Origin: Paenibacillus sp. FSL K6-1330
GTDB taxonomy: Bacteria; Bacillota; Bacilli; Paenibacillales; Paenibacillaceae
Length of the DNA: 64,000 bases
Assembly: GCF_037976825.1 (NCBI RefSeq)
Contig: NZ_CP150269.1
Span: 7,047,501-7,111,500, forward strand
Direction: 5' to 3'
Shown piece after piece: positions 1 to 64,000 of the stretch; position 1 is the first letter of the stretch, and each line of letters opens with the position of its first letter. The position numbers and the translations under genes are program-made. The notes under the pieces were generated by a model. The model was not told the origin of the DNA. It worked only from the letters and a program-made list of their open reading frames with translations, and made no database searches.

Positions 1-304
1 GGACATCTCCAGCAGCAGCCAGAACAAAGGCGTTCACAAATCCTTTATGAACAACGGACTGTTTGTGATTCCAACAAGCGGGCCGGATCAAGGGGTCGCG
101 CTGCAATTCGCCTCCGGTCCGGTGGAATCCGAGCTTACGGGTCCTTTCTTCACACCCGATGAGCAGACGCTCTTCCTATCCGTTCAACACCCGGGCGAGA
201 ATACGGAGAACCTCAGCAAACCAACCAGCACATGGCCTCACCGCTCCGGTGAAAACATGGCGCGCTGCGCCGTCGTGGCCATTAGCGGCTTCAAACTGGA
301 GTAA
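1..304 (+). CDS. PhoX-family alkaline phosphatase, C-terminal end (5' end outside window)
   Basis: The frame is open from the first base and ends with TAA at 302-304, so only about the last 100 residues are visible. They carry the C-terminal PhoX (DUF839) signature: a TGPFFTPDEQTLFLSVQHPGE-like stretch (around 148-210) followed by a STWPH motif. PhoX enzymes are Ca/Fe-dependent phosphatases exported folded through the Tat pathway. tatA begins 24 bases downstream, which repeats the familiar pairing of a secreted phosphatase with its own Tat translocase (compare phoD-tatAd-tatCd in Bacillus subtilis). Seen: the C-terminal motif and context. Inferred: Tat export, because the signal peptide lies outside the window. 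Confidence 0.85.
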   Translation, partial: DISSSSQNKGVHKSFMNNGLFVIPTSGPDQGVALQFASGPVESELTGPFFTPDEQTLFLSVQHPGENTENLSKPTSTWPHRSGENMARCAVVAISGFKLE

Positions 305-328
305 TACCAATCGAAAGGAGCGAGGATC

Positions 329-550
329 ATGCCGTTTGGTAACATCGGAATCGGTGGTTTAATTCTTATTTTGATTATCGCACTCATCATATTCGGTCCA
401 TCCAAGCTTCCCGAGCTCGGTCGCGCTTTCGGGCGGACATTAAGCGAATTCAAGGGCGCAACCCGTGGCTTGATGAACGGAGACGACGAGAATGGAAAAA
501 AAGACGATGCTCCGCAAACTGCTGCAGCGGTCGATAAGCAGCACAGCTAA
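329..550 (+). CDS. tatA: Sec-independent translocase subunit TatA
   Basis: A 73-residue protein with one N-terminal membrane helix (about residues 5-22), the [11 protein letters not shown] hinge typical of TatA/TatE, an amphipathic helix (about 24-45), and a charged, disordered tail. TatA oligomers form the transport pore for folded proteins. An AAAGGAG ribosome site precedes the ATG. It lies between the PhoX-like gene and tatC and overlaps tatC by 59 bases, indicating translational coupling. No TatB is present, as is normal for Firmicutes with a minimal TatAC system. Confidence 0.95.
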
Positions 551-1280
551 TCCGAACGACCAGAGCGCGATCGAGCATCTGGAAGAAATGCGGAAGCGCC
601 TGATCCGCACCCTGATTGCGTTTCTCGTCGCAATGGTGGCTGCCTTCATCTACGTCGAGAAGATCTACCACTGGCTGGTACGAGGCATGGACAAACAGCT
701 CGTTCTGCTCGGTCCCTCCGAAGTCATGTGGGTATATATGATCATTGCAGGCGTTGTGGCCGTAACCGTCACGCTTCCCATTGCCGCCTATCAAATATGG
801 CGGTTCGTGCAGCCGGCGCTGCCGGATGGGACTCACCGCTCGGCCGTGCTGCTCATTCCCGTGATCAGCGTATTATTCATTGCCGGCATTTGCTTCGGAT
901 ACTTCGTGCTGTTCCCGATGGTGCTGCAGTTCATGCAGCGTATGGCCGAAGGCGCATTCCAAACGATGTATACCGCGCAAAAATACTTCACGTTCATGAT
1001 CCATATGACCGTTCCTTTCGGATTCCTGTTCGAAATGCCCGCCATCGTCGTTTTTCTGACGAAGCTCGGCATCGTGAATCCGCATCGGCTGGCCAAGATG
1101 CGCAAATCAGCCTACTTTCTGCTATGTATCGTGGCCGTCACCATCACGCCACCGGATATCATGTCCGATTTGATTGTGATCGTTCCGCTGTTCCTGCTGT
1201 ACGAAATCAGCGTATCGATCTCCAGATTCATCTATCGCAAGCAGTTGCAGCTCTCTCAAGTGGAGGGCAGCGCAACCTAG
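492..1280 (+). CDS. tatC: Sec-independent translocase subunit TatC
   Basis: A 262-residue multi-spanning membrane protein with the N-terminal [10 protein letters not shown] signature (about residues 28-37), six predicted membrane segments and the conserved FELP-like stretch after the third segment. TatC recognises the twin-arginine signal peptide. The start at 492 lies inside tatA and has a GGAG site 9 bases upstream; a second in-frame ATG at 507 is possible. No start codon lies between the tatA stop and the conserved EHLEEMR motif other than the Met within it, so overlap with tatA is real. The downstream neighbour is a tandem repeat array, so the operon ends here. Confidence 0.95.
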
Positions 1281-1344
1281 TAAGGAACCAATTTCAATGT
1301 GTGCACTGCTCCCTGTGCGCACGTTGCGTGGTCCGGTGCATGCT

Positions 1345-1790
1345 TTTTACGAGATTTGTACGAATAACCATACAAACAAAATGGATAAAAGCTATCGACT
1401 CAGGATGTTGTACGAAAAATCGCACAACAGGAAGGCTAATGCCAGCTGTTTTACGAGATTTGTACGAGAAATCGCACAAACTGAATGGATAAGAGCTATC
1501 GACTCAGGGTGTTGTACGAAAAATCGCACAACATGAAGGCTAATGCCAGCTGTTTTACGAGATTTGTACGAGAAATCGCACAAACTGAATGGATAAAAGC
1601 TATCGACTCAGGATGTTGTACGAAAAATCGCACAACAGGAAGGCTAATGCCAGCTGTTTTACGAGATTTGTACGAGAAATCGCACAAACTGAATGGATAA
1701 GAGCTATCGACTCAGGGTGTTGTACGAAAAATCGCACAACATGAAGGCTAGTGCCAGCTGTTTTACGAGATTTGCATGAAAAATCGTGCA
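1345..1790. repeat. 104-bp tandem repeat array with two hairpins per unit
   Basis: The motif TTTTACGAGATTTG recurs at 1345, 1449, 1553, 1657 and 1761, an exact 104-base period: four full units and a partial fifth. Each unit contains two hairpin sequences with a shared core: TTTGTACGA/TCGCACAAA with loop GAAA, and TTGTACGA/TCGCACAA with loop AAAA. Units 1 and 3 share variants (GGATAAAAG, CAGGATG, ACAACAGG), and units 2 and 4 share the alternatives (GGATAAGAG, CAGGGTG, ACAACATG), so the last duplication copied a 208-base dimer. The first unit has a diverged first hairpin. The arms pair best, with a G-U wobble, when read on the minus strand. Confidence 0.9.
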
Positions 1791-1886
1791 AATACGAGTA
1801 CGAAGGGATCCTTATAGGAAATTAGAACGAAATTTCGTTCAACCTATGTACATGTCCGTTTCCCCCGAAATTGGACGGAACTTTAT

Positions 1887-1948
1887 AGAACCCGTGAACT
1901 GGACAGCCTCAACATGCAGGTTGTCTGACCTACGGGTTCTTTTTTTTG
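1887..1948 (+). terminator. Rho-independent terminator-like double hairpin
   Basis: AGAACCCGT (1887-1895) pairs with ACGGGTTCT (1932-1940). An inner GACAGCCT/AGGTTGTC stem lies inside, and eight T follow (1940-1948). It could end the tat transcript after it crosses the repeat array. Confidence 0.6.
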
Positions 1949-2156
1949 CAATCCTCCCCTTTACCGATATCTTCGCTTCAACACGTATCCCCCGCTTATT
2001 TCGAACCGATTGTTTCGTTATACCCCCCCTCATCTGAGACTTTTTACGTGATTCCATTGTATATTCGAAATGATCCATTGATTTATTAGTCAAGTTCTCC
2101 TAGTATTTTTAATAGGGTATCTATTCGTCATGATGCTACTGCCTCGGCAGCATTTA

Positions 2157-2170
2157 TGATAGCGCTATCA
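2157..2170. promoter_or_regulatory. cre site (CcpA operator), perfect consensus match
   Basis: TGATAGCGCTATCA matches TGWNANCGNTNWCA at every fixed position and is a perfect palindrome. It lies 118 bases upstream of the membrane-bound AraC regulator. Position suggests catabolite control of that gene; this is inference. Confidence 0.6.
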
Positions 2171-2287
2171 AATGGCGTAACGTGAAAACACAAATTGCTA
2201 TTTAAAAACCGTCTCGGTGTGTAGAATGAAATAGTTCCGGCTAAAAACTTAATAATCTAAAATCGTAAAAAACGGGAGGTTGCAGAT

Positions 2288-4588
2288 ATGAAATGGAATC
2301 ACTTCAAGTCCAAGCTTCTGCTTAAATACACACTGTCCTACATCTCCATTTTCCTGATACCTCTTGTTATATTAACCATCATTATTTATCACAATGCCGT
2401 GAATACGCTCCGTTCCGAGATCGAGCAGACCAATGTCAATCAATTGACCCAGGCCAAAACTGTCATCGATGAGCGCATGAAAGAATTGCAGGACATCGCC
2501 TTTCGCATCGCCTACGATGAGCAGCTGACCCGTTATTGGACTCACCATCCTTACTACAGCCGGGAATCCATCGGGGCCTTGGTCAAATACAAAGCCACCA
2601 GCTCCATTATTGATGAATTGTTCCTGTTCTTCCGCGGAGATAACAGCATTTATTCGTCACAGGGCTTTGAGAATCTGAATGTCTTCACCGACCGCTACAA
2701 ATTCAACAGCTGGAACGAAACGGAGATGGTCCGTGATTTAAACTCTGTCCCGATTCCGACCATGCGTCCGGCGGAGCAAGTGGTTCAGGGGACCAAAATC
2801 CAAAATTCCATGCTGGCATACCTTGTGCCGATCGCACCTAACAATACGCCCGCCCACGGCACCGTCATGTACCTGATCCATGAGTCCAATCTGACCGGAT
2901 TGATCGAATCCATCCTCAGCGACTATCATGGAATGACATATATATTCGATAATTACGGACAAGTGCTGGCCGCCAATCACCAAGGCGAAACCATTACCGA
3001 GCAGGAAGTCCACGCCCTGTTCGCACTTGAGCCTGGAACGCACAGCCTTTCCTTGAACCAAGAACCGCATTCGGTTGTATCCGTCAAATCCGATGCGGGC
3101 TGGACTTATGTCACCGCAATGCCAAGCAACCAATTTTTCAGCCGTATCGTTCATATTCGTACCTTTGTAATTCTGGTATTCTCCTTCGTCGTAGTGATGG
3201 GCACCATTCTTGCCATTATGCTGGCTCGCAGGCAATACCATCCGATTTCAGACTTGATGGAGTTCATCCGCTTGAAGAATGACCCGGAAACGTCCACATC
3301 CAGCAACGAGCTGGAATGGATCAAGAAAACGCTGCACGACTACAGCCAGCGCGTCGATCTTCAAGAGCCTTATGCACGGAATCATATTCTGCTCATGCTG
3401 CTAAAGCATGGCCATACTGGTGAATTCCCTTCCGAGTTCACCGAGAAGCTAGGCATCCGCTTCAGCCAATCCCATTATTTTGTCGTGACCATGGGCTGGG
3501 AGTCGCACGCCCTGCCCATTGGCGACAATTCGGAGCGGCGGCCCGTCATGCAGTTAATGAACGATGTGGAGCTGCCGGCGTTTTCCGCCTATGCCTATGG
3601 AGTGGAGCTGCCACAGCCCGATCAGTTGGCCCTCATTGTAGGATTTGATGCCGAAACCGGACATGATGCGAGCCTTAACGCCCGTATGGAGCCGATCGCC
3701 CTGGCCCTGCAATCGATGGCGGGAGAGCACACGGGTGTCTCTCCTGCGATCGGGGTAGGCAACCGCTACAGCTATCCGGAGCAGCTGAATCAATCCTTCA
3801 TTGAAGCATCAACCGCTTTGGAGGCTTCCATGCTGCACGGACAGGGCAGCAGCACCTTCTTTAACGCTCTTTCCGGTTCCGGCGCACAGGATTCATCCTT
3901 CTGGGTCCCTAAGGATGTGCTGCTGAAGCTGGTTCAAAGCTTGAAACAGGGCAGTTATGATGTAGCGGTTCAGATGGTATCCACCGCATTGAATAACCTG
4001 AAGACGGAAATGCCGTCCGTACCGCTGCTGCGCTGTATCTGCTTCGATATTCTGAATACGATGCTGAAGACCGCGTCCGAGCTTGGCATCCATCATGTGG
4101 TCAATCAGCTTCCACGGGTCACCTCTTATGACTCGCTGGAGGATTTGGAGAAGAAGCTGGCAGGCCTTGCCGCGGAAATCTGCGCCCATGTCGAGGCGAA
4201 GAGCGAGACCGAAGAGAGCTCCCTGATGGACGAAATCGTTGCCTTTATCGATGCCAATTTTACGGACTATGACCTCAGCCTGGGCACGATCTCGTCTAAA
4301 TTCTCCATCTCTTCATCATATTTCAGCCGCTCCTTCAAGGAGAAGATCGGGATGAACTTTACCCAATACATCTGGCAGAAACGAATGGATGAGGTGATCC
4401 GGCTGCTGCTGCACACAACCGATCCATTAAAGGATATCATCACCCGGGTCGGTTACCTGGACACGCCGAACTTCATCCGCAAATTCAAGAAAGAGACGGG
4501 GTACACGCCCGGTCAATACCGCAAAATGCACAGCAGCAACGGCGCTGCTGATTCGCCGGATGAGGATGACGAAGAGTACACCGGATAA
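2288..4588 (+). CDS. Membrane-anchored AraC-family transcriptional regulator
   Basis: A 766-residue regulator. It has an N-terminal membrane helix (about 13-33), an extracytoplasmic sensor region (about 34-287), a second membrane helix (about 288-312), a cytoplasmic linker, and a C-terminal AraC DNA-binding domain with two helix-turn-helix motifs (about 645-750, ending in the FIRKFKKETGYTPGQYR signature). Paenibacillus uses many such one-component receptors to control neighbouring sugar operons. It converges on the minus-strand glycan operon ending at 4737 and is the nearest regulator to it. A GGGAGGT site precedes ATG 2288. A perfect cre site lies upstream. Ligand unknown; the link to the adjacent operon is inferred from position. 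Confidence 0.85.
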   Translation: MKWNHFKSKLLLKYTLSYISIFLIPLVILTIIIYHNAVNTLRSEIEQTNVNQLTQAKTVIDERMKELQDIAFRIAYDEQLTRYWTHHPYYSRESIGALVKYKATSSIIDELFLFFRGDNSIYSSQGFENLNVFTDRYKFNSWNETEMVRDLNSVPIPTMRPAEQVVQGTKIQNSMLAYLVPIAPNNTPAHGTVMYLIHESNLTGLIESILSDYHGMTYIFDNYGQVLAANHQGETITEQEVHALFALEPGTHSLSLNQEPHSVVSVKSDAGWTYVTAMPSNQFFSRIVHIRTFVILVFSFVVVMGTILAIMLARRQYHPISDLMEFIRLKNDPETSTSSNELEWIKKTLHDYSQRVDLQEPYARNHILLMLLKHGHTGEFPSEFTEKLGIRFSQSHYFVVTMGWESHALPIGDNSERRPVMQLMNDVELPAFSAYAYGVELPQPDQLALIVGFDAETGHDASLNARMEPIALALQSMAGEHTGVSPAIGVGNRYSYPEQLNQSFIEASTALEASMLHGQGSSTFFNALSGSGAQDSSFWVPKDVLLKLVQSLKQGSYDVAVQMVSTALNNLKTEMPSVPLLRCICFDILNTMLKTASELGIHHVVNQLPRVTSYDSLEDLEKKLAGLAAEICAHVEAKSETEESSLMDEIVAFIDANFTDYDLSLGTISSKFSISSSYFSRSFKEKIGMNFTQYIWQKRMDEVIRLLLHTTDPLKDIITRVGYLDTPNFIRKFKKETGYTPGQYRKMHSSNGAADSPDEDDEEYTG

Positions 4589-4646
4589 CGAATTCGGATG
4601 ATGGCGAAGAATAGTGAGTCGGTACCAGTTTTGCCGCAAAAATAGA

Positions 4647-4680
4647 AACCTCCCCTGAACCGTACCGTTCAGGGGAGGTT
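4647..4680. terminator. Bidirectional terminator
   Basis: AACCTCCCCTGAAC (4647-4660) and GTTCAGGGGAGGTT (4667-4680) form a perfect 14-bp stem with a 6-base loop between convergent genes. Confidence 0.8.
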
Positions 4681-4736
4681 TTCGTATGTTTTAAACTCAT
4701 CCGAGTTATCAGATCCACCGCGACCGCCAGCTGTTC

Positions 4737-5783
4737 CTATTTCCCGGCCGAGATGCTTTGAAGTCCTTGATGCATAGCGCCCAGCAGGCGATGGGTCGGG
4801 TCGCATCCATATTCCCAGAACATGATCCCGGCCAAGCCTTGTTCTTTCACATAATTGCATTTGCACTGAATCGATTCCTCATCGTCATAAGAAATCAAGC
4901 TGGAGCCGTTAAAAAGGTACGGCGCACAGGCTTCCTCGTCCCAATAACGAATGTAGCCGTTCTTGTTGATGTACTCCGCAGCCAGCTCGGCAAAGGCCGG
5001 ACCATAGCCGCCTGTGCTGCCAGCCATTTGGTGAAGGCCATGGTTTCGATCCGGCACCTCGTTCCATACACGGGAGTAAAATGCGGCACCGATGACTATC
5101 TTCTCCTTCGGGACGCCGGCGCGAACGAACAGGTTCACGGAAGCATCCGTGCTGATTCGGAACAGATCTCCGGTTGACGTGTACAGATTCGTATGATGTC
5201 CGGTCAGGACCTGAAACCCGCCTCGCATATCATAGGTCATCAACTGGACAAAATCCAGGTACTGCTGTACCTCGGCCATCTCCGTGCCGTCTACATAGTA
5301 TTGGTCAGCCCCTGCCGCAATCGTGAGCAGGTAATGCCGGCCATCCCGGGAGCCCTTAGCATCCAGCGCCTCCCGGATCGTCTTCAGCAGCAGGGTGAAA
5401 TTCCGTTTATCATCCGGACTCGACCCTATGTCGGCTTCACCGTAACATGGATACTCCCAGTCCAGATCGATACCGTCAAAAGGATATTCCTCCAGCACCC
5501 GTATGGCGGATGCGGCCATGCGGTCCCTTCCGCCCTCGGTTGAAGCGGCTTCGGAAAAACCACCAGCGCTCCAGCCGCCAACAGACAGAAGTACCGTAAG
5601 AGTCGGGTGATCCCGCTTGATGTTCCGGACCACCTCGCCATTCTTCAAATGCTCGGTGGTGATCTCATCGTTCTTGACATGACCGAAGGCTACGTTCAGA
5701 TGCGTTAATTTCAGCAGATCCTCATGCGTCATGTCGGGAAGAACCGAATCGACGGCGTAACCCGCCACAATATACTTCGTCAT
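4737..5783 (-). CDS. GH18 family glycoside hydrolase (chitinase/endo-GlcNAc-ase type), cytosolic
   Basis: A 348-residue single-domain GH18 enzyme with the SVGGW motif (residues 67-71) and the catalytic DxxDxDxE motif (D103, D106, D108, E110; E110 is the acid/base). GH18 enzymes cut beta-1,4 bonds next to N-acetylglucosamine by substrate-assisted catalysis. No signal peptide, chitin-binding or SLH domain is present, so it should act inside the cell on imported oligosaccharides. It is the last gene of the minus-strand glycan operon, 21 bases after the transglutaminase-fold gene. A close paralogue (same length, same motifs) lies at 16370-17404. Whether the substrate is a chito-oligosaccharide or the GlcNAc2 core of an N-glycan cannot be told from sequence. 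Confidence 0.88.
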   Translation of the reverse strand: MTKYIVAGYAVDSVLPDMTHEDLLKLTHLNVAFGHVKNDEITTEHLKNGEVVRNIKRDHPTLTVLLSVGGWSAGGFSEAASTEGGRDRMAASAIRVLEEYPFDGIDLDWEYPCYGEADIGSSPDDKRNFTLLLKTIREALDAKGSRDGRHYLLTIAAGADQYYVDGTEMAEVQQYLDFVQLMTYDMRGGFQVLTGHHTNLYTSTGDLFRISTDASVNLFVRAGVPKEKIVIGAAFYSRVWNEVPDRNHGLHQMAGSTGGYGPAFAELAAEYINKNGYIRYWDEEACAPYLFNGSSLISYDDEESIQCKCNYVKEQGLAGIMFWEYGCDPTHRLLGAMHQGLQSISAGK

Positions 5784-5804
5784 TACTCTTCACTCCGATC
5801 CCTT

Positions 5805-8423
5805 CTAGGGTTGTAATATCGCGGTTGCAATCTGCAGGGCTTCCTTCCCGGTGCCGATCTTGTATCCAGAAGCCGCATAACGGATTTGATCCTGACGATC
5901 CAGGACGAACAGATGAGGATAACCGGCTTCATGGGCTGCAGGATTCGAGATGAAACCCGATAAGGAAGCATAACTGGAATCCCGTACAAAAATAGTGCGG
6001 GCCGGCAGCTTCGGATAGCTTGCCGTATCAAAGGAAGCTGTCCATTCCGCATCCCCGATCACCAGCACAATCGGCAAGTCCAGCTTATCCAGCGGCTCGG
6101 CCAGCTCGCTGAGCTCGCGGAGCAGATGCTTGGTCGGCTCCCGCTCCGGTTCGATCCAGGCAGCGATAGCGCCCTCGGTTCCCAGAAGATCCTTAAGATC
6201 CGCTCCCGTTCCGTCTAATCGGGTAAGCGTACTGCCCGGCGCCAGTTTGCCCAGCACCGGAATGTCGACCGCCGTCTCACGATAGGTTAGCGCCACGCGC
6301 GTGGTGTCTCCGGCACGAACGGTAAAGTACGTGAAGCGCACTCTTACCGTTCCGTCCTTCAGCCGGATGCCCGACGTTAGACGGTACGAACCCGGCTCAA
6401 CCTCATACGGCTCGTCGTAAACATCGGTGCTGCCATAAGGATACACCAGCGTTTTGTACACGCCGTCTTCCAGGCGGGCGAAGGTAAAGTTCTCGGCATA
6501 GGATGCGGCCGGCGTATCCTGCGAGCCTTTCGGATCTCTGAGGAACTGCAGCATCCCCCAGCCTGAGCTCTCCTGATTCCGGGGGGAGTCCAGACGGAAG
6601 GCTGCATCTTCCCAACTTCCATCACGTAAGTACTGCGGCTTCTGCTCGCTCGGATGCAGTCGGGCGGGAATCCCCAGACTGCGGCATACAGCCACAAACA
6701 GAATGTCCAGCGACTGCTCGTCTCCCTTCATGAGACTGTACGTGCCTGCCGGATTTCCCTTACCCTTCAGGTTGGGAAGGTCCTCAGCATAGGCATAGCC
6801 CTGCTCCAAATGCCCGGCAAGCGTAGAAGGATCCTTCCTGAATGCCGCAGTCTCCTCCGCCGTAAAGGCATCAACGATTACACGGCGATACGGGACCAGC
6901 ATTTCATAAGAAACCCGCGGACACAGGATGTACTTCACGAAGGTATCCTCATCCCACTGTCCACGCTGTGAGAGGGCACCCATCAGATGATCATCCAGCG
7001 TTTGCCGGAAGGTATCAATCAAATCCTTTTCGTTCAGCGATTCCAGCAGCCGCAGCGGCCACTCGCCGTAATCGCCGGAATGCTCCTTCAGGAACGCTGC
7101 GATTTCCTTGCTGTTGCCTCTGGCTTTTCGAAGGACGTCCCACACCCGCTCCGGAGGCAGTCCTAATGACTGGGCCAGTGCAGTTGCCTCTTCTTCGCTC
7201 AGGAATGTACCCTCATATTCGGTCCGGACCTTCGTCCCTTCCTCCAGACGGTGGTTATGAGCCTGGGTCTTCTCCTCGGATAACGCCGTCGCGGCGTCCC
7301 CTTCTCCTTCCGGTGGAGGAACCATATCGAAATCCACGATCCCTGACGGCTGTTCGGATGAATCAAGCACAAGTTCGATATGTCCGCCGTCCTCGGCCTT
7401 GAACAGGATTTCACTCCACTTGCCGCCGCTGACCGCACGAACCAAGAGGTCGCCATAACCGGTCTTAAAGGAAGCCTTCCCTTGCTCATCGGTCTTGATT
7501 TCGGCAATCGGATAAAATTCAGCCATATTATACAGCTCAAATCGAATGCTTGCGCCGGATACAGCCTCTCCCTGCTTATCCTTCACGCTCACGTAAAGGG
7601 TGCGAGCCGGTGCATAGTTCTCCAGCAAATTAATCTCCGTAAACCCCTTTTCGCATAGGGTAATATCCTCCGGACCGGGGTAATCGGCAAAAATTCGCGT
7701 ATTGATCAGCATCGCCCTGCGTGCCGGCGGACTGAACCAGCCTTGATTCAAGCGGGCTTCCGGTTCGCATGCCCCGATGTAATACCACTGGCCGTCTGCC
7801 CATGCTTCCACCCAGGCATGGTTGCTGTCGCAATGAGCCCAGCGCGGCGTATAGACCTGACGCGCGGGGATGCCGATGCTACGAAGCGCGGCCACCGCCA
7901 GCGTGGACTCCTCGCCACAGCGTCCGCGTGCGTTCCGGATCATCGTCAGCGGCGAAATGGTTCGCAGATCGCTGCCGATGTAGGTCGCCTTCTCATGGCA
8001 CCAATAATTGGTTTCCAGAATGGCATCCGCCATCGATAACTTCGCCGTCCGTTCGGCCAATTCGTTGTAGAGAATACCGCGGTAATCCTCAATATTCTCC
8101 GTATTAACCCGGTAAGGAAGCACAAAATGCAGGAACAGATGATCCGGCACGCGCTCGCCCCAAGGCACGCGCTTACGGATGTCCAGGGCTTGGCGCACAT
8201 GATTCAAGAACAATTCTCCATCATAGTCGGCCATGTCGTTCACCGGCATGTAAGCAAACAAATATTTCAGGGCCCAAATCTCTTCATCGGTCAGTTCCTG
8301 CTCAAAAACATGAAACAGCTTATCTTTGCGCGCTTCCGCAAAAATGATCTTCTCCTGAAACTTTTGCTCGATCCGCTCCCGTGTCTGCGAATCCAGCGAG
8401 AACACCGCGGTTTGGCTGGTCAT
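5805..8423 (-). CDS. Large transglutaminase-fold protein with duplicated, partly inactive domain
   Basis: About 872 residues from the ATG at 8423; an ATG at 8444 is possible, but the GGAGGGAG ribosome site lies inside that extension. A helical region is followed by a transglutaminase-like domain with GRCGEES (Cys about 169), NHAWVEAW (His about 202) and W-YYIGACEPE. This resembles the Cys-His-Asp core of eukaryotic peptide:N-glycanase (RCGE, DHVWTEV, HCDACE), except that Gly replaces the usual Asp. Next come an Ig-like domain (about 275-355) and a second copy of the helical plus transglutaminase-like unit (about 460-620) in which KGDEQS replaces the Cys motif. The C-terminus is thioredoxin-like without CxxC. 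No signal peptide. It sits in an operon with fucosidases and a GH18 enzyme. The family function is not established to my knowledge. Confidence 0.8.
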   Translation of the reverse strand: MTSQTAVFSLDSQTRERIEQKFQEKIIFAEARKDKLFHVFEQELTDEEIWALKYLFAYMPVNDMADYDGELFLNHVRQALDIRKRVPWGERVPDHLFLHFVLPYRVNTENIEDYRGILYNELAERTAKLSMADAILETNYWCHEKATYIGSDLRTISPLTMIRNARGRCGEESTLAVAALRSIGIPARQVYTPRWAHCDSNHAWVEAWADGQWYYIGACEPEARLNQGWFSPPARRAMLINTRIFADYPGPEDITLCEKGFTEINLLENYAPARTLYVSVKDKQGEAVSGASIRFELYNMAEFYPIAEIKTDEQGKASFKTGYGDLLVRAVSGGKWSEILFKAEDGGHIELVLDSSEQPSGIVDFDMVPPPEGEGDAATALSEEKTQAHNHRLEEGTKVRTEYEGTFLSEEEATALAQSLGLPPERVWDVLRKARGNSKEIAAFLKEHSGDYGEWPLRLLESLNEKDLIDTFRQTLDDHLMGALSQRGQWDEDTFVKYILCPRVSYEMLVPYRRVIVDAFTAEETAAFRKDPSTLAGHLEQGYAYAEDLPNLKGKGNPAGTYSLMKGDEQSLDILFVAVCRSLGIPARLHPSEQKPQYLRDGSWEDAAFRLDSPRNQESSGWGMLQFLRDPKGSQDTPAASYAENFTFARLEDGVYKTLVYPYGSTDVYDEPYEVEPGSYRLTSGIRLKDGTVRVRFTYFTVRAGDTTRVALTYRETAVDIPVLGKLAPGSTLTRLDGTGADLKDLLGTEGAIAAWIEPEREPTKHLLRELSELAEPLDKLDLPIVLVIGDAEWTASFDTASYPKLPARTIFVRDSSYASLSGFISNPAAHEAGYPHLFVLDRQDQIRYAASGYKIGTGKEALQIATAILQP

Positions 8424-8431
8424 CCTAGCGT

Positions 8432-9454
8432 TCACTCCCTCCATAGCTTTCCGTCTTCCCGAATGCAGATTAGAGCCGTTCCGTCTGATGAAGGCGCGCT
8501 AATCTGGAACAGGCTGCGAGTCGTTTCAATCACAGGCTGGATGCTCCATGCATCCTCGCCCATGAGCTGCTTCGTGTCCTGCGTAAATTCACCATGGGCT
8601 TCATAGTAATTACGCTGCCGGTAATAGAGTCTGCGCAGCTCCCATTTGATCCGTTCGTCTTCCGGAAGCGTAAACGGCTGTTGCTCCTCGCCACCCGCGA
8701 ACACAACGTAACCCCACAGCTCCGGGTAATGCATATTGATGATGCCCATAGGCGACCATACCCAATTGTCCTCCGGAAAAGGCTTGCCTGTCTCCGGATT
8801 CAACACCTTACGGTACTCGCCGTCTTGCACTTCGGTCTGCCATTCCACGCGCGAGAAGTTGACGCGCCAGAACTCACCTGGCGCAGGGCGGCGGCCACCT
8901 TCGGCACATTCCTTGAGACTGGTCCAAGGAATCGCCACCTCCACGCTCCATTTCCGGTTGTCCGCGCCAGGACGGTTCAGCTCCCCATCGATAAATACCG
9001 CCGTCTTAAGACCGCTGATATCCCAGCCGTTGACCGGAGGTCCGCCATCCCGGTACGGTTTCACGAGCAGCAAGTCCCACACCGTGTTCAAGGCATTAAT
9101 TTCGAATTCATAATATTGATGGCTGTCTCCGTCCGGATCAATGAATATTTCAAAGTCATTATCATAGAAAATAACCGAATCGCGTTCAGTCAATGTCGCC
9201 CATATCTGATCCTCGATCAGCTCGGCGGCAAAATAAAAATAATCGTCGTCCCACAGCATTTTGACCCGGGTCCGTTTCCCCGGCTTCGGACGAAGATCCC
9301 CTTCGATATCAACGAAATCGTCGGTCCACTCCGCCGCATCCCAGAATGCCTTATCCACGCGGCCATCCAGCACGAGCGGCTGCCCCGCACGCTTGCATAA
9401 ATAATGCTTAGGAGCATACTCAATCCTCGGCTCCGGCACTCCACTTCTGTTCAT
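8432..9454 (-). CDS. CBM9-like carbohydrate-binding protein
   Basis: A 340-residue protein resembling the CBM9 (DOMON-related) family. The usual opening LVLDGRVDKAFWDAAEWTDD (about 27-46) leads into a beta-rich domain with acidic and aromatic residues (WDDDYFYFAAEL, YEFEINALNTVWDL, WSVEVAIPW). A C-terminal extension follows (about 245-340). No signal peptide and no catalytic module are visible, so a cytoplasmic sugar-binding role is odd but consistent with its intracellular neighbours. Its stop overlaps the ribosome site of the transglutaminase-fold gene, and it follows the GH29 gene by 63 bases, so it belongs to the operon. Function beyond glycan binding is unknown. Confidence 0.75.
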   Translation of the reverse strand: MNRSGVPEPRIEYAPKHYLCKRAGQPLVLDGRVDKAFWDAAEWTDDFVDIEGDLRPKPGKRTRVKMLWDDDYFYFAAELIEDQIWATLTERDSVIFYDNDFEIFIDPDGDSHQYYEFEINALNTVWDLLLVKPYRDGGPPVNGWDISGLKTAVFIDGELNRPGADNRKWSVEVAIPWTSLKECAEGGRRPAPGEFWRVNFSRVEWQTEVQDGEYRKVLNPETGKPFPEDNWVWSPMGIINMHYPELWGYVVFAGGEEQQPFTLPEDERIKWELRRLYYRQRNYYEAHGEFTQDTKQLMGEDAWSIQPVIETTRSLFQISAPSSDGTALICIREDGKLWRE

Positions 9455-9517
9455 GTCATTCTCTCCGCTTCATGAGGGAGGCTAAGCACTTATCTAGCGC
9501 GTCCCTCCCCGTGATGG

Positions 9518-10804
9518 TTAGTTATGCGTGACAACAGCTCCCGAGCCGCCGTACATCTCCAGCTCCTCGTCAAACTCCAGCTTAAGAACCGTCACCTGCT
9601 CATGCGCGTCTTCAGGAGTCATCTTGATCCACGTCGTCCCCGGGATGTTGAACCAAGGCACGCCCCCATGAATCTCGTGGGTAAGCTCCTTGCCCGAATG
9701 CAGCACGGTAATCTTCTTGATCGGGTTGCACAGCCCCTTAATGCACACATTCTCTTTCGGAGCGTCATAGACAAACAGGTACAGTGTCTTTCTGTCCTCG
9801 GAAATCGTGCTTCCCCCCAGATAATAGCGGGTCATAATGCCTTCACCCGTTCCGAATACAGCCTCTTCATGGGTCCGGATCCATGCTCCCAGCCCAAGCA
9901 GGATGTCCTCTTGCCTTTGATCGATGGTGCCGTCTTCGCGCGGACCGATATCCAGCAGCATATTGCCGCCCATCGAGATGCAGTCGCAGAACATCCGAAT
10001 GATCTGGTTCAAGGATTTGTATTTATGATCGGTCGGGACGTAGCCCCATGAGCTGTTGATCGTTGTGCAGAATTCCCAAGGTCCCTCCGGTCTCGTGATC
10101 GGAATGCCCTGCTCCGGCGTTTTATAATCACCGTGGCCCTGCAGCCGTGAATTGATGATGATATCCGGATTGAAGGATTGCAGGTAATGCTTGAACTCTG
10201 GCAGATTCCACTGCTCGGCACTTCGCTCCCAATCGCCATCGAACCACAGCAGATCCACTTTCCCGTAATTCGTCAGGATCTCCCGCAGCTGGTTGTTATT
10301 AAACTCCAGAAATTTCTGCCATTTCTCCTCATCCTGAACACCGTCCACGGGACTGGTGTGCGGGTTGACGCTGCTGAGATCCTCCGGCACCTTGCCTCCT
10401 TCGAACACGCTCGGATAATCCGGATGCGACCAATCAATCAGAGAGAAGTACATGCCCAGGTGAATCCCCTTCTCCCTGATCGCTTCAGCATACTCCCGCA
10501 CGATGTCTCGATTGGCTGGTGTCCGCTTGACCACGTTGAGATCGCTGTACTGCGTATCCCACAGCGCAACACCATCATGGTGCTTCGTTGTCAGCACGGC
10601 ATACCGGGCACCGGATTTCTCGATCAAATCCGCCCATTTCTCCGCATTGAATTTCGATGCCGTAAAACCGTCCATCTGTTTCATGTACTCGTCGTAAGTG
10701 ATCCTCCCATTGTAGAAGGACCAGGATTCCGAGACTCCGTCCACGGCATAAATGCCATAGTGAATGAAGATGCCCAGCTTGGCTTCTTCGAACCATTTCT
10801 GCAT
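9518..10804 (-). CDS. GH29 alpha-L-fucosidase (first downstream copy)
   Basis: 428 residues from the ATG at 10804, which has GAGGTG 9 bases upstream; longer in-frame starts extend toward 10858 but lack a site. It shows the GH29 barrel with FIHYGIYA, TKHHDG (about 74-78) and VDLLWFDGDW, whose Asp (about 189) is the expected nucleophile. GH29 enzymes release alpha-L-fucose with retention. No signal peptide, so it should act on imported fucosylated oligosaccharides. It follows a second, only distantly similar GH29 gene, which suggests that two fucose linkages are handled. The C-terminal beta domain looks complete. Confidence 0.88.
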   Translation of the reverse strand: MQKWFEEAKLGIFIHYGIYAVDGVSESWSFYNGRITYDEYMKQMDGFTASKFNAEKWADLIEKSGARYAVLTTKHHDGVALWDTQYSDLNVVKRTPANRDIVREYAEAIREKGIHLGMYFSLIDWSHPDYPSVFEGGKVPEDLSSVNPHTSPVDGVQDEEKWQKFLEFNNNQLREILTNYGKVDLLWFDGDWERSAEQWNLPEFKHYLQSFNPDIIINSRLQGHGDYKTPEQGIPITRPEGPWEFCTTINSSWGYVPTDHKYKSLNQIIRMFCDCISMGGNMLLDIGPREDGTIDQRQEDILLGLGAWIRTHEEAVFGTGEGIMTRYYLGGSTISEDRKTLYLFVYDAPKENVCIKGLCNPIKKITVLHSGKELTHEIHGGVPWFNIPGTTWIKMTPEDAHEQVTVLKLEFDEELEMYGGSGAVVTHN

Positions 10805-10866
10805 ATCTGTCCACACCTCTTCTTGAAGTCGTTGTAAGTGAAAAATACGTTTATACAACCCGCCTC

Positions 10867-12252
10867 TTAACGAAACCGCAACACATGTGCAATCGGGGCC
10901 GGTCCCTGACGTTCCTGATCCGGAAGACGGACCGCAACGCCATCGTCCGTGCGGCGGTAATCGAGCGCCTCCTGACCCCCGACGAGATCAATGCGGCTGA
11001 ACGCCGTCTGAATCGGAATGTGCAGCTCTTCAGGAACAGCATCTTGTTCATTTCGATACAGATAGATGGCATAGGTCGTATCGTCTTTTTGGGTAAACTG
11101 GACGGCCCCGGAGGAATACGACTCGCAGATACGCGTGCCATAGATCGCCTCTCCATAGACTTTCAACCATGCCCCCATGCCCTTCATTCGTGAAATAGCC
11201 GTCTCGGGCAGCCTACCGTCCGGCTGCGGACCCACATTGAGCGCTAGATTTCCGCCTTTGGCCACGATCTCGACCAGCAGATGAATGAGCTGACGCACCG
11301 TTTTATAACGATCCTCGTAGCGGAAAGAGAAGGAAGTTCCCATCGTGATACAGCTCTCCCAAGGCACATGCAGAGCACGCTCAGGGAGGGTCTGCTCCGG
11401 CGTAATCAGATTCTCGTAAGGCCCGCCGACCGTGCGGTCCGCCGAGAGGAGCCAAGGCTGAATCTCACGCGCTTTCTCTACCACTTCACCCAGGCGGATA
11501 TTCTGATCACGATAATCGTTCACCCAGCCTGCATCCAGCCACAGTACATCAATGCGGCCGTAACGGGTCATCAGCTCCATGATCTGCTCATGGGTAAACT
11601 GGACAAACTGTTCCCACAGCCACGGGTATTTCTTCGGGTCATAGCTAGGACCGCGTGACGTAAAGCTTCCCGCCTCCATTCCCGGCGCCCAGTAGTATGG
11701 CGTATGCCAATCGGCCTTCGAGAAATAGGCGGAAATGCCGAGCCCTTTGGCACGAAATGCCTCGAACAGCTCCTTCGTGATATCGGCGTGTTTATGCATA
11801 TGGAACGGACAGTCTGGACCCGTTACACGGTAGTCGGTCGTATGCGTGTCCCACATGCAGAACCCGTCATGATGCTTGGTTGTAAAGTTCAAATATTTGA
11901 AGCCGTTATCGGCTGCCAGGTCAGCCCACAGATCAGGCTGAAAGCGAAGCGGGTTGAAGGTCTTGTTCAGATCAAAATACTGCCGCTTAAGCTCCTCCGC
12001 ATCGATATCCCAGTCAATGCCGTCACGTGACCAATCCGCGTCTTTATCGCTCAGTGCCCATGATTCAACAAGACCCAACTGGGAATACGGTCCCCAATGC
12101 ATCATCAGGCCCAGCTTCTGGTCCTTGAACCATTCCAGACGCTCCAAGAGCAGCGGATCCTCCGGCTTGACCCATTTGTCCTCACTGCTGAAATTGTGCA
12201 CGCCCTGCTCCACTACTGCTTGCTCTTCCTCTACCAGCTTGTTCTCCGACAT
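10867..12252 (-). CDS. GH29 alpha-L-fucosidase (upstream copy)
   Basis: A 461-residue GH29 enzyme: MMHWGPYSQLG near residue 50, TKHHDG (125-130), and IDVLWLDAGW with the probable nucleophile D240. No signal peptide. GGAGGT sits 6 bases before the ATG. It is the first gene after the terminator-like hairpin that follows the binding-protein gene, and is followed by the second GH29 gene across about 60 bases. The two GH29 proteins share only the family core motifs, so they are not a recent duplication and probably differ in linkage specificity. The fucose products are not catabolised by any gene visible here. Confidence 0.88.
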   Translation of the reverse strand: MSENKLVEEEQAVVEQGVHNFSSEDKWVKPEDPLLLERLEWFKDQKLGLMMHWGPYSQLGLVESWALSDKDADWSRDGIDWDIDAEELKRQYFDLNKTFNPLRFQPDLWADLAADNGFKYLNFTTKHHDGFCMWDTHTTDYRVTGPDCPFHMHKHADITKELFEAFRAKGLGISAYFSKADWHTPYYWAPGMEAGSFTSRGPSYDPKKYPWLWEQFVQFTHEQIMELMTRYGRIDVLWLDAGWVNDYRDQNIRLGEVVEKAREIQPWLLSADRTVGGPYENLITPEQTLPERALHVPWESCITMGTSFSFRYEDRYKTVRQLIHLLVEIVAKGGNLALNVGPQPDGRLPETAISRMKGMGAWLKVYGEAIYGTRICESYSSGAVQFTQKDDTTYAIYLYRNEQDAVPEELHIPIQTAFSRIDLVGGQEALDYRRTDDGVAVRLPDQERQGPAPIAHVLRFR

Positions 12253-12322
12253 GGTGTACCTCCAATAGTCATTGTTGATAACGATAGGTTTGAAGACCGC
12301 AAGGAACAGGCTTGCCTGCCCC

Positions 12323-12372
12323 TAAAAACAATAGCCAACCCCCGGTCATGAATCGACCGGGATACGTTGGCT
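12323..12372 (-). terminator. Terminator or attenuating hairpin between binding protein and fucosidases
   Basis: AGCCAAC (12333-12339) pairs with GTTGGCT (12366-12372), with an inner GGTC/GACC stem. Read on the minus strand it is followed by TTTTT (12323-12330). It could reduce transcription of the enzyme genes relative to the binding protein, as is common in sugar operons. Confidence 0.6.
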
Positions 12373-12397
12373 CTTTGTTTTTCATCTATGCATCTGA

Positions 12398-14008
12398 TTA
12401 TTGCTCGGCGTTCCAGCGATCATATGCGCCTTGGTAAAGCTCGACGAGACGGTCGCTGCCCATTTTCTTAACTTGTGCAACGTATTTATCCCAATTTTCA
12501 AGCGGCTCTTGGCCTGTTACGAATTTCGCTTCCATCTGTTTCACATACGTTTCCAAATCGGACAACAGCGAAGTTGCCTCGCTCTGCTCTTCATTCGTCA
12601 AATAGACGTTAGGGAATGGCGACTTTCCGATCGGCACCAGCTTCTCTTGATTCTGTTGATCGATCCACTCATCAAATTCAGTGCGAAGGCCTTTGGCAAC
12701 TTCCGGATCATTGACGCCAGGTGTCAAAACACCGTAGTTCGGCGTGATTTTGCCGCGATACTCCTCACGATCTCCACCGCCTGGCACCGGGAGCCATTCT
12801 TTCACGCGGTTTGCCTCATCCTTGAATTTCCACAACGTGCCTTCAGGCCCTTGGTTAAACAACGTGGCGCCTTCATAGCTGTACAGGTAATCGATCCAGC
12901 GCATGGTAGCTTCCGGAGACGGGTTGCTGCTCGAAATGGCGAATGTACCTCTTGCCGACATACCAGGGTGCATGCCGTATACAGGAGAGTCCGCAATTTC
13001 ACTCTTCACCGGCGTCATGAGCGGATGCTCGCTGCTAGGCTCGCCGCCGAGCGTGAAGTACGCATGGTAGTCATTAAACAGAGCTAGCTGATTGTTTTCT
13101 CCCTTGGCTTTTTTCTGATCGCCTGTTTGCGAGAAGGTTTCATGATCCAGCAGTTCTTCCTTCCACAGACGGTTCATGAACGTCAGGTAGCCTTTGTAGC
13201 CTTCTTCCTGGTAAGGATAGTGCACTTTTCCGTCCTTGTCGGAATAGATGCCTTCGTTGTACATGCCCCAGAAGCCGAAGAAGTACATACGCAGGTCATC
13301 CAGCTTGACCGAAGTCAACGGAATCTCGTCTTTCTTTCCATTTCCGTTAGGATCTTCTTCCTTAACGCGTTTCAAGAATGTATATAGTTCCTCTGTTGTC
13401 TTAGGTTCGGACACGTTTAGCGCTTTTAGGAACTTGCCGTTGTACCACATCGGGCCTCTGTACCATACGGCAGCCTTGTCGACGAACGGCAGGGCATAGA
13501 TATGTCCGTCCGGGGTCGTGAAGGATTTGCGGACATCCGGGTTCTCGTCAAAAATCTTTTTGATGTTCGGTGCATAGCCTTCGTCAATGTACTTCTCCAG
13601 CGGAATGAGGATTCCTTGGGTACCATAGGTCACCTGCTCAGCCGGCTTCAGGTCGGCAGCGTAAAACATATCGGGCAAATCACCGCTGGCGAACACCAGA
13701 TTCTTTTTCGTTTCAAAGCTGTCAATCGGAGAAAGCTGATATTCCAGCTTGATGCCTGACAATTTCTCCATCTCTTGTAGTACGGGCATCGTATTCCAAT
13801 CGGCTACACCGGCATCCTGTGACATGACCGTCAGCGTGATCGGCTCATCCACAATCGGGAAACCTTCCTTTTTTACCCCTTCCGTACTGGCCGTCCCGGA
13901 CGGTGCCGTAGCAGCGCCGTCTCCTTTGGGTGAACCACAGGCTGCAAGCATTGTTGCTGAGAGGGTGAGGCAGAGTAAAATAGATGATGCCTTACGAAGC
14001 TTTTTCAT
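12398..14008 (-). CDS. LplA-type sugar ABC transporter binding lipoprotein
   Basis: A 536-residue extracellular solute-binding protein. It begins with a lipoprotein signal peptide (lipobox LAAC, Cys24) followed by a Ser/Gly/Ala-rich linker and a type-1 oligosaccharide-binding fold (PITLTVMSQDAG near residue 57; the family's large size suggests oligosaccharide ligands). The GGGGAG site and spacing are good. It lies downstream of its two permeases on the minus strand. No ATPase is present; such systems usually share MsmX-type ATPases encoded elsewhere. The ligand is inferred from the neighbouring fucosidases and GH18 enzymes to be a fucosylated, GlcNAc-containing oligosaccharide. Confidence 0.9.
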   Translation of the reverse strand: MKKLRKASSILLCLTLSATMLAACGSPKGDGAATAPSGTASTEGVKKEGFPIVDEPITLTVMSQDAGVADWNTMPVLQEMEKLSGIKLEYQLSPIDSFETKKNLVFASGDLPDMFYAADLKPAEQVTYGTQGILIPLEKYIDEGYAPNIKKIFDENPDVRKSFTTPDGHIYALPFVDKAAVWYRGPMWYNGKFLKALNVSEPKTTEELYTFLKRVKEEDPNGNGKKDEIPLTSVKLDDLRMYFFGFWGMYNEGIYSDKDGKVHYPYQEEGYKGYLTFMNRLWKEELLDHETFSQTGDQKKAKGENNQLALFNDYHAYFTLGGEPSSEHPLMTPVKSEIADSPVYGMHPGMSARGTFAISSSNPSPEATMRWIDYLYSYEGATLFNQGPEGTLWKFKDEANRVKEWLPVPGGGDREEYRGKITPNYGVLTPGVNDPEVAKGLRTEFDEWIDQQNQEKLVPIGKSPFPNVYLTNEEQSEATSLLSDLETYVKQMEAKFVTGQEPLENWDKYVAQVKKMGSDRLVELYQGAYDRWNAEQ

Positions 14009-14051
14009 GACAACAACTCCCCTTTTTTTGGTGTGGATTTATGGTATAAGA

Positions 14052-14960
14052 TCAGCCCTTAACGGAACCAATCATAACACCCTGCACAAAGTAACGTTGA
14101 AGGAACGGGTAAACCGCAATAACCGGAAGTGTCGCAACGATAATGACCGCATATTTGACCAGTGCAGCAATTTCCGCTTTGGAATTCATCGCTGCTGCGG
14201 ATGAGGCGTCAATCGCCCCGCCGCCCTGTGCCGCCATCTCCTGAAGGACCAGGATTTGACGCAGGAAGAGCTGAAGCGGGTACTTCGCGGCATCATTCAG
14301 ATAAATCATGGCACTGAAATAACTGTTCCAATGTCCGACGCCGTAGAAAAGTGCCATGACGGCAATAATCGGCATCGAGAGCGGCAGTACGATTTTGATG
14401 AATAACCGGAAGTTCGTACAGCCGTCGATATGGGCAGCTTCCTGAAGCTCCTTCGGAATGGTCGATTGGAAGAACGTCCGGGACACAATAATATTCCATA
14501 TGGACGCAGCTCCCGGCAGAATTAGGGCCCACATGCTGTTGACCATGCCAAGATCCTTAACGAGCAGGTAACTCGGAATCAGTCCCCCGCCGAAAAACAT
14601 CGTAACCAGAAACACCGCCATAAAAAATCCTCTGCCCACAAAATCAGAACGGCTGAGCGCATAGGCTGCAGGCAGCGTGACAATCAGATTCACAATCGTA
14701 CCGATCACTGTATAAATAATCGTGTTCTTGTAGCCAATCCAAATGTTGGCGTTCTCAAACACTCGGGCATATCCATCAAAAGTTATCCCTTTCGGAATCA
14801 ACCACATTTCACCTGAGCTTACGTACTTCGGATCACTGATGGAGGCGCTGACAATGTACAGCAGCGGGTACAGTACGATGACAAGCGCAATCGTCAGATA
14901 GATGTAGTTGCATAGCAGGAATAATTTATCCCCTTTGCTTTCCCTTACCGTGGATGACAT
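14052..14960 (-). CDS. Sugar ABC transporter permease, LplC/YtcP type
   Basis: A 302-residue inner-membrane permease with six predicted helices and the cytoplasmic EAA loop (EAAHIDGCTNFRLFIKIVLP, about residues 185-204) that docks the ATPase. The C-terminus ends in the FVQGVMIGSVKG signature of the YtcP/LplC branch. It is 15 bases downstream of the first permease and 43 bases upstream of the binding protein. A GGGGGA ribosome site precedes ATG 14960. Confidence 0.93.
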   Translation of the reverse strand: MSSTVRESKGDKLFLLCNYIYLTIALVIVLYPLLYIVSASISDPKYVSSGEMWLIPKGITFDGYARVFENANIWIGYKNTIIYTVIGTIVNLIVTLPAAYALSRSDFVGRGFFMAVFLVTMFFGGGLIPSYLLVKDLGMVNSMWALILPGAASIWNIIVSRTFFQSTIPKELQEAAHIDGCTNFRLFIKIVLPLSMPIIAVMALFYGVGHWNSYFSAMIYLNDAAKYPLQLFLRQILVLQEMAAQGGGAIDASSAAAMNSKAEIAALVKYAVIIVATLPVIAVYPFLQRYFVQGVMIGSVKG

Positions 14961-14975
14961 ATGTTATTCCCCCTT

Positions 14976-15947
14976 CTACCACAGGCTGTTTTCGCTGGTG
15001 CGACGAGCGATTTGGTTCACCGCAATCAGCAGAATCGCATTAATGACCGAATTGAACAATCCGACGGCGGTAGAGAAGCTGTACTGTGCGTCAACCAGAC
15101 CGGAACGATAAACAAAAGTCGAGATGACATCGGAAGAGCTCATATTCAGCGGGTTCTGCAGCAGCAGGATTTTCTCGAATCCGACGCCCAAAATGCTGCC
15201 CATGTTCAGGATCAACAGGATGGTAATCGTAGGTATAATAGCCGGGATGTTGATGTGCAGAATCCGTTTGAAACGGCTTGCTCCGTCCACGACAGCTGCT
15301 TCATGCAGCTGAGGATCGACACCCGATAAGGCTGCGAGATATATAATGGTACCCCAGCCTGCACTCTGCCAGACGCCAGACAGCACATACACCGTCTTGA
15401 ACCATGCAGGGTCCGTCAGGAATTGAGGCGCCTGAAAGCCAAGCATTTCCACAAAGTTAACAATCATGCCGGACGAAGGCGACAAGAAGGTGATGATCAT
15501 ACCGGACATGACAACGACCGAAATAAAATGCGGTGCATACGTGACGGTCTGTACGGTACGCTTGAAGAATGAATCCTTCACTTCATTGAAGGCCAATGCC
15601 AGAATAATGGGCAGCGGAAACCCGATGGCCAGCTCATACAAGCTGATGCTGAGCGTATTCCAGAGCAAGTCCCAGAAGTAATAAGAGTTAAAGAAGCGTT
15701 CGAAGTGGTCGAATCCGACCCACGGGCTTCCCGTTATTCCCAACGTCGGGATGAAGTTTTTGAAGGCGATTTGGATCCCGTACATCGGGCCATAATGGAA
15801 AATGACAAAATACAGAAATGCCGGAGCTATAAACAAATACAGCTCCCAGTTTCGAATCATCCTCCTCCATAATGTATTTTTCTTACGATTCGGTATCGTG
15901 TTAACCGATAAGCTTTGCGACAGGGCGGATTGACCATCTTGCTGCAT
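14976..15947 (-). CDS. Sugar ABC transporter permease, LplB/YteP type
   Basis: A 323-residue permease with a charged N-terminal tail, six membrane helices, and the EAA loop EAAVVDGASRFKRILHINIP (about 216-235). LplB-type signatures include MYGIQIAFKNF and YRSGL near the end. It is the first gene of the glycan operon, read leftward, with an AGGAGGGGG site before the ATG. A perfect cre site lies 126 bases upstream, in the region shared with the divergent GH18 gene. Confidence 0.93.
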   Translation of the reverse strand: MQQDGQSALSQSLSVNTIPNRKKNTLWRRMIRNWELYLFIAPAFLYFVIFHYGPMYGIQIAFKNFIPTLGITGSPWVGFDHFERFFNSYYFWDLLWNTLSISLYELAIGFPLPIILALAFNEVKDSFFKRTVQTVTYAPHFISVVVMSGMIITFLSPSSGMIVNFVEMLGFQAPQFLTDPAWFKTVYVLSGVWQSAGWGTIIYLAALSGVDPQLHEAAVVDGASRFKRILHINIPAIIPTITILLILNMGSILGVGFEKILLLQNPLNMSSSDVISTFVYRSGLVDAQYSFSTAVGLFNSVINAILLIAVNQIARRTSENSLW

Positions 15948-16369
15948 AGGTTGCCCCCTCCTTTTCTAATGAAAATCCGGCCATTTTTTTCGGAAAAGCA
16001 CCCCTGTTTAATGTAAAAGAAAGAGCCTTCCTGACCACTCCTTAGCGTGCGGCTTTTCGCCCGCTTCAGAAATGTTAACGCTTACACACCAAGTGTATGG
16101 ACCGCGGCACTATCCGTAAATATGTCATTTTCAATGGTCTAATGAAAACGGCTTCATGCATTGGTATGACGGGCTTTTTACGTCCTTTCCACTCTTGTCA
16201 TTGTCGTTTTCGGGTAGGAAAACATGTGGTTTTTGACCCTTCCCCCCTGGTAAATTGTCATCCAGGTCAATGGGATGATCCTTGACAGATGTCATATCTG
16301 ACCGTAAGTTGGAAAAATAAACCGTAAAAGCAAAACTGACATATCCTAAAAAGAAATGAGGTATTACGC
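15948..16369. other. Divergent regulatory region between glycan operon and GH18 paralogue
   Basis: About 420 bases without a gene. It carries a perfect cre site (16073-16086) and several A+T-rich stretches that could hold divergent promoters. I could not assign -35/-10 pairs with confidence, and saw no repeated operator for the AraC regulator. Confidence 0.6.
16073..16086. promoter_or_regulatory. cre site (CcpA operator), perfect consensus match
   Basis: TGTTAACGCTTACA fits TGWNANCGNTNWCA at all fixed positions. It lies between the divergent permease (start 15947) and GH18 gene (start 16370), so one CcpA dimer could repress both sides. Confidence 0.7.
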
Positions 16370-17404
16370 ATGTTGCCATCCTCCTGGATTTTAGCCGGCT
16401 ACGCAGGGCGCAAGGTCTTATCCACGATCACGACCGAAGATGCCCAGCGGCTCACTCACTTGAATATCGCTTTCGCCCATATCCAAGAAGACAAGATTTC
16501 GTATACCGATACGAACACCATCCACGAGATCCAACGCCTGAAAACCGTCAATCCCCAGTTAACCGTTCTGCTGTCCGTTGGCGGTTGGGGCTCCGACGGA
16601 TTCTCGGAAGCTGCAGCCACGCCCGAAGGAAGACAAAGCGTGTGCGAATCGGCGATCAAGCTGCTGCAAGAGTTTCCATTCGACGGCATTGACCTGGACT
16701 GGGAGTATCCATGCTACTCGATAGCCGGAACGGTGGCATCGCCAAGTGACAAGGAGAACTTCACACTGCTCCTGAAGGAGCTCCGGGAAACACTGGATCA
16801 GTACGGGCGGGGCAAGAAGCACTATCTGCTCACGATCGCGGCCGGAGCCGATCAATATTATATCGATGGCACCGAGATCCATAACATCCACCCCTATCTC
16901 GACTTCATTCAGCTGATGACGTACGACATGCGCGGCGGATTCCAGACGATGACGGGCCATCACACCAACCTGTACACCTCCACCGGCGATCTGTTTCGAA
17001 TCAGTGTCGATGCTTCCGTCCGCCTGTTCACCCTAGCCGGTGTGCCGCGCGAAAAAATCGTGATCGGCGCCGCATTCTACTCCAGGAAGTGGAAGGATGT
17101 GCCGGATGTCAACAACGGTTACCTCCAGGTAGCTCCATCTTCTGGTGGTTACGGTCCGACCTATACCCAGCTCGCAGCCGAGTATTTTAACAATCCTTCA
17201 TATAAGCGGTACTGGGACGATGAAGCCAAAGCGCCCTTTTTATTCGATGGCAGCAGCTTCATCACTTACGATGATGCCGAATCCCTGACCCATAAATGCA
17301 AATATATACAAGATCAAGGCTTGGCTGGTATTATGTTCTGGGAATACAGCTGTGATGCGACACACAGCCTGCTGGATGCAATGTACAAAGCATTCCACTC
17401 CTAA
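16370..17404 (+). CDS. GH18 family glycoside hydrolase, paralogue of the operon copy
   Basis: A 344-residue GH18 enzyme with SVGGW (69-73) and the catalytic motif D105, D108, D110, E112. It is closely similar along its whole length to the protein at 4737-5783 (shared PFDGIDLDWEYPCY, IAAGADQYY-DGTE, LMTYDMRGGFQ, GHHTNLYTSTGDLFRIS). Like it, there is no signal peptide or accessory domain. It is transcribed away from the glycan operon and shares its cre-containing control region. The two copies therefore bracket the operon, which could give different dosage or specificity. An AGGT site lies before the ATG. Confidence 0.88.
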   Translation: MLPSSWILAGYAGRKVLSTITTEDAQRLTHLNIAFAHIQEDKISYTDTNTIHEIQRLKTVNPQLTVLLSVGGWGSDGFSEAAATPEGRQSVCESAIKLLQEFPFDGIDLDWEYPCYSIAGTVASPSDKENFTLLLKELRETLDQYGRGKKHYLLTIAAGADQYYIDGTEIHNIHPYLDFIQLMTYDMRGGFQTMTGHHTNLYTSTGDLFRISVDASVRLFTLAGVPREKIVIGAAFYSRKWKDVPDVNNGYLQVAPSSGGYGPTYTQLAAEYFNNPSYKRYWDDEAKAPFLFDGSSFITYDDAESLTHKCKYIQDQGLAGIMFWEYSCDATHSLLDAMYKAFHS

Positions 17405-17476
17405 AGGAAGCAGAAACTTGCCTGAGCCTAACAGCCTCACTCCCCTTCAGCGTGTCTTTATTTCGCTATTCGTTCC

Positions 17477-17509
17477 GGACTCTTTCCTTATCGTGAAGGA
17501 GTCCTTTTT
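17477..17509 (+). terminator. Rho-independent terminator after GH18 gene
   Basis: GGACTC (17477-17482) pairs with GAGTCC (17499-17504), followed by TTTTT. Confidence 0.7.
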
Positions 17510-17766
17510 CACTACTTACGCAAAAAAAGAGGCTGACGACAGATAAAATGTAATGTTTTCTGCCATACTGTTAACTTCCGATTATTTCGCTGCAATGGCT
17601 TGGCTTTATTCTAGGAGTTCCTTCCGAACTCCGTAAATATGTCGTTTTTATCTTTAACTATAGAGCATACAAAGCCTCATAAACACTGGAAATTTCATAC
17701 TGTATATGTTGATCTTGCACCTTACATGAGGTTTACAATTCACTGACCATCTTGGAATTTGCACAC

Positions 17767-17793
17767 AAAAAAAGCCATTCCTGAACACGGAAC
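17767..17793 (-). terminator. Rho-independent terminator of DUF378 gene
   Basis: AAAAAGCC-TTCC pairs with GGAA-GGCTTTTTT. The A tract on the left gives a U run on the minus transcript. Confidence 0.75.
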
Positions 17794-17863
17794 GGCTTTT
17801 TTCATCTAGGAGAGAATCGATATCTCTCTTTATTTATGTCATTTATATGTCATTAAATGTAAC

Positions 17864-18082
17864 TCATCTAGCTGTCTTTCGGTCGTCATTCGTAACATCA
17901 CCAAAGAAGCGGATCGAGTACAATGCACACAGACCGACAATCGTATAGATAATACGGGACCCTGCGGAGCTCTGTCCTCCAAATAATGCAGCTACCAGGT
18001 CGTATTGAAACAGGCCGACCAAAAGCCAGTTAATGCCCCCAATAATCAATAACAGCAAAGCAATTGTATTAAATGTTCTCAT
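17864..18082 (-). CDS. DUF378 family small membrane protein
   Basis: A 72-residue protein of the DUF378 (YuzA-like) family: two membrane helices (about 5-24 and 42-62), with the hallmark GGINWLLVGLFQYDLVAALFG between and after the first. Function unknown in the family. Preceded by an AAGGGGGTG ribosome site and followed by its own terminator, so it is a single-gene unit. The next gene upstream on the same strand is the LysR regulator, about 170 bases away. Confidence 0.85.
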   Translation of the reverse strand: MRTFNTIALLLLIIGGINWLLVGLFQYDLVAALFGGQSSAGSRIIYTIVGLCALYSIRFFGDVTNDDRKTAR

Positions 18083-18249
18083 CGCTTAACACCCCCTTGC
18101 GTCCGATTTTCACATCATTCGTTACATGGTTTGTTATTCTAAGGATTTTAGTATCTATTTTTAACCATTTACGGCGTTTGTAATCATGCCTGAACAAAAA
18201 AACATTCCCTAAAACCGGGATGTTCTTGCACCGAGATCGTTCTCTTCCT

Positions 18250-19146
18250 TTAGACTCCCTTGGGGAAACCGCGTTTATGATGCAGAAGCTCGAGAAATAC
18301 CTCAACCGCCTTGGTATGATAAGGTGTCTTCTGTGTAATCCATGAGAACTGCCGGGCCACCGGCTTGCCGTTCGGTAGCAGCATATGCAGCGTTCCGAGC
18401 TGAACCTCCTTGCGCACCGCCCATCGTGACAGCAGCGTGACGCCAAGGCCTGCCTCCACGGATTCCTTGATCAGCTGGGTGCTTCCAAACTCCACGATAT
18501 GCTGAGGGTGAATATGATACCGTGAGAACATCCGCTCCGTTGCCGCGCGGGTGCCTGATCCAGCTTCTCTGACAATCCAGGTCTCATCTGCAAGTTCGGA
18601 GAGTGATATCTCTTGCAGATGGTCATACCGCCCGCCCCGGGGAACCATCACCACCATCTCATCCTCGGCAAAGGCCTCGATATGCAGCTTATCATCCTGA
18701 TAATCCCCCTCCACGATGCCGATATCCGCCTCATGGCGCAGTATCATCTCCCCCACCTCCGTGGTGTTCCCGATCATAATCGATGGGCGGATCAAGGGAT
18801 AATGTTCCCTCATATAAGCGATCAAATGCGGCAGCATATATTCCCCAAAGGTGTAACTGGAGCCAATGGACAAATTTCCGCTTGCCCGATGCATCAAATC
18901 GTCCACAAGCGTGTTCATGCGGGTGTACAGACCCAGAATGTCCCTCGCATGGTGATACACGATCTCTCCGGCTTTCGTCAGCCGGACATATTTATTGGTT
19001 CGCTCCAGCAGCTTGGTGCCAACTGACCGCTCGAGCGATTGGATATATTGGCTTACCGCGGGCTGTGTCATCAGCAGTTCCTCGGCCGCACGGGTAAAAT
19101 TCCCTTTCTCTACCACCGTAACGAATACCTCCAATGTTGGATCCAC
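18250..19146 (-). CDS. LysR-family transcriptional regulator (YeiE/CysL-like)
   Basis: 298 residues from the GTG at 19146, chosen because AAGGAGG lies 7 bases upstream; an in-frame start at 19176 would contain that site. An N-terminal winged helix (NFTRAAEELLMTQPAVSQYIQSLE, about 15-38 in two parts) is followed by a two-lobed effector domain beginning near residue 85 (GNLSIGSSYTFGEYMLP). It is divergent from a YeiH-family membrane protein, the same pairing as yeiE-yeiH in enterobacteria, where YeiE responds to sulfite. It probably controls that gene and itself through the inverted repeats between them. Confidence 0.85.
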   Translation of the reverse strand: MDPTLEVFVTVVEKGNFTRAAEELLMTQPAVSQYIQSLERSVGTKLLERTNKYVRLTKAGEIVYHHARDILGLYTRMNTLVDDLMHRASGNLSIGSSYTFGEYMLPHLIAYMREHYPLIRPSIMIGNTTEVGEMILRHEADIGIVEGDYQDDKLHIEAFAEDEMVVMVPRGGRYDHLQEISLSELADETWIVREAGSGTRAATERMFSRYHIHPQHIVEFGSTQLIKESVEAGLGVTLLSRWAVRKEVQLGTLHMLLPNGKPVARQFSWITQKTPYHTKAVEVFLELLHHKRGFPKGV

Positions 19147-19182
19147 CTTTGGGCCTCCTTCGTTTGCAATATCCACAAATGG

Positions 19183-19227
19183 TTATGAGTTATATTATCA
19201 TAACTTATCACTTATGATGATCATCAT
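19183..19227. promoter_or_regulatory. Candidate LysR operator region
   Basis: TTATGA (19183-19188) and TCATAA (19198-19203) form an inverted repeat with a 9-base gap, and ATGATGATCATCAT (19214-19227) is a perfect palindrome. Both lie in the 158-base divergent region. The assignment to the LysR protein is positional. Confidence 0.45.
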
Positions 19228-19304
19228 ATTGATTTATTTTTCTTATCCAGTGGAATGAGATACGATGGGTTCAGACCAACCGAACGAATCGGAGGTTACA
19301 TCTT

Positions 19305-20348
19305 ATGACAGAGCCAGCTTATTCCAAATCACAAGAACACGTCCATCGCCTGGTTCGATGGACACAGCATACGCTGCCCGCAGCCGCAGGCGGCATTGCC
19401 TTTACCTTTGTCATCGCCCTCATCGGTTACGCATTAGCAAGCGTGCCAGGCCTTGGCTACCTTGGCCAGCTCGCATGGGCAATTCTCATCGCCGCGATAT
19501 ACCGGCAGTTGCGCGGTTACCCGGAGAGACTTCGCATTGGAACCCAATTCACGGCCAAGCGGCTGCTGCGTGTAGCGATCATACTATATGGCTTAAAGCT
19601 GAATATCGGCATCGTGTTCCAGCAAGGCCTTGGTTTAATGATGAGGGATGTCATCAGCGTTGTATTTGCCATTGCGCTTACCCTGCTGATTGCCAAATGG
19701 CTGAAGGCCGATATGTCCCTGTCCCTCCTGCTCGGCATTGGAACCGGCGTATGTGGTGCGGCGGCTATTGCTGCCGTATCCCCGATTCTCAAGGCGAAGG
19801 AGAAGGACACCGCGCTTGGAGCAGGGCTTATCGCCTTTCTTGGAACCATCGTTGCTATCGGATATACCCTTGTCCAGCCGCTGCTTCCTTTAACAGACAC
19901 TCAATACGGCGTGTGGTCTGGCGTAAGTCTTCATGAAATCGCCCATGTGGCACTGGCAGCTGCTCCGGCAGGTGAGGACGCCCTTGCGATTAGTCTGCTT
20001 GCCAAGCTGGGACGCGTATTTTTGCTTGTACCACTCAGTATCGCACTCATGGTCTGGATGAAGCGCACCGGCCGTTTACAGAGTCAAACACGGATGGAGT
20101 TTCCCTGGTTCCTGCTGGGCTTCATGGCAGCGAGTGTACTGGGAAGCTGGGAATTTACCGGACAACCGATCATTCCCCTGCCAATCAAGGATTGGATTTC
20201 TCAGGCAGCCTCCTTCATTCTTGCCATGGCCATGGTGGGACTTGGCCTGAATGTCCACTTGAAGGATATACGCGGTGCCTGGCGGCCGCTGCTGGCCATG
20301 TCCATCACCACCGTGCTGCTGATCCTGCTTACTTATGCCATGGCATAA
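19305..20348 (+). CDS. YeiH/UPF0324 family membrane protein
   Basis: A 347-residue integral membrane protein with about ten helices and the UPF0324 signatures KRLLRVAIILYGLKLN (about 86-101), GIGTGVCGAAAIAA (about 146-159) and HEIAHVALAA (about 212-221). The family is annotated as a putative sulfate or sulfite exporter. It is divergent from a YeiE/CysL-like LysR gene. A GAATCGGAGG-type ribosome site lies upstream of ATG 19305. The transcript ends at a strong terminator. Confidence 0.85.
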   Translation: MTEPAYSKSQEHVHRLVRWTQHTLPAAAGGIAFTFVIALIGYALASVPGLGYLGQLAWAILIAAIYRQLRGYPERLRIGTQFTAKRLLRVAIILYGLKLNIGIVFQQGLGLMMRDVISVVFAIALTLLIAKWLKADMSLSLLLGIGTGVCGAAAIAAVSPILKAKEKDTALGAGLIAFLGTIVAIGYTLVQPLLPLTDTQYGVWSGVSLHEIAHVALAAAPAGEDALAISLLAKLGRVFLLVPLSIALMVWMKRTGRLQSQTRMEFPWFLLGFMAASVLGSWEFTGQPIIPLPIKDWISQAASFILAMAMVGLGLNVHLKDIRGAWRPLLAMSITTVLLILLTYAMA

Positions 20349-20381
20349 GTAAGCGGAAGGCAGCCAGTGTGTAAGGAACGA

Positions 20382-20427
20382 ACACCATCCCTAGCGTTGA
20401 ACTTTTGCGCAGGGATGGTGTTTTTTT
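20382..20427 (+). terminator. Rho-independent terminator after YeiH-family gene
   Basis: ACACCATCCCT (20382-20392) pairs perfectly with AGGGATGGTGT (20411-20421), followed by seven T. Confidence 0.85.
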
Positions 20428-20442
20428 CGTACATGATCAGCC

Positions 20443-20459
20443 GGGGGGGGGGGGGGGGG
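20443..20459 (+). repeat. Poly-G tract of 17 bases
   Basis: Seventeen consecutive G, far longer than any other homopolymer in the window, 16 bases after the T run of a terminator and about 400 bases before the amylase gene. Confidence 0.85.
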
Positions 20460-20863
20460 CGTGTGTTGCCGCCGGTTTCGGGATCTTCCTCCCCTTGCTT
20501 CCTTATTACCGGAGCTTATCCAGGCGGCATGAAGGTATCCGCTTTGATTTGCCTCTTCACACATTAGATGGATCTTCTTAGGATATCAACCACTCCTTGG
20601 TGAACACCCTCATGCCAAAGACTCCCTATGAACAAGTCTCCCAATGTGTAGAGCTTACGATCCTTCCCCAAATCAAAAACCCGCGACGCAGATTCTCCAA
20701 GTCTCCCAAGGGACCCCCGTCTTTTTCTTTCCATTTTAGGGTAAAACTAAATGTAGGCGATCCGCCCATTTCGGGTGGAAGGTTTAGCTCCCCTGCTTTC
20801 TTGGGTATTTGAGCTTAGTATGCAGTATTCATGCAGAGCTATCATGATAGAGGAGATGGATAT

Positions 20864-22333
20864 ATGCAACGAAATCATACGATTATGCAATTCTTCGAAT
20901 GGCATGTTGCAGCCGATGGCTCGCACTGGAACCGACTCAAGAACGCAGCCCCGGAGCTGAGCAAGGCAGGGATCGATGCGGTATGGATTCCTCCGGTGAC
21001 GAAGGCATCGTCCGCTGAGGACAATGGTTATGGCGTATACGACCTGTATGATCTGGGAGAGTTCGATCAGAAGGGAACGGTTCGCACGAAGTATGGAACC
21101 AAACAGGAATTGATCGATGCCATTGCGGCCTGCCACAAGAACGGGATTGCCGTCTATGTGGATCTGGTCATGAACCATAAGGCGGGCGCAGATGAAACCG
21201 AGCGGTTTCGGGTTGTGCAGGTCGACGAGATGGATCGGACCAAGGATATATCCAAGCCATTCGAGATTGAAGGCTGGACCAAATTCACCTTCCCTGGCCG
21301 AGGGGATCAATACTCCTCGTTTCAATGGAATTTCACGCATTTTAACGGTACCGATTACGACGATATCAGCAAGCGTTCAGGCATTTACCGGATCGTCGGC
21401 GAGAATAAGTCATGGAGCGATAACGTTGACAATGAATTCGGCAATTACGACTACCTGATGTTTGCCAACATTGATTACGGTCATCCGGATGTACGCCAGG
21501 AAATGGTGGCATGGGGCAAGTGGCTGGTGGATACGCTGCAATGCAGTGGTTTCCGGCTGGATGCGATCAAGCATATTAACCATGACTTCATTAAAGAATT
21601 TGCCACCGCCATGAAGAAAAAGCGTGGAGATGATTTTTACATCGTGGGCGAGTTCTGGAATCCCGAGCTTCAAGACTGCCGAAACTTTCTGGATACGGTG
21701 GATTACAGGATCGATCTGTTTGACGTGTCTCTTCACTATAAACTCCAAGCAGCTTCCAAAGCCGGCCGTTCCTTTGACCTGCGGACGATCTTTGACGATA
21801 CACTTGTGCAATCGCACCCGATGAATGCTGTCACGTTTGTGGACAACCACGACTCACAGCCGCAGGAATCACTGGAATCCTGGGTGGAGGATTGGTTCAA
21901 GCAGAGCGCTTATGCGTTGATCCTGCTGCGAAAGGACGGTTATCCTTCCGTCTTCTATGGCGATTATTACGGAATCGGCGGCGAGAAGCCCATTCCCGGC
22001 AAAAGGGAAGCGATTGACCCGCTGCTCTATGCCAGAGCGAATCGGGCGTATGGCGAGCAGGATGATTATTTTGACCATCCGAATACGATAGGCTGGGTTC
22101 GCCGCGGCATCCAGGAAATCGAGTTCTCCGGCTGCGCGGTGGTCATTGCCAATGGCGAAGCCGGGGATAAGCGGATGTTTGTCGGCGAGCATCGAGCCGG
22201 AGAGGTATGGGTGGATCTGACCCGCACCCGGAAGGATCGCATAACGATCGGCAAGGATGGTTTCGCTCTTTTTCCGGTGAACGGCGGCAGTGTATCTGTC
22301 TGGGCTCATCCGGATATTCCCGTAAAAGGGTAA
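20864..22333 (+). CDS. Cytosolic GH13 alpha-amylase
   Basis: 489 residues from the ATG at 20864 (AGGAG 8 bases upstream; an in-frame ATG at 20831 has no good site). A GH13 barrel starts at once (MQFFEWH) and shows all conserved regions: DLVMNHKAG, GFRLDAIKHI (nucleophile about D233), EFWN (acid/base about E263) and FVDNHDSQ (Asp about 330). No signal peptide, as in the cytoplasmic AmyA branch, which makes malto-oligosaccharides from internal or imported glucans. Length is normal for the branch. The gene stands alone. Confidence 0.9.
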   Translation: MQRNHTIMQFFEWHVAADGSHWNRLKNAAPELSKAGIDAVWIPPVTKASSAEDNGYGVYDLYDLGEFDQKGTVRTKYGTKQELIDAIAACHKNGIAVYVDLVMNHKAGADETERFRVVQVDEMDRTKDISKPFEIEGWTKFTFPGRGDQYSSFQWNFTHFNGTDYDDISKRSGIYRIVGENKSWSDNVDNEFGNYDYLMFANIDYGHPDVRQEMVAWGKWLVDTLQCSGFRLDAIKHINHDFIKEFATAMKKKRGDDFYIVGEFWNPELQDCRNFLDTVDYRIDLFDVSLHYKLQAASKAGRSFDLRTIFDDTLVQSHPMNAVTFVDNHDSQPQESLESWVEDWFKQSAYALILLRKDGYPSVFYGDYYGIGGEKPIPGKREAIDPLLYARANRAYGEQDDYFDHPNTIGWVRRGIQEIEFSGCAVVIANGEAGDKRMFVGEHRAGEVWVDLTRTRKDRITIGKDGFALFPVNGGSVSVWAHPDIPVKG

Positions 22334-22350
22334 GCAGCAGCATTTGAACA

Positions 22351-22435
22351 AAAAAAGACCGGAACGATGGGTTTCGCCAGCACTCCTAATGTGTAGGAAA
22401 ACATCTGGCGCAAGTCCTCATCCTTCCGGTTTTTC
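22351..22435 (-). terminator. Hairpin region between amylase and permease genes
   Basis: GACCGGAA (near 22357) pairs with TTCCGGTTTT (near 22425), with an A tract on the left. The long loop makes this a moderate call; it would serve the convergent genes on both sides. Confidence 0.4.
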
Positions 22436-22456
22436 GGGTTAACGGCTACGTACCGA

Positions 22457-23356
22457 TCAGCCTTTAACCTGATAACGACGGCGCAGGCCCTCGCCTAACA
22501 GGTTGAACGTGATGATTAGCAGCATCATCGCAAATGCGGGATAGACAACGAATTGGAACTTTCCTAACCATATATCCGCTCGATTCTTGGACAGAATCGT
22601 CGCCCAGTTATATCCGGTCTCCACAAATTCCATGACATAATAATTAACTTCCTTCCACTCATGACCAAGAAAGATGTTCACGATCGCAAGTTGGCCAAGC
22701 AGCAACATAACCTTTCCCATATCCAAACAGAAGTTGACGATCACCTCGGGGAACATGACCGGAATATAATAATTCTTGGTCAATGTCCTCGTGCGAAGTC
22801 CTAACGCGGTTCCGGCCTCCATGTAAGGCTCGCTTGCCATTTTGTGGGCCTGCTGCTGTATCGTTATCGCAACACGTCCGGCTTCAACGCTGGCCAGAAT
22901 CAGAATGGCCCAGCCCATCCGCTGCTGGGAGAAGAGAAAGAACGGAAGCGCAAGCAGCAGGGCCGAGGCGAAGACCGGCGGCAAATAGGAGCACAGCTGG
23001 TTCCAGAAGGTAATGAACCGGTGGGTGAAGCCTTTTTTCTTACGAGCGATCAATCCCAGGGGCACACCTATCGCATATCGAACAGCCGTAATCCCCAGCA
23101 CAAGCAGGATCGTATCCTTGGCGGTCACAACGAGCTTGCTCAGGTTATCGACCCCCTTCTTATCCGATCCCAGCCAGTTCTTCGAAGAAGGTTTAAAGGG
23201 CGGAAGAGTCAGTTTCTGCTTCCCGTCCTTCATCACCCATCGGGAGGTTTCCTGTTTCAACTCTTTATCGATAAAGGGCATGTACGGCCCCGCCAGCATA
23301 ACAAAAACAAAGAAGGCCAGCAGCGTGCCGCCAATCCATAAAGGGACATTCTTCAA
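22457..23356 (-). CDS. Peptide/nickel-type ABC transporter permease (DppC-like)
   Basis: 299 residues from a TTG start (GAGGTG upstream). An N-terminal membrane helix is followed by a long extracytoplasmic loop (about 30-80) and a BPD_transp_1 domain whose EAA-like loop (EPYMEAGTALGLRTRTLTKNYYIPV) lies near residues 180-205. DppC/OppC proteins form the second half of oligopeptide or metal import channels. It lies 18 bases downstream of a DppB-like partner. No ATPase or binding protein is encoded nearby, so the substrate is unknown. Confidence 0.8.
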   Translation of the reverse strand: MKNVPLWIGGTLLAFFVFVMLAGPYMPFIDKELKQETSRWVMKDGKQKLTLPPFKPSSKNWLGSDKKGVDNLSKLVVTAKDTILLVLGITAVRYAIGVPLGLIARKKKGFTHRFITFWNQLCSYLPPVFASALLLALPFFLFSQQRMGWAILILASVEAGRVAITIQQQAHKMASEPYMEAGTALGLRTRTLTKNYYIPVMFPEVIVNFCLDMGKVMLLLGQLAIVNIFLGHEWKEVNYYVMEFVETGYNWATILSKNRADIWLGKFQFVVYPAFAMMLLIITFNLLGEGLRRRYQVKG

Positions 23357-23374
23357 GTCGACTCACCTCATTTC

Positions 23375-24283
23375 TTATCGTGGATCAAAGTATTTGCGTG
23401 CTGATTGACTGATCCATTGAACGATCATGAACAGCACCATGAAAGAAAACGTGATATAAATAATGACCCCCGGCTCATAATTGGACCCGGTGCCGCTGAA
23501 CGTGTTGAAGTCCAGCGCCTGAAACAGTCTCCATGCCGCTCCCGGATAGTTGCGGTAATATTCCACGACGAGCAGGTTGGACAATATGAAGACGAGCAGG
23601 CCCGGAAGATGGGTCAGGATGGTCGCGATGCCGTTGCGCAGCATATGTTTGTATACGACCTTCCGGTCACTAAGCCCCTTGGCTTTAGCCAGCAGTATGT
23701 ATAACTTTCCCTCCTGTGCAAGCAGAGAAGCCGAAGTGATTCGAGCAATGAAGAAAATCGGGTAAATCGACACGAGCAGCGAAGGCAGCACGAAAGCCTC
23801 CCAGCCATCAACCGCAAAATAGCGGATAGCCGGAACATACTTAATGAGCACCCACTGGGCGATCAGCATCAGAAAAAAATCGGGAATGGATTGGAACAGC
23901 CATGTGGTCCAGTGTCCCAGCACATTGAATTTGGTCTTGGACAATTTGTAGTCAAGGACTCCCTTCAGAATGCCGAACACGAATCCAATGATTAAAGCGG
24001 ATACAATAACGAGCAGGCTTTTACCGACGGCTCCAAAAGCGGCGGCTTCCGAAGACTGGCCGGTATACTGCGATTCCCCCAGCGTCCCGTTCTGAATGGC
24101 ATTTGCAAAATAATCGCGAATATACGTAACATACTCACCCAGATCAAAGGAATAATTCGTCACCCACAAATTGCTGTCCAGCGACAGATTCAAATCCCTC
24201 GGAACCAGGACAATGAGGACGATGAACATAAAAGCGAGCAGGCTGGTTACCGTCGTTTTGAGCATTTGTGTTTTTAATCTCAT
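23375..24283 (-). CDS. Peptide/nickel-type ABC transporter permease (DppB-like)
   Basis: 302 residues from ATG 24283, which has GGGAGGA 5 bases upstream; an ATG at 24298 would bury that site. One N-terminal helix is followed by a periplasmic-type loop (about 30-75) and a five- to six-helix permease domain with the ATPase-docking loop AKAKGLSDRKVVYKHMLRNG (about 200-219). It is the first gene of a two-gene unit. Absence of DppA, DppD and DppF homologues in at least 20 kb on either side is unusual for this family. Confidence 0.8.
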   Translation of the reverse strand: MRLKTQMLKTTVTSLLAFMFIVLIVLVPRDLNLSLDSNLWVTNYSFDLGEYVTYIRDYFANAIQNGTLGESQYTGQSSEAAAFGAVGKSLLVIVSALIIGFVFGILKGVLDYKLSKTKFNVLGHWTTWLFQSIPDFFLMLIAQWVLIKYVPAIRYFAVDGWEAFVLPSLLVSIYPIFFIARITSASLLAQEGKLYILLAKAKGLSDRKVVYKHMLRNGIATILTHLPGLLVFILSNLLVVEYYRNYPGAAWRLFQALDFNTFSGTGSNYEPGVIIYITFSFMVLFMIVQWISQSARKYFDPR

Positions 24284-24547
24284 AAAGTCCTCCCACACAT
24301 AGTTTCAGCAGTACCCTCTTGTTTCATCTGCTTAAATACTTATTCTACTACTACCATATATCTCCTAAATTAGTCCAGATGAAAACACAAAATTTTACTC
24401 TCTATATTTCCGCATCATGTATTGCATTCCAGCTTTTGTCATGCATATAGCATATAATTGCCGCTGCCGTTTCTAGCAAATTGCAATCCATGGCGAAAGA
24501 ATATACTCTGATTGTATATACATCTCATTGGAGGAGGTTCTACGGCG

Positions 24548-25024
24548 ATGTCCATCTATGAATATGAAGTAAAAACGATACGCGGCGAGTCCCAAACGCT
24601 CAAATCTTATGAAGGCGACGTCATGCTCATTGTCAATACAGCGACCAAATGCGGCTTTGCCCCTCAATTCGACGGTCTGGAGAAGCTGCACCAAACCTAC
24701 CGCGATCAAGGATTGGCCGTTCTCGGTTTCCCCAGCAGTCAGTTCATGAATCAAGAGCTGGAGGAGGACTCCGCGATCGAGGAGGCCTGCAAGCTCAATC
24801 ATGGCGTCACCTTCCCGTTGTTCTCCAAAATTGATGTGAATGGCACGAACGCTCATCCGCTCTACCGGCATTTGACGAGCGAAGCTCCCGGCGCATTGGG
24901 CATTAAAGCGATTAAATGGAACTTCACCAAGTTCCTTGTGGACCGCAGCGGCAGGGTGGTCAAGCGCTTTGCGCCAACCGATACTCCGGAGAAAATAGAA
25001 GAGGATATCAAGAAGCTGTTATAA
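24548..25024 (+). CDS. Glutathione-peroxidase family thiol peroxidase
   Basis: 158 residues from ATG 24548 (GGAGGAGG upstream). It has the GPx thioredoxin fold with NTATKCGF (peroxidatic Cys35, not selenocysteine), the FPSSQF motif in which the usual second Cys (FPCNQF) is Ser, EACKLNHGVTFP containing the likely resolving Cys81, and KWNFTKFL. Bacterial members reduce hydroperoxides using thioredoxin. The catalytic set Cys35, Gln65, Trp and Asn is visible. It stands alone, with a terminator-like hairpin downstream shared with the convergent GH127 gene. Confidence 0.88.
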   Translation: MSIYEYEVKTIRGESQTLKSYEGDVMLIVNTATKCGFAPQFDGLEKLHQTYRDQGLAVLGFPSSQFMNQELEEDSAIEEACKLNHGVTFPLFSKIDVNGTNAHPLYRHLTSEAPGALGIKAIKWNFTKFLVDRSGRVVKRFAPTDTPEKIEEDIKKLL

Positions 25025-25044
25025 AAGCAGGCAGCCGATTCGGA

Positions 25045-25089
25045 TAAAAAAGGGCTTGCCCGAGGTCCATCGACCTTGGGCAAGCCCTT
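25045..25089 (-). terminator. Strong terminator between GPx and GH127 genes
   Basis: AAGGGCTTGCCCGAGGTC (25050-25067) pairs with GACCTTGGGCAAGCCCTT (25072-25089) with one mismatch. The A tract on the left gives a U run for the minus-strand GH127 transcript. Confidence 0.8.
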
Positions 25090-25187
25090 CACGTCATGCG
25101 GTTTGGCATCATCAATGCTTTGCCATTGCATCCTTTATATGCTGGCTGTTCTGTAGCCCCCTATCCGGAGAACCGTCTTTACGATCT

Positions 25188-27161
25188 TTATACCGTGTGC
25201 GGCAGCTCGCGCACCCAGACGGCCATTTCATTCTCGCCGCGGTTGCCCCATAAATAGTACGGAATGGCCTTTAATGCCGCAGGAAGCCTCCTTTTCGGAG
25301 AGGAACGATACAGTTCATCGCCCCAATCATCAGACTCTTCAAGCCATCCATCCCCTTCAATGATAACGGCACCGCCGAGAAAATCCGGGTCGAATCGGGA
25401 ATGAAGCTTCGGATCGCCTGCGAGCGACAGCGAGGATACCGGCGCTCCATGATCGACGCTCTCCAGGCAGTATACTAGCGGTCCCCGCTGAATCGCTGCC
25501 CTGCCGGCATTCTCCCGTATATTGGGATTAGCTCTTACTTGATGAATCTCCATGGAGAATGCCAGTTCCACCGTGTCCCCCGGCGCCCACACTCTCTTCA
25601 CGTAGGCATAACCGTCTTCGGTAATATCCTCCACGATCACCTTTTGCCCGTTCACCCGCATAACGGCTTTGCCCTGCGACCAATCCGGAATGCGGAGACC
25701 GACGGTCCACTCGACTGCCTGCTCAGGCTGAATCGTAAGCATAACATTCCCGTCCCACGGCAGCGCGCTGGTCTGGGTTACCTTCACCGGCACGTCCCCA
25801 AACCGGACCTCCGCTTCGCCGCCGATGTACAGATGGGTATACAGCGTGTCGTCATTCATCGTATACACGTATTCACCCAGCGACGACAGCAATCTCGCCA
25901 CGTTCGGCGGGCAGCAAGCGCAGGCGAACCATCCCGGCCGAACCGGCTTCACATGGAATTTGCCTGGATTATGGCGGCAGGCGGTAGGCCATACCTCAAG
26001 CGGATTCACATAGAAGAAATGCCGCCCGTCCTGAGCCATGCTGCCAATGACCGTGTTGAACAACGCACGCTCCATCACGTCCGCATACTCCGATTTGGGT
26101 GACAGCTGCAGCATGCGCTGGGCAAAAAAGATCAGCCCAATGGATGCGCAGGTCTCCGAGTATACGGTATCGTTCGGCAGATCATAGTCCGTGGTAAACG
26201 CCTCGCCATGATGAGTGGAGCCGATCCCCCCGGTAATGTACATCTGTTTGCGGACTATGTTATGCCACAGATTAACGCAAGCCTCAAGCAGAGCAGGGTC
26301 TTTCGTTCTGGCAGCTAAATCCGCCATCGCCGTGTACATGTAAACGGCACGAACCGAATGCCCAACCGCCTCCTTCTGTTCCCTGACCGGCAGGTGGCTC
26401 TGATGATAAGCCAAATGCGGCGGATGCAGTACCGAGGGGTAGAATGACTTCTTCCCTCGCTGTTCCCACTCCTGAAGGAAGAAATGGGGTTCAGTCCCGC
26501 GCTCATCTATGAAATACTGACTCAGACTCAAATATCTCGGTTCCTGAGTCACCTCGTACAATTTGACCAGTGCCAGCTCAATCTCCTGATGGCCGTCGAA
26601 CCCATGGATTTTGCCATCCTCGGGTCCAAAAACGGTATCGATATAATCCGCCAAGCGGCACACCACATCCAGCAGCTTCCGCTTGCCTGTCGCCCGGTAA
26701 TGCGCAACTCCAGCTTCAATCATATGGCCGGCGCAGTACAGCTCGTGGCAATCCGTCAGATTGGTCCAGCGCTTCTCCGGCTCCTTCACCGTAAAGTACG
26801 TATTCAGATAACCATCCGGCTGCTGGGCAGCGGCCACAAGATCGATCAGCTCATCCACCTGCTTCTCCAGCTTCGGATCCGGATGAATGGCAAGCGAATA
26901 AGCCGCAGCCTCAAGCCATTTGGCGACATCGCTGTCCTGAAACACCATGCCGCCGTATTCACCCTCCTCCATGCCGGCAGCAATTCGAAAATTGGACACG
27001 CCATAACTCGGTTCCACACCCGGAATTCGATCATGGAGAGCTTCATATTGGTATGGGATCACCACTTCCCTTACCAGTTCTATGTAACGGGACCAGAAAG
27101 GATCCGTCAGTTTCACTTGCTTAAGGGGGATGGCGGCTGAACGCGAAGTAAGAGTAATCAT
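25188..27161 (-). CDS. GH127 beta-L-arabinofuranosidase
   Basis: 657 residues from ATG 27161 (AAAGGAG upstream; longer in-frame extension is unlikely). The N-terminus matches DUF1680/GH127 (LKQVKLTDPFWSRY). The catalytic set is intact: YSETC with Glu336 and Cys338, and CACCPPN with Cys416 and Cys417, nearly the same numbering as the characterised HypBA1 (Glu338, Cys340, Cys417, Cys418), where the cysteines bind Zn and one is the nucleophile. A helical barrel is followed by beta domains. No signal peptide, so it acts on imported arabinosides. It is divergent from an AraC regulator across a perfect cre site. Confidence 0.9.
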   Translation of the reverse strand: MITLTSRSAAIPLKQVKLTDPFWSRYIELVREVVIPYQYEALHDRIPGVEPSYGVSNFRIAAGMEEGEYGGMVFQDSDVAKWLEAAAYSLAIHPDPKLEKQVDELIDLVAAAQQPDGYLNTYFTVKEPEKRWTNLTDCHELYCAGHMIEAGVAHYRATGKRKLLDVVCRLADYIDTVFGPEDGKIHGFDGHQEIELALVKLYEVTQEPRYLSLSQYFIDERGTEPHFFLQEWEQRGKKSFYPSVLHPPHLAYHQSHLPVREQKEAVGHSVRAVYMYTAMADLAARTKDPALLEACVNLWHNIVRKQMYITGGIGSTHHGEAFTTDYDLPNDTVYSETCASIGLIFFAQRMLQLSPKSEYADVMERALFNTVIGSMAQDGRHFFYVNPLEVWPTACRHNPGKFHVKPVRPGWFACACCPPNVARLLSSLGEYVYTMNDDTLYTHLYIGGEAEVRFGDVPVKVTQTSALPWDGNVMLTIQPEQAVEWTVGLRIPDWSQGKAVMRVNGQKVIVEDITEDGYAYVKRVWAPGDTVELAFSMEIHQVRANPNIRENAGRAAIQRGPLVYCLESVDHGAPVSSLSLAGDPKLHSRFDPDFLGGAVIIEGDGWLEESDDWGDELYRSSPKRRLPAALKAIPYYLWGNRGENEMAVWVRELPHTV

Positions 27162-27234
27162 CTTGGATATACACTCCTTTTGGAATTCATAAGATAAAGC
27201 CTCGACACTTCCCATTCTACGTTCTATGATAGGA

Positions 27235-27248
27235 TGAAAACGATAACA
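27235..27248. promoter_or_regulatory. cre site (CcpA operator), perfect consensus match
   Basis: TGAAAACGATAACA fits TGWNANCGNTNWCA at all fixed positions. It lies in the 137-base region between the divergent GH127 gene (start 27161) and AraC regulator (start 27299). Confidence 0.65.
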
Positions 27249-27298
27249 TAATCGACCTAATTTCTTATACAATTTCACACTTCCCTGGAGGTGTTACC

Positions 27299-28123
27299 AT
27301 GACGGAACGGAGTGTTCTTTCCTTTCCTTCGCCGCCGCTCCCCTACTTCCTTGAATCAGGAAAAACACATTATATGCCGGGCGAGTCGCATCCCAACCGG
27401 AGAAACCTTGGCGTTTTCGATCTCATCCTGGTTCAACGCGGCTGCTTGTTCCTGGGCGAGGAGGATATGCAGTGGGCGCTTGGCCCAGGGGACTCCGTTG
27501 TATTATTGCCGGATGCGTACCATTACGCCGTGCAGGGGTGCCAAGAGGAAACCTCCTTTTATTGGCTGCATTTTCAGTCCGCGGCATCAAGTGCAGCCGA
27601 TGATGATTCGATCTCACACAACATAAAGCTGCCGAGGCATGGCCCTATCCCTTATCCGGAGCAAGCCTATCAACTGTTCGATTCCCTGCACCTGCTGGCA
27701 ACGGAACCGAGGTCCACGGCATTTTGGCGGGAACAAACGCTGTTTATCCAGCTGCTGGAGCTGCTGGACCCGTCAAGATCGGATCAGGAGCAATCACGGG
27801 TACGCAAAATAGCGGAGCAGGTAGAGTCCTATATCAAAATGCATTACCGTGAGCCCATCAGCAACGCACGTTTATCATCTGACCTGCATTTCCACTACAA
27901 TTACCTGACGCGCTGCATGAAAGAATCGCACGGCTTGACGCCAACGGAATACCTGCTGCAATACCGCCTGGACCAGGCGAAGCGGCTGCTGCTGACCACC
28001 CAGTGGTCGATGGCGCGGATTGCGGAGCATGTGGGATTTCAATATCCGCCTTATTTCTCCCGCCGCTTCTCCGCACGTTTCGGCCTATCGCCTCTGCAAT
28101 TCCGAAAGCAGTATACGGAGTAA
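27299..28123 (+). CDS. AraC-family regulator with cupin sensor domain
   Basis: A 274-residue soluble regulator: an N-terminal cupin-like arabinose-type sensing domain (about 15-150, with RRNLGVFDLILVQRG and SVVLLPDAYHYAV) and a C-terminal double helix-turn-helix (about 165-272, including ARIAEHVGFQYPPYFSRRF). GGAGGTG lies before the ATG. It is divergent from the GH127 gene and is very likely its activator, with the ligand an arabinoside or arabinose. Both genes probably also answer to CcpA. Confidence 0.88.
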   Translation: MTERSVLSFPSPPLPYFLESGKTHYMPGESHPNRRNLGVFDLILVQRGCLFLGEEDMQWALGPGDSVVLLPDAYHYAVQGCQEETSFYWLHFQSAASSAADDDSISHNIKLPRHGPIPYPEQAYQLFDSLHLLATEPRSTAFWREQTLFIQLLELLDPSRSDQEQSRVRKIAEQVESYIKMHYREPISNARLSSDLHFHYNYLTRCMKESHGLTPTEYLLQYRLDQAKRLLLTTQWSMARIAEHVGFQYPPYFSRRFSARFGLSPLQFRKQYTE

Positions 28124-28236
28124 GACGCGAAGATGGGGCCAGCTTCGAGACACCCTACACTCTGCCATTCGGTTGGCAATGGGGATCGGCGGGGCCTTGA
28201 TCGCAGAGCAACGAGCTGGCGATGCATTATCAGCAG

Positions 28237-28270
28237 CAAAAAGAGACGGACCCCTCTAGGGCCCGTCTCT
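28237..28270 (-). terminator. Terminator of the ArsR/SRPBCC/VOC unit
   Basis: AGAGACGG (28242-28249) pairs with CCGTCTCT (28263-28270); the A tract at the left gives the U run on the minus transcript. Confidence 0.7.
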
Positions 28271-28295
28271 AATGAATCGATTACGTAACGTAACG

Positions 28296-28697
28296 TTATG
28301 CTTCATTCGGCAGATTAAGCTGCCATGATACGCCGAACTTGTCCGCGATCCAGCCGAATTTTTGGCTAAATCCATAGTTGTCCAGCGGCATCATCGCACC
28401 TCCGCCATCAATTAATGCCCCGTACACCTTCTCGATCTCCGCTTCCGACTCGCAAGTCAGATAGATGGAGAAGGAAGGCGTGAACGTAAAATCATGCTTC
28501 ACATTGCTGTCGATGCACATGAACGTTTGCCCCTTCAACGAAAAGGCGGCATGCATAACGCTTCCCTCGGTTCCCGGCTGATTGGGGCCATAACGGGCAA
28601 TGCTGGTTATTTCGGAATCCTCAATAATGGAAACGTAATGGTTCATGGCTTCTTCGGCATTACCTTGGAACATTAAAAACGGGGTAACACTCTTCAT
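28296..28697 (-). CDS. VOC-family protein (PhnB-like)
   Basis: 133 residues from ATG 28697 (AAGGAGA upstream). It has the PhnB/3-demethylubiquinone methyltransferase-like VOC fold: TPFLMFQGNAEEAMNHY at the start, ARYGPNQPG, CIDSN, and the closing FGVSWQLN. VOC proteins bind a metal and modify or bind small molecules; these small members are often of unknown substrate. It is the third gene of an ArsR-SRPBCC-VOC unit, a frequent arrangement in Bacilli. Confidence 0.8.
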   Translation of the reverse strand: MKSVTPFLMFQGNAEEAMNHYVSIIEDSEITSIARYGPNQPGTEGSVMHAAFSLKGQTFMCIDSNVKHDFTFTPSFSIYLTCESEAEIEKVYGALIDGGGAMMPLDNYGFSQKFGWIADKFGVSWQLNLPNEA

Positions 28698-28725
28698 GGA
28701 CAATACACTCTCCTTGTTCATCTGA

Positions 28726-29223
28726 TTAGGATGGGTAGTTAATATTTCCTGTCTCGAGCAGCTGCTTCAAGCCCTCAAACATATAACCCCATCCATGTTC
28801 GGTTTGGGTATGATACTCCTTGAGCGCCTTCTCAATATCCTCTGCGGTCCAATCTTCCTCGTGAGGAACAACAATCTCTTGCGTGAATGTCATGTCACAT
28901 CCTGCGTCCACGGCTTTGAACTCAACCGTTATTTGGTCCACGGTTTCGCTGAACTGGGGCATCCTGAAGGTAAGCACCAGCTTGTGAGGCCGGTCGATTA
29001 CAAGATACTCCCCAATGGCCCGGTACTCCTTGCCTTCCCGAACGTCAACAATCTCCCAGGTTCCGCCCACGCGAGGATCATTACGGGCGATCTTGTTCGT
29101 CGTTTCCATCGTAAACAACCATTTGCACATCATGTCGGGGTTTAACCAAGCATCAAACACTCGTTCCGGCGCTACCTCAAACAAGCGTTTCATGACCAGT
29201 GTAGTTGTAGAGGCTTTCTCCAA
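28726..29223 (-). CDS. SRPBCC/AHSA1-family protein
   Basis: 165 residues from a TTG start (AAGGA 9 bases upstream). It has the AHSA1-like START fold with FEVAPERVFDAWLNPDMM at the N-terminus, GGTWEIVDVREGKEY, a FKAVDAGCDMTFTQE strand and a C-terminal helix (HTQTEHGWGYMFEGLKQLLE). Such proteins bind hydrophobic ligands and are commonly coded beside an ArsR regulator, as here. The ligand is unknown. Confidence 0.85.
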   Translation of the reverse strand: MEKASTTTLVMKRLFEVAPERVFDAWLNPDMMCKWLFTMETTNKIARNDPRVGGTWEIVDVREGKEYRAIGEYLVIDRPHKLVLTFRMPQFSETVDQITVEFKAVDAGCDMTFTQEIVVPHEEDWTAEDIEKALKEYHTQTEHGWGYMFEGLKQLLETGNINYPS

Positions 29224-29310
29224 TGTAAATCATCCTTCTCTTATTAAAAGTGTATTCCGTCTGTTTCCCCTAGTTCTCATCGTTGTCCAGGATGTTCAGT
29301 CGTATTCCTG

Positions 29311-29655
29311 TTAATGCTCCTCCTTCTTCGCTTTGTTCAGCTCACGTTCCAATGCATCAAATTGCCGGGTCCAGAATCGTTCGTAGAATTGCAGCCATTC
29401 CATCGCCCTGGACATGACGCCCGGATTGAGACGGCAGGTATGTGTCCGTCCCTGAATGGATCGATCCAGCAGGCCGGAGCGCTCCAGCACCTTAATATGC
29501 TTGGAGGCTGCCGCAAGCGACATGTCAAACGGCTCGGCCAGCTCGGATACGGTCCGCTCCTGCGCCGCGATCATACGCACCATCTCTCTTCGGGTCGGGT
29601 CAGCCAGTGCGTGGAAGATGTGATCCAGTTGTTCTTCGTTATTTTGTTCAACCAT
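29311..29655 (-). CDS. ArsR-family regulator, probably leaderless
   Basis: 114 residues from ATG 29655. Winged helix-turn-helix of the SRPBCC-linked ArsR branch: HALADPTRREMVRMIA, TVSELAEPFDMSLAAASKHIKVLE, then a wing with SIQGRTHTCRL. It lacks the Cys pair of metal sensors, so it probably senses something else. No ribosome site precedes the ATG; instead a promoter (TTGACT, 17 bases, TATAGT) ends 7 bases before it, so the mRNA should begin at or next to the start codon. It heads the unit with the SRPBCC and VOC genes and is likely autoregulated by the palindrome at its -35. Confidence 0.85.
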   Translation of the reverse strand: MVEQNNEEQLDHIFHALADPTRREMVRMIAAQERTVSELAEPFDMSLAAASKHIKVLERSGLLDRSIQGRTHTCRLNPGVMSRAMEWLQFYERFWTRQFDALERELNKAKKEEH

Positions 29656-29662
29656 GTGGTTA

Positions 29663-29705
29663 ACTATAATAGATGAATCCCATAAAGTCAACCAATTGGT
29701 TGACT
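29663..29705 (-). promoter_or_regulatory. ArsR promoter with palindromic operator
   Basis: On the minus strand, TTGACT (29691-29686) and TATAGT (29668-29663) are 17 bases apart. The perfect 20-base palindrome AGTCAACCAATTGGTTGACT (29686-29705) covers the -35, and a related imperfect copy, GTTAACCACATGGTTGAAC, overlaps the start codon. Confidence 0.7.
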
Positions 29706-29719
29706 ATAAGGAAACAAAA

Positions 29720-29756
29720 AAAGCCAAGCCCTCCATTTAAAGGGTCTGGCCACGAT
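29720..29756 (-). terminator. Terminator of HAD phosphatase gene
   Basis: GCCA-AG-CCCT pairs with AGGG-TC-TGGC with an internal mismatch; an A tract of seven to the left gives the U run on the minus transcript. Confidence 0.5.
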
Positions 29757-29811
29757 AAATCTTTTACTCGATCCTGCCCCGGCAGCACCTTACGCTCGCC
29801 ACAGCATTTTT

Positions 29812-30552
29812 TTATCCGATAACCTCATCAAGCAGCCGCTCCAGCTCGCCATAACTCGTCACGGTATGCTGCGGTTGATGCTCCGATTCCGGCCCAACGC
29901 TCCGGTGATTGAACCAAATCACATGCCAGCCCGCAGCCAGGGCGCCAACCACATCATTGCGCCACGAATCCCCGATGTAATAGGAGCCCTCCGGCACCGT
30001 TCCGGTCAGCCGATTCACATGGTGGAAGATCCGCGGATCGGGCTTGTCCCAGCCCACGGCTCCGGATACGAACAGACGCTCCTCCGGTATGAGGTCACCC
30101 AGCTGCATAGCTGCGATTTTATTCATCTGGTGTTCCGCCGGACCATTGGTAATCAAGCCAACGACATGCCCGGCATCTGCCAATTTCTTAAGAAGCTCCC
30201 GGGCGCCTTCAAACATCGTGATGTTATACTGTCGGTCCAGGTAGGTCTGCTGTACCGCCTCAGCCTCCTCGAGGGTCAGCTGTATGCCGAATTCGGCCAA
30301 CGCGTATTGAAAACGACGCCTGCGCATATCCTCAACCGCTTCCCCATAAGCTGCCGTGCCAGCCCCTCCGAGCTCTACGGACAGCTTATCGCTGTAATAG
30401 CGCATCCGGTGATAGGCGGCTTCATAAGGAAACGCACCATCAGGCCGGGCAACCTCCTGAACGGCATCGCGAAAAGGCTCCAGATGGTCATACAATGTAT
30501 CATCCACATCGAAGAAGATCCCTTTCGGTGATATTGGTGTCTTCATACGCAT
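29812..30552 (-). CDS. HAD-family hydrolase (YjjG-like phosphatase)
   Basis: A 246-residue HAD phosphatase: motif I DVDDTLYD (Asp15 nucleophile, Asp17), a helical cap (about 25-110), motif II LITNGP, motif III Lys in GWDKPDPRIF and motif IV GDSWRNDVVGA. The closest named relatives dephosphorylate nucleoside monophosphates or small sugar phosphates. A second ATG two codons in, at 30546, has equally good spacing from AGAGGG. It is a single-gene unit. Confidence 0.85.
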   Translation of the reverse strand: MRMKTPISPKGIFFDVDDTLYDHLEPFRDAVQEVARPDGAFPYEAAYHRMRYYSDKLSVELGGAGTAAYGEAVEDMRRRRFQYALAEFGIQLTLEEAEAVQQTYLDRQYNITMFEGARELLKKLADAGHVVGLITNGPAEHQMNKIAAMQLGDLIPEERLFVSGAVGWDKPDPRIFHHVNRLTGTVPEGSYYIGDSWRNDVVGALAAGWHVIWFNHRSVGPESEHQPQHTVTSYGELERLLDEVIG

Positions 30553-30754
30553 CCCTCTTCCTCATTCGTTCTCTCTATTGTACCCGCATCGGCACTCCCC
30601 GGGTCAAGGCTATCTGTTAATAAGTTCCTTTCCTATGATATGATGGCATTAAAGCGGCAGAAAACGGCAATGGGAGCCTTCGTCCGTACTCTCGGAAGCC
30701 AGGAAAGCGCCAATTGCAATGCCCGATTCATGTACCCGGATAAGGAGATGACTA

Positions 30755-31642
30755 ATGATGACCAAGAATATGACCGACGTGTGGAGTAAGGATTTCGTTC
30801 CCGAGGGCAACCGTGCCAGCAACGTGGACCGTTTCACCGGCTTTGAGGATACCTATGATCAGCATCGCCCCGAAGCACCCCAGGAGGTTGTCGCCTTGCT
30901 GACAGGATACTTGGAGCGCAAGCCCTCTCTTGTTGTCGACTTGGGATGCGGGACGGGGCTGTCCTCGTTTGCATGGAGAGACGCAGCGGACCAAGTCATC
31001 GGTGTCGAGCCGAATGACGATATGCGGAGCAAGGCCATGGCCAAACTGCAATCGCTGCAGCAAGAGGCTGACACCAGCCACGATGTGCAGCTTGCCGACA
31101 TCAAGTTCGTCTCCGGCTATTCAAACCAATTGGCGCTTCCGGATCAGTCCGCGGACATCATCACCTGTTCCCAATCCTTTCACTGGATGGACCCGGCCAG
31201 TACGTTGAAGGAGGTTTCCCGCGTACTGCGTGAGGAAGGGATATTCGCAGTATATGATTGCGATTGGCCGCCGAGCCTGACCTGGAAGGTCGAGCAATCC
31301 TACCATGAGCTGATCGAATGGGCAGAGGACATCATCGACCGCCATGTGGAGGCACAGGAGAAGGCCTATAAAGGGAATAAGAACGAGCATCTGAAGCATA
31401 TCCGGGAGAGCGGGGTGTTCCGGTTCTCCAAAGAGATCGTATTCCATCATATGGAGCCGTTCACCGCCGAACGATATACCGGCCTTGCCGTCAGTCAAGG
31501 CGGTATCCAGACCGTGTTCAAGCTGAAACAGACTGAATTGAACGATAAAATCGCACAGTTCCATGCGCTGGTCGAGGAGCACTTCCAAGGGCGGACACTT
31601 CCCGTGATGCTCAGCTACCGCATGCGGCTTGGCATTAAATAA
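30755..31642 (+). CDS. Class I SAM-dependent methyltransferase
   Basis: A 295-residue methyltransferase. The SAM-binding motif I VVDLGCGTGLSS lies near residues 58-69, motif II acidic residue in VIGVEPNDDM, and the later QSFHWMDP is typical of the trans-aconitate/ubiquinone-type methyltransferase branch. The C-terminal third (about 190-290) is helical and probably confers substrate choice, which I cannot infer. AAGGAG precedes the ATG, and a strong terminator follows. Confidence 0.85.
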   Translation: MMTKNMTDVWSKDFVPEGNRASNVDRFTGFEDTYDQHRPEAPQEVVALLTGYLERKPSLVVDLGCGTGLSSFAWRDAADQVIGVEPNDDMRSKAMAKLQSLQQEADTSHDVQLADIKFVSGYSNQLALPDQSADIITCSQSFHWMDPASTLKEVSRVLREEGIFAVYDCDWPPSLTWKVEQSYHELIEWAEDIIDRHVEAQEKAYKGNKNEHLKHIRESGVFRFSKEIVFHHMEPFTAERYTGLAVSQGGIQTVFKLKQTELNDKIAQFHALVEEHFQGRTLPVMLSYRMRLGIK

Positions 31643-31713
31643 AGCAAGAAGATCGAAAGGGATAATCCCGAAGTCCTCGCGCATCAGCGGGGGAAGGGAT
31701 ATGAAGTATAACC

Positions 31714-31765
31714 GGCGTGGCTGAGAGGTTTGAGGTTCACCGAACCACCTCAGCACGCCTTTTTC
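31714..31765 (+). terminator. Terminator of methyltransferase gene
   Basis: GGCGTGGCTGAG-GGT pairs with ACC-CCTCAGCACGCC (ending 31759) and is followed by TTTTT. Confidence 0.8.
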
Positions 31766-31813
31766 ATTAGCGAATAGGTCAACGCCTCCCTCGTCTATTT
31801 CCTTTATGAATGA

Positions 31814-32117
31814 TTACTCGTATAAGGAAATCATGAGACGGACGATATTCTCCGACATTCTCTCCACGTTCTGCTGTCCGATGGCCAGTGCCTCCGGCTA
31901 GCGTAACAGTCCCTGGCACGATGCCAAAAATAGCGTCCATCCCTTGATCGTACAGCACCTCGATTCCGTCACCGCCGTCCATCATGGGCACATGGATACA
32001 GGTTACCTTTGGATTCCCCTTCTTGATGCCGCGTTCCATCGCCTCACAGACTTCTTTGGCGGTCATGCTCTCCTTAAATGAATCGGGCGCGAGTACAATT
32101 ACACAATCCTGCTTCAC
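31814..32117 (-). pseudogene. Glycerate kinase remnant, internal deletion and frameshifts
   Basis: The minus strand keeps the first about 45 residues of a GlxK/GarK-type glycerate kinase (IVLAPDSFKESMTAKEVCEAM, PMMDGGDG), then jumps directly at about 31962 to the C-terminal segment (VLYDQGMDAIFGIVPGTVTL), dropping roughly 280 residues. The remaining C-terminus is split over three frames: EALAIGQQNVEN in a second frame (shift near 31895) and MSENIVRLMISLYE, ending at TAA 31814, in a third (shift near 31858). A ribosome site and GTG start (32117) survive. The position after the symporter gene suggests it was once part of that transcript. Not functional. Confidence 0.8.
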
Positions 32118-32160
32118 TGTTATCCCCTGCCTCTCCTTCATCATTTGTATGTATGCTCTG

Positions 32161-33699
32161 TCATCCCGGCTCGCGGGTACGAATCTCATTAGGGGCCACA
32201 TGGGCAATGGCCTGCATCGTCTCGAATTGGCCGCTTGAGCCGACTTTACCGGATAGCAGAGTACCGAGGATGCCGCCCGCGAAACCAATCGGTATGGACA
32301 CGATGCCCGGATGCTTGAGCGGGAAGATCGCTTCCGCCCGGATCCAGCCGGCCCCGGGATCCATCACGTTAGGCCCCACGGCCATGAGCAGCAAGGAGGA
32401 TACCAATCCGGCCGCAATGCTCGACATGGCCCCATACGTATTAAATCTCCGCCAAAATAGCGTGAACAGCAGCACCGGCAGATTAGCCGAGGCCGCAACC
32501 GCGAACGCAAACGAAACGAGGAATGCCACGTTTAGCTTCTGCGCGCCGAGGGCGAGCACAATCGAAGCGGTGCCAACCACGATGGCCGAAAGCTTAGCCA
32601 CTCTCATCTGCTGTGCCTCGGTCGCCCGTCCTCTGCGGAAAATGCTGCTGTAGACGTCATGAGCAAATGCGGAAGATGCCGTCAGCACAAGCCCCGAGAT
32701 CACGGCCAATATGGTTGCGAAGGCAACAGCCGATACAAAGGCCATTAAGAATTCGCCACCCAATGCGCTTGCGAGAAGCGGCGCCGCCAGCTCAACCCGC
32801 TCTGACAAAACGGACCAATCGACGAAGGCAGCCGCCCCAAAACCAAGAAATATGGTCATGGCATAAAAGATGCCGATCGTAAACGTTGCCATTTTTACCG
32901 AAGAACGGACCGTACGCGGGTCTCTTACCGTGTAGAAACGCGCAATAATATGCGGAAGTCCCGCTGTCCCTAACACCAGCGCCATATTAAACGACAGCAT
33001 GTCCAGCGGATGGTCGAACATATTACCCGCCATCAGAAACCGCTCCTGCAATGGGGTCGCCCGCTTCATGGATTCGAATAAGCCGAGCAGATCCCAATCG
33101 AACCTTGCCAGTACGATAAGACTCACGATAAAAGTGCTGCTGACCAGCAAAATAGACTTGACGATCTGCACCCAGGAAGTCGCGAGCATGCCGCCGAACG
33201 TGACGTAGACGGTCATTAAGCCTCCGACCAGCACGATGGCTAGCGACGTTTCCAGCCCGAACAGCAAATGGACGAGCCACCCGGCACCAACGAGCTGGGC
33301 AATCATGTAGAAGACGGTGATCATCATGTTGTTGACGGCGATACATCCGCGCAGCCGTTTCTCGCTGAACCGAACCGCCACCGCATCCGCCATCGTGTAC
33401 CTGCCCAGGTTATGAAGCGGTTCGGCTATGACGTACTGCACGATCACATAGGAGGCGAGGAAGCCGATCGAATAGAAAAAGCCGTCGAAGCCGTACACAG
33501 CAATAGAACCCGCGATGCCAAGAAAGGACGCCGCGCTCATATAGTCACCGGAAATGGCCAAGCCGTTTTGCAGCCCGCTCAGGCGATTGCCCGCTGCATA
33601 GAAATCATTCGTGCTTGTTGTCCGCTTGGCGGCATAATACGTAATCATTAACGTGCCGACCACAATCGCCAGAAAAAAAACGATGCCGGATATGTTCAT
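32161..33699 (-). CDS. Sodium:solute symporter (acetate/monocarboxylate type)
   Basis: About 512 residues from ATG 33699 (GGAGG 7 bases upstream). A 13-helix SSS-family transporter with the family signature NGLAISGDYMSAASFLGIAG near residue 45 and ASAFAHDVYSSIF in the middle, as in cation/acetate symporter ActP and MctP. It is strongly similar along its length to the next gene, a tandem duplication with later divergence. A terminator-like hairpin separates the two, so it may have its own promoter. The C-terminal end borders the glycerate kinase remnant. The substrate could be acetate, pyruvate, lactate or glycolate. Confidence 0.88.
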   Translation of the reverse strand: MNISGIVFFLAIVVGTLMITYYAAKRTTSTNDFYAAGNRLSGLQNGLAISGDYMSAASFLGIAGSIAVYGFDGFFYSIGFLASYVIVQYVIAEPLHNLGRYTMADAVAVRFSEKRLRGCIAVNNMMITVFYMIAQLVGAGWLVHLLFGLETSLAIVLVGGLMTVYVTFGGMLATSWVQIVKSILLVSSTFIVSLIVLARFDWDLLGLFESMKRATPLQERFLMAGNMFDHPLDMLSFNMALVLGTAGLPHIIARFYTVRDPRTVRSSVKMATFTIGIFYAMTIFLGFGAAAFVDWSVLSERVELAAPLLASALGGEFLMAFVSAVAFATILAVISGLVLTASSAFAHDVYSSIFRRGRATEAQQMRVAKLSAIVVGTASIVLALGAQKLNVAFLVSFAFAVAASANLPVLLFTLFWRRFNTYGAMSSIAAGLVSSLLLMAVGPNVMDPGAGWIRAEAIFPLKHPGIVSIPIGFAGGILGTLLSGKVGSSGQFETMQAIAHVAPNEIRTREPG

Positions 33700-33768
33700 T
33701 TGCATGCCTCCTTCCGCTTCAGCCTCAAAGTCCTGTCCTGTTATTCCTTTATTTTACGATAAAATGAC

Positions 33769-33818
33769 AAAAAAAGGGCGATCCCCTGTGCTGCTAAGCA
33801 GCTGGATACACCCTTTTT
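33769..33818 (-). terminator. Terminator between the two symporter genes
   Basis: AAAAAAAGGG (33769-33778) pairs with CCCTTTTT (33811-33818), with an inner GCTGC-TAA-GCAGC stem. On the minus strand it ends the upstream symporter transcript. Confidence 0.75.
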
Positions 33819-33839
33819 GGTCATTGAATTGAATCCGGA

Positions 33840-35351
33840 TTACGCGCCCGTATTGGCCTTGACCAGCACTTCGGCATACTTCGCTTCATCCTTGGAAGAG
33901 GATAACAGCGTCCCGATATAAGCTGCCACAAAGCCTAGCGGAATGGAGATAATGCTCGGGTTGCTCATCGGGAAGATCGGATCGCCAATCAAAATCGCTT
34001 TGCCGGCCGGATCCCATATATTCGGACTAAGCGCCACAAGAATCACCGTGCTGATCAATCCTGTCAGCATCCCGGTAACCGCGCCCGTCGTATTAAACCT
34101 CTTCCAGAACACCGTGAACAGGATGACCGGCAAATTCGCGCTGGCCGCAACGGCGAAAGCTAGCGAGACAAGGAATGCCACGTTCATCTTCTGGGCGAAC
34201 AATGCGAGCAGAATGGAGACAATGGATACACCAATCGATGCGTACCGTGCCATCTTCAGCTGCTCCTTCTCCGACGATTCGCCGCGGCGCACGATTTGGC
34301 CGTAGAAATCATGGGCGAAAGCCGATGCGGCGGATAGCACAAGCCCTGTCACCACCGCGAGGATCGTCGCGAACGCAACCGCCGAGATGAGCGCGAAGAG
34401 GAAGTCGCCACCAATCGCTTTGGCCAGGAGTGGCGCAGCCATGTTGCCGGCTTTATCGACTGCGGTAATATCCGCCGCGCCTACGAAAGCGGCAGCCCCG
34501 AAACCGAGAAAGATCGTCATGACATAGAAGATGCCGATAATCCAGGTAGCGTATACCACGGAGCTGCGTGCCGTCTTAGCATCCTTAACGGTAAAGAAAC
34601 GGGTCAAAATATGCGGCAGACCTGCCGTGCCCAGTACTAGGGCAAGGTTGAGCGACAGCGTCTCCAGCGGGATTTTGTATTTATTCCCCGGGTTCAGGAA
34701 TGCCTCCTGCAGTGGGGTGGCCGTCTTCATATGGTGGAACATCTGGGTCAGGCTGAAATCGAATTTGGCGAATACGATCAGCGAGATGATGAACGTGCCG
34801 GCCATGAGCAGTATAGCTTTCGAGATTTGAACCCAGCTCGTGGCGTGCATGCCGCCGAAGACAACATAGATGGTCATGAGCACGCCGACAATCAGCACGG
34901 ACGTAACATAGTCCAGTCCCAGCAAAAGCTTAATCAGCGCGCCTGCTCCAACCAGTTGTGCGATCATGTAGAAGATGGAGATGGAAATCGTGTTCAGCGC
35001 TGCAACGCCGCGCACTTTCTTGTCGGAGAAACGAGCGGCAATCATATCCGCCACCGTATACTTCCCGAGATTCCGAAGCGGCTCGGCAACAAGGTACAGC
35101 ACCACCAGGTAAGCCACGAGAAAACCGATGCTATAGAAGAAGCCGTCAAAGCCAACTAACGCGATCGAGCCTGCGATGCCAAGGAAGGAGGCAGCAGACA
35201 TATAGTCGCCGGCAATGGCGGTTCCATTCTGCCAGCCCTTGAGCCCTCCGCCTGCCGTATAGAAGTCGCTGGTGTTGGTTGTTTTCTTGGCAGCGTAATA
35301 CGTTATGATCAGCGTGAGAAATACAATTCCGCAAAACAACGCGATAGCCAT
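33840..35351 (-). CDS. Cation/acetate symporter, ActP-like
   Basis: A 503-residue SSS-family transporter with thirteen membrane helices, the signature NGTAIAGDYMSAASFLGIAG (about 42-61) and ASAFAHDFYGQIVRRG. It lies 6 bases downstream of a DUF485 protein, the classical yjcH-actP arrangement for acetate uptake. GGGGGCG precedes the ATG. LytS/LytT, the next genes upstream, are a plausible regulator pair: in Bacillus subtilis LytST controls pyruvate transport. Confidence 0.9.
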   Translation of the reverse strand: MAIALFCGIVFLTLIITYYAAKKTTNTSDFYTAGGGLKGWQNGTAIAGDYMSAASFLGIAGSIALVGFDGFFYSIGFLVAYLVVLYLVAEPLRNLGKYTVADMIAARFSDKKVRGVAALNTISISIFYMIAQLVGAGALIKLLLGLDYVTSVLIVGVLMTIYVVFGGMHATSWVQISKAILLMAGTFIISLIVFAKFDFSLTQMFHHMKTATPLQEAFLNPGNKYKIPLETLSLNLALVLGTAGLPHILTRFFTVKDAKTARSSVVYATWIIGIFYVMTIFLGFGAAAFVGAADITAVDKAGNMAAPLLAKAIGGDFLFALISAVAFATILAVVTGLVLSAASAFAHDFYGQIVRRGESSEKEQLKMARYASIGVSIVSILLALFAQKMNVAFLVSLAFAVAASANLPVILFTVFWKRFNTTGAVTGMLTGLISTVILVALSPNIWDPAGKAILIGDPIFPMSNPSIISIPLGFVAAYIGTLLSSSKDEAKYAEVLVKANTGA

Positions 35352-35357
35352 AGTCGA

Positions 35358-35657
35358 TTACGCCCCCATATCCTTTTTAATATCGTCTACCATACGGTCA
35401 AACTGGGCCGCCTTGCGGGAGTACAGGATGCACAAGACCCATGTCATGATGAACTGCGCGAATGCAAATACCCATGCCCACGTGATCGGGCCAATCGCCG
35501 GGTGGTTCAACACGTCGGTGTACGAAGTAAGAATCGGCAGTGCAAAGTAAAACAGAAGAAAAAAGACGGTCATCGGAATAATGAACCGTTTCTTGCGGGA
35601 GAGCAGCGTTTTGAATTTTTCAGAATGCCATACTTCGGTATAGCTTTTTTCTTCCAT
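35358..35657 (-). CDS. DUF485 membrane protein (YjcH-like)
   Basis: 99 residues from ATG 35657 (GGAGG 9 bases upstream). Two membrane helices (about 25-45 and 58-80) with the DUF485 pattern VWHSEKFKTLLSRKKRF and W-FAFAQFIMTW. DUF485 proteins are nearly always coded directly ahead of an acetate-type symporter and are thought to assist it. A cre-like palindrome core (AAAGCGCTTT, 35709-35718) lies just upstream. Confidence 0.88.
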   Translation of the reverse strand: MEEKSYTEVWHSEKFKTLLSRKKRFIIPMTVFFLLFYFALPILTSYTDVLNHPAIGPITWAWVFAFAQFIMTWVLCILYSRKAAQFDRMVDDIKKDMGA

Positions 35658-35706
35658 TGCCTTTCCCTCCATTAACGATCAAGGATTCTATTGCGTCTCC
35701 CATATA

Positions 35707-35720
35707 TGAAAGCGCTTTAG
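35707..35720. promoter_or_regulatory. cre-like palindrome upstream of DUF485-symporter genes
   Basis: TGAAAGCGCTTTAG has the perfect core AAAGCGCTTT but deviates from the cre consensus in the last two bases. Acetate uptake genes are frequent CcpA targets. Confidence 0.4.
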
Positions 35721-35844
35721 AATGATTATATACAGGAGGATTGTCTGCGACCACAGCTCCTGCGCGAAACGTCCGATAGGGTGCGCGAAAAGGCGGATAT
35801 GCCGCCTGAACCGGGAGACAACCACCGTCCTCACGCGCTTCTCC

Positions 35845-36642
35845 CTAGGCCTCTCTAAGCAACCGGAACAAATCCCGGGCGGCTTCCCGCGACAAGGGAA
35901 TCATCGTCCGCTGCTCATCCTTTAGCACAATATTGTAAGCGCCGTTCTGCCAAGGGGACAGCTCCGCAATCCGGTTCACGTTAACCAGGTAACTGCGATG
36001 AGGACGAAAGAACGAGTAACCCGCCAGCTTCTCCTCCAGCTCCTGCAGCGTGCTTTTGCTCGTAATCCGCTGGCCTTCCGCCGTCCATATGCGGATGACC
36101 CGCTCCTCGCGCACCGCGTACAGTATCGCCTCGGGATCGACGAGCACATGCTTGTCCCCATCATCGAATAGCAGCTTGCCACGCATACTGCGGGCAGCAG
36201 CCTCAGTGGATGGATACGGAGCTATCTGGGGGGCGACATCATAAGCTTCCTGCTTTGGGGAGACTTGCCCTTCATGAACCCTGCTGCGAATTCGCTGCAG
36301 GGTTTCCTTTAATCGCATATGGCTGTAAGGCTTCAGCAGATAATCAATCGCATTCAGACCAAACGCCTCGACAGCATACTCGTCATAGGCTGTCGTAAAG
36401 ACAATCAAGGGCGAGATCGGGGAGGCCTTCAGCATCCGCGCAGCCTGCAATCCTTCCAGCTCCGGCATATGAACGTCGAGAAAGACGACATCCGGCTGCC
36501 GTAAGGGAACCAGCTCGAGCAGCTCCCGGCCGTTCGTGGCATAAGGAAGCAGCTCGATATCAGGCTCCTGTTCCAACAGGTAAGCCAGCTCCTCCCTTGC
36601 CAATCGTTCGTCTTCCGCTATCATCGTTTTAATTCGCTTCAC
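35845..36642 (-). CDS. lytT: LytTR-type response regulator
   Basis: About 265 residues from GTG 36642 (GGGAG 8 bases upstream), overlapping the lytS stop by 14 bases. A CheY-like receiver (IAEDERLAREEL, phosphoacceptor Asp in VVFLDVHMPELEG, FTTAYDEYAVEAF, Lys in LLKPYS) is followed by a LytTR DNA-binding domain (about 165-262, ending FFRPHRSYLVNVNRI...). It is the partner of the LytS kinase upstream. Likely targets are the symporter genes immediately downstream. A hairpin (GGCGG/CCGCC) near 35793-35807 could be its terminator. Confidence 0.9.
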   Translation of the reverse strand: MKRIKTMIAEDERLAREELAYLLEQEPDIELLPYATNGRELLELVPLRQPDVVFLDVHMPELEGLQAARMLKASPISPLIVFTTAYDEYAVEAFGLNAIDYLLKPYSHMRLKETLQRIRSRVHEGQVSPKQEAYDVAPQIAPYPSTEAAARSMRGKLLFDDGDKHVLVDPEAILYAVREERVIRIWTAEGQRITSKSTLQELEEKLAGYSFFRPHRSYLVNVNRIAELSPWQNGAYNIVLKDEQRTMIPLSREAARDLFRLLREA

Positions 36643-38401
36643 GGTACCGGCTCCCTTCCGATAGACTGCAGGGGATGCTGAAGGATATGCTGCATCCGCC
36701 CTCTGCAAGATTCTCTACGATGAGTCTGGCTTCCTTGCCAAACATGCTGATTAAACGCTGGTTGATATTGTAAATGCCGTTCCCCGTACCCTCGCTGCCG
36801 ATGATCGGTTGTTCGCCGAGGCTGTCCAGCACCTCAGGGGAGATACCTGCCCCGTTGTCCCGCAGCTGTACAACCGCCATATCGCCCGCCCGCTTTAGGG
36901 TCAACTGGATGATGCCCCCGCTCGCTTTATCGCGCAAGCCGTGCTTAATGCTGTTCTCCACCAGCATTTGCAGCGTTGCAGGCGGAATCATAAGCTCGCC
37001 CAGCACCGGATCCAGCTGGCATTCAAACGTGAACTGATCCTCAAACCGGATTTGAATAATGTCCAAATAGGCATTCAACAGCTCCATTTCCTCACGAATG
37101 GTCGTTCTACGGGAGGCCATGACCTTGACGTTCAAGCGCATGAACGCCCCCAGCTGCATCGTGGCATGTCTTGCCAGCAGCGGATCACTCCGGATCAACG
37201 AATGGATCGCATTGAGCGTATTGAACAGAAAATGCGGATTGATCTGCGCCTGCAGAAGCTTAAGCTCCGTCTCTTTCATTAAATGGCTCATCTTCTCGTG
37301 GGCCGTGGCCCCGAGCTGGTAAGAAATCAGCTGTCCAAGCCCTTGAGCCATGACCAGCTCAACGCGCCGAATATCCTGCGGTCGCTTGAAATAGAAATGA
37401 ATGACGCCTACAATCTCGTGACCCTCGATCATCGGGACAAGAATGGCGGCGCCGAGCGCCGAATGACGGGGCTGAATATCTTCCGCATTCTCTATGATCC
37501 GAAGCTCGCCGGTCGCAATGACATTCTTGGTCAAATCGGATGTGATCTCTTCTCCGGGATCAATGGTACGGCTGGCGGCACCGGCATGGGCCAGGAACCG
37601 CTCCGTATCCGTAATGGCGACTGCCGTTGTTTTCAGCTCGCGCAGCAGCAAGGTGGCCACGGCCTGTGCCGTACGGTACGTCAAGCCCTGCTTCAGATGC
37701 GGCAGCGCCGCTTCCGCGATATGGAATGCCTTCTCCGTCTCGTAAGCGGCTGCCCGCTCTTCCTCGGTGAGCGCAACCCGCAGCATCGTCGTGAAGATCG
37801 CAATGGAAATGCTGTTGGTCAGCACCATCGGCAGACCGATCAGGTTGACCAGCTCAACCGCGCGGTCCGGCTCATCTGAACAGATCAAAATAACCCCCAT
37901 GTGCAAGATCGGGGCGAACATCCCCACGAATAACGCTTTTGCCGGCGAGATAACCCGCTCCTGCGAGAAGAATCGGGCCACGCCCCCGGCCAGGGCACCC
38001 GTAAGCGGTACGGCAATAGCTCCTGCCAGCCCCGTGTAGCCCCCGATATACAGCAGATGGGCTCCCGCCAAAAGCCCGCCCCCGATGCCAACGCGGGGCC
38101 CGCCGATCAGCCCGCCAATGACAACGCCGACCAGAGCGGAATGGGCCAGGGCCTGCTCCTCCGTCAGCTGCATCAGCCAGAAGGAGGAGCTCGACTCGCC
38201 ATTCTCCACCACAACGCCTGCATACACCCCGAGGATACCGAAGAGGCCAAACAGACAGGAATAGATGAACATTCGCGTGCCGGACATCTCTTTGCGGTCC
38301 AGCAATTGGCGGAACAACGGAATTCTCGTCAGTATAAACGTCAGGATGAGCAGCATGCCCATCCGTTCGAACAGATGCAGCGTCAACTCCTGCATGGACA
38401 T
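36629..38401 (-). CDS. lytS: LytS-type sensor histidine kinase
   Basis: A 590-residue membrane kinase: a 5TM-5TMR_LYT sensor region (about 1-200), a GAF domain (about 215-345), the His_kinase segment with the phosphoacceptor in NPHFLFNTLNAIHSLIR (about 378-394) and an HATPase domain (VENSIKHGL, DNGAGI, GTGNGIYNI). LytS-family kinases sense changes tied to pyruvate or membrane potential. A second ATG at 38395 has better spacing from AGAGGG. The 14-base overlap with lytT shows coupling. Confidence 0.9.
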   Translation of the reverse strand: MSMQELTLHLFERMGMLLILTFILTRIPLFRQLLDRKEMSGTRMFIYSCLFGLFGILGVYAGVVVENGESSSSFWLMQLTEEQALAHSALVGVVIGGLIGGPRVGIGGGLLAGAHLLYIGGYTGLAGAIAVPLTGALAGGVARFFSQERVISPAKALFVGMFAPILHMGVILICSDEPDRAVELVNLIGLPMVLTNSISIAIFTTMLRVALTEEERAAAYETEKAFHIAEAALPHLKQGLTYRTAQAVATLLLRELKTTAVAITDTERFLAHAGAASRTIDPGEEITSDLTKNVIATGELRIIENAEDIQPRHSALGAAILVPMIEGHEIVGVIHFYFKRPQDIRRVELVMAQGLGQLISYQLGATAHEKMSHLMKETELKLLQAQINPHFLFNTLNAIHSLIRSDPLLARHATMQLGAFMRLNVKVMASRRTTIREEMELLNAYLDIIQIRFEDQFTFECQLDPVLGELMIPPATLQMLVENSIKHGLRDKASGGIIQLTLKRAGDMAVVQLRDNGAGISPEVLDSLGEQPIIGSEGTGNGIYNINQRLISMFGKEARLIVENLAEGGCSISFSIPCSLSEGSRYREAN

Positions 38402-38702
38402 CCCTCTTCTTTGGTAGACTAGGAATCTTCAACTGTCGTCAGTAGACGGTATCAACAGATAGGATAGATGTGAATGCGGTTTCATTTCATGCAGTAAAGA
38501 TTATATAGTACAGCGAGGATTTGGACAATAAAAAGGAATAATATGAAACTTATGTAAAAATATTCACGCAGGGGATATACCCTTCAGTGCACTCAAAAAA
38601 ACCGTATCCCCCGCAGTTAAGCGAAAGATACGGCCAGTAAGCAGCTGCAAGGCCAAAATATCCGAACTTGTTCCTCGTCCTGATCTGTTAGGTCGCGAGA
38701 GC
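38402..38702. other. Intergenic region upstream of lytS
   Basis: It holds a cre-like sequence, TGAATGCGGTTTCA (38471-38484, one mismatch to consensus), A+T-rich promoter-like sequence, and the terminator of the ThrE gene pair (38595-38633). No gene is seen. Confidence 0.6.
38595..38633 (-). terminator. Terminator of the split ThrE exporter genes
   Basis: CCGTATC (38602-38608) pairs with GATACGG (38627-38633). The A7 tract on the left gives the U run on the minus transcript. Confidence 0.75.
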
Positions 38703-39182
38703 TTACGAGCCGGTCGAATTGGGTTTTCCAGCTCTTCTCCGGGATATCGACCACTTCCGAATGATCTGATTGGTCACCTCCGATAGCAGCAAACCCAGCG
38801 CGATGGCGCCTGAAATCATGAAGGCCTGCGCTCCCAACTGAACAGCCTGATCAAATTGATTCTGGGCGACATGCCGAAGGGCATTGTAGGCGACTCCGCC
38901 CGGTACGAGCGGAATAATCCCCGACACGCTGAACACGATAATGGGCGTCTTGTATTTTTTGGCGAAAAAATGGCTGATGATCGTCACGCAAAAAGCCGCA
39001 AACACAGTGGCCGTCACCGGCTCAACCATCATGTTCTGCAGCATAATGTAGAGCAGCCAGCCCACCATGCCGGCAAACCCGCACTGCAGCAGTGCTTTTT
39101 TGGGTACGTTGAATATGATCCCGAAGGCCGCCGAAGCAACAAAACTCGTGATGAGCTGCTGTATATAAAAGGTTGCCACCAT
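38703..39182 (-). CDS. Threonine/serine exporter family protein, C-terminal half type (ThrE_2)
   Basis: 159 residues from ATG 39182 (GGAGGTG upstream). A five-helix protein of the DUF3815/ThrE_2 family, with SGIIPLVPGGVAYNALR as its hallmark (about 95-111). In some bacteria it is fused to the preceding partner as full-length ThrE; here the two halves are separate genes 23 bases apart, as in other Bacilli. The cytoplasmic tail is short and basic. Substrate inferred from family only. Confidence 0.87.
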   Translation of the reverse strand: MVATFYIQQLITSFVASAAFGIIFNVPKKALLQCGFAGMVGWLLYIMLQNMMVEPVTATVFAAFCVTIISHFFAKKYKTPIIVFSVSGIIPLVPGGVAYNALRHVAQNQFDQAVQLGAQAFMISGAIALGLLLSEVTNQIIRKWSISRRRAGKPNSTGS

Positions 39183-39205
39183 CTTCACCTCCACTCACAC
39201 ATCTC

Positions 39206-39961
39206 TTAGAATGACAACGTAAACGCAATTCCCGCTCCGATGGCAAAGGACGTAACAAAAGCCTCCGCGCCTTTGGACAAGCCGGATATCAGATGCCCCG
39301 CCATTAAATCGCGGATGGCATTCGTGATCAGCAAGCCCGGTACCAGCGGCATCACGGAACTGATAATGATCGTATCCAGCTGATGGCCGAATCCGTATTT
39401 GACCATCCATACGGAGGTTATGCCGATGACCAGCGCTCCCGAGAATTCGGCGAAGAATCGCACCGGTATGACCCGATGCATGAATAGAAAGCAGGAGAAG
39501 CCAAGACCGCCCGCAATGGCCGCCGGTACGAAATCCGGCCAGACGCCGCGAAACATAATGAGGAAGCAGCCGCTTGCGATCGCTGACAGGAGAATCAGCA
39601 GCCATGTCGGATATATCGCCTGCTCATGTTCGATTTTCTCAAGCGCCCTATGAGCCTCTTCAATCGTCAGCTCACCGAGGCTTATGCTCCGAGACACGCT
39701 GTTGACCTGATCGATCTTATCGAGATTGGTTGTCCGATCCGAAATACGAATAAGCCGCGTAATATGCTGAGGCTCCTCCATCGAGAAGATAATCCCGGTC
39801 GGAGTCATATAGCTGTGGCTGTTCTCCACGCCGAAAGCCGCGGCGATCCGCATCATCGTATCCTCGACCCGATAGGTCTCGGCACCGCTTTGCAACATGA
39901 TTTTTCCTGCTAACAAGCAGACCTTGATAATGTCATGCTCCCGCTTCAACAAGTCATTCAA
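39206..39961 (-). CDS. Threonine/serine exporter family protein, N-terminal half type (ThrE, DUF1212)
   Basis: About 251 residues from a TTG start at 39961, selected because AGGAGG lies 9 bases upstream; a longer GTG-started form would include that site. A soluble N-terminal domain (about 1-105: LLAGKIMLQSGAETYRVEDTM, FSMEEPQ, RTTNLDKI) is followed by five membrane helices with SSVMPLVPGLLITNAIRDL. Forms a two-subunit exporter with the downstream ThrE_2 protein. Confidence 0.87.
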   Translation of the reverse strand: MNDLLKREHDIIKVCLLAGKIMLQSGAETYRVEDTMMRIAAAFGVENSHSYMTPTGIIFSMEEPQHITRLIRISDRTTNLDKIDQVNSVSRSISLGELTIEEAHRALEKIEHEQAIYPTWLLILLSAIASGCFLIMFRGVWPDFVPAAIAGGLGFSCFLFMHRVIPVRFFAEFSGALVIGITSVWMVKYGFGHQLDTIIISSVMPLVPGLLITNAIRDLMAGHLISGLSKGAEAFVTSFAIGAGIAFTLSF

Positions 39962-40104
39962 AACGACAATCCTCCTGCTGAACACATTCCGATTCAGAAT
40001 CTTTGCCTATATTATAGTATCATTACCATGATTAAGCATAGGATATGCTTTAAAGCAGCACTGCAGCAGCTGCAATCGTTCTGAACAAAGTCATCCTCCT
40101 ACAC

Positions 40105-40135
40105 AAAAAGCCCCCCGAATGATCGGGAGGCTTCT
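40105..40135. terminator. Terminator-like hairpin beside aldo/keto reductase remnant
   Basis: AAGCC-CCCG pairs with CGGG-GGCTT around a short loop, preceded by an A tract; on the minus strand it would end the reductase remnant. Confidence 0.6.
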
Positions 40136-40159
40136 TACTATTTATCCTCGGAATGCAGC

Positions 40160-40513
40160 CTAATAGGCACCGCGGATGTGCTCCGCTACCCGCTCCTGAT
40201 AGAAGCGGGCCAGGCGTACCTTTTCCTCCATGGTGAATGAGGGCACTTCCAGCGTGCCCAGATTATCTTCAATCTGACGGACGCTGCGGAAGCCGGGAAT
40301 GACAGCGCTGACCTCGGGGCAGTCCAGGATCCAGCGCATGGATGCACGAGCCATGTCGCCTCGGCCCTCGGCAATCCAAGCGAGCTCTCTGGCGAGCTCA
40401 ACTCCTTTTTCGAACCGGAGGCCGGCAAAGGTCTCACCCACGTTAAACTGCTCCCCGTTCGCATTGAAATTCCGGTGATCCCCTTCGCTGAAGGTGGTGT
40501 TCTCCGTAAATTT
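40160..40513 (-). pseudogene. Aldo/keto reductase remnant (C-terminal third only)
   Basis: The frame from about 40513 down to 40160 reads KFTENTTFSEGDHRNF, NVGETFAGLRFEKGVELA, ARASMRWILDCPEVSAVIPG and a normal C-terminus. This is the last about 115 residues of an aldo/keto reductase of the YhdN/YajO type, normally about 310 residues. An in-frame TGA stands a few codons upstream of the homology and no start or ribosome site fits, so the catalytic Tyr/Lys half is missing. The break adjoins the PadR promoter region, suggesting a deletion joined the two. Not expected to be active. Confidence 0.8.
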
Positions 40514-40571
40514 AACGTTAAATCGCTTTCATTCAATCCATATATGACATTTACCTATTTTCCGCAGGTTG

Positions 40572-40630
40572 TTGACAAATCATTCCATCGTACTTATAAT
40601 TACAATCATTAGATATCCAACGTTGGATAT
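40572..40630 (+). promoter_or_regulatory. padR promoter with palindromic operator
   Basis: TTGACA (40572-40577) and TATAAT (40595-40600) are exactly 17 bases apart, a perfect consensus sigma-A promoter. The 18-base palindrome ATATCCAACGTTGGATAT (40613-40630) follows just past the expected start site. A near-identical palindrome precedes the ABC gene at 41241. Confidence 0.85.
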
Positions 40631-40680
40631 CCAGTTATGAAATTATTCTTCACCTACACATCCTAAGGAAGTGACCCAAC

Positions 40681-41205
40681 ATGACCAACCTCATCCTGCT
40701 CTCATTCCTGCGCCAGCGCCCGATGCACGGCTATGAAATTCAGCAGCTTATTCAGGCCAGCCGCATGGACCTATGGACGAATATTCTGTCCGGCTCCATC
40801 TATTATGCACTTAACAAGATGGAAAGCGACGGTCTGATTGCAGCCACCGCTGAAGAGCGGACCGGTGCGAGACTTCGCAAAATTTACAGTATTACGGATG
40901 AAGGCGAGAAATTATTCCAGAAGATGATCCGCGAAACCTTGACGCTTCCTCCCCATACCGTCAAATCCGACTTCTCTCTTGGATTGGTCTGGATCGAGAG
41001 CATTCCCAAGCAGGAAGCGGTGGAATTGCTGCAGCAAAACCTCAAGCAAGTGGAAGAATCGCTGGCACAATGGCGTTCAGGTAAACAAATCAAGGGACAG
41101 TACGGCTTATCGAAGATCGCTCTTGCTACCTTCGATAATGCGATCTCAAGCCTGGAACAAGACATCGCCTTTCTCAACAAGATCATAACACTCGTTCAAG
41201 AATAA
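40681..41205 (+). CDS. PadR-family transcriptional regulator
   Basis: A 174-residue PadR regulator: an N-terminal winged helix (LSFLRQRPMHGYEIQQLI, ILSGSIYYALNKMESDGLI, IYSITDEGEKLF) and a C-terminal helical dimer domain (about 95-172, Vir_act_alpha_C type). AAGGAAG precedes the ATG. PadR proteins next to ABC transporter genes usually repress a drug or lipid efflux pump. The shared palindromes indicate it controls itself and the ABC gene at 41292, now broken. Confidence 0.9.
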   Translation: MTNLILLSFLRQRPMHGYEIQQLIQASRMDLWTNILSGSIYYALNKMESDGLIAATAEERTGARLRKIYSITDEGEKLFQKMIRETLTLPPHTVKSDFSLGLVWIESIPKQEAVELLQQNLKQVEESLAQWRSGKQIKGQYGLSKIALATFDNAISSLEQDIAFLNKIITLVQE

Positions 41206-41240
41206 GCCTCAGCATCAGCTGCGGCTTTCATTTCCGGTCA

Positions 41241-41258
41241 ATATCCAATATTGGATAT
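41241..41258. promoter_or_regulatory. Second PadR operator
   Basis: ATATCCAATATTGGATAT is a perfect 18-base palindrome differing from the padR-upstream copy only in the two central bases. It lies 33 bases before the ABC fusion gene. Confidence 0.8.
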
Positions 41259-41291
41259 ATAACATTGGTTAATAAGGAGCGTGAATACGAG

Positions 41292-41591
41292 ATGATGTTA
41301 CCTACTCTCATTCAAGCGAAAGGTTTAAGAAAAACCTATGGTCAGCGAACGGTCGTACATGATGTGGCTCTAGATATACGAGAAGGTGAAGTGCTTGCGA
41401 TCATCGGGCCGAACGGCATGTCCATTGCCGTTTCTCCGCAAGCCGATATCTCTGGCATCTGGATGCCCCTCATGATTCTTGCGGGCTTCACGGTCCTTAT
41501 CCTCGGCGCAGCCGCATGGACCTTCCGCTGGGATGCGGAGCAGCCTGCCGGATGGAAGCGGGCAGCTGCGAAGAAAGCGGCGTCGATGTAA
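41292..41591 (+). pseudogene. ABC transporter deletion remnant: ATPase start fused to permease end
   Basis: The first 42 residues are the N-terminus of an ABC-2 type ATPase (KGLRKTYGQRTVVHDVALDI, then Walker A GPNG). At 41417/41418 the sequence leaves the Walker A motif before its GKS/T and runs in frame into the last about 58 residues of an ABC-2 permease (ADISGIWMPLMILAGFTVLILGAAAWTFRW, given here as two joined segments). The rest of the ATPase and most of the permease, probably over 1.5 kb, are gone. The frame stays open, so a short one-helix membrane peptide could be made but no transporter. It was controlled by the PadR operator upstream. Confidence 0.85.
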
Positions 41592-41617
41592 CAGCGTACA
41601 AAAATCCAATGAGCCCC

Positions 41618-41900
41618 TTGTATAAAAGACACCTCATGCGGTATACTGAACAACAATATTAACATCAGGCCGATGAAGAGCTTCCAACTCCGAGGCGTTC
41701 TCGTCAAGGCGATCTGATCCTATAATCGATCAGACATCTCCCTAAGTTAACCGGACCCGCCCGTTACCGCGGAATCAAAGTGGATTGAACACGGACCAAC
41801 CTGTTTCGTGATTAGGTTACGGTTCAATCAATTTGGGTGGCACCGCGAGCGCATAAGCGTCCCTCGTCCCATATGGACTAGGACGCTTTTTTATTTTTTC
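41618..41900 (+). promoter_or_regulatory. T-box riboswitch leader of serS
   Basis: A likely promoter (TTGTAT 41618, TATACT 41642, 18 apart) leads into a structured leader ending with a perfect T-box, AATTTGGGTGGCACCGCG (41830-41847). A terminator follows (AGCGTCC 41856-41862 with GGACGCT 41881-41887, then T-rich sequence). Uncharged tRNA pairs with the T-box and favours antitermination. The downstream gene predicts tRNA-Ser as ligand. I could not assign the specifier triplet with confidence. Confidence 0.9.
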
Positions 41901-41921
41901 AGAAGAAGGAGCGCGGTGATT

Positions 41922-43223
41922 ATGCTAGATATGAAATGGATCAGAGAGAGCACAGAAAATCAGGAAGAACTGCAGCGAGTGGCTGACCAGAAAGGCATCG
42001 CCCTGTCGGTTGCCGAACTTGTCCGGCTGGATGACCAGCGCCGGACACTGCTGCTGGCCGTGGAGAGATTGCGGCAGCAGCGCAATGCCATCTCGCAGGA
42101 GATCAGCACGCTCGTGCGACAAGGTAAACAGGAAGAAGCCGAGCGGACGAAACAACAGGTCAAGGACATCAACGATCAGTTGGGCAAGCAGGAAGCGTTA
42201 TACCGAGAGGTTGACGACGCCTACAACAAGCTGCTCATCCTTGTACCGAATATCGTTTCGCCGGATACGCCAGTCGGAGCTTCGGATGAGGACAATGTAG
42301 AGATCAGACGGGTTGGCGAGCCCCCCGTGTTTGATTATGAATACAGGGATCATGTCACGCTCGGCGAGCTGCACCGGATGATCGACATTCCCCGCGGCGT
42401 CAAAACCGCCGGCACACGCAGCTACTACCTGACCGGCATCGGCGCCATGCTGCATCGGGCCGTCCAGCAGCTTGCAGTGGATATGCTGGTCGCCAAGGGT
42501 TTTACCCTTATGGACGTACCGTTAACCGTTAGGACGGAGGCCATGGAGAACACAGCCTTCTTCCCGCTTGGTCAAGATCAGGCTTTTCAAATTATGGAGC
42601 AGGATAAGTGGCTCGTCGGTACGTCGGAAGTGCCGTTGGTATCGTTCTATAGCGGTGAAATCGTCGATGTGACGCAGCCGATTCGCCTGGCAGCAGCATC
42701 GCTGTGCTTCCGGAGCGAGGTCGGCTCGGGCGGCCGGGACGTCCAAGGCCTGTATCGGGTGCATCAGTTCGCGAAGGTGGAACAGGTCGTTCTTTGCGAG
42801 GCCAGCGCGGAAGCCTCGGAGCTGCTTCTACAAGAGATCACAGCCAATGCCGAGGAGCTGCTACAGAAGCTCGAACTGCCTTACCGTGTCGTTGCCGTCT
42901 GTACCGGGGATATGTCGCAGAAAACGTACAAGCAATACGACATCGAGACATGGATGCCAAGCCGCGGGGCTTATGGTGAGACTCACTCGTCGTCGAATCT
43001 GCTCGACTTTCAGGCGCGTCGCTCGAACATCCGCTATCGGGACGCAGAAGGCAAGCTGCGCTACTGCCACACCCTGAACAACACAGCCGTCGCTTCGCCG
43101 CGAATTCTCATCCCGCTGCTGGAGAACCATCAGCAGGCCGACGGTTCGATCCTCATTCCCAAGGCGCTCAGACCTTACATGAACGGGATGGAGCGGATTG
43201 AGCCTCCAAGTGAAACAAAATGA
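41922..43223 (+). CDS. serS: Seryl-tRNA synthetase
   Basis: 433 residues from ATG 41922 (AAGGAG upstream; longer in-frame extension runs into the leader terminator). An N-terminal coiled-coil tRNA-binding arm (about 25-105) is followed by a class II core: motif 2 (CFRSEVGSGGRDVQGLYRVHQF, about 263-285, given in parts) and motif 3 (LNNTAVASPRILIPLLENHQ). Length is normal (about 425). SerRS charges tRNA-Ser in the cytosol. Controlled by the T-box leader. This may be a second serS in the genome, which cannot be checked here. Confidence 0.95.
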   Translation: MLDMKWIRESTENQEELQRVADQKGIALSVAELVRLDDQRRTLLLAVERLRQQRNAISQEISTLVRQGKQEEAERTKQQVKDINDQLGKQEALYREVDDAYNKLLILVPNIVSPDTPVGASDEDNVEIRRVGEPPVFDYEYRDHVTLGELHRMIDIPRGVKTAGTRSYYLTGIGAMLHRAVQQLAVDMLVAKGFTLMDVPLTVRTEAMENTAFFPLGQDQAFQIMEQDKWLVGTSEVPLVSFYSGEIVDVTQPIRLAAASLCFRSEVGSGGRDVQGLYRVHQFAKVEQVVLCEASAEASELLLQEITANAEELLQKLELPYRVVAVCTGDMSQKTYKQYDIETWMPSRGAYGETHSSSNLLDFQARRSNIRYRDAEGKLRYCHTLNNTAVASPRILIPLLENHQQADGSILIPKALRPYMNGMERIEPPSETK

Positions 43224-43602
43224 ACAAAACCAACATAATCTGAACATCCCACAGCGCAGCCGTCAAGGCTGCGTTGTTTTGCTATTGTTACCTTCTTAAC
43301 AAAAAGCTTGCCAAAGCTCCGTCATAAATACACCGAATGGGATTCACCGATAATTAGATCAGAATAAAAGCATATATTATATGGAGCAGTTATATAACAC
43401 ATGAAAAGGTTCCTCTTTATGCGGTCTGGCTTGAAGGTTCTTCGAAGTACATTTTTCTTATGGATTAAGTAGGTATATAATGTTCGTTATATAGGGATAT
43501 CAACTATCGATAATAGATTTCATATTTTCCAGCATCCAGACGGATGTCTTCTCCCTATATAAAAACTTACCGTGCCGCGCACGAATAAGGAGGTCAACCC
43601 AT
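43224..43602. other. A+T-rich intergenic region with serS terminator
   Basis: CGCAGCC (43255-43261) and GGCTGCG (43267-43273) form the serS terminator, followed by TTGTTTT. The remaining approximately 320 bases are A+T-rich with no gene; they should hold the promoter of the luciferase-like gene. Confidence 0.65.
43255..43280 (+). terminator. Rho-independent terminator of serS
   Basis: A 7-bp perfect stem (CGCAGCC/GGCTGCG) with a 5-base loop and a T-rich tail. Confidence 0.75.
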
Positions 43603-44640
43603 ATGACAGAACCCCATCTTGATCATACAGCGCCCAAAACGCTTCGCGATATCCCTATTTCCATCCTGGATCTCGCCCCGATTACAGCGGGCAGCACCGC
43701 TGCACAGTCGCTGCGGAATACACTCGATCTGGCCCAGCATGCCGAGAAGTGGGGGTATAACCGCTACTGGCTTGCCGAACACCACAATATGCCGGGGATC
43801 GCCAGCTCGGCCACTTCGGTCGTCATTGGCCATGTCGCCGGGGGCACGAGCAAGATCCGCGTCGGATCCGGCGGCATTATGCTGCCGAACCACGCTCCCC
43901 TGGTCATAGCCGAGCAGTTTGGGACCCTCGAATCGTTGTATCCCGGCCGGATTGATCTCGGTCTTGGCCGTGCGCCGGGATCGGATCAGCTCACATCCCG
44001 GGCACTCCGCCGCGGTCCGGGCAGCGACGGGCAGGATTTCCCGGATCGCCTCGGCGAGCTGCGGAATTACTTCCAGCCCACCTCAGGCTCGTCCATGCGT
44101 ATCCGGGCGATTCCCGGTGAAGGCCTGCATGTACCGATCTGGCTGCTCGGCTCCAGCGGTTTCAGTGCGCAGCTGGCAGGCCAGCTGGGGCTTCCGTTCT
44201 CTTTTGCAAGCCACTTTGCTCCGGATTATCTGATGGCCGCGCTCGATCTGTACCGTACCAGCTTCCGCCCTTCATCCGAGCTGAGCAAGCCGTATGCCAT
44301 GATCGGCGTGAACGTAATCTGTGCCGACACGGACGAGGAAGCGGAGCGTCTGGCTACCTCGCCGTATCAGCAGTTCCTGAACATCATCCGCGGCCGTACC
44401 GGCCAGCTGAGCCCGCCGGTGGACAGCATGGATGATCTGTGGAACCTGCAGGAGCAGGCCATCGTGAAGCGCCAGCTCAGCTTCTCCGCCATCGGCAGCC
44501 CTGCAACCGTACGTGCGCAGTTGGAGGAGTTCCAGCAGTCGACGAACGCAGACGAGATTATTGTCGCAGCCGCCATCTACGATCATGAGGCACGCCTGCG
44601 TTCATATGAGCTGCTGGCGGATGTCGTCGGTATCAAATAA
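43603..44640 (+). CDS. Luciferase-like (LLM class) flavin-dependent oxidoreductase
   Basis: A 345-residue LLM monooxygenase of the MsnO8/YwcH branch: ISILDLAPI at the start, [20 protein letters not shown] (about 54-73), [36 protein letters not shown], and SSGFSAQLA. The barrel uses reduced FMN from a partner reductase. The substrate is not predictable from sequence. AAGGAGG lies upstream of ATG 43603. It is a single-gene unit ending in a strong terminator. Confidence 0.88.
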
Positions 44641-44678
44641 GAGAATCCGTTATAATACTTGTTAACAAGCAAAAAAAA

Positions 44679-44716
44679 AGACCTATCCGCCGATGTTGGA
44701 GCAGATAGGTCTTTTT
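44679..44716 (+). terminator. Terminator of LLM gene
   Basis: AGACCTATC (44679-44687) pairs with GATAGGTCT (44704-44712), flanked by A9 and T5. Confidence 0.8.
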
Positions 44717-44783
44717 CCATATCTTGCTGAGTCCCATAATTATCCTTATGATGAAGGTATACTAACAGTGGAGGGATAAGGAT

Positions 44784-45788
44784 TTGAGTGATATACAGGA
44801 ACAGATTGATACCTATTTGAATTCACTTGCCCAAGATCGTAAATTCAGCGGTTCCGTTTTGGCTTCAAAGAAAGACTCTATTTTGTTCAAAAGCGGCTAT
44901 GGCAAAGCCAATATTGAGCTCGATGTAGACAACACGCCTGAAACCGCCTTTCGAATCGGATCTATAACAAAGACCATTACCGCACTAGGCGTTGTACAGC
45001 TCATTGAACAGGGTAAGCTATCTTTTGACGATTACATAGGCAAGTATTTTCCGTGCCAAAAGGACGGGGACCGTATTACAATCCATCACCTGTTAACTCA
45101 TACATCCGGCATTACCAACTATACCGAGAATGCTAATTTATTTGACTGGGCCTCATTACCATCCAATACGAAGGAATTATTGAATCGATTTTCTAACATA
45201 GATTTAAATTACGAACCCGGTGAAAAGTATCAGTATTCCAATTCCGGTTATGCCCTTCTCGGAGCTCTGATTGAACAAGCATCAGACCAAAGTTATGGCT
45301 CCTACATTGAGGATCATATATTCAACCCTCTGGGCATGGTCAATACAAGGTTAGATGACCCACAAGAAATTATCCCACTGCGAGCATCTGGCTACGAGAT
45401 CGATACTAATGAAAAATTGATAAATAGCTATAACATTCACCCCTCCAATGCCTATGCTGCTGGAGGAGTCATCTCCACAGTTGAGGATTTATATCTGTGG
45501 GACCAAGCCTTGTACACCAACAAGCTGCTCCCTCAGCATCTTATTAATTATATGCTCACACCTCATAAAGGCGATCATGATTATTCATATGGCTGCGGCT
45601 GGATCATTCAGGATACTCCCTACGGAACGATGACAGGCCATACGGGAGGCATTCCGGGATTTACTTCCATTCTTATGAGATTCCCATCAACCAAGGTCAC
45701 TGTCATTGTGCTCAGTAATATGTTTCAGGACGTGGCGCATGTTGGGCAGCATATTGCGGGGATCTTGCATCCAAACACCGCTGTCTAA
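44784..45788 (+). CDS. Serine hydrolase of the beta-lactamase (class C)/PBP4* family
   Basis: 334 residues from a TTG start (GGAGG and AAGGA upstream). Catalytic motifs are all present: SITK (Ser60, Lys63), YSN (Tyr151 to Asn153) and HTGG near residue 290. No signal peptide, so it is a cytosolic or unconventional member: likely an esterase or D-amino peptidase rather than a secreted beta-lactamase. The gene is visibly richer in A+T than its neighbours, with more AAT/TTA codons, which may reflect recent acquisition. It stands alone between two terminators. Confidence 0.85.
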   Translation: MSDIQEQIDTYLNSLAQDRKFSGSVLASKKDSILFKSGYGKANIELDVDNTPETAFRIGSITKTITALGVVQLIEQGKLSFDDYIGKYFPCQKDGDRITIHHLLTHTSGITNYTENANLFDWASLPSNTKELLNRFSNIDLNYEPGEKYQYSNSGYALLGALIEQASDQSYGSYIEDHIFNPLGMVNTRLDDPQEIIPLRASGYEIDTNEKLINSYNIHPSNAYAAGGVISTVEDLYLWDQALYTNKLLPQHLINYMLTPHKGDHDYSYGCGWIIQDTPYGTMTGHTGGIPGFTSILMRFPSTKVTVIVLSNMFQDVAHVGQHIAGILHPNTAV

Positions 45789-45842
45789 TCTGTATAGAAC
45801 GTGTCAGCGCCGCTGTTGCACAGCAATATATTATGCTATACC

Positions 45843-45891
45843 AAAAAGACCAGCCAAACCCGGTATTCCGGTGCTTAACTGGTCTTTTTTT
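45843..45891. terminator. Bidirectional terminator between serine hydrolase and SDR genes
   Basis: AAAAAGACCAG (45843-45853) pairs with CTGGTCTTTTT (45879-45889). Confidence 0.75.
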
Positions 45892-45900
45892 CTTTATATA

Positions 45901-46659
45901 TTACAGCGTCAATCCGCCATCAATCGTAACCAGCGAACCTGTCATATAGCTGGAGCCCGGGGAAGCCAGGAAGGCAACCACGTTCGCGATTTCATCCGCC
46001 TCAGCCGGACGTCCCATCCGCATGTTGCCCACTTCCTCAGGCACGTAGCCGCCTTCCATGAAGGACTTGGCCACCGCTGCCGTAAGCGGCGTCTGAACGC
46101 CGCCCGGACAAATCGCGTTCACGCGAATGCCCTGCTTCACGTATTCCAGCGCTGCCCCCTTCGTCAAGCCCACCACCGCATGCTTGCTTGCCGAATAAGC
46201 GGCCGCGCTGTGCTCGCTGCGGATACCCGCCGTGGAAGCGGTATTAACGATATGTCCGCTGCCCTGCTCTTTCATGACTTTCAGTACATACTTCATGCCG
46301 AGGAAAGCACCCTTGACGTTCACGGACATTTGACGGTCAAATTCGTTCTCGTCGATGTCGTCCAGCATGGAGAACTTCTGCACGATGCCTGCATTGTTGA
46401 AGAAGAAATCGATTCTGCCGTAAGCTTCAACCGCCTTGTTCACATAGTTCTGAACATCCTCGGTTTTTGTTACATCCGCTTGCACGAAGATTCCCTCTCC
46501 GCCCTGTTCCTTGATCAAACGCAGCGTTTCTTCGCCGGCTTCCTTGTTGAAGTCAACGAGCACTACCTTTGCACCGTTCTCTGCCAATTTCAAGCTGCTG
46601 GCTCTGCCGATCCCGCTGGCTGCCCCTGTAATGACAGCGATCTGTTTGTTATCGGACAT
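45901..46659 (-). CDS. Short-chain dehydrogenase/reductase (first, downstream copy)
   Basis: A 252-residue classical SDR: cofactor motif TGAASGIGRASS (about 12-23), NNAG, catalytic Ser and YSASK (Tyr about 153, Lys about 157), and PGGVQTPLT. The Asp in LVDFNKEAG after beta-2 favours NAD over NADP. It could be an acetoin, glucose or other alcohol dehydrogenase; the substrate is not predictable. It is next to another SDR and a MarR gene on the same strand, probably one regulon. Confidence 0.87.
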   Translation of the reverse strand: MSDNKQIAVITGAASGIGRASSLKLAENGAKVVLVDFNKEAGEETLRLIKEQGGEGIFVQADVTKTEDVQNYVNKAVEAYGRIDFFFNNAGIVQKFSMLDDIDENEFDRQMSVNVKGAFLGMKYVLKVMKEQGSGHIVNTASTAGIRSEHSAAAYSASKHAVVGLTKGAALEYVKQGIRVNAICPGGVQTPLTAAVAKSFMEGGYVPEEVGNMRMGRPAEADEIANVVAFLASPGSSYMTGSLVTIDGGLTL

Positions 46660-46763
46660 GAAATAACACTCCCCTTGATGATAAGATAAATTAGGTCTGA
46701 CCGAGTAGTATCACGAACATTTCTGCCGTCTATTGCCTATAGACAAGCCAATGGAAGAATGAC

Positions 46764-47516
46764 TTACTTCGCAAAATATCCGCCATCAATCGGCAGCTCA
46801 ACACCTGTAATATAAGAAGACTCATCCGAAGCAAGGAACAATACGCCGCGAGCGATATCTTCCGCTTTGCCCAAGCGTGGAAGCGGAGTCTGGGATTGGA
46901 ACCATTGCATCATTTGCTCATCCTTGAACAAGTCCACGGTCATTGGCGTTTCAATGTAGCCAGGGTGAACCGAATTACAGCGGATGTTATGCTTCGCAAA
47001 GTCAACGGCTGTGGCTTTAGTCAGCATGCGCACCGCGCCTTTGCTTGCCGTGTAGGGGCCAGCGCCGCTGCCGCCTGTCAGACCGGCAATGGAGGAGATG
47101 TTGACGATGGAACCGCCCCCGGCTTCGATCATGTGCGGAATGACATATTTCTGACCGAGGAATATGCTCGTAACGTTAATCGACATCGTCTTCTCCCAGC
47201 CTTCCACCGTCAAATCCATGAACGGCGTTGCATTGGAGACACCGGCATTGTTCACCAGAATGTCGACTTTGCCGAATTTTTGAACCGTCTCGTCTACAAC
47301 ACTAACCCAATCTTCCTCAGAAGCTACGTTGTGCTTGAATCCGATCGCTTTGCCGCCAAGCGCTTCAATCTCGGCTACGACGTCTTTGATCTTGTCTTCC
47401 TGAAGGTCCGTAATCGCAACCTTAGCTCCCTCTTGCGCAAACAAAAGAGCGTCAGCTTTACCCATACCACCTGCTGCACCCGTAATGATTGCTACTTTAT
47501 TGTCTAATCTCCCCAT
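46764..47516 (-). CDS. Short-chain dehydrogenase/reductase (second, upstream copy)
   Basis: 250 residues from ATG 47516 (AGGAGG 7 bases upstream; the in-frame extension toward 47594 overlaps the MarR gene and has no site). Classical SDR motifs: TGAAGGMGKADA, NNAGVSN, SSIAGL and YTASK, then HPGYIETPMT. It is only moderately similar to the neighbouring SDR. It lies about 20 bases after the MarR stop, so it is likely cotranscribed with that regulator. Confidence 0.87.
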   Translation of the reverse strand: MGRLDNKVAIITGAAGGMGKADALLFAQEGAKVAITDLQEDKIKDVVAEIEALGGKAIGFKHNVASEEDWVSVVDETVQKFGKVDILVNNAGVSNATPFMDLTVEGWEKTMSINVTSIFLGQKYVIPHMIEAGGGSIVNISSIAGLTGGSGAGPYTASKGAVRMLTKATAVDFAKHNIRCNSVHPGYIETPMTVDLFKDEQMMQWFQSQTPLPRLGKAEDIARGVLFLASDESSYITGVELPIDGGYFAK

Positions 47517-47535
47517 GAGAATACCTCCTGATATA

Positions 47536-48000
47536 TTAGTCGTTAGTTTGGCTATCTTCATTGGACTGCCCGATCTTAAGCTGCAGATGTTCAATCATCT
47601 TCTCATATGAAGCGATCAACACATCCATCTCCTGATTCGAGAAATCCGACCATAAGCCTTCATTCAAATCACGGTACTTCGCAATCATCCGGGCTTCAAC
47701 TTCACGGCCCTGCTCCGTAATCTTAAGATAGACCTGACGCCTGTCCTCGATTGACGCCACCCGTTCAATATAACCCTTGCTGACCAGCTTGTTGCTCAAG
47801 TTGGTCACAGCCGACAGCGTAACATTCAAGGCATTGGCAAAATACGAGCTGGTCTGCTGCCCCTCATACGCCAAAGTCTGAAGCACGTAGTACTGGGGGC
47901 CGGTCAAATCATTGTCCAGAATCTTGGCATAGTTCGCCACAAGCGTCATCATCTGACGAGCCACCATGTTAGATAATTGTTCCCTCTTATCCAGTTTCAT
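47536..48000 (-). CDS. MarR-family transcriptional regulator
   Basis: About 154 residues from ATG 48000; a TTG at 48018 is possible and neither has a strong ribosome site. A MarR winged helix: LTGPQYYVLQTLAYEGQQTSSYFANALNVTLSAVTNLSNKL (about 35-75, quoted as family pattern in short pieces), wing IEDRRQVYLKITEQGREV. It leads the two SDR genes. A large imperfect palindrome directly upstream is its probable operator, so it likely represses itself and the SDRs until a phenolic or similar ligand binds. Confidence 0.87.
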   Translation of the reverse strand: MKLDKREQLSNMVARQMMTLVANYAKILDNDLTGPQYYVLQTLAYEGQQTSSYFANALNVTLSAVTNLSNKLVSKGYIERVASIEDRRQVYLKITEQGREVEARMIAKYRDLNEGLWSDFSNQEMDVLIASYEKMIEHLQLKIGQSNEDSQTND

Positions 48001-48040
48001 CACCTCGATGCACAACAAAGTACTTACAAATATATTACAA

Positions 48041-48074
48041 ATTTAAATAGTTAAAAGCTTTTAACAATCTAAAT
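48041..48074. promoter_or_regulatory. Candidate MarR operator
   Basis: The perfect palindrome GTTAAAAGCTTTTAAC (48050-48065) sits in a longer imperfect inverted repeat whose outer arms are ATTTA and TAAAT (48041-48074), about 45 bases upstream of the regulator. Confidence 0.65.
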
Positions 48075-48232
48075 TGTATACCCTTTCATATCGCTCGTCA
48101 ACCACGATAAAATGCCCAATCTGGTTGTTTTTCCCATCGTCGCAAGTAGAGAAGACGAAATGCGCCCAAAGTGAATCTCGCTTGATCGAACCAAGCAAGG
48201 ATTTTAGTGGATATCGCGTTCTAATCTATAGA

Positions 48233-48258
48233 AAAAAAGAGCACCCTCAGGTGCTCTT
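48233..48258 (-). terminator. Orphan terminator on the minus strand
   Basis: GAGCACC and GGTGCTC form a 7-bp stem around a 3- to 4-base loop; the preceding AAAAAAA gives a U run on the minus transcript. Confidence 0.65.
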
Positions 48259-48471
48259 GAGAGTATATCCATCCTCGTTTCGGCGTATCCGTTACGAGAA
48301 ATAGCCGGTATTCATAGTAGGCGCGAGCCGCGCTTTCTCTGCCATTCCCAGTGGCGAAGAGTGAGATCACCGCTTCGGTAAATCCGCCATTCCGATCCGA
48401 CGAGACAAGGGCAGCTAATTGATGAAGTCGCACGAAATAGGAGATCCCTAATACGCGGCGTCCGCTAACAA

Positions 48472-48500
48472 AAAAGGCACCACCCTAAGGTGATGCCTTC
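48472..48500 (-). terminator. Terminator of the siroheme-type half-domain gene
   Basis: GGCATCACC and GGTGGTGCC pair with one G-U, followed by a U run on the minus strand. Confidence 0.75.
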
Positions 48501-48511
48501 CAAGCCTTTTG

Positions 48512-49153
48512 TTACCCTGCCGTATCCATCCGCGCATCCAGCGTGAGTTGACGCAGCTGATCGAGTGTCATGCGATCTACGAAGCGCGAGAACTTCTCTT
48601 TCTTCTTGCCGTTCTCCTGATAGACGACGATCAGCTTCAGGATGATCGGGGCCAGCTGCTCCGGCGCTAAATCCTTATGCAGTGGCTTTGCCAGAGCAGC
48701 CTTCAACCCTTTCGGCTCTCCACCTACATAGATATCATAGGTATTTCTCATCTTAATAACGGCAATATCCTTCAGCAGCGGTTCACTGGTGCCGAGCGCG
48801 CAGCCGGCGTAACCGATCTTTAGCGGATTAGGTACAGGATGATCGGCGATCGCTTCATCCAGCACCTTCGCAACATCCAGTCCCGAATCCTCCGCCCCCC
48901 GGCAGAAGTTGCAGGTGATCAGGCTCTTGGAGACAAAACCGGCAGGATGAACCTGAAGTCCGGCGGCTTCCAGCTTAGCCTTTGCTTCTTCCACCCGCTC
49001 TACGTCCATCTCCACGTAGAGCTGTTTAAAGGTAGTCATCTCAATGCGGGCATCCTCACCCACGATGGAGCCCAATACGGACAGCTGATCCGGGCGGAAC
49101 AGCGTTCCGCCCACTTCAAAGCCGGGTGTCACTGCGAATTTTTGCGTTGCCAA
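48512..49153 (-). CDS. Nitrite/sulfite reductase half-domain-like protein
   Basis: 213 residues from a TTG start (GGGGGTG upstream). The first half (about 5-68) matches the ferredoxin-like half-domain of siroheme nitrite/sulfite reductases (GGTLFRPDQLSVLGSIV, MTTFKQLYVEM). The second (about 75-150) aligns with the siroheme/4Fe-4S region (CNFCRGAEDSGLDVAKVL, KIGYAGCALGTSEP, GGEPKG). Only three of the four cluster cysteines are in recognisable places: CxxC replaces Cx5C, and the second Cys of CxxxC is absent. Too short to be a full reductase. It stands alone; the role is unknown and could be cluster or heme binding. Confidence 0.75.
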   Translation of the reverse strand: MATQKFAVTPGFEVGGTLFRPDQLSVLGSIVGEDARIEMTTFKQLYVEMDVERVEEAKAKLEAAGLQVHPAGFVSKSLITCNFCRGAEDSGLDVAKVLDEAIADHPVPNPLKIGYAGCALGTSEPLLKDIAVIKMRNTYDIYVGGEPKGLKAALAKPLHKDLAPEQLAPIILKLIVVYQENGKKKEKFSRFVDRMTLDQLRQLTLDARMDTAG

Positions 49154-49241
49154 TGTCTACACCCCCATCAAGTTGCCCTAATAATCATATCCTTGTTAGG
49201 TTGCTTCATACACTATATATGAACGGTCAGTCTGCTTTTCG

Positions 49242-51674
49242 TTATACCTTCATTCGCTGCAGGCGAAGGGCATTCAGCACGACCGATACAGAGCTCAGTG
49301 CCATGGCGGCCCCGGCCACCCAAGGTGCCAAAAGCCCGATGGCGGCAATCGGAATGCCAAGCGAGTTATAGCCCAGCGCCCAGAACAGGTTCTGACGGAT
49401 GTTGCTCATCGTCTTGCGGCTCATGTAGATGGCATCCGGAATGCTGTTCAGGTCGCCTTTCATCAGCGTCACGTCAGCAGCTTCCATCGCCACATCCGTA
49501 CCTGTTCCGATAGCCATTCCAATGTCGGCAACCGCAAGTGCCGGCGCATCGTTAATGCCGTCGCCAACCATGGCGACCTTCTTACCTTGCTGCTGGAGCT
49601 TCTTCACTTCATCTGCCTTGCCTTCGGGCAGTACCTCAGCACGCACATGGTCGATGCCAACCTGCTTCGCGATGGCCTGTGCCGTGCGTTCATTGTCACC
49701 GGTAATCATGATGACCTCGATGCCCATTTCTTTCAATCTCGCTACGGCAGCACGGGACGTCTCCTTGATCGTATCCGCCACAGCCACAAGACCCGCATAT
49801 TGGCCGTCTACCGCTGTCAGCATGGCAGTCTTACCCTCGGTTTCAAGCTCTGACATTCTGCCGAGGATCGAATCAATCGGTACGTTATGCTGTGCCATTA
49901 GCTTGCGTGTGCCTACCAGTACCTCATGCCCTTCCACGCTGGCACGGATACCGTAACCTGGAATGGCTTCAAAATGCTCGGCAGCCGGAAGCTGCGTACC
50001 TTTTTCCTCAATCCCGGCCACAATCGCTTCAGCAAGCGGATGCTCGGAGCTCTTCTCAGCAGATCCGACCAGACGAAGGAACAGCTCTTGATCTAAGTTA
50101 TTCACTTCCACATCGGTCAACTCGGGTTTACCTTTCGTGACTGTTCCTGTTTTATCCAGAATAATCGTATTGATTTTATGGGTAGACTCCAAATGCTCCC
50201 CGCCCTTGAAAAGGACGCCCAGTTCTGCAGCACGGCCCGAACCCGCCATGATCGAGGTCGGTGTAGCCAGACCCAGCGCACACGGACAAGCAATAACCAG
50301 AATCGCAATGGCAATTTCTAACGATTGCGCGAAATTACCAGGCGCTATCCAGAAGTACCATACGAGGAAGGCAACAATCGCTATGCCGACCACGATCGGA
50401 ACGAAGATGCCGGAGATGACATCAGCGACCCGCTGAATCGGAGCTTTGGAGCCTTGTGCTTCCTCAACCACCTTGATAATTTGGGCTAGAGCGGTCTCTT
50501 TACCCACTTTCGTCGCTTCAAGCGTCAAGCGCCCGTTCTTGTTTATGGTGGCGCCGATGACGGCGTCGCCCGCTTTTTTCTCAACCGGAATGCTTTCACC
50601 TGTCAGCATCGACTCATCTACCGCCGACGTGCCCTCCACGACTTTACCGTCCACCGGGATTTTCTCACCCGGCTTCACTAATACAAGATCACCCACCAGG
50701 ACCTGTTCCACCGGGATGGTCATCTCCTGACCGTCACGAACGACCAGCGCTGTTTTGGCTTGAAGGCCCATCAGGGTTTTGATAGCCTCCGATGTACGGC
50801 CTTTGGCCAGGGATTCGAACAGTTTCCCCATAATGACCAGCGTGATCAGAACCGCACTCGTTTCATAGTACATTTCGGGCCCATGGTGTACATTGGCTCC
50901 GGCAGCGGCCCAATCGATCGTTAAATACAGACTGTAGAAATAGGCTGCCGAGGTACCGAGTGCGACCAGAACGTCCATATTGGCGCTTTTGTTGCGAAGA
51001 GCCTTATAGGCTCCCACATAGAACTGTTTTCCGATAAAAAACTGTACCGGCGTTGCCAGGATCAGCTGGAACCAAGGGTTCATGAACAGATCCGGCATCC
51101 AGATCCAGGAGGTGAAGGAGAAATGGCTCACCATGGCCCAGAGCAGCGGCAGCGACAGTATCGCCGACAGGAGTAGCTTCCGCTTTTGCTTGGTGATGGC
51201 CTCCTTGCGGTGACCTTCCTGATCAAGCGTCTCCTGTTTGGAAACCGCCTGATACCCGAGCTTCTCCACACGCTGTTGAATATCGCTAAGGCTTACCTCT
51301 GCGGGATTGAATTCCACCCGGGCCGTCTCCAGTGCAAAATTGACGTTGGCCTGATTAACACCTGGCATCTTGCTTACCACTTTCTCGATTTTCGAAGCAC
51401 AAGCGGCGCAGTACATGCCAATCAGCTGCAGGTCCACTGTTTCCTTTGCTGTTCCGTAGCCCAGCTTTTCAATTTTCTCTTCCATCTGCTGGACGGTAAC
51501 CACATTCGGATCAAATGTAACCGACGCTTTTTCCAGCGCAAAATTCACATTCGCTTCCTGGACGCCTTCCATTTTATTTAGGCCCTTCTCAATCCGATTC
51601 GCACAGGCGGCACATGTCATACCCGTTAACTGCAGCGACGTTTTCTTCTGTTCCAATGCTGTTCCTGCTCCCAT
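49242..51674 (-). CDS. copA: Copper-exporting P1B-type ATPase
   Basis: About 810 residues from ATG 51674 (GAGGAG upstream). Two N-terminal HMA domains (GMTCAAC near residue 20, GMYCAAC near 95) are followed by eight membrane helices with the CPC motif ([12 protein letters not shown]), phosphorylation motif [11 protein letters not shown] motif SSEHPLAEA and hinge [10 protein letters not shown]. It exports Cu(I) from the cytosol. It lies about 36 bases after copZ and is repressed by CsoR through the shared operator upstream of copZ. In the second metal-binding domain Thr of GMTC is Tyr, a minor variant. Confidence 0.95.
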
Positions 51675-51710
51675 CTTCTCCTCACCCCTCTTCATCCTCG
51701 TGCCGTTTGG

Positions 51711-51911
51711 TTAAACTACGTTATATCCTTGTTCCTCGATAATTTCTTTGATTTTATCCAAATTGACTTTGCCTGCGTCATATTTGACGGAGACCGTGCC
51801 TGCCTTCAAATCCACATGTCCCTCGATGTTCTCATTCTTTAAAGCTCCCTCAATGGAATTCACGCAATGCATGCAAGACATACCTTCTACTTTTATTGTT
51901 ACCTGTTCCAT
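51711..51911 (-). CDS. copZ: Copper chaperone CopZ
   Basis: 67 residues from ATG 51911 (AAAGGAG 9 bases upstream). A single HMA domain with the metal site GMSCMHC (about 10-16) and the usual beta-alpha-beta-beta-alpha-beta length. It delivers Cu(I) to CopA, coded next. Promoter TTGACT (52040-52035), 18 bases, TATACT (52016-52011) with a CsoR-type box in the spacer. Confidence 0.95.
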   Translation of the reverse strand: MEQVTIKVEGMSCMHCVNSIEGALKNENIEGHVDLKAGTVSVKYDAGKVNLDKIKEIIEEQGYNVV

Positions 51912-52010
51912 GTTCAATCTCTCCTTTGGGTTATGAATTTATTTTGAGCAGCCCTTCTAAAAGCGTGCCCGGAATAAGTTTTGAACTGGTTGTTCTCGTT
52001 TCTTGATGTT

Positions 52011-52040
52011 AGTATACCCCCCTACCCTATATATAGTCAA
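52011..52040 (-). promoter_or_regulatory. copZA promoter with CsoR-type operator
   Basis: On the minus strand TTGACT and TATACT are 18 bases apart. The spacer carries the C-rich box ATACCCCCCTACCCTATATA (52014-52033), closely matched by the box in front of csoR. A repressor there would block polymerase directly. Confidence 0.75.
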
Positions 52041-52131
52041 TGGGGTTTTCTCATTTTTTTTTAAAAAATATGTCCTCGCTATGAATTAACCGCATAACCA
52101 TGCGCTATTCTTCACCCTGAATAAACAATTA

Positions 52132-52154
52132 CTGCCACCTTTAGAAGGTGGCAG
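52132..52154 (-). terminator. Hairpin after csoR
   Basis: CTGCCACCTT (52132-52141) and AAGGTGGCAG (52145-52154) form a perfect 10-bp stem with a 3-base loop. The following U run is weak. Confidence 0.6.
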
Positions 52155-52202
52155 CTCCATGGAAACTCATCATAACCAGACCGTCTCCAGCCAGGAATTC
52201 CA

Positions 52203-52526
52203 TTATTTCATTAACTTGTTCATGGTTGTTAACAGCTCGGTAATAACATCGTCGTCACCTTCCTGCAGGCGTTCCACCACACAGCTCTTCATATGATGCT
52301 CAAGCAGCAATTTGCTGACGCCGTTCAAGGCCGACTGGATCGAGGAGATCTGGTTTAATACATCATCACAGTACGTATCCTTCTCAATTAAGCCCTTTAC
52401 ACCGCGAATCTGTCCTTCAATCCGGTTCAACCGGCTGACGAGGTTGCTTTTCGTTTTGTCGGAATGATGGCTCTTCCGTTCACTGGTTACTGCGCATGCA
52501 TCATGTACATGGTTCTCGGCTGTCAT
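52203..52526 (-). CDS. csoR: Copper-sensing repressor CsoR
   Basis: 107 residues from ATG 52526 (GGGGGGA 6 bases upstream). An all-helical DUF156 repressor with the full Cu(I) ligand set Cys53, His78 and Cys82 (TYCDDV, EHHMKSC). The LNRIEGQIRGVKGLI helix is the family signature. A His/Cys-containing N-terminal tail (about 1-25) is common. Cu(I) binding releases it from DNA. It precedes copZA on the same strand but has its own promoter with the same C-rich box. Confidence 0.95.
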   Translation of the reverse strand: MTAENHVHDACAVTSERKSHHSDKTKSNLVSRLNRIEGQIRGVKGLIEKDTYCDDVLNQISSIQSALNGVSKLLLEHHMKSCVVERLQEGDDDVITELLTTMNKLMK

Positions 52527-52577
52527 ACCCATTCCCCCCTTGATCACATTACTTCATCTTATTCTAACCCTATTCTC

Positions 52578-52609
52578 AGTATATCATATAGCCCCCCACC
52601 CTATAAAGC
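52578..52609 (-). promoter_or_regulatory. csoR promoter with CsoR-type operator
   Basis: TATACT (52583-52578) with a TTTATA -35 candidate 18 bases upstream. The box ATAGCCCCCCACCCTATAAA (52588-52607) matches the copZA box at most positions. Confidence 0.7.
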
Positions 52610-52737
52610 CCAGCTTATGGAATAAAGATTGAAGCCATAGCCGGATGTACATCGGGATCGATTCAATTATTGAGATTTTAGAACGATTCATATAACATGG
52701 TCAAAAGGTTAATCATCATTTTACGGGAGTGAACAAA

Positions 52738-53436
52738 ATGAGCCGTATCACCATATTAATCGCGGATGATGAGTCCGAGATTGCCGACCTGATCGAGCTG
52801 CATTTAAAAAAAGAGGGTTACCACTGCATTAAGGCACGCAATGGCCAGGATGCCATTCATGCGGTTCAAACGTATCCGATTGATCTGGCTATTTTGGATA
52901 TTATGATGCCCAAGCTCGACGGCTATGAAGTAACAAGGCAAATTCGCGAAAAGTTTTTACTGCCTATTATTTTTCTCAGTGCCAAAATTTCGGACCTCGA
53001 TAAAATCGAGGGATTGGTGCGAGGGGCGGATGATTATATGACCAAGCCGTTCAACCCCATGGAGTTGGTAGCTCGCGTGAACGCCCATCTCAGGCGTACC
53101 AAGCAGTTGAGTCAGTCGGCAGCAGAAGTGAATAAACCTATCGTGGAGATCGGGGGCGCCGTCATTTATCCGGATCAGCGAGTGGTCGAGCTCTACGGTA
53201 AGCCCATTGAATTGACGCCCAAAGAATTTGATATCTTGTATCTGCTCGCCAGGCATCCCAAAAAAGTCCATAGTGCCGAACATATATTTCAGCAGGTATG
53301 GGGCGAAGACTACTATGAAGGCAGAAACACGGTGATGGTACATATTCGTACACTGCGAAAAAAGCTCGGGGAAGATACCAACAAGCATAAACTGATCAAG
53401 ACGGTATGGGGAGTAGGTTATACCATCCATGTCTAA
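52738..53436 (+). CDS. OmpR-family response regulator (VanR-like)
   Basis: 232 residues from ATG 52738 (GGGAGTG upstream). The receiver has ADDESEIADL, phosphoacceptor Asp in LAILDIMMPKLDGYE and Lys in YMTKPFNPMELVARV. A C-terminal winged helix (about 130-230, LTPKEFDILYLLARHPKKVHS) follows. Closest named relatives are VanR-type regulators. The gene overlaps its kinase by 8 bases. No vancomycin-resistance ligase or dipeptidase gene is present in the window, so the target is unknown. Confidence 0.9.
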   Translation: MSRITILIADDESEIADLIELHLKKEGYHCIKARNGQDAIHAVQTYPIDLAILDIMMPKLDGYEVTRQIREKFLLPIIFLSAKISDLDKIEGLVRGADDYMTKPFNPMELVARVNAHLRRTKQLSQSAAEVNKPIVEIGGAVIYPDQRVVELYGKPIELTPKEFDILYLLARHPKKVHSAEHIFQQVWGEDYYEGRNTVMVHIRTLRKKLGEDTNKHKLIKTVWGVGYTIHV

Positions 53437-54535
53437 CATGATATTTAGCTTTCGGACTAAAATGATTCTGCTGCTCATGGCTAGTATGCTTGCATCCGGC
53501 GTTATTACCTTTGGGATCTATAAAGCTCTCCAACTGTACTATCGTTCTGAAGTTTTGTTTGAGAATCCGTTAACTCGAATTCGATATTTCATGAGGTACG
53601 AAATTGGAGATGTGAACTCGTTTTTAATTATTTTTGTACCGCTTGCCATCATGTTTTTCTTCTTGTTCACCAAGCCTTATGCTAAATACTTCAAAGAAAT
53701 CTCCAAGGGGATCCATCAGCTCGCAGCCGGCAATTTCATCGATCGGGTCCATATTACGTCCAAAGATGAGTTCGGTGCGATTGGGCGAGATATAAATTTA
53801 GCCATGGATAACCTGCGGGAAGCCGTAGAACGGGGCGACTCTGCTGAGAGCAGCAAGGATCAGCTGGTTCTAAACCTGGCCCATGACTTGCGCACACCGC
53901 TGACCTCCGTTATCGGGTATCTGGATTTCATTCTTAAAGACAATCAGCTGACTCCGGAGCAATCCAGGCACTATGCCCATATCGCTTACACCAAGTCTCA
54001 ACGCTTGGAGAAACTTATCGATGAGTTATTTGAAATCACCCGAATGAACTACGGCAAGGTCCAGCTTGAGAAGAACATGATCGATCTCGATGAGCTGCTT
54101 AACCAACTGAACGAAGAATTATATCCTATATTTGAAAAAAACGGCCTTACCTCCAGAATGAACATTGCGGAGCAGTTGATTATAGGCGGAGATGGAGATT
54201 TACTGGCTCGCGTATTTGAGAATCTCCTCACCAATGCGATCCGGTATGGGAATGATGGCCAATTCATAGACATTCACGCATATGTGGATGCCGATGAGGT
54301 TGTCGTTCAAATCATCAACTATGGCGATTGTATTGAACCTGAGGAGCTTCCGCATATCTTCGATATGTTTTACACCGGCGATCGGGCACGAAGCCATCAA
54401 ACGGGAAGCACGGGACTCGGGCTCTTCATTACCAAAAACATCGTGGAGCAGCATGGTGGAACCATTTCCGCACAGAGCAGCATGATCCGCACACTCTTCG
54501 AGGTGCGTTTGCCCAAGGGCGATTCATTTATTTAA
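53429..54535 (+). CDS. Sensor histidine kinase (VanS-like)
   Basis: A 368-residue kinase: two membrane helices (about 10-30 and 65-85), a HAMP linker, HisKA with the phosphoacceptor in NLAHDLRTPLTSVIGYL (about His153), and an HATPase domain (N box ENLLTNAIRYG, GSTGLGLFITKNI). No strong ribosome site is visible, so translation is probably coupled to the upstream regulator. A 14-bp inverted repeat follows. VanS resemblance is by architecture and local motifs only. Confidence 0.88.
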   Translation: MSNMIFSFRTKMILLLMASMLASGVITFGIYKALQLYYRSEVLFENPLTRIRYFMRYEIGDVNSFLIIFVPLAIMFFFLFTKPYAKYFKEISKGIHQLAAGNFIDRVHITSKDEFGAIGRDINLAMDNLREAVERGDSAESSKDQLVLNLAHDLRTPLTSVIGYLDFILKDNQLTPEQSRHYAHIAYTKSQRLEKLIDELFEITRMNYGKVQLEKNMIDLDELLNQLNEELYPIFEKNGLTSRMNIAEQLIIGGDGDLLARVFENLLTNAIRYGNDGQFIDIHAYVDADEVVVQIINYGDCIEPEELPHIFDMFYTGDRARSHQTGSTGLGLFITKNIVEQHGGTISAQSSMIRTLFEVRLPKGDSFI

Positions 54536-54547
54536 GAAAAATTTTAG

Positions 54548-54631
54548 AAATAGCCTGCTTCTTTTTTAAATATTTTTCCCTAACCTTAAGAACATAGGAC
54601 TGGGGACCAAAGAATAGGAAGCAGGCTATTT
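54548..54631. repeat. 84-bp element with 14-bp perfect inverted ends
   Basis: AAATAGCCTGCTTC (54548-54561) is exactly complementary to GAAGCAGGCTATTT (54618-54631). The 56-base interior is A+T-rich. It could be a long-loop terminator of the kinase gene or a small miniature element. No clear target-site duplication is seen. Confidence 0.6.
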
Positions 54632-54744
54632 AACATAACGAATTCGTTCTTTTTACTCAAACCATTTTATCCCATTGTACAAACCCGAACCTCCAGATCG
54701 GTGCGTACCGTATCTCCAGAATCCTAGCATCACCAAGTCCTGAA

Positions 54745-55284
54745 TCATTTGCCGGAGGACGCATATTGAATATCTAGAAACAAAAGGGTGTCCGCGTGCC
54801 CATCGGAATTATACATGGATGAAAAGATAAAAATATCCGCCGATTCTGTTTTAGGCGGACTCTTCTCGAGGAACTTCCCCTTCTTATTGTCATAGAAATA
54901 CTCCAGGATGTCATCGGATGGTGATGGATCGTATTCTCCATATCGTTTCTTGATCTCGCCAATTTGCATTCCTATTTCAGCACCGCGCGTTGTTTGATAA
55001 TGACCTTTCGATTCTTCCTCCATCCTGATCGCAACAACGGCATCATCTCTGTAGAACACCGCGATCCCGAAATCGTAGTCAAATACACCTCTGGCATGCT
55101 CTTGTCCCGTGCCAAGCACTTTTTCAGCATCCGCACGATTCATGCCGTAGTGTACCTTTTGGCCATTATCTATGCGCACGATCCCCATGTCTTCTTTGGT
55201 AAACTTCTCCGTTGGCTCACCGCCGCCGCTACAGCCTCCTAAGACCAGGATCAATACTATCAACAAGCAGAAGTATCTAACCAT
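54745..55284 (-). CDS. Hypothetical lipoprotein
   Basis: 179 residues from ATG 55284 (GAGGAGGAGG upstream). A lipoprotein signal peptide with lipobox LGGC (Cys18) and a short glycine-rich linker lead into a mixed alpha/beta domain with VHYGMNRADAEKVLG and GIAVFYRDDAVVAIRM. The latter pattern (a motif ending in GMxxxxAEKxLG, then a short-loop repeat) resembles SmpA/OmlA-like small domains, but the match is weak. Function unknown. It is a single-gene unit. Confidence 0.75.
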   Translation of the reverse strand: MVRYFCLLIVLILVLGGCSGGGEPTEKFTKEDMGIVRIDNGQKVHYGMNRADAEKVLGTGQEHARGVFDYDFGIAVFYRDDAVVAIRMEEESKGHYQTTRGAEIGMQIGEIKKRYGEYDPSPSDDILEYFYDNKKGKFLEKSPPKTESADIFIFSSMYNSDGHADTLLFLDIQYASSGK

Positions 55285-55417
55285 GTAATCCTCCTCCTCT
55301 AGAGTTTTTTCCAAGATTTTACCATATAATGCTTTACAAAGGGCACTATTTCTACCTGGGCGTGCATCAAAAGTACATGCTCACAAAAAGGTTCGGCATT
55401 CGAAAAGTATCCAGCCA

Positions 55418-55463
55418 TAAAAAAAGATGCCCCACCAGATCCAGCATCTGATGGGGGCACCCT
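55418..55463 (-). terminator. Terminator of the aldouronate operon
   Basis: TGCCCC-CCAGAT pairs with ATCTG-TGGGGGCA; the A7 tract on the left gives a U run on the minus transcript after aguA. Confidence 0.8.
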
Positions 55464-55490
55464 AATTTCCACGTCCAGTTATAAATGATC

Positions 55491-57593
55491 TTAATAAATC
55501 GTCCGCCCCTGCTCATCCGGCACGCCGGATTTACGGAAGAAATATGTGTTGATTACATCCCGCCAATGCTTCGCATGCTCGGCTTGATCAGTCAGCCGGT
55601 CAGTAACCTGAGCGAAACGCTCCGGATCGACCATTCCTTCCAGCGAGGTCCATGCCTCAAGCAATCCAGCCGCTGCTTGCGCCCCGTCAAAATGCGCATC
55701 ATAGATATGCTGAATCACCGATTTACCGGATTTCAACACATGTGAATACGGCACATGATGGAAGAACAGCAGCAGCTCGTCAGGACAATCCGCCAGCGAA
55801 TCATATCGAGCCTTATTCGGCTCGAAATACTGTGCGGTATAACCCGTTCCCGTCGCCACCGTGCGATCGACGCCTATCCCGTCCCGATCGGCAAAATGGT
55901 ACGTACCCCACCTTGAATATTCATAGCCGTCCACATCCGGGCCATAATGCGTATGCGGCGTAATCATCCAGCCCACCCCGAGCGGGGAAGTGTAGCTTTC
56001 ATAGATCGGCCACGATTGCATAAGCATGTCGCATACCGTGTTGACCACCATGTCGTCATTACCGAAGGTTAACCTCGTCCATTCTTCCGCGCTCTCCTCG
56101 GAGGACAATTCCGGATCCCAGACCAGACGTCCAAAGCCATACAGATTGGCCTGTGCCAAGGTGTGCCCCGTCCAGTTCTCATCATTTCCAATGTTGGAAA
56201 CGGCAGCGATTCCGCTGTATTTCATGCCGTGCAGGGAACCATTCACGATCTTCTTCACCTCGGACCCCGCCCCATTCGCATAGGTATCGAAATCCAGCAC
56301 CTCTTTCCATTGCGGCACCAGATAGCATACGTGACGCTGCTGTCCGGTATATTCCTGGGCGGCCTGGAACTCGAGCACTTGATTGGTCTCTTTCAAGCTG
56401 CCAAACAGCGGCGATACCGGTTCCCGCACTTGAAAGTCCATGGGCCCGTTCTTAATCTGCAGCAGCACATTGTCCTTAAACCTGCCGTCCAGCGGGGTAA
56501 AATGATCATAGGCCGCCCGTGCGCGGTCTGTGCTGCGGTCGCGCCAATCCTGCATGCAGTTGTAGACGAAGCAGCGCCAGATGACGAGCCCGCCATGCGG
56601 CTCCAAGACTTCAGCCAGCATATTGGCGCCATCGGCATGGTCCCTGCCATAGGCAAACGGGCCGGGGCGATGCTCCGAATCCGCCTTCACCAGGAAGCCG
56701 CCAAAGTCCGGAATATGATCGTAAATCTCATTCGCCGTGTCCTTCCACCACTGCTGAACCTCTTCGTTCAGCGGATCGGAGGTCGATACGCCGCCGATAT
56801 GCAGCGGAGCCGCAAAGTTAATGCTCAAGTACAATGTAATCCCATATACCCGGAAGATATCCGCAATCTTCGCAATCGTCGGCAAATATTCCGCGGTAAT
56901 GAATTTTGTCTCGATCTCGTGCACATTGACGTTATTAATGGAGATGGCATTCATACCCACGGAAGCCAACAGACGAGCGTAATCTCTCACGCGATCCAGA
57001 TTTTCGGCAAACCGTCCGTTTTCGTAAAAAATCGAGCTGCCCGAGTACCCGCGTTCCACCGAGCCGTCGGCATTATCCCATTGATTGATCATCCGCAGTC
57101 CGTTCGCTGGCTGCTCGGTTACGTTCAGTCCAGTTAACGGTTGGTCAGAGGCCAGCAATCTCAATAAATGAAACACCCCATATAATACGCCTTTACCGGA
57201 TCCACCGATCAATACCAACTTCTCCTGCTGCCCTTGGATTGAATGCTCCAGCTGAAAACCTTCTGCGCCTAGCTGGGCTGCCATCCGGCCCCTATCTCGA
57301 CCTGAGCTGTCCCCGCCTGAGCCGACCCCCTCCATTTCTCCCATGTCTGCATCAGCTGCCGCAAGAATGCGTACCTCGAGATAAGATGAAGCCGGGGCCT
57401 CGACCGTGATGACCGGTACAATCCCCAGCATGGATTGGCATGCCCGCTTCAGTTCCTCAATGGCAGCGTTCGCAACCCGCGACTGCTGCAGGTCCGCTAC
57501 AATCGTGCCGAGCAGCCTGCTGTATCCGGAGGCAAGCTCCCGGTCCTTGATGGGCGCATACTGCAGCCACGCTTTATATAAAGTGCTGTTCAA
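55491..57593 (-). CDS. aguA: GH67 alpha-glucuronidase
   Basis: 700 residues from a TTG start at 57593 (GGGGGAG 6 bases upstream; upstream in-frame codons lack a site). Three-domain GH67 layout: N-terminal beta domain (about 1-145), central barrel with [31 protein letters not shown] and VIWRCFVYN, and a C-terminal helical domain with [16 protein letters not shown]. It removes (4-O-methyl)glucuronic acid from the non-reducing end of aldouronates. No signal peptide. It is the last gene of the operon and works with the GH10 xylanase on imported aldouronates. Confidence 0.93.
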
Positions 57594-57684
57594 TGTAAAC
57601 TCCCCCTTTTTGTACAAGGTCAACGTTTCTCCCCAGCATCTCACTGTTTTCAACGCCTGCTTCCTTAAGCTCGAACATGCAGAC

Positions 57685-57703
57685 GCCGGCCACAAGGACC
57701 GGC
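57685..57703 (-). other. Hairpin between xylanase and aguA genes
   Basis: GCCGGCC and GACCGGC form a short G+C-rich stem in the 190-base gap. Without a T run it is more likely an mRNA processing or stabilising structure than a terminator. Confidence 0.35.
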
Positions 57704-57784
57704 ATCATGACAAACTGATGGCGTCTTCAGCCGCCTGTATTATCGCTATTGTTATATAAAATGATAGCTTAAGCCCCAGTATCC

Positions 57785-58801
57785 TTACACCTTAATCGTA
57801 TGCTCCACCAATCGGTGAAACGCCGGTTTCGGCTGATGCCGCTCATCAAACAGGAAGGGCCAATTCTTTCGCCCCCGTACCGGGAAATCGTCCAGCCAAG
57901 TGTAATCGTCGGCTGCGCCCCAGAAGGTAACGGACGTAATATGATCCCGGTACTCCTTCAGAATGCCGAACATTGCCTCGTACCGCTTGGCTTGAGCCTC
58001 CAGAAGCTCTTCTGGCGCTTCGGTCAGATCCTTCCGCTTGTCGTCAAACCGGAACATCGACACATCGAGCTCCGTGAGCTGAAGCTGCAGGCCGAGCGAC
58101 GCATACTTCTCGATCGCGGCGCGGATATCGTCAAGACCCGGATCGTACAGATTCCAGTGTGCCTGCAATCCTATGCCATGGATCGGCGTTCCTTGATCCA
58201 GCAAAGACTTGACCAGTGTATGGATTTTGTCCCGCTTGTTCGGATGGGACTCATTGTAATCGTTATAGAACAACAGCGCCGACGGATCGGCTTCATGAGC
58301 ATACTCAAATGCCTTGGAGATAAACTCCGGACCGGCAATGTCCAGCCACTTGGATGGACGAAGCAGCTCGGCGCCTTCATCGGCAATTACCTCGTTGACG
58401 ACGTCCCAGGCGTAAATATCATCCTTGTACCGCTTTACGACCGTATCGGTATGCGATTTCAACCGTTCAAAAAGCGTGGCTTTATCCACCAAGTCCCCGT
58501 TTTTGTCTACGAACAGCCAGTCGGTTGTTTGGTTATGCCACACCAGCGTATGGCCGCGCATCTTCATCCCATGCTTGCGGGCGAAGGTGACGAGCTGGTC
58601 CGCATCCTTGAACGTATATCTATCCTCCGCCGGATGCACGCTGACAAACTTCATTTCATTTTCCGCTGTGATGCTGTTGAAATGATAGGATAGCAATTCC
58701 TCTTGCGTTTCGATCGTCCGCGGGCTCACGGCCGCTCCAATGAGAAAGTCATTCGCGAACCATTCCTTAAGCCTCGGTTCATTTCGCTGCGTGTTGGACA
58801 C
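57785..58801 (-). CDS. xynA2: Intracellular GH10 endo-xylanase
   Basis: 338 residues from a GTG start (GGAGGG upstream). A single GH10 barrel: ITAENEMKF, GHTLVWHNQ, DVVNEV with acid/base Glu137, and TELDVS with nucleophile Glu244. No signal peptide, carbohydrate-binding or SLH module, so it is the cytosolic type (XynA2 of Paenibacillus sp. JDR-2) that trims imported xylo-oligosaccharides. It follows the YtcP-type permease and precedes aguA. Confidence 0.92.
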   Translation of the reverse strand: MSNTQRNEPRLKEWFANDFLIGAAVSPRTIETQEELLSYHFNSITAENEMKFVSVHPAEDRYTFKDADQLVTFARKHGMKMRGHTLVWHNQTTDWLFVDKNGDLVDKATLFERLKSHTDTVVKRYKDDIYAWDVVNEVIADEGAELLRPSKWLDIAGPEFISKAFEYAHEADPSALLFYNDYNESHPNKRDKIHTLVKSLLDQGTPIHGIGLQAHWNLYDPGLDDIRAAIEKYASLGLQLQLTELDVSMFRFDDKRKDLTEAPEELLEAQAKRYEAMFGILKEYRDHITSVTFWGAADDYTWLDDFPVRGRKNWPFLFDERHQPKPAFHRLVEHTIKV

Positions 58802-58964
58802 ATCCAGTCCCTCCTTAAATTATAGATAATAGCAAGATTGATGGTTATGATCGTGATGCCACAGGCATCGGTTGGTCGACAGCCATCCATTCATGCCCCG
58901 GACCACGCACCGTGCGCACAGGGAGTAGTTCGCACGATGTACTTAAATTAGCGGCTCCCGGAGC

Positions 58965-59900
58965 TCAGCCTTTCACGCCGCCCAGAGTCATCCCTTGTAC
59001 GAAGTATTTTTGCAGGAACGGATATACCAGAATGATCGGCACGCTGGCCACAATGGTCATCGTTGCCCGAATGGAGGTCGGCGTAACCTGATTCGCACCG
59101 CTCTCGGAGCTTGCAAACTGGCTTGCATAATCGTTGCCCGAATTCAGCGATGAGTTCGAATTCTGGAGTATTTTCATCAGTTCATACTGCAGGGTGCTAA
59201 GCTCACTGTATGAAGAGTTGTACAAGAATACGTCAAACCAGGAATTCCACTGGGATACCGCCGTAAACAGCGATACCGTAGCAAGCACGGGCACGCATAA
59301 CGGAAGCACGATTTTCATGAAAGTCGTGAATTCGCCGGCGCCGTCGATCCGGGCCGATTCCAGAATTCCCTCTGGTAGTCCTTCAATAAAGGAACGGATG
59401 ACAATCACGTTAAACACGCCGATCAGGCCTGGAATGATGTACACCGAGAAGGTGCCCAGCATGCCCAATTCGCGAATCAGCAGGAAGTTCGGAATCAAAC
59501 CGCCGCTGAAATACATCGTTAAGATGAAAGCAATCGATACGAATTTACGCAGCACATATTCCGGACGGCTGATCGTATAGGCGACCATGGCACAGCAGAA
59601 TACCGAGGTAATCGTTCCGATCACCGTACGCAGAACCGAGATGAAGGTAGCGTGAAATATCGTTGCTTCGTTAAATACATATTTATAATTCTCCCACGTG
59701 AAATCCCGCGGCCATAAATAAATGCCGCCTTTCACCGAATCCGTCGCATTGTTGAAGGATACCGCGAGCGTATTGATGAACGGGTATAACGTGATAATCA
59801 TGAGACAGATCATAAACACCATGTTAAAGGTATCGAATAACCGGTCCGCAGGAGACTTGAACCGGGCATGAGCTCGTGGTAAATCTGACATCTTCGCCAT
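58965..59900 (-). CDS. Aldouronate ABC transporter permease, YtcP/LplC type
   Basis: 311 residues from ATG 59900 (AGGAGG 7 bases upstream; the longer in-frame extension overlaps the preceding permease and is implausible). Six membrane helices, EAA loop ESARIDGAGEFTTFMKIVLP (about 195-214) and the C-terminal FVQGMTLGGVKG signature. It pairs with the LplB-type permease just upstream. No ATPase is coded; MsmX-type sharing is expected. Confidence 0.93.
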   Translation of the reverse strand: MAKMSDLPRAHARFKSPADRLFDTFNMVFMICLMIITLYPFINTLAVSFNNATDSVKGGIYLWPRDFTWENYKYVFNEATIFHATFISVLRTVIGTITSVFCCAMVAYTISRPEYVLRKFVSIAFILTMYFSGGLIPNFLLIRELGMLGTFSVYIIPGLIGVFNVIVIRSFIEGLPEGILESARIDGAGEFTTFMKIVLPLCVPVLATVSLFTAVSQWNSWFDVFLYNSSYSELSTLQYELMKILQNSNSSLNSGNDYASQFASSESGANQVTPTSIRATMTIVASVPIILVYPFLQKYFVQGMTLGGVKG

Positions 59901-59952
59901 ATGAATCCTCCTGTACGTTTTCTGATAGAGAACGGTCCTCGCAAGCTTTCGC

Positions 59953-60993
59953 TTAGAACAATCGATCTTCGCCCAGTCTCTTCGCGATATGGTTGGCCGT
60001 GAACAAGAGTATGAAGCTGACGACCGTCTTGAACATACCGGCTGCAATCGAGAGCGAGAAGTTGCCCATCTGAATACCGTATTTCAGCACGAAAATATCC
60101 AGGTTCTCGGAATAATCCACGTTCATGCCATTGCCAAGCAAATATTGCGGTTCAAAACCGGATTCGAGCAGGTTGCCGATATTCATAATCAACAGGATGA
60201 TGAATACTGGTTTCAGACCCGGCAAGGTGATGTTCCAGATCCGTTGAAAGCGTCCGGCGCCATCGATTTCCGCCGCCTCGTACTGCGAGGGATCGATCAT
60301 CGTCATGGCAGCCAAATATATAATGGTGTTCCAGCCGACATTCTTCCATACTTCCGAAACACCGAGTATTCCCCAGAAATATTCCCCTTCCCCAAGCCAT
60401 AGGATCGGTTCCTTAATCATCCCGAACCACATGAGGAGTTCATTGATAATCCCGCCGTCTGCGGACAGGGCCGTCGAAATAATGCTCGCAGCCACAACCC
60501 AAGAGATGAAATGGGGCAAATAACTGATCGTCTGCACGACTCGTTTGAACATCAAATTACGCAGCTCATTGAGCAGAATCGCTAACACAATTGCCGTCAC
60601 AAAACCTAAGACGAGGTTGATAAAACTCATGGCAAGCGTGTTGCGCATGACCCGGAGGAAGTGTTCGTCCTGAAACAGGAAGGTAAAATGCTGCAAGCCT
60701 ACCCATTGCTGATCGAAAATCTTCTTGGCCGGTTTAAAATCCTGAAACGCGATTGTCCAGCCCCATAAAGGCATGTACTTAAAGACAAACAACCATATCA
60801 AAAAAGGAATCGACATGAAGACCAGCGCCTTCTGTTGCAGCAGCTTCTGGAAAAAGCCTTTTTCGCCTGTTGGCGGTTTATTGTTTAATTCAGTATCGTT
60901 TTTCCGTTGTTTATTGAAGAAACCTTTCGATACCGCCGGCGTTTCGCGCAACGCCGTCGTCTCTGCAGGTCCAATCGGGTTCGCCTTATCCAC
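59953..60993 (-). CDS. Aldouronate ABC transporter permease, LplB type
   Basis: 346 residues from a GTG start (AAGGAG upstream). A long charged N-terminal tail (about 1-50) and six helices, with PLWGWTIAFQDFKP near the first and the EAA loop EAAEIDGAGRFQRIWNITLP (about 238-257). The extended cytoplasmic tail is longer than that of the paralogue at 14976 and could host regulation. It follows the binding-protein gene by 107 bases. Confidence 0.92.
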   Translation of the reverse strand: MDKANPIGPAETTALRETPAVSKGFFNKQRKNDTELNNKPPTGEKGFFQKLLQQKALVFMSIPFLIWLFVFKYMPLWGWTIAFQDFKPAKKIFDQQWVGLQHFTFLFQDEHFLRVMRNTLAMSFINLVLGFVTAIVLAILLNELRNLMFKRVVQTISYLPHFISWVVAASIISTALSADGGIINELLMWFGMIKEPILWLGEGEYFWGILGVSEVWKNVGWNTIIYLAAMTMIDPSQYEAAEIDGAGRFQRIWNITLPGLKPVFIILLIMNIGNLLESGFEPQYLLGNGMNVDYSENLDIFVLKYGIQMGNFSLSIAAGMFKTVVSFILLFTANHIAKRLGEDRLF

Positions 60994-61100
60994 GGTTTCT
61001 TCTCCTTCCTATCCAGCCTATCAATTATGCTGTTATAGAAGAGGAGGGACGGATACAACCATTTTGTGTGGTCCGCCCCTGATCACCTCTCCTTCATCTA

Positions 61101-62786
61101 TTATTGTCCCTGGACATTTGCGATTTTCTTAGCTACTTCCTCGGTGATCAGATCCTCGTATCCCTTCACATCCAGCTTGCTGAACTCGCCCACGTATTCA
61201 TTCCAGATGCCGTCAAACTGGGCAGGGTTTGCAAGAACCAGTTTCGGGAAGTATTTACGCTGTAAATCGCTTTTCTTCTGCGTGAAGATTTGGGCCGGTG
61301 AGCCCTGGTCAATCGGAATGCTCCAAGCCGGGTACCATGGACGGTCGTCCGGTGCGGCAAACAATTGCGAGAAGGAATCGATGTCGTATGCTTCCAGCAA
61401 TTTCTTGTCCGGTTCGGAGTAGGACATTTTGGCAACCTCAGGCTGGCGTCCTGCACCCACGGAATTACCGTCAGGAAGCGTAGAACCGTTGCCGTAACGA
61501 GGCCAGTTGTATTCAAAGTACTTGAAGCCGAACGACTCGCGGAAGGCTTCCGTATTGGTCTGTGCAATCTGCTCTTCCGTACGGTAGAAGCGTCCATTCT
61601 CATCGACGGAATACGTCTCGTCCTTAATGCCCCAGTTCGACAGAATCTGGTTCTCGTCCGTAAGCAGGTTGTTGAAATACTTCACAATGCGCTCGGGATC
61701 CTTCGCGCTGACGGAGATCCCTACACCGCGGTTGTTAACAAAGGATGGTGGATCCAGATATTGATCCTTGGTATTCTCATCGTATACAATCGGCAACGCC
61801 ATATATTCGAGATCGTCGTCACCCGATTTATTGGCTGTTTCGCGCAGGTTGTTCATCGCTTGGCCTACCTGCCATCTATAGTCGAAGAAGCCGAGAACCT
61901 TACCGGAAGTCAGTTTGGCAAGGTATTGATCATAGTTGTCCACGAAAGAGGATTTATCGAACAGGCCTTCCGCATTCAGTTTGTTCAGCTCCTGCAGGTA
62001 ACGCTTCGTAATGTCATCGTCCGCGTAATCGTTCGCTACATGGGTTTCCATGTCAATGATGATCCCGCCATCGTTCGGATAGCCGGCCAAGTGCATTGGG
62101 GCATTGGTCAAGGCAAAAAATTTATCCTGCGTCGTCAGTGCCAGATATCCGGTCAAGCCTTCCTCCGGATGTTTCTTCACGTAGTCGCGAATCAGGCCCA
62201 GGTACTCGTCGAACGTCTTGATCTTCGGATAACCCGCTTCCTTCAGGACGCGGCGTTGAATCCAGAATGCTCCTTGCTCGATATTGGGAGCCGACGTGTA
62301 CTCGCCTACAACCGCGCTTAGCGGCAGGAAGTAAATGTTGCCGTCCTCGGCCTTCATGAGGTTGTAATACGGCTCGTACACGCGCTTGATGTTGGGGCCG
62401 TACTTATCGATCAGGTCATTGAGCGGAATGAAGGCGCCAGCCCCGACCAGCTTGTCGATCGAGCTCCCCGGTACAATCACATCGGGATAATCGTTACTGG
62501 CAATGAAGGTTCCCACCTTGGTGTTCTCGTCCCCTACCAGATGTTCCATTTTAAAATTCACGCCGGTTTGGTCCTCAAAAATTTTACCGATGGTGGTCTC
62601 GTTCGTATTTTTGTCTTTACCTGCTGCTGAGTTAAAGTAGGTGAAGGTGACCTTCTCTTCTTTCTTCTCGCCTTCGCCGCCGGCTGCCGGTGTGTCATCC
62701 GCTGCCTCTTTACCGCCGCCGCAAGCTGCCAGAAGCGATACCATCATAACCACGGTCAGACAGCTCAGCCAAAATTTCTTGTTCAT
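61101..62786 (-). CDS. LplA-type aldouronate-binding lipoprotein
   Basis: A 561-residue binding protein with a lipoprotein signal (LAAC, Cys22), an acidic linker (about 25-45) and a large oligosaccharide-binding fold (VTFTYFNSAAGKDKN, GKVLGFFDYRWQVGQA). The operon with GH10 and GH67 genes identifies the ligand as methylglucurono-xylotriose-type aldouronates. A cre-like sequence (TGTAAGCACTTTCA, 62820-62833, one mismatch) lies 34 bases upstream of the ATG. Confidence 0.92.
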   Translation of the reverse strand: MNKKFWLSCLTVVMMVSLLAACGGGKEAADDTPAAGGEGEKKEEKVTFTYFNSAAGKDKNTNETTIGKIFEDQTGVNFKMEHLVGDENTKVGTFIASNDYPDVIVPGSSIDKLVGAGAFIPLNDLIDKYGPNIKRVYEPYYNLMKAEDGNIYFLPLSAVVGEYTSAPNIEQGAFWIQRRVLKEAGYPKIKTFDEYLGLIRDYVKKHPEEGLTGYLALTTQDKFFALTNAPMHLAGYPNDGGIIIDMETHVANDYADDDITKRYLQELNKLNAEGLFDKSSFVDNYDQYLAKLTSGKVLGFFDYRWQVGQAMNNLRETANKSGDDDLEYMALPIVYDENTKDQYLDPPSFVNNRGVGISVSAKDPERIVKYFNNLLTDENQILSNWGIKDETYSVDENGRFYRTEEQIAQTNTEAFRESFGFKYFEYNWPRYGNGSTLPDGNSVGAGRQPEVAKMSYSEPDKKLLEAYDIDSFSQLFAAPDDRPWYPAWSIPIDQGSPAQIFTQKKSDLQRKYFPKLVLANPAQFDGIWNEYVGEFSKLDVKGYEDLITEEVAKKIANVQGQ

Positions 62787-62819
62787 GCTCTTGACCTACC
62801 CCTTTCGGTCTCGTTTATT

Positions 62820-62833
62820 TGTAAGCACTTTCA
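62820..62833. promoter_or_regulatory. cre-like site upstream of the aldouronate operon
   Basis: TGTAAGCACTTTCA matches TGWNANCGNTNWCA except for A in place of the central G. Catabolite control of the equivalent regulon in Paenibacillus sp. JDR-2 makes this plausible. Confidence 0.5.
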
Positions 62834-62968
62834 TTATAAGAGAGCTCTGGAGCGATTTTCACCCGTCAATCTTTAGGTGATACTTAGAAAACTATAGAAC
62901 CGTATCTTTTGTCGTGAAAAATGGCAGATCGGTAGCCTTCTCAACTGCACCCCTGCCGATTAACGAAC

Positions 62969-63014
62969 AAATCCTGCTTATAGTCACTCCGAACCGGAGT
63001 GCCAAGCAGGATTT
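62969..63014 (-). terminator. Terminator-like hairpin after the YesM-type kinase gene
   Basis: AAATCCTGCTT (62969-62979) pairs perfectly with AAGCAGGATTT (63004-63014), with an inner ACTCCG/CGGAGT stem. The U run is weak. Confidence 0.6.
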
Positions 63015-63021
63015 GCTAACG

Positions 63022-64000
63022 TTATGTTTCGATGGGGATAGACAGTCTTACCCGGGTACCTTGTCCAAGCGAGCTGTCGATTTCAAACTGGAACCGGCTT
63101 CCGTAGTACAGCTTCAGCCGGTAGATCACGTTCTGAATGCCGATCCGCTCGCCCATCTCGTCCTCCGTATCCAGGTAGCGATAGATGCGTTCTACTTGCT
63201 CTGCGGACATGCCCGCCCCGTTATCCTGAATGTTGCAGATAAGAGTTTGTCCCTCGCGTGCAATATGAACCTCAATGCGCCCCCCGTGCTTGAGCGGCTC
63301 AATGCCATGAATGCTGGCATTCTCCACAAAAGTAACGATGGCCATCTTCGGTATTTGCAGGTGTCCCTCTTCGGCTGGCGCATGGACCGAATAATCGATT
63401 TTGTCGCCAAATCGGTATTTCTGGATCTCAAGGAAACAATGGATAAACTCAACTTCTTCCTTGAGCGTCACCATGTCTTTTTTCCAAACTAAAGAATTGC
63501 GGAAGATCTTGGCCATATTATGAATGATTTTTGCCGTCTCATCCTCATCCTTCATCAGGCTGCGCATGCGGATGGTCTCCAGGGCGTTAAAGAGAAAGTG
63601 CGGATTAATCTGGCTCTGAAGGGCGATCAATTGCGCGTGCCGCCGCTGCAGCTCCAAATTCTTCTTCTGGATATCCGCCACATACACGTCGTTAATCAAG
63701 CTCTTGAGCTGCAAGGTCATCCGGTTGAATTCACCCGTCAGCTGACCGATCTCGTCACGTGCCTCAGCCTCTTGGATCGTGTCGTAATGCTGGTTCTTGA
63801 CCTTCTTCATATGCTTGAGTATCCGTACCAGACGTACGTTCAGAGAACGACTAATCCAGACAATCACGAGGGTCGGGAGCAGAAAATTCAGGCAGGTCAG
63901 CACAATGACGAACCGCAGGGACTGATGCACGTCGCGCAGCACCACATCCTCCGGCGTCACGGCCATGATCGTCCAAGAGTTCAGATTGTTGGTCATGAAC
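63022..64000 (-). CDS. YesM-family sensor histidine kinase, C-terminal part (5' end outside window)
   Basis: Read from the right edge, about 326 residues are visible: the end of the sensor region, a membrane helix (about 28-50), HAMP (about 50-105), the His_kinase segment with QSINPHFLFNALETIRMR pattern (phosphoacceptor His in NPHFLFN, about 152), and HATPase (FVENASIHGIEPL, DNGAGMS, GIGIQN-like). The YesM/YesN pair regulates sugar operons in Paenibacillus. Here the kinase lies upstream of the aldouronate operon, matching the JDR-2 gene order. The partner AraC-type regulator is expected outside the window. Confidence 0.9.
   Translation of the reverse strand, partial: FMTNNLNSWTIMAVTPEDVVLRDVHQSLRFVIVLTCLNFLLPTLVIVWISRSLNVRLVRILKHMKKVKNQHYDTIQEAEARDEIGQLTGEFNRMTLQLKSLINDVYVADIQKKNLELQRRHAQLIALQSQINPHFLFNALETIRMRSLMKDEDETAKIIHNMAKIFRNSLVWKKDMVTLKEEVEFIHCFLEIQKYRFGDKIDYSVHAPAEEGHLQIPKMAIVTFVENASIHGIEPLKHGGRIEVHIAREGQTLICNIQDNGAGMSAEQVERIYRYLDTEDEMGERIGIQNVIYRLKLYYGSRFQFEIDSSLGQGTRVRLSIPIET

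Follow-up and report, generated by a model that had tools for sequence, protein, structure and literature searches.

A Paenibacillus operon with a transglutaminase-fold protein, proposed for cytosolic breakdown of core-fucosylated N-glycan remnants

Intracellular use of N-glycan parts is already known. A review of how bacteria break down N-glycans lists GH18, GH85 and PNGase as the three families that release them, and transglutaminases go unmentioned in the excerpts available (PMC10154615). In L. casei, the alf-2 operon handles Fuc-alpha-1,6-GlcNAc-Asn (PMC6960285, in excerpt). We describe an operon of Paenibacillus sp. FSL K6-1330, located in a window of 64,000 nucleotides (the whole stretch of DNA analysed), that appears to follow the same logic of an intracellular GH29 fucosidase plus a GlcNAc-Asn amidase, the candidate amidase here being a transglutaminase-fold protein (TG). 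The alf-2 cluster also includes an aspartate 4-decarboxylase, AsdA, and an enzyme of this class follows TG in one related locus (L116). The two systems differ in their transporters, an MFS permease (AlfH) in L. casei and an ABC importer here, and in their amidases, since L. casei uses the glycosylasparaginase AsnA2, a family (PF01112) with 0 matches in the genome studied. As described in the available parts of that paper, the alf-2 cluster contains no GH18, CBM9 or TG gene (PMC6960285).

The Streptococcus pneumoniae N-glycan system resembles the operon in having an ABC importer (NgtS-P1-P2) for N-glycan fragments, and its enzymes are the mannosidase SpGH92 and the endoglycosidase EndoD. EndoD acts ahead of import, freeing Man3GlcNAc, and the Asn stub is therefore presumably left outside; the excerpts of this paper make no mention of a transglutaminase (PMC5215778). 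The plant N-glycan pathway of Bacteroides massiliensis likewise combines a core-fucose GH29 with N-glycan release, but its PNGase is a group 2, EMTypeII-like enzyme, and transglutaminases do not occur in the portions of the text at hand (PMC9522356). Cytosolic Png1/NGLY1 enzymes (1X3W, 3ESW, 2F4M) share with TG the transglutaminase fold, the GRCGE and CE motifs and an aligned Cys/His pair, whereas TG carries other domains and is encoded within a bacterial catabolic operon. The first-pass annotation had held that no locus with this gene set was described. Indeed, neither the gene set nor the TG step turned up in the open-licence literature, as far as its available text goes, but alf-2 is functionally similar with other genes (PMC6960285, in excerpt). 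The same partial open-licence PMC texts yielded no bacterial TG-fold N-glycan enzyme and no Paenibacillus N-glycan locus.

Layout of the locus and its importer

The genome is a single contig of 7.43 Mb. The operon is a minus-strand chain of eight co-directional genes (window 15947-4737) separated by gaps of -13 to 145 nt. It begins with two ABC permeases, A (14976..15947) and B (14052..14960), both matching Pfam BPD_transp_1, followed by an AlgQ-like binding lipoprotein (12398..14008; SBP_bac_1, 55 bits). Next come two alpha-L-fucosidases, GH29b (10867..12252; Pfam GH29, 281 bits) and GH29a (9518..10804; 322 bits); the ORF call for the latter begins at TTG 10858, and its start is probably ATG 10804, behind an RBS-like GAAGAGGTG. 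A CBM9-like protein (8432..9454; CBM9_1, 44 bits) overlaps by 13 nt with TG (5805..8444), an 879-aa protein matching Transglut_core in two stretches (87 bits), and GH18a (4737..5783; Pfam GH18, 246 bits) closes the chain.

A second GH18 gene, GH18b (16370..17404, plus strand; 262 bits), is divergent from the operon and is followed by a terminator-like hairpin (17477..17504, plus strand). Scored against one cre consensus, the divergent promoter region contains a perfect match, TGTAAGCGTTAACA (16073..16086, minus strand), which is a predicted cre site, and a second cre-like near-palindrome with one mismatch (16143..16156, either strand). Within the 64 kb, the 14-mer of the perfect match has a single exact copy, and one further site differs from it by two mismatches. 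At the far end lies a membrane-bound AraC-family regulator (2288..4588, plus strand), composed of a hydrophobic N terminus, a weak dCache match, a GGDEF-like part and HTH_18 (Pfam). It converges on the operon at a strong bidirectional terminator-like hairpin with a 15- to 16-pair stem (4645..4682, both strands), between the 3' ends of the AraC gene and GH18a. Many related loci (uncounted) also have an AraC relative close to the operon, either in the same place or between the binding protein and CBM9. An Rfam scan matched nothing. Pfam matches for ten proteins thus bear out all the gene families and places first assigned to the locus, including the GH18 gene divergent across a cre site and the distal AraC regulator.

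By its parts, a lipoprotein and two permeases with the ATPase elsewhere, the transporter fits an AlgQ/LplA-type ABC sugar importer; no ABC ATPase was found by Pfam among the ten proteins scanned at the locus. A lipobox-like LAAC is present in the binding protein, whose nearest solved relatives are AlgQ2/AlgQ1, the ligand of AlgQ2 being alginate, and 5G5Y, which we take to be the streptococcal FusA. The binding protein matched 14 solved sequences, and these do not include the NgtS structures 5SUO, 5SWA and 5SWB. As had been claimed, the catabolic proteins lack signal sequences according to the hydropathy of their N termini, a heuristic rather than SignalP, and the enzymes look cytosolic. GH18a retains an intact DGIDLDWE motif and is closely matched over its full length by 6INX, a GH18 'N-acetylglucosaminidase' (595 bits); its homology is otherwise to chitinases. 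GH18b is 63% identical to GH18a.

Neighbours of TG in related genomes

Conservation of the gene set in relatives had been named beforehand as the test that could refute the proposal. Searching for the TG family, 7,990 of 7,999 scored candidates matched at E 0.001, and the best 120 were examined. The 100 loci sampled comprise 20 plus the best 80 of 567 confirmed places, under a ranking that favours the alignment's first sequence; the TG gene lies in Bacillota in 63 of them and in Bacteroidota in 37. A requirement for at least 3 kb of upstream and at least 2 kb of downstream flank leaves 58 Bacillota and 31 Bacteroidota loci, and two pairs among the 58 (L075/L107 and L081/L131) have an identical TG piece. 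Taxa among the locus records are Paenibacillus, Cohnella, Gordonibacillus, Saccharibacillus, Lederbergia and Firmicutes MAGs.

The set proved to be conserved across the 58 Bacillota loci. By tblastn, CBM9 adjoins TG within 500 bp on the same strand in 54/58, GH18 lies within 8 kb in 47/58 and GH29 within 8 kb in 36/58, and a binding protein of at least 40% identity is found within 10 kb in 42/58; three loci have none of the four. These figures replace ORF-based counts of 49, 42 and 34 of 58 for CBM9, GH18 and GH29, which were dropped because long opposite-strand ORFs masked real genes. The counts therefore define a core of CBM9, TG and GH18, with GH29 common yet optional, so that conservation of the five-enzyme set first pointed out holds as a whole but its constant part is smaller. 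Three loci (L112, L114 and L116) keep the transporter with CBM9-TG and have no GH18 or GH29 nearby. At the genome level, TG relatives occur in 19 of 60 genomes including our own, a count that stood at 21 before G024 and G029 were dropped for short matches (E about 5e-4). The TG match is in pieces in G023 and G027, and one in-frame TGA interrupts it in G030.

Genes for N-glycan mannose lie close to TG in several of these loci. GH125, GH38 or GH130 was found within 10 kb in 13 of the 58 Bacillota loci, a number that includes two manual entries, L086 and L089, whose GH38 is distant (about 20% identity; confirmed by Pfam in L089 and not in L086). Within the 58, GH125 is present in 8, GH38 of at least 35% identity in 6 and GH130 in 2. 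The arrangements vary: GH125-GH42like-(GH38) precedes TG in L070, L097 and L100; GH130-GH125-GH38-GH38 follows GH18a in L077; and GH125 sits between GH29a and CBM9 in L118, L120 and L122. In the MAG locus L089, which also has a GH130, permeases, GH130, GH18, GH38, GH29, CBM9 and TG form one co-directional run. An importer with cytosolic GH38/GH125 stands beside TG in some relatives, whereas our genome carries GH38/GH125 only at other loci. One of these (L180) has GH3-GH38-GH125-GH42like-GH38 with its own importer, and is 84% identical to L070 in GH125 and 63% in GH42like and GH38.

GH125 enzymes act on N-glycan mannose. GH125 is present in 19/19 TG-bearing and 17/41 TG-less genomes (60 genomes; Fisher 7e-6, shared ancestry ignored) and, within the genus only, in 16/16 and 12/21 (p 0.005). 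The control family GH36 gave 19/19 and 32/41 (p 0.05), and 16/16 and 20/21 (p 1) within the genus. A point that speaks against N-glycans is that NCBIfam models for the L070 GH38 (best, mannosylglycerate hydrolase) and for the GH130s (best, beta-mannobiose phosphorylases) matched below cut-off, so that 'Man-GlcNAc phosphorylase' is for GH130 a name by inference only. The last core alpha-1,6-mannose is removed by a GH38, and Man-beta-1,4-GlcNAc is broken by GH2, GH5_18 and GH130, according to the excerpted review (PMC10154615).

Asparagine and peptide genes also join TG, in one or two loci each among the 100. An aspartate 4-decarboxylase gene directly follows TG in L116, from Paenibacillus aquistagni (TIGR03801, 770 bits against a cut-off of 435). 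In L112 and L114, the transporter and CBM9-TG are separated by genes for an L-asparaginase II and a leucyl-aminopeptidase-family protein, and an M60 peptidase gene lies ahead of TG in L090. Glycosylasparaginase (PF01112) matched in 0/60 genomes, our own included, while the positive control matched in 5/14 known genomes; because the family is lacking from TG-bearing and TG-less genomes alike, its absence alone is no proof of replacement.

The transglutaminase-fold protein and the proposed pathway

Pfam confirms the transglutaminase fold first assigned to TG, to which we add PNGase-like motifs. The first transglutaminase domain (TG1) contains Cys176/His209; the second, as read from the alignment, has no Cys, and the remaining parts are Ig-like, helical and Trx-like C-terminal domains. 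In a sequence search with TG1 alone, the yeast PNGase came first at a weak E of 0.0035, with its Cys191/His218 aligned to C176/H209. A profile search placed 3ISR, annotated as a putative cysteine protease, first and PNGases second to fourth. TG has the GRCGE and CE motifs of the aligned PNGases, both absent from 3 other bacterial TG proteins (the readable ones of 9 tried); in our reading, GRCGE and xCE would define the PNGase family. C176, H209, E213, E227 and W236 are invariant in 87 TG proteins from two phyla, and the invariance of Cys176, His209 and their surroundings argues for catalysis.

The catalytic triad of PNGases is Cys-His-Asp (PMC2791212, in excerpt). Png1/NGLY1 enzymes keep this Asp, but the corresponding position (Asp235) is Gly in 87/87 TG proteins, and TG is therefore not classed as an NGLY1/Png1 PNGase; membership of that family was considered and set aside. 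Fold comparisons with the whole TG model, dominated by the Trx-like domain, had no PNGase among the best 50 matches listed in each. With the TG1 model, Foldseek gave nothing at E 0.001 and ranked 3ISR first. We claim no active-site geometry because the active-site loops of the isolated TG1 model have weak confidence.

Taken together, we consider it fairly probable that the operon serves the cytosolic catabolism of core-fucosylated N-glycan remnants on asparagine or a short peptide. Among the substrates first listed, fucosylated N-glycans or glycopeptides are the best class, since GH125, GH38, GH130 and, in single loci, amino-acid or peptide genes join the loci of relatives. Uptake of small N-glycopeptides or glyco-asparagine would fall to the lipoprotein and the permease pair, together with an ATPase whose gene lies elsewhere. 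The two GH29 enzymes would take off core fucose, possibly one acting on alpha-1,3 and the other on alpha-1,6 linkages, and GH18a and GH18b would cleave the GlcNAc-GlcNAc core. TG, perhaps assisted by the CBM9 protein, may then hydrolyse the GlcNAc-Asn amide via Cys176/His209, the job of glycosylasparaginase or PNGase elsewhere. Mannose would be removed by GH38/GH125, encoded elsewhere in the genome and beside TG in some relatives, and either GH130 or a TIM-barrel enzyme not yet characterised, likewise encoded elsewhere, would break the Man-GlcNAc link. The AraC protein and CcpA may control the operon. The earlier proposal that the substrate is imported whole and dismantled in the cytosol is thus partly supported, on sequence evidence, by conservation of the set, by enzymes that look cytosolic and by the N-glycan genes of relatives.

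We put TG forward only tentatively as a GlcNAc-Asn amidase, at somewhat less than even chances. Slightly more speculative still is the idea of a new bacterial class of glyco-asparagine/N-glycopeptide amidases, with Cys-His in a transglutaminase fold, and no canonical Asp. Its members would be cytosolic with CBM9 in Bacillota; in Bacteroidota they would be exported, many of them as lipoproteins. If true, the TG route would be an intracellular deglycosylation like that of eukaryotic NGLY1 with an endoglycosidase and alpha-mannosidase. A large family named only 'transglutaminase domain-containing protein' would thereby gain a function, the possible use of the glycoprotein asparagine stub by Paenibacillus and relatives that lack glycosylasparaginase would be accounted for, and new enzymes would become available for trimming off core fucose and N-glycan stubs.

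The amidase step is where a different role for TG has to be weighed, either as a peptidase or as a protein without hydrolytic activity that binds or serves as a scaffold, with GlcNAc-Asn cut by another enzyme or left uncut. The missing canonical Asp, the second domain without Cys, 3ISR as nearest profile match and the peptidase genes beside TG in L090, L112 and L114 would all suit such a role. It sits poorly with the invariant Cys176/His209 and surroundings in two phyla and with the PNGase-like GRCGE and CE that the readable control proteins lack, and we hold it to be unlikely, though worth keeping in mind. Apart from the TG step, it overlaps with our preferred explanation.

Other substrates seem less plausible than N-glycan remnants. 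Fucosylated chito-oligosaccharides (e.g., fungal or nodulation-type signals) could be imported, defucosylated by GH29 and cleaved by GH18, with TG acting on an amide substituent or being unrelated; both enzyme families suit fucosylated GlcNAc oligomers, and GH18a is nearest to 6INX and chitinases. Such a substrate leaves unexplained the GH125/GH38/GH130 genes beside TG, the asparagine and peptide enzymes, and a CBM9-TG pairing more constant than GH29 (54 versus 36 of 58), and this candidate, offered from the start, now looks improbable. Still more doubtful are other fucosylated or sulfated host glycans, such as mucin O-glycans or LacdiNAc-type structures, in place of the N-glycan core. GH123 occurs in 2/58 and sulfatase relatives in 5/58 Bacillota loci, with both in L079 (Pfam) and L104, and the M60 peptidase of L090 and a GH95 fucosidase gene ahead of TG in the Bacteroidota locus L136 agree with them. 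However, GH125/GH38/GH130 point to mannose-bearing N-glycans, and sulfated LacdiNAc antennae on N-glycans would be another fit for GH123 together with sulfatase.

Bacteroidota loci and CutC

Most Bacteroidota loci give no support to the N-glycan reading. At the tblastn cut-offs, the partner genes of Bacillota are absent from the 31 Bacteroidota loci. GH29 was found in 0/31 at 35% identity, a count that omits L165 (33% identity) and L151 (42%, dropped for its short flank). L140 has GH125-CutC-TG with GH130 and GH94 nearby. L165 comes from Phocaeicola massiliensis DSM 17679, the strain studied in PMC9522356, and has TG, CutC and GH29 side by side; this GH29 may be the one in that paper.

CutC adjoins TG in 10/37 Bacteroidota loci and was considered as an N-glycan marker. 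This use was weakened by the CutC genes that lie away from TG in one Firmicutes MAG and in three genomes of Bacteroidota: by eye, from protein starts, no N-glycan genes were seen around them, so CutC beside TG says little. The CutC locus of the Firmicutes MAG contains sugar-transport-like genes.

The second importer operon and its TIM-barrel protein

In a second importer operon elsewhere in the same genome (locus L180; G000:C1:2414001-2434000), genes for GH3, GH38, and GH125 enzymes are followed by one for a GH42/GH5-like TIM-barrel protein of 1068 aa and one for a further GH38. An NCBIfam search with the TIM-barrel protein returned no match. Its relatives are present in three Bacillota loci that carry N-glycan-type enzymes (L070, L097, and L100), where a fourth such locus, L077, has GH130 instead; this large protein may therefore cleave Man-beta-GlcNAc. 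The window has other sugar genes: one for a GH127 beta-L-arabinofuranosidase at 25191-27278 and, at 55494-62786, GH67 and GH10 genes accompanied by those for a binding protein and a permease of an importer.

C-terminal domain and gene neighbors of the transglutaminase-fold protein

The transglutaminase-fold protein (TG) of the window ends in a Trx/AhpC-like domain (residues 728 to 879; window 5808-6263). No Cys-x-x-Cys motif was seen in this domain, making a redox role unlikely.

In Bacteroidota, a CutC-family gene adjoins TG in loci L125, L126, L130, L140, L141, L142, L146, L161, L163, and L165. In a Clostridiaceae MAG, a GlcNAc 2-epimerase-family gene (L091:8404-9804), which scores under the NCBIfam cut-offs, lies immediately before TG. 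The cluster of TG with its CBM9-like partner is adjoined in L079 and L104 by a sulfatase and GH123, possibly for sulfated LacdiNAc antennae. The CBM9-TG pair is also present in L105, a record titled Bacillus subtilis strain DE0224; its start is similar to that of the Lederbergia galactosidilytica pair (L121), and the organism label may be wrong.

A possible Tat-PhoX cluster at the locus flank

A TatC gene lies at window 492-1277, upstream of the AraC regulator gene. Together with a PhoX-type phosphatase gene close by in some relatives (L068, by Pfam; L099, by BLAST), it suggests that a separate Tat-PhoX cluster flanks the TG locus.
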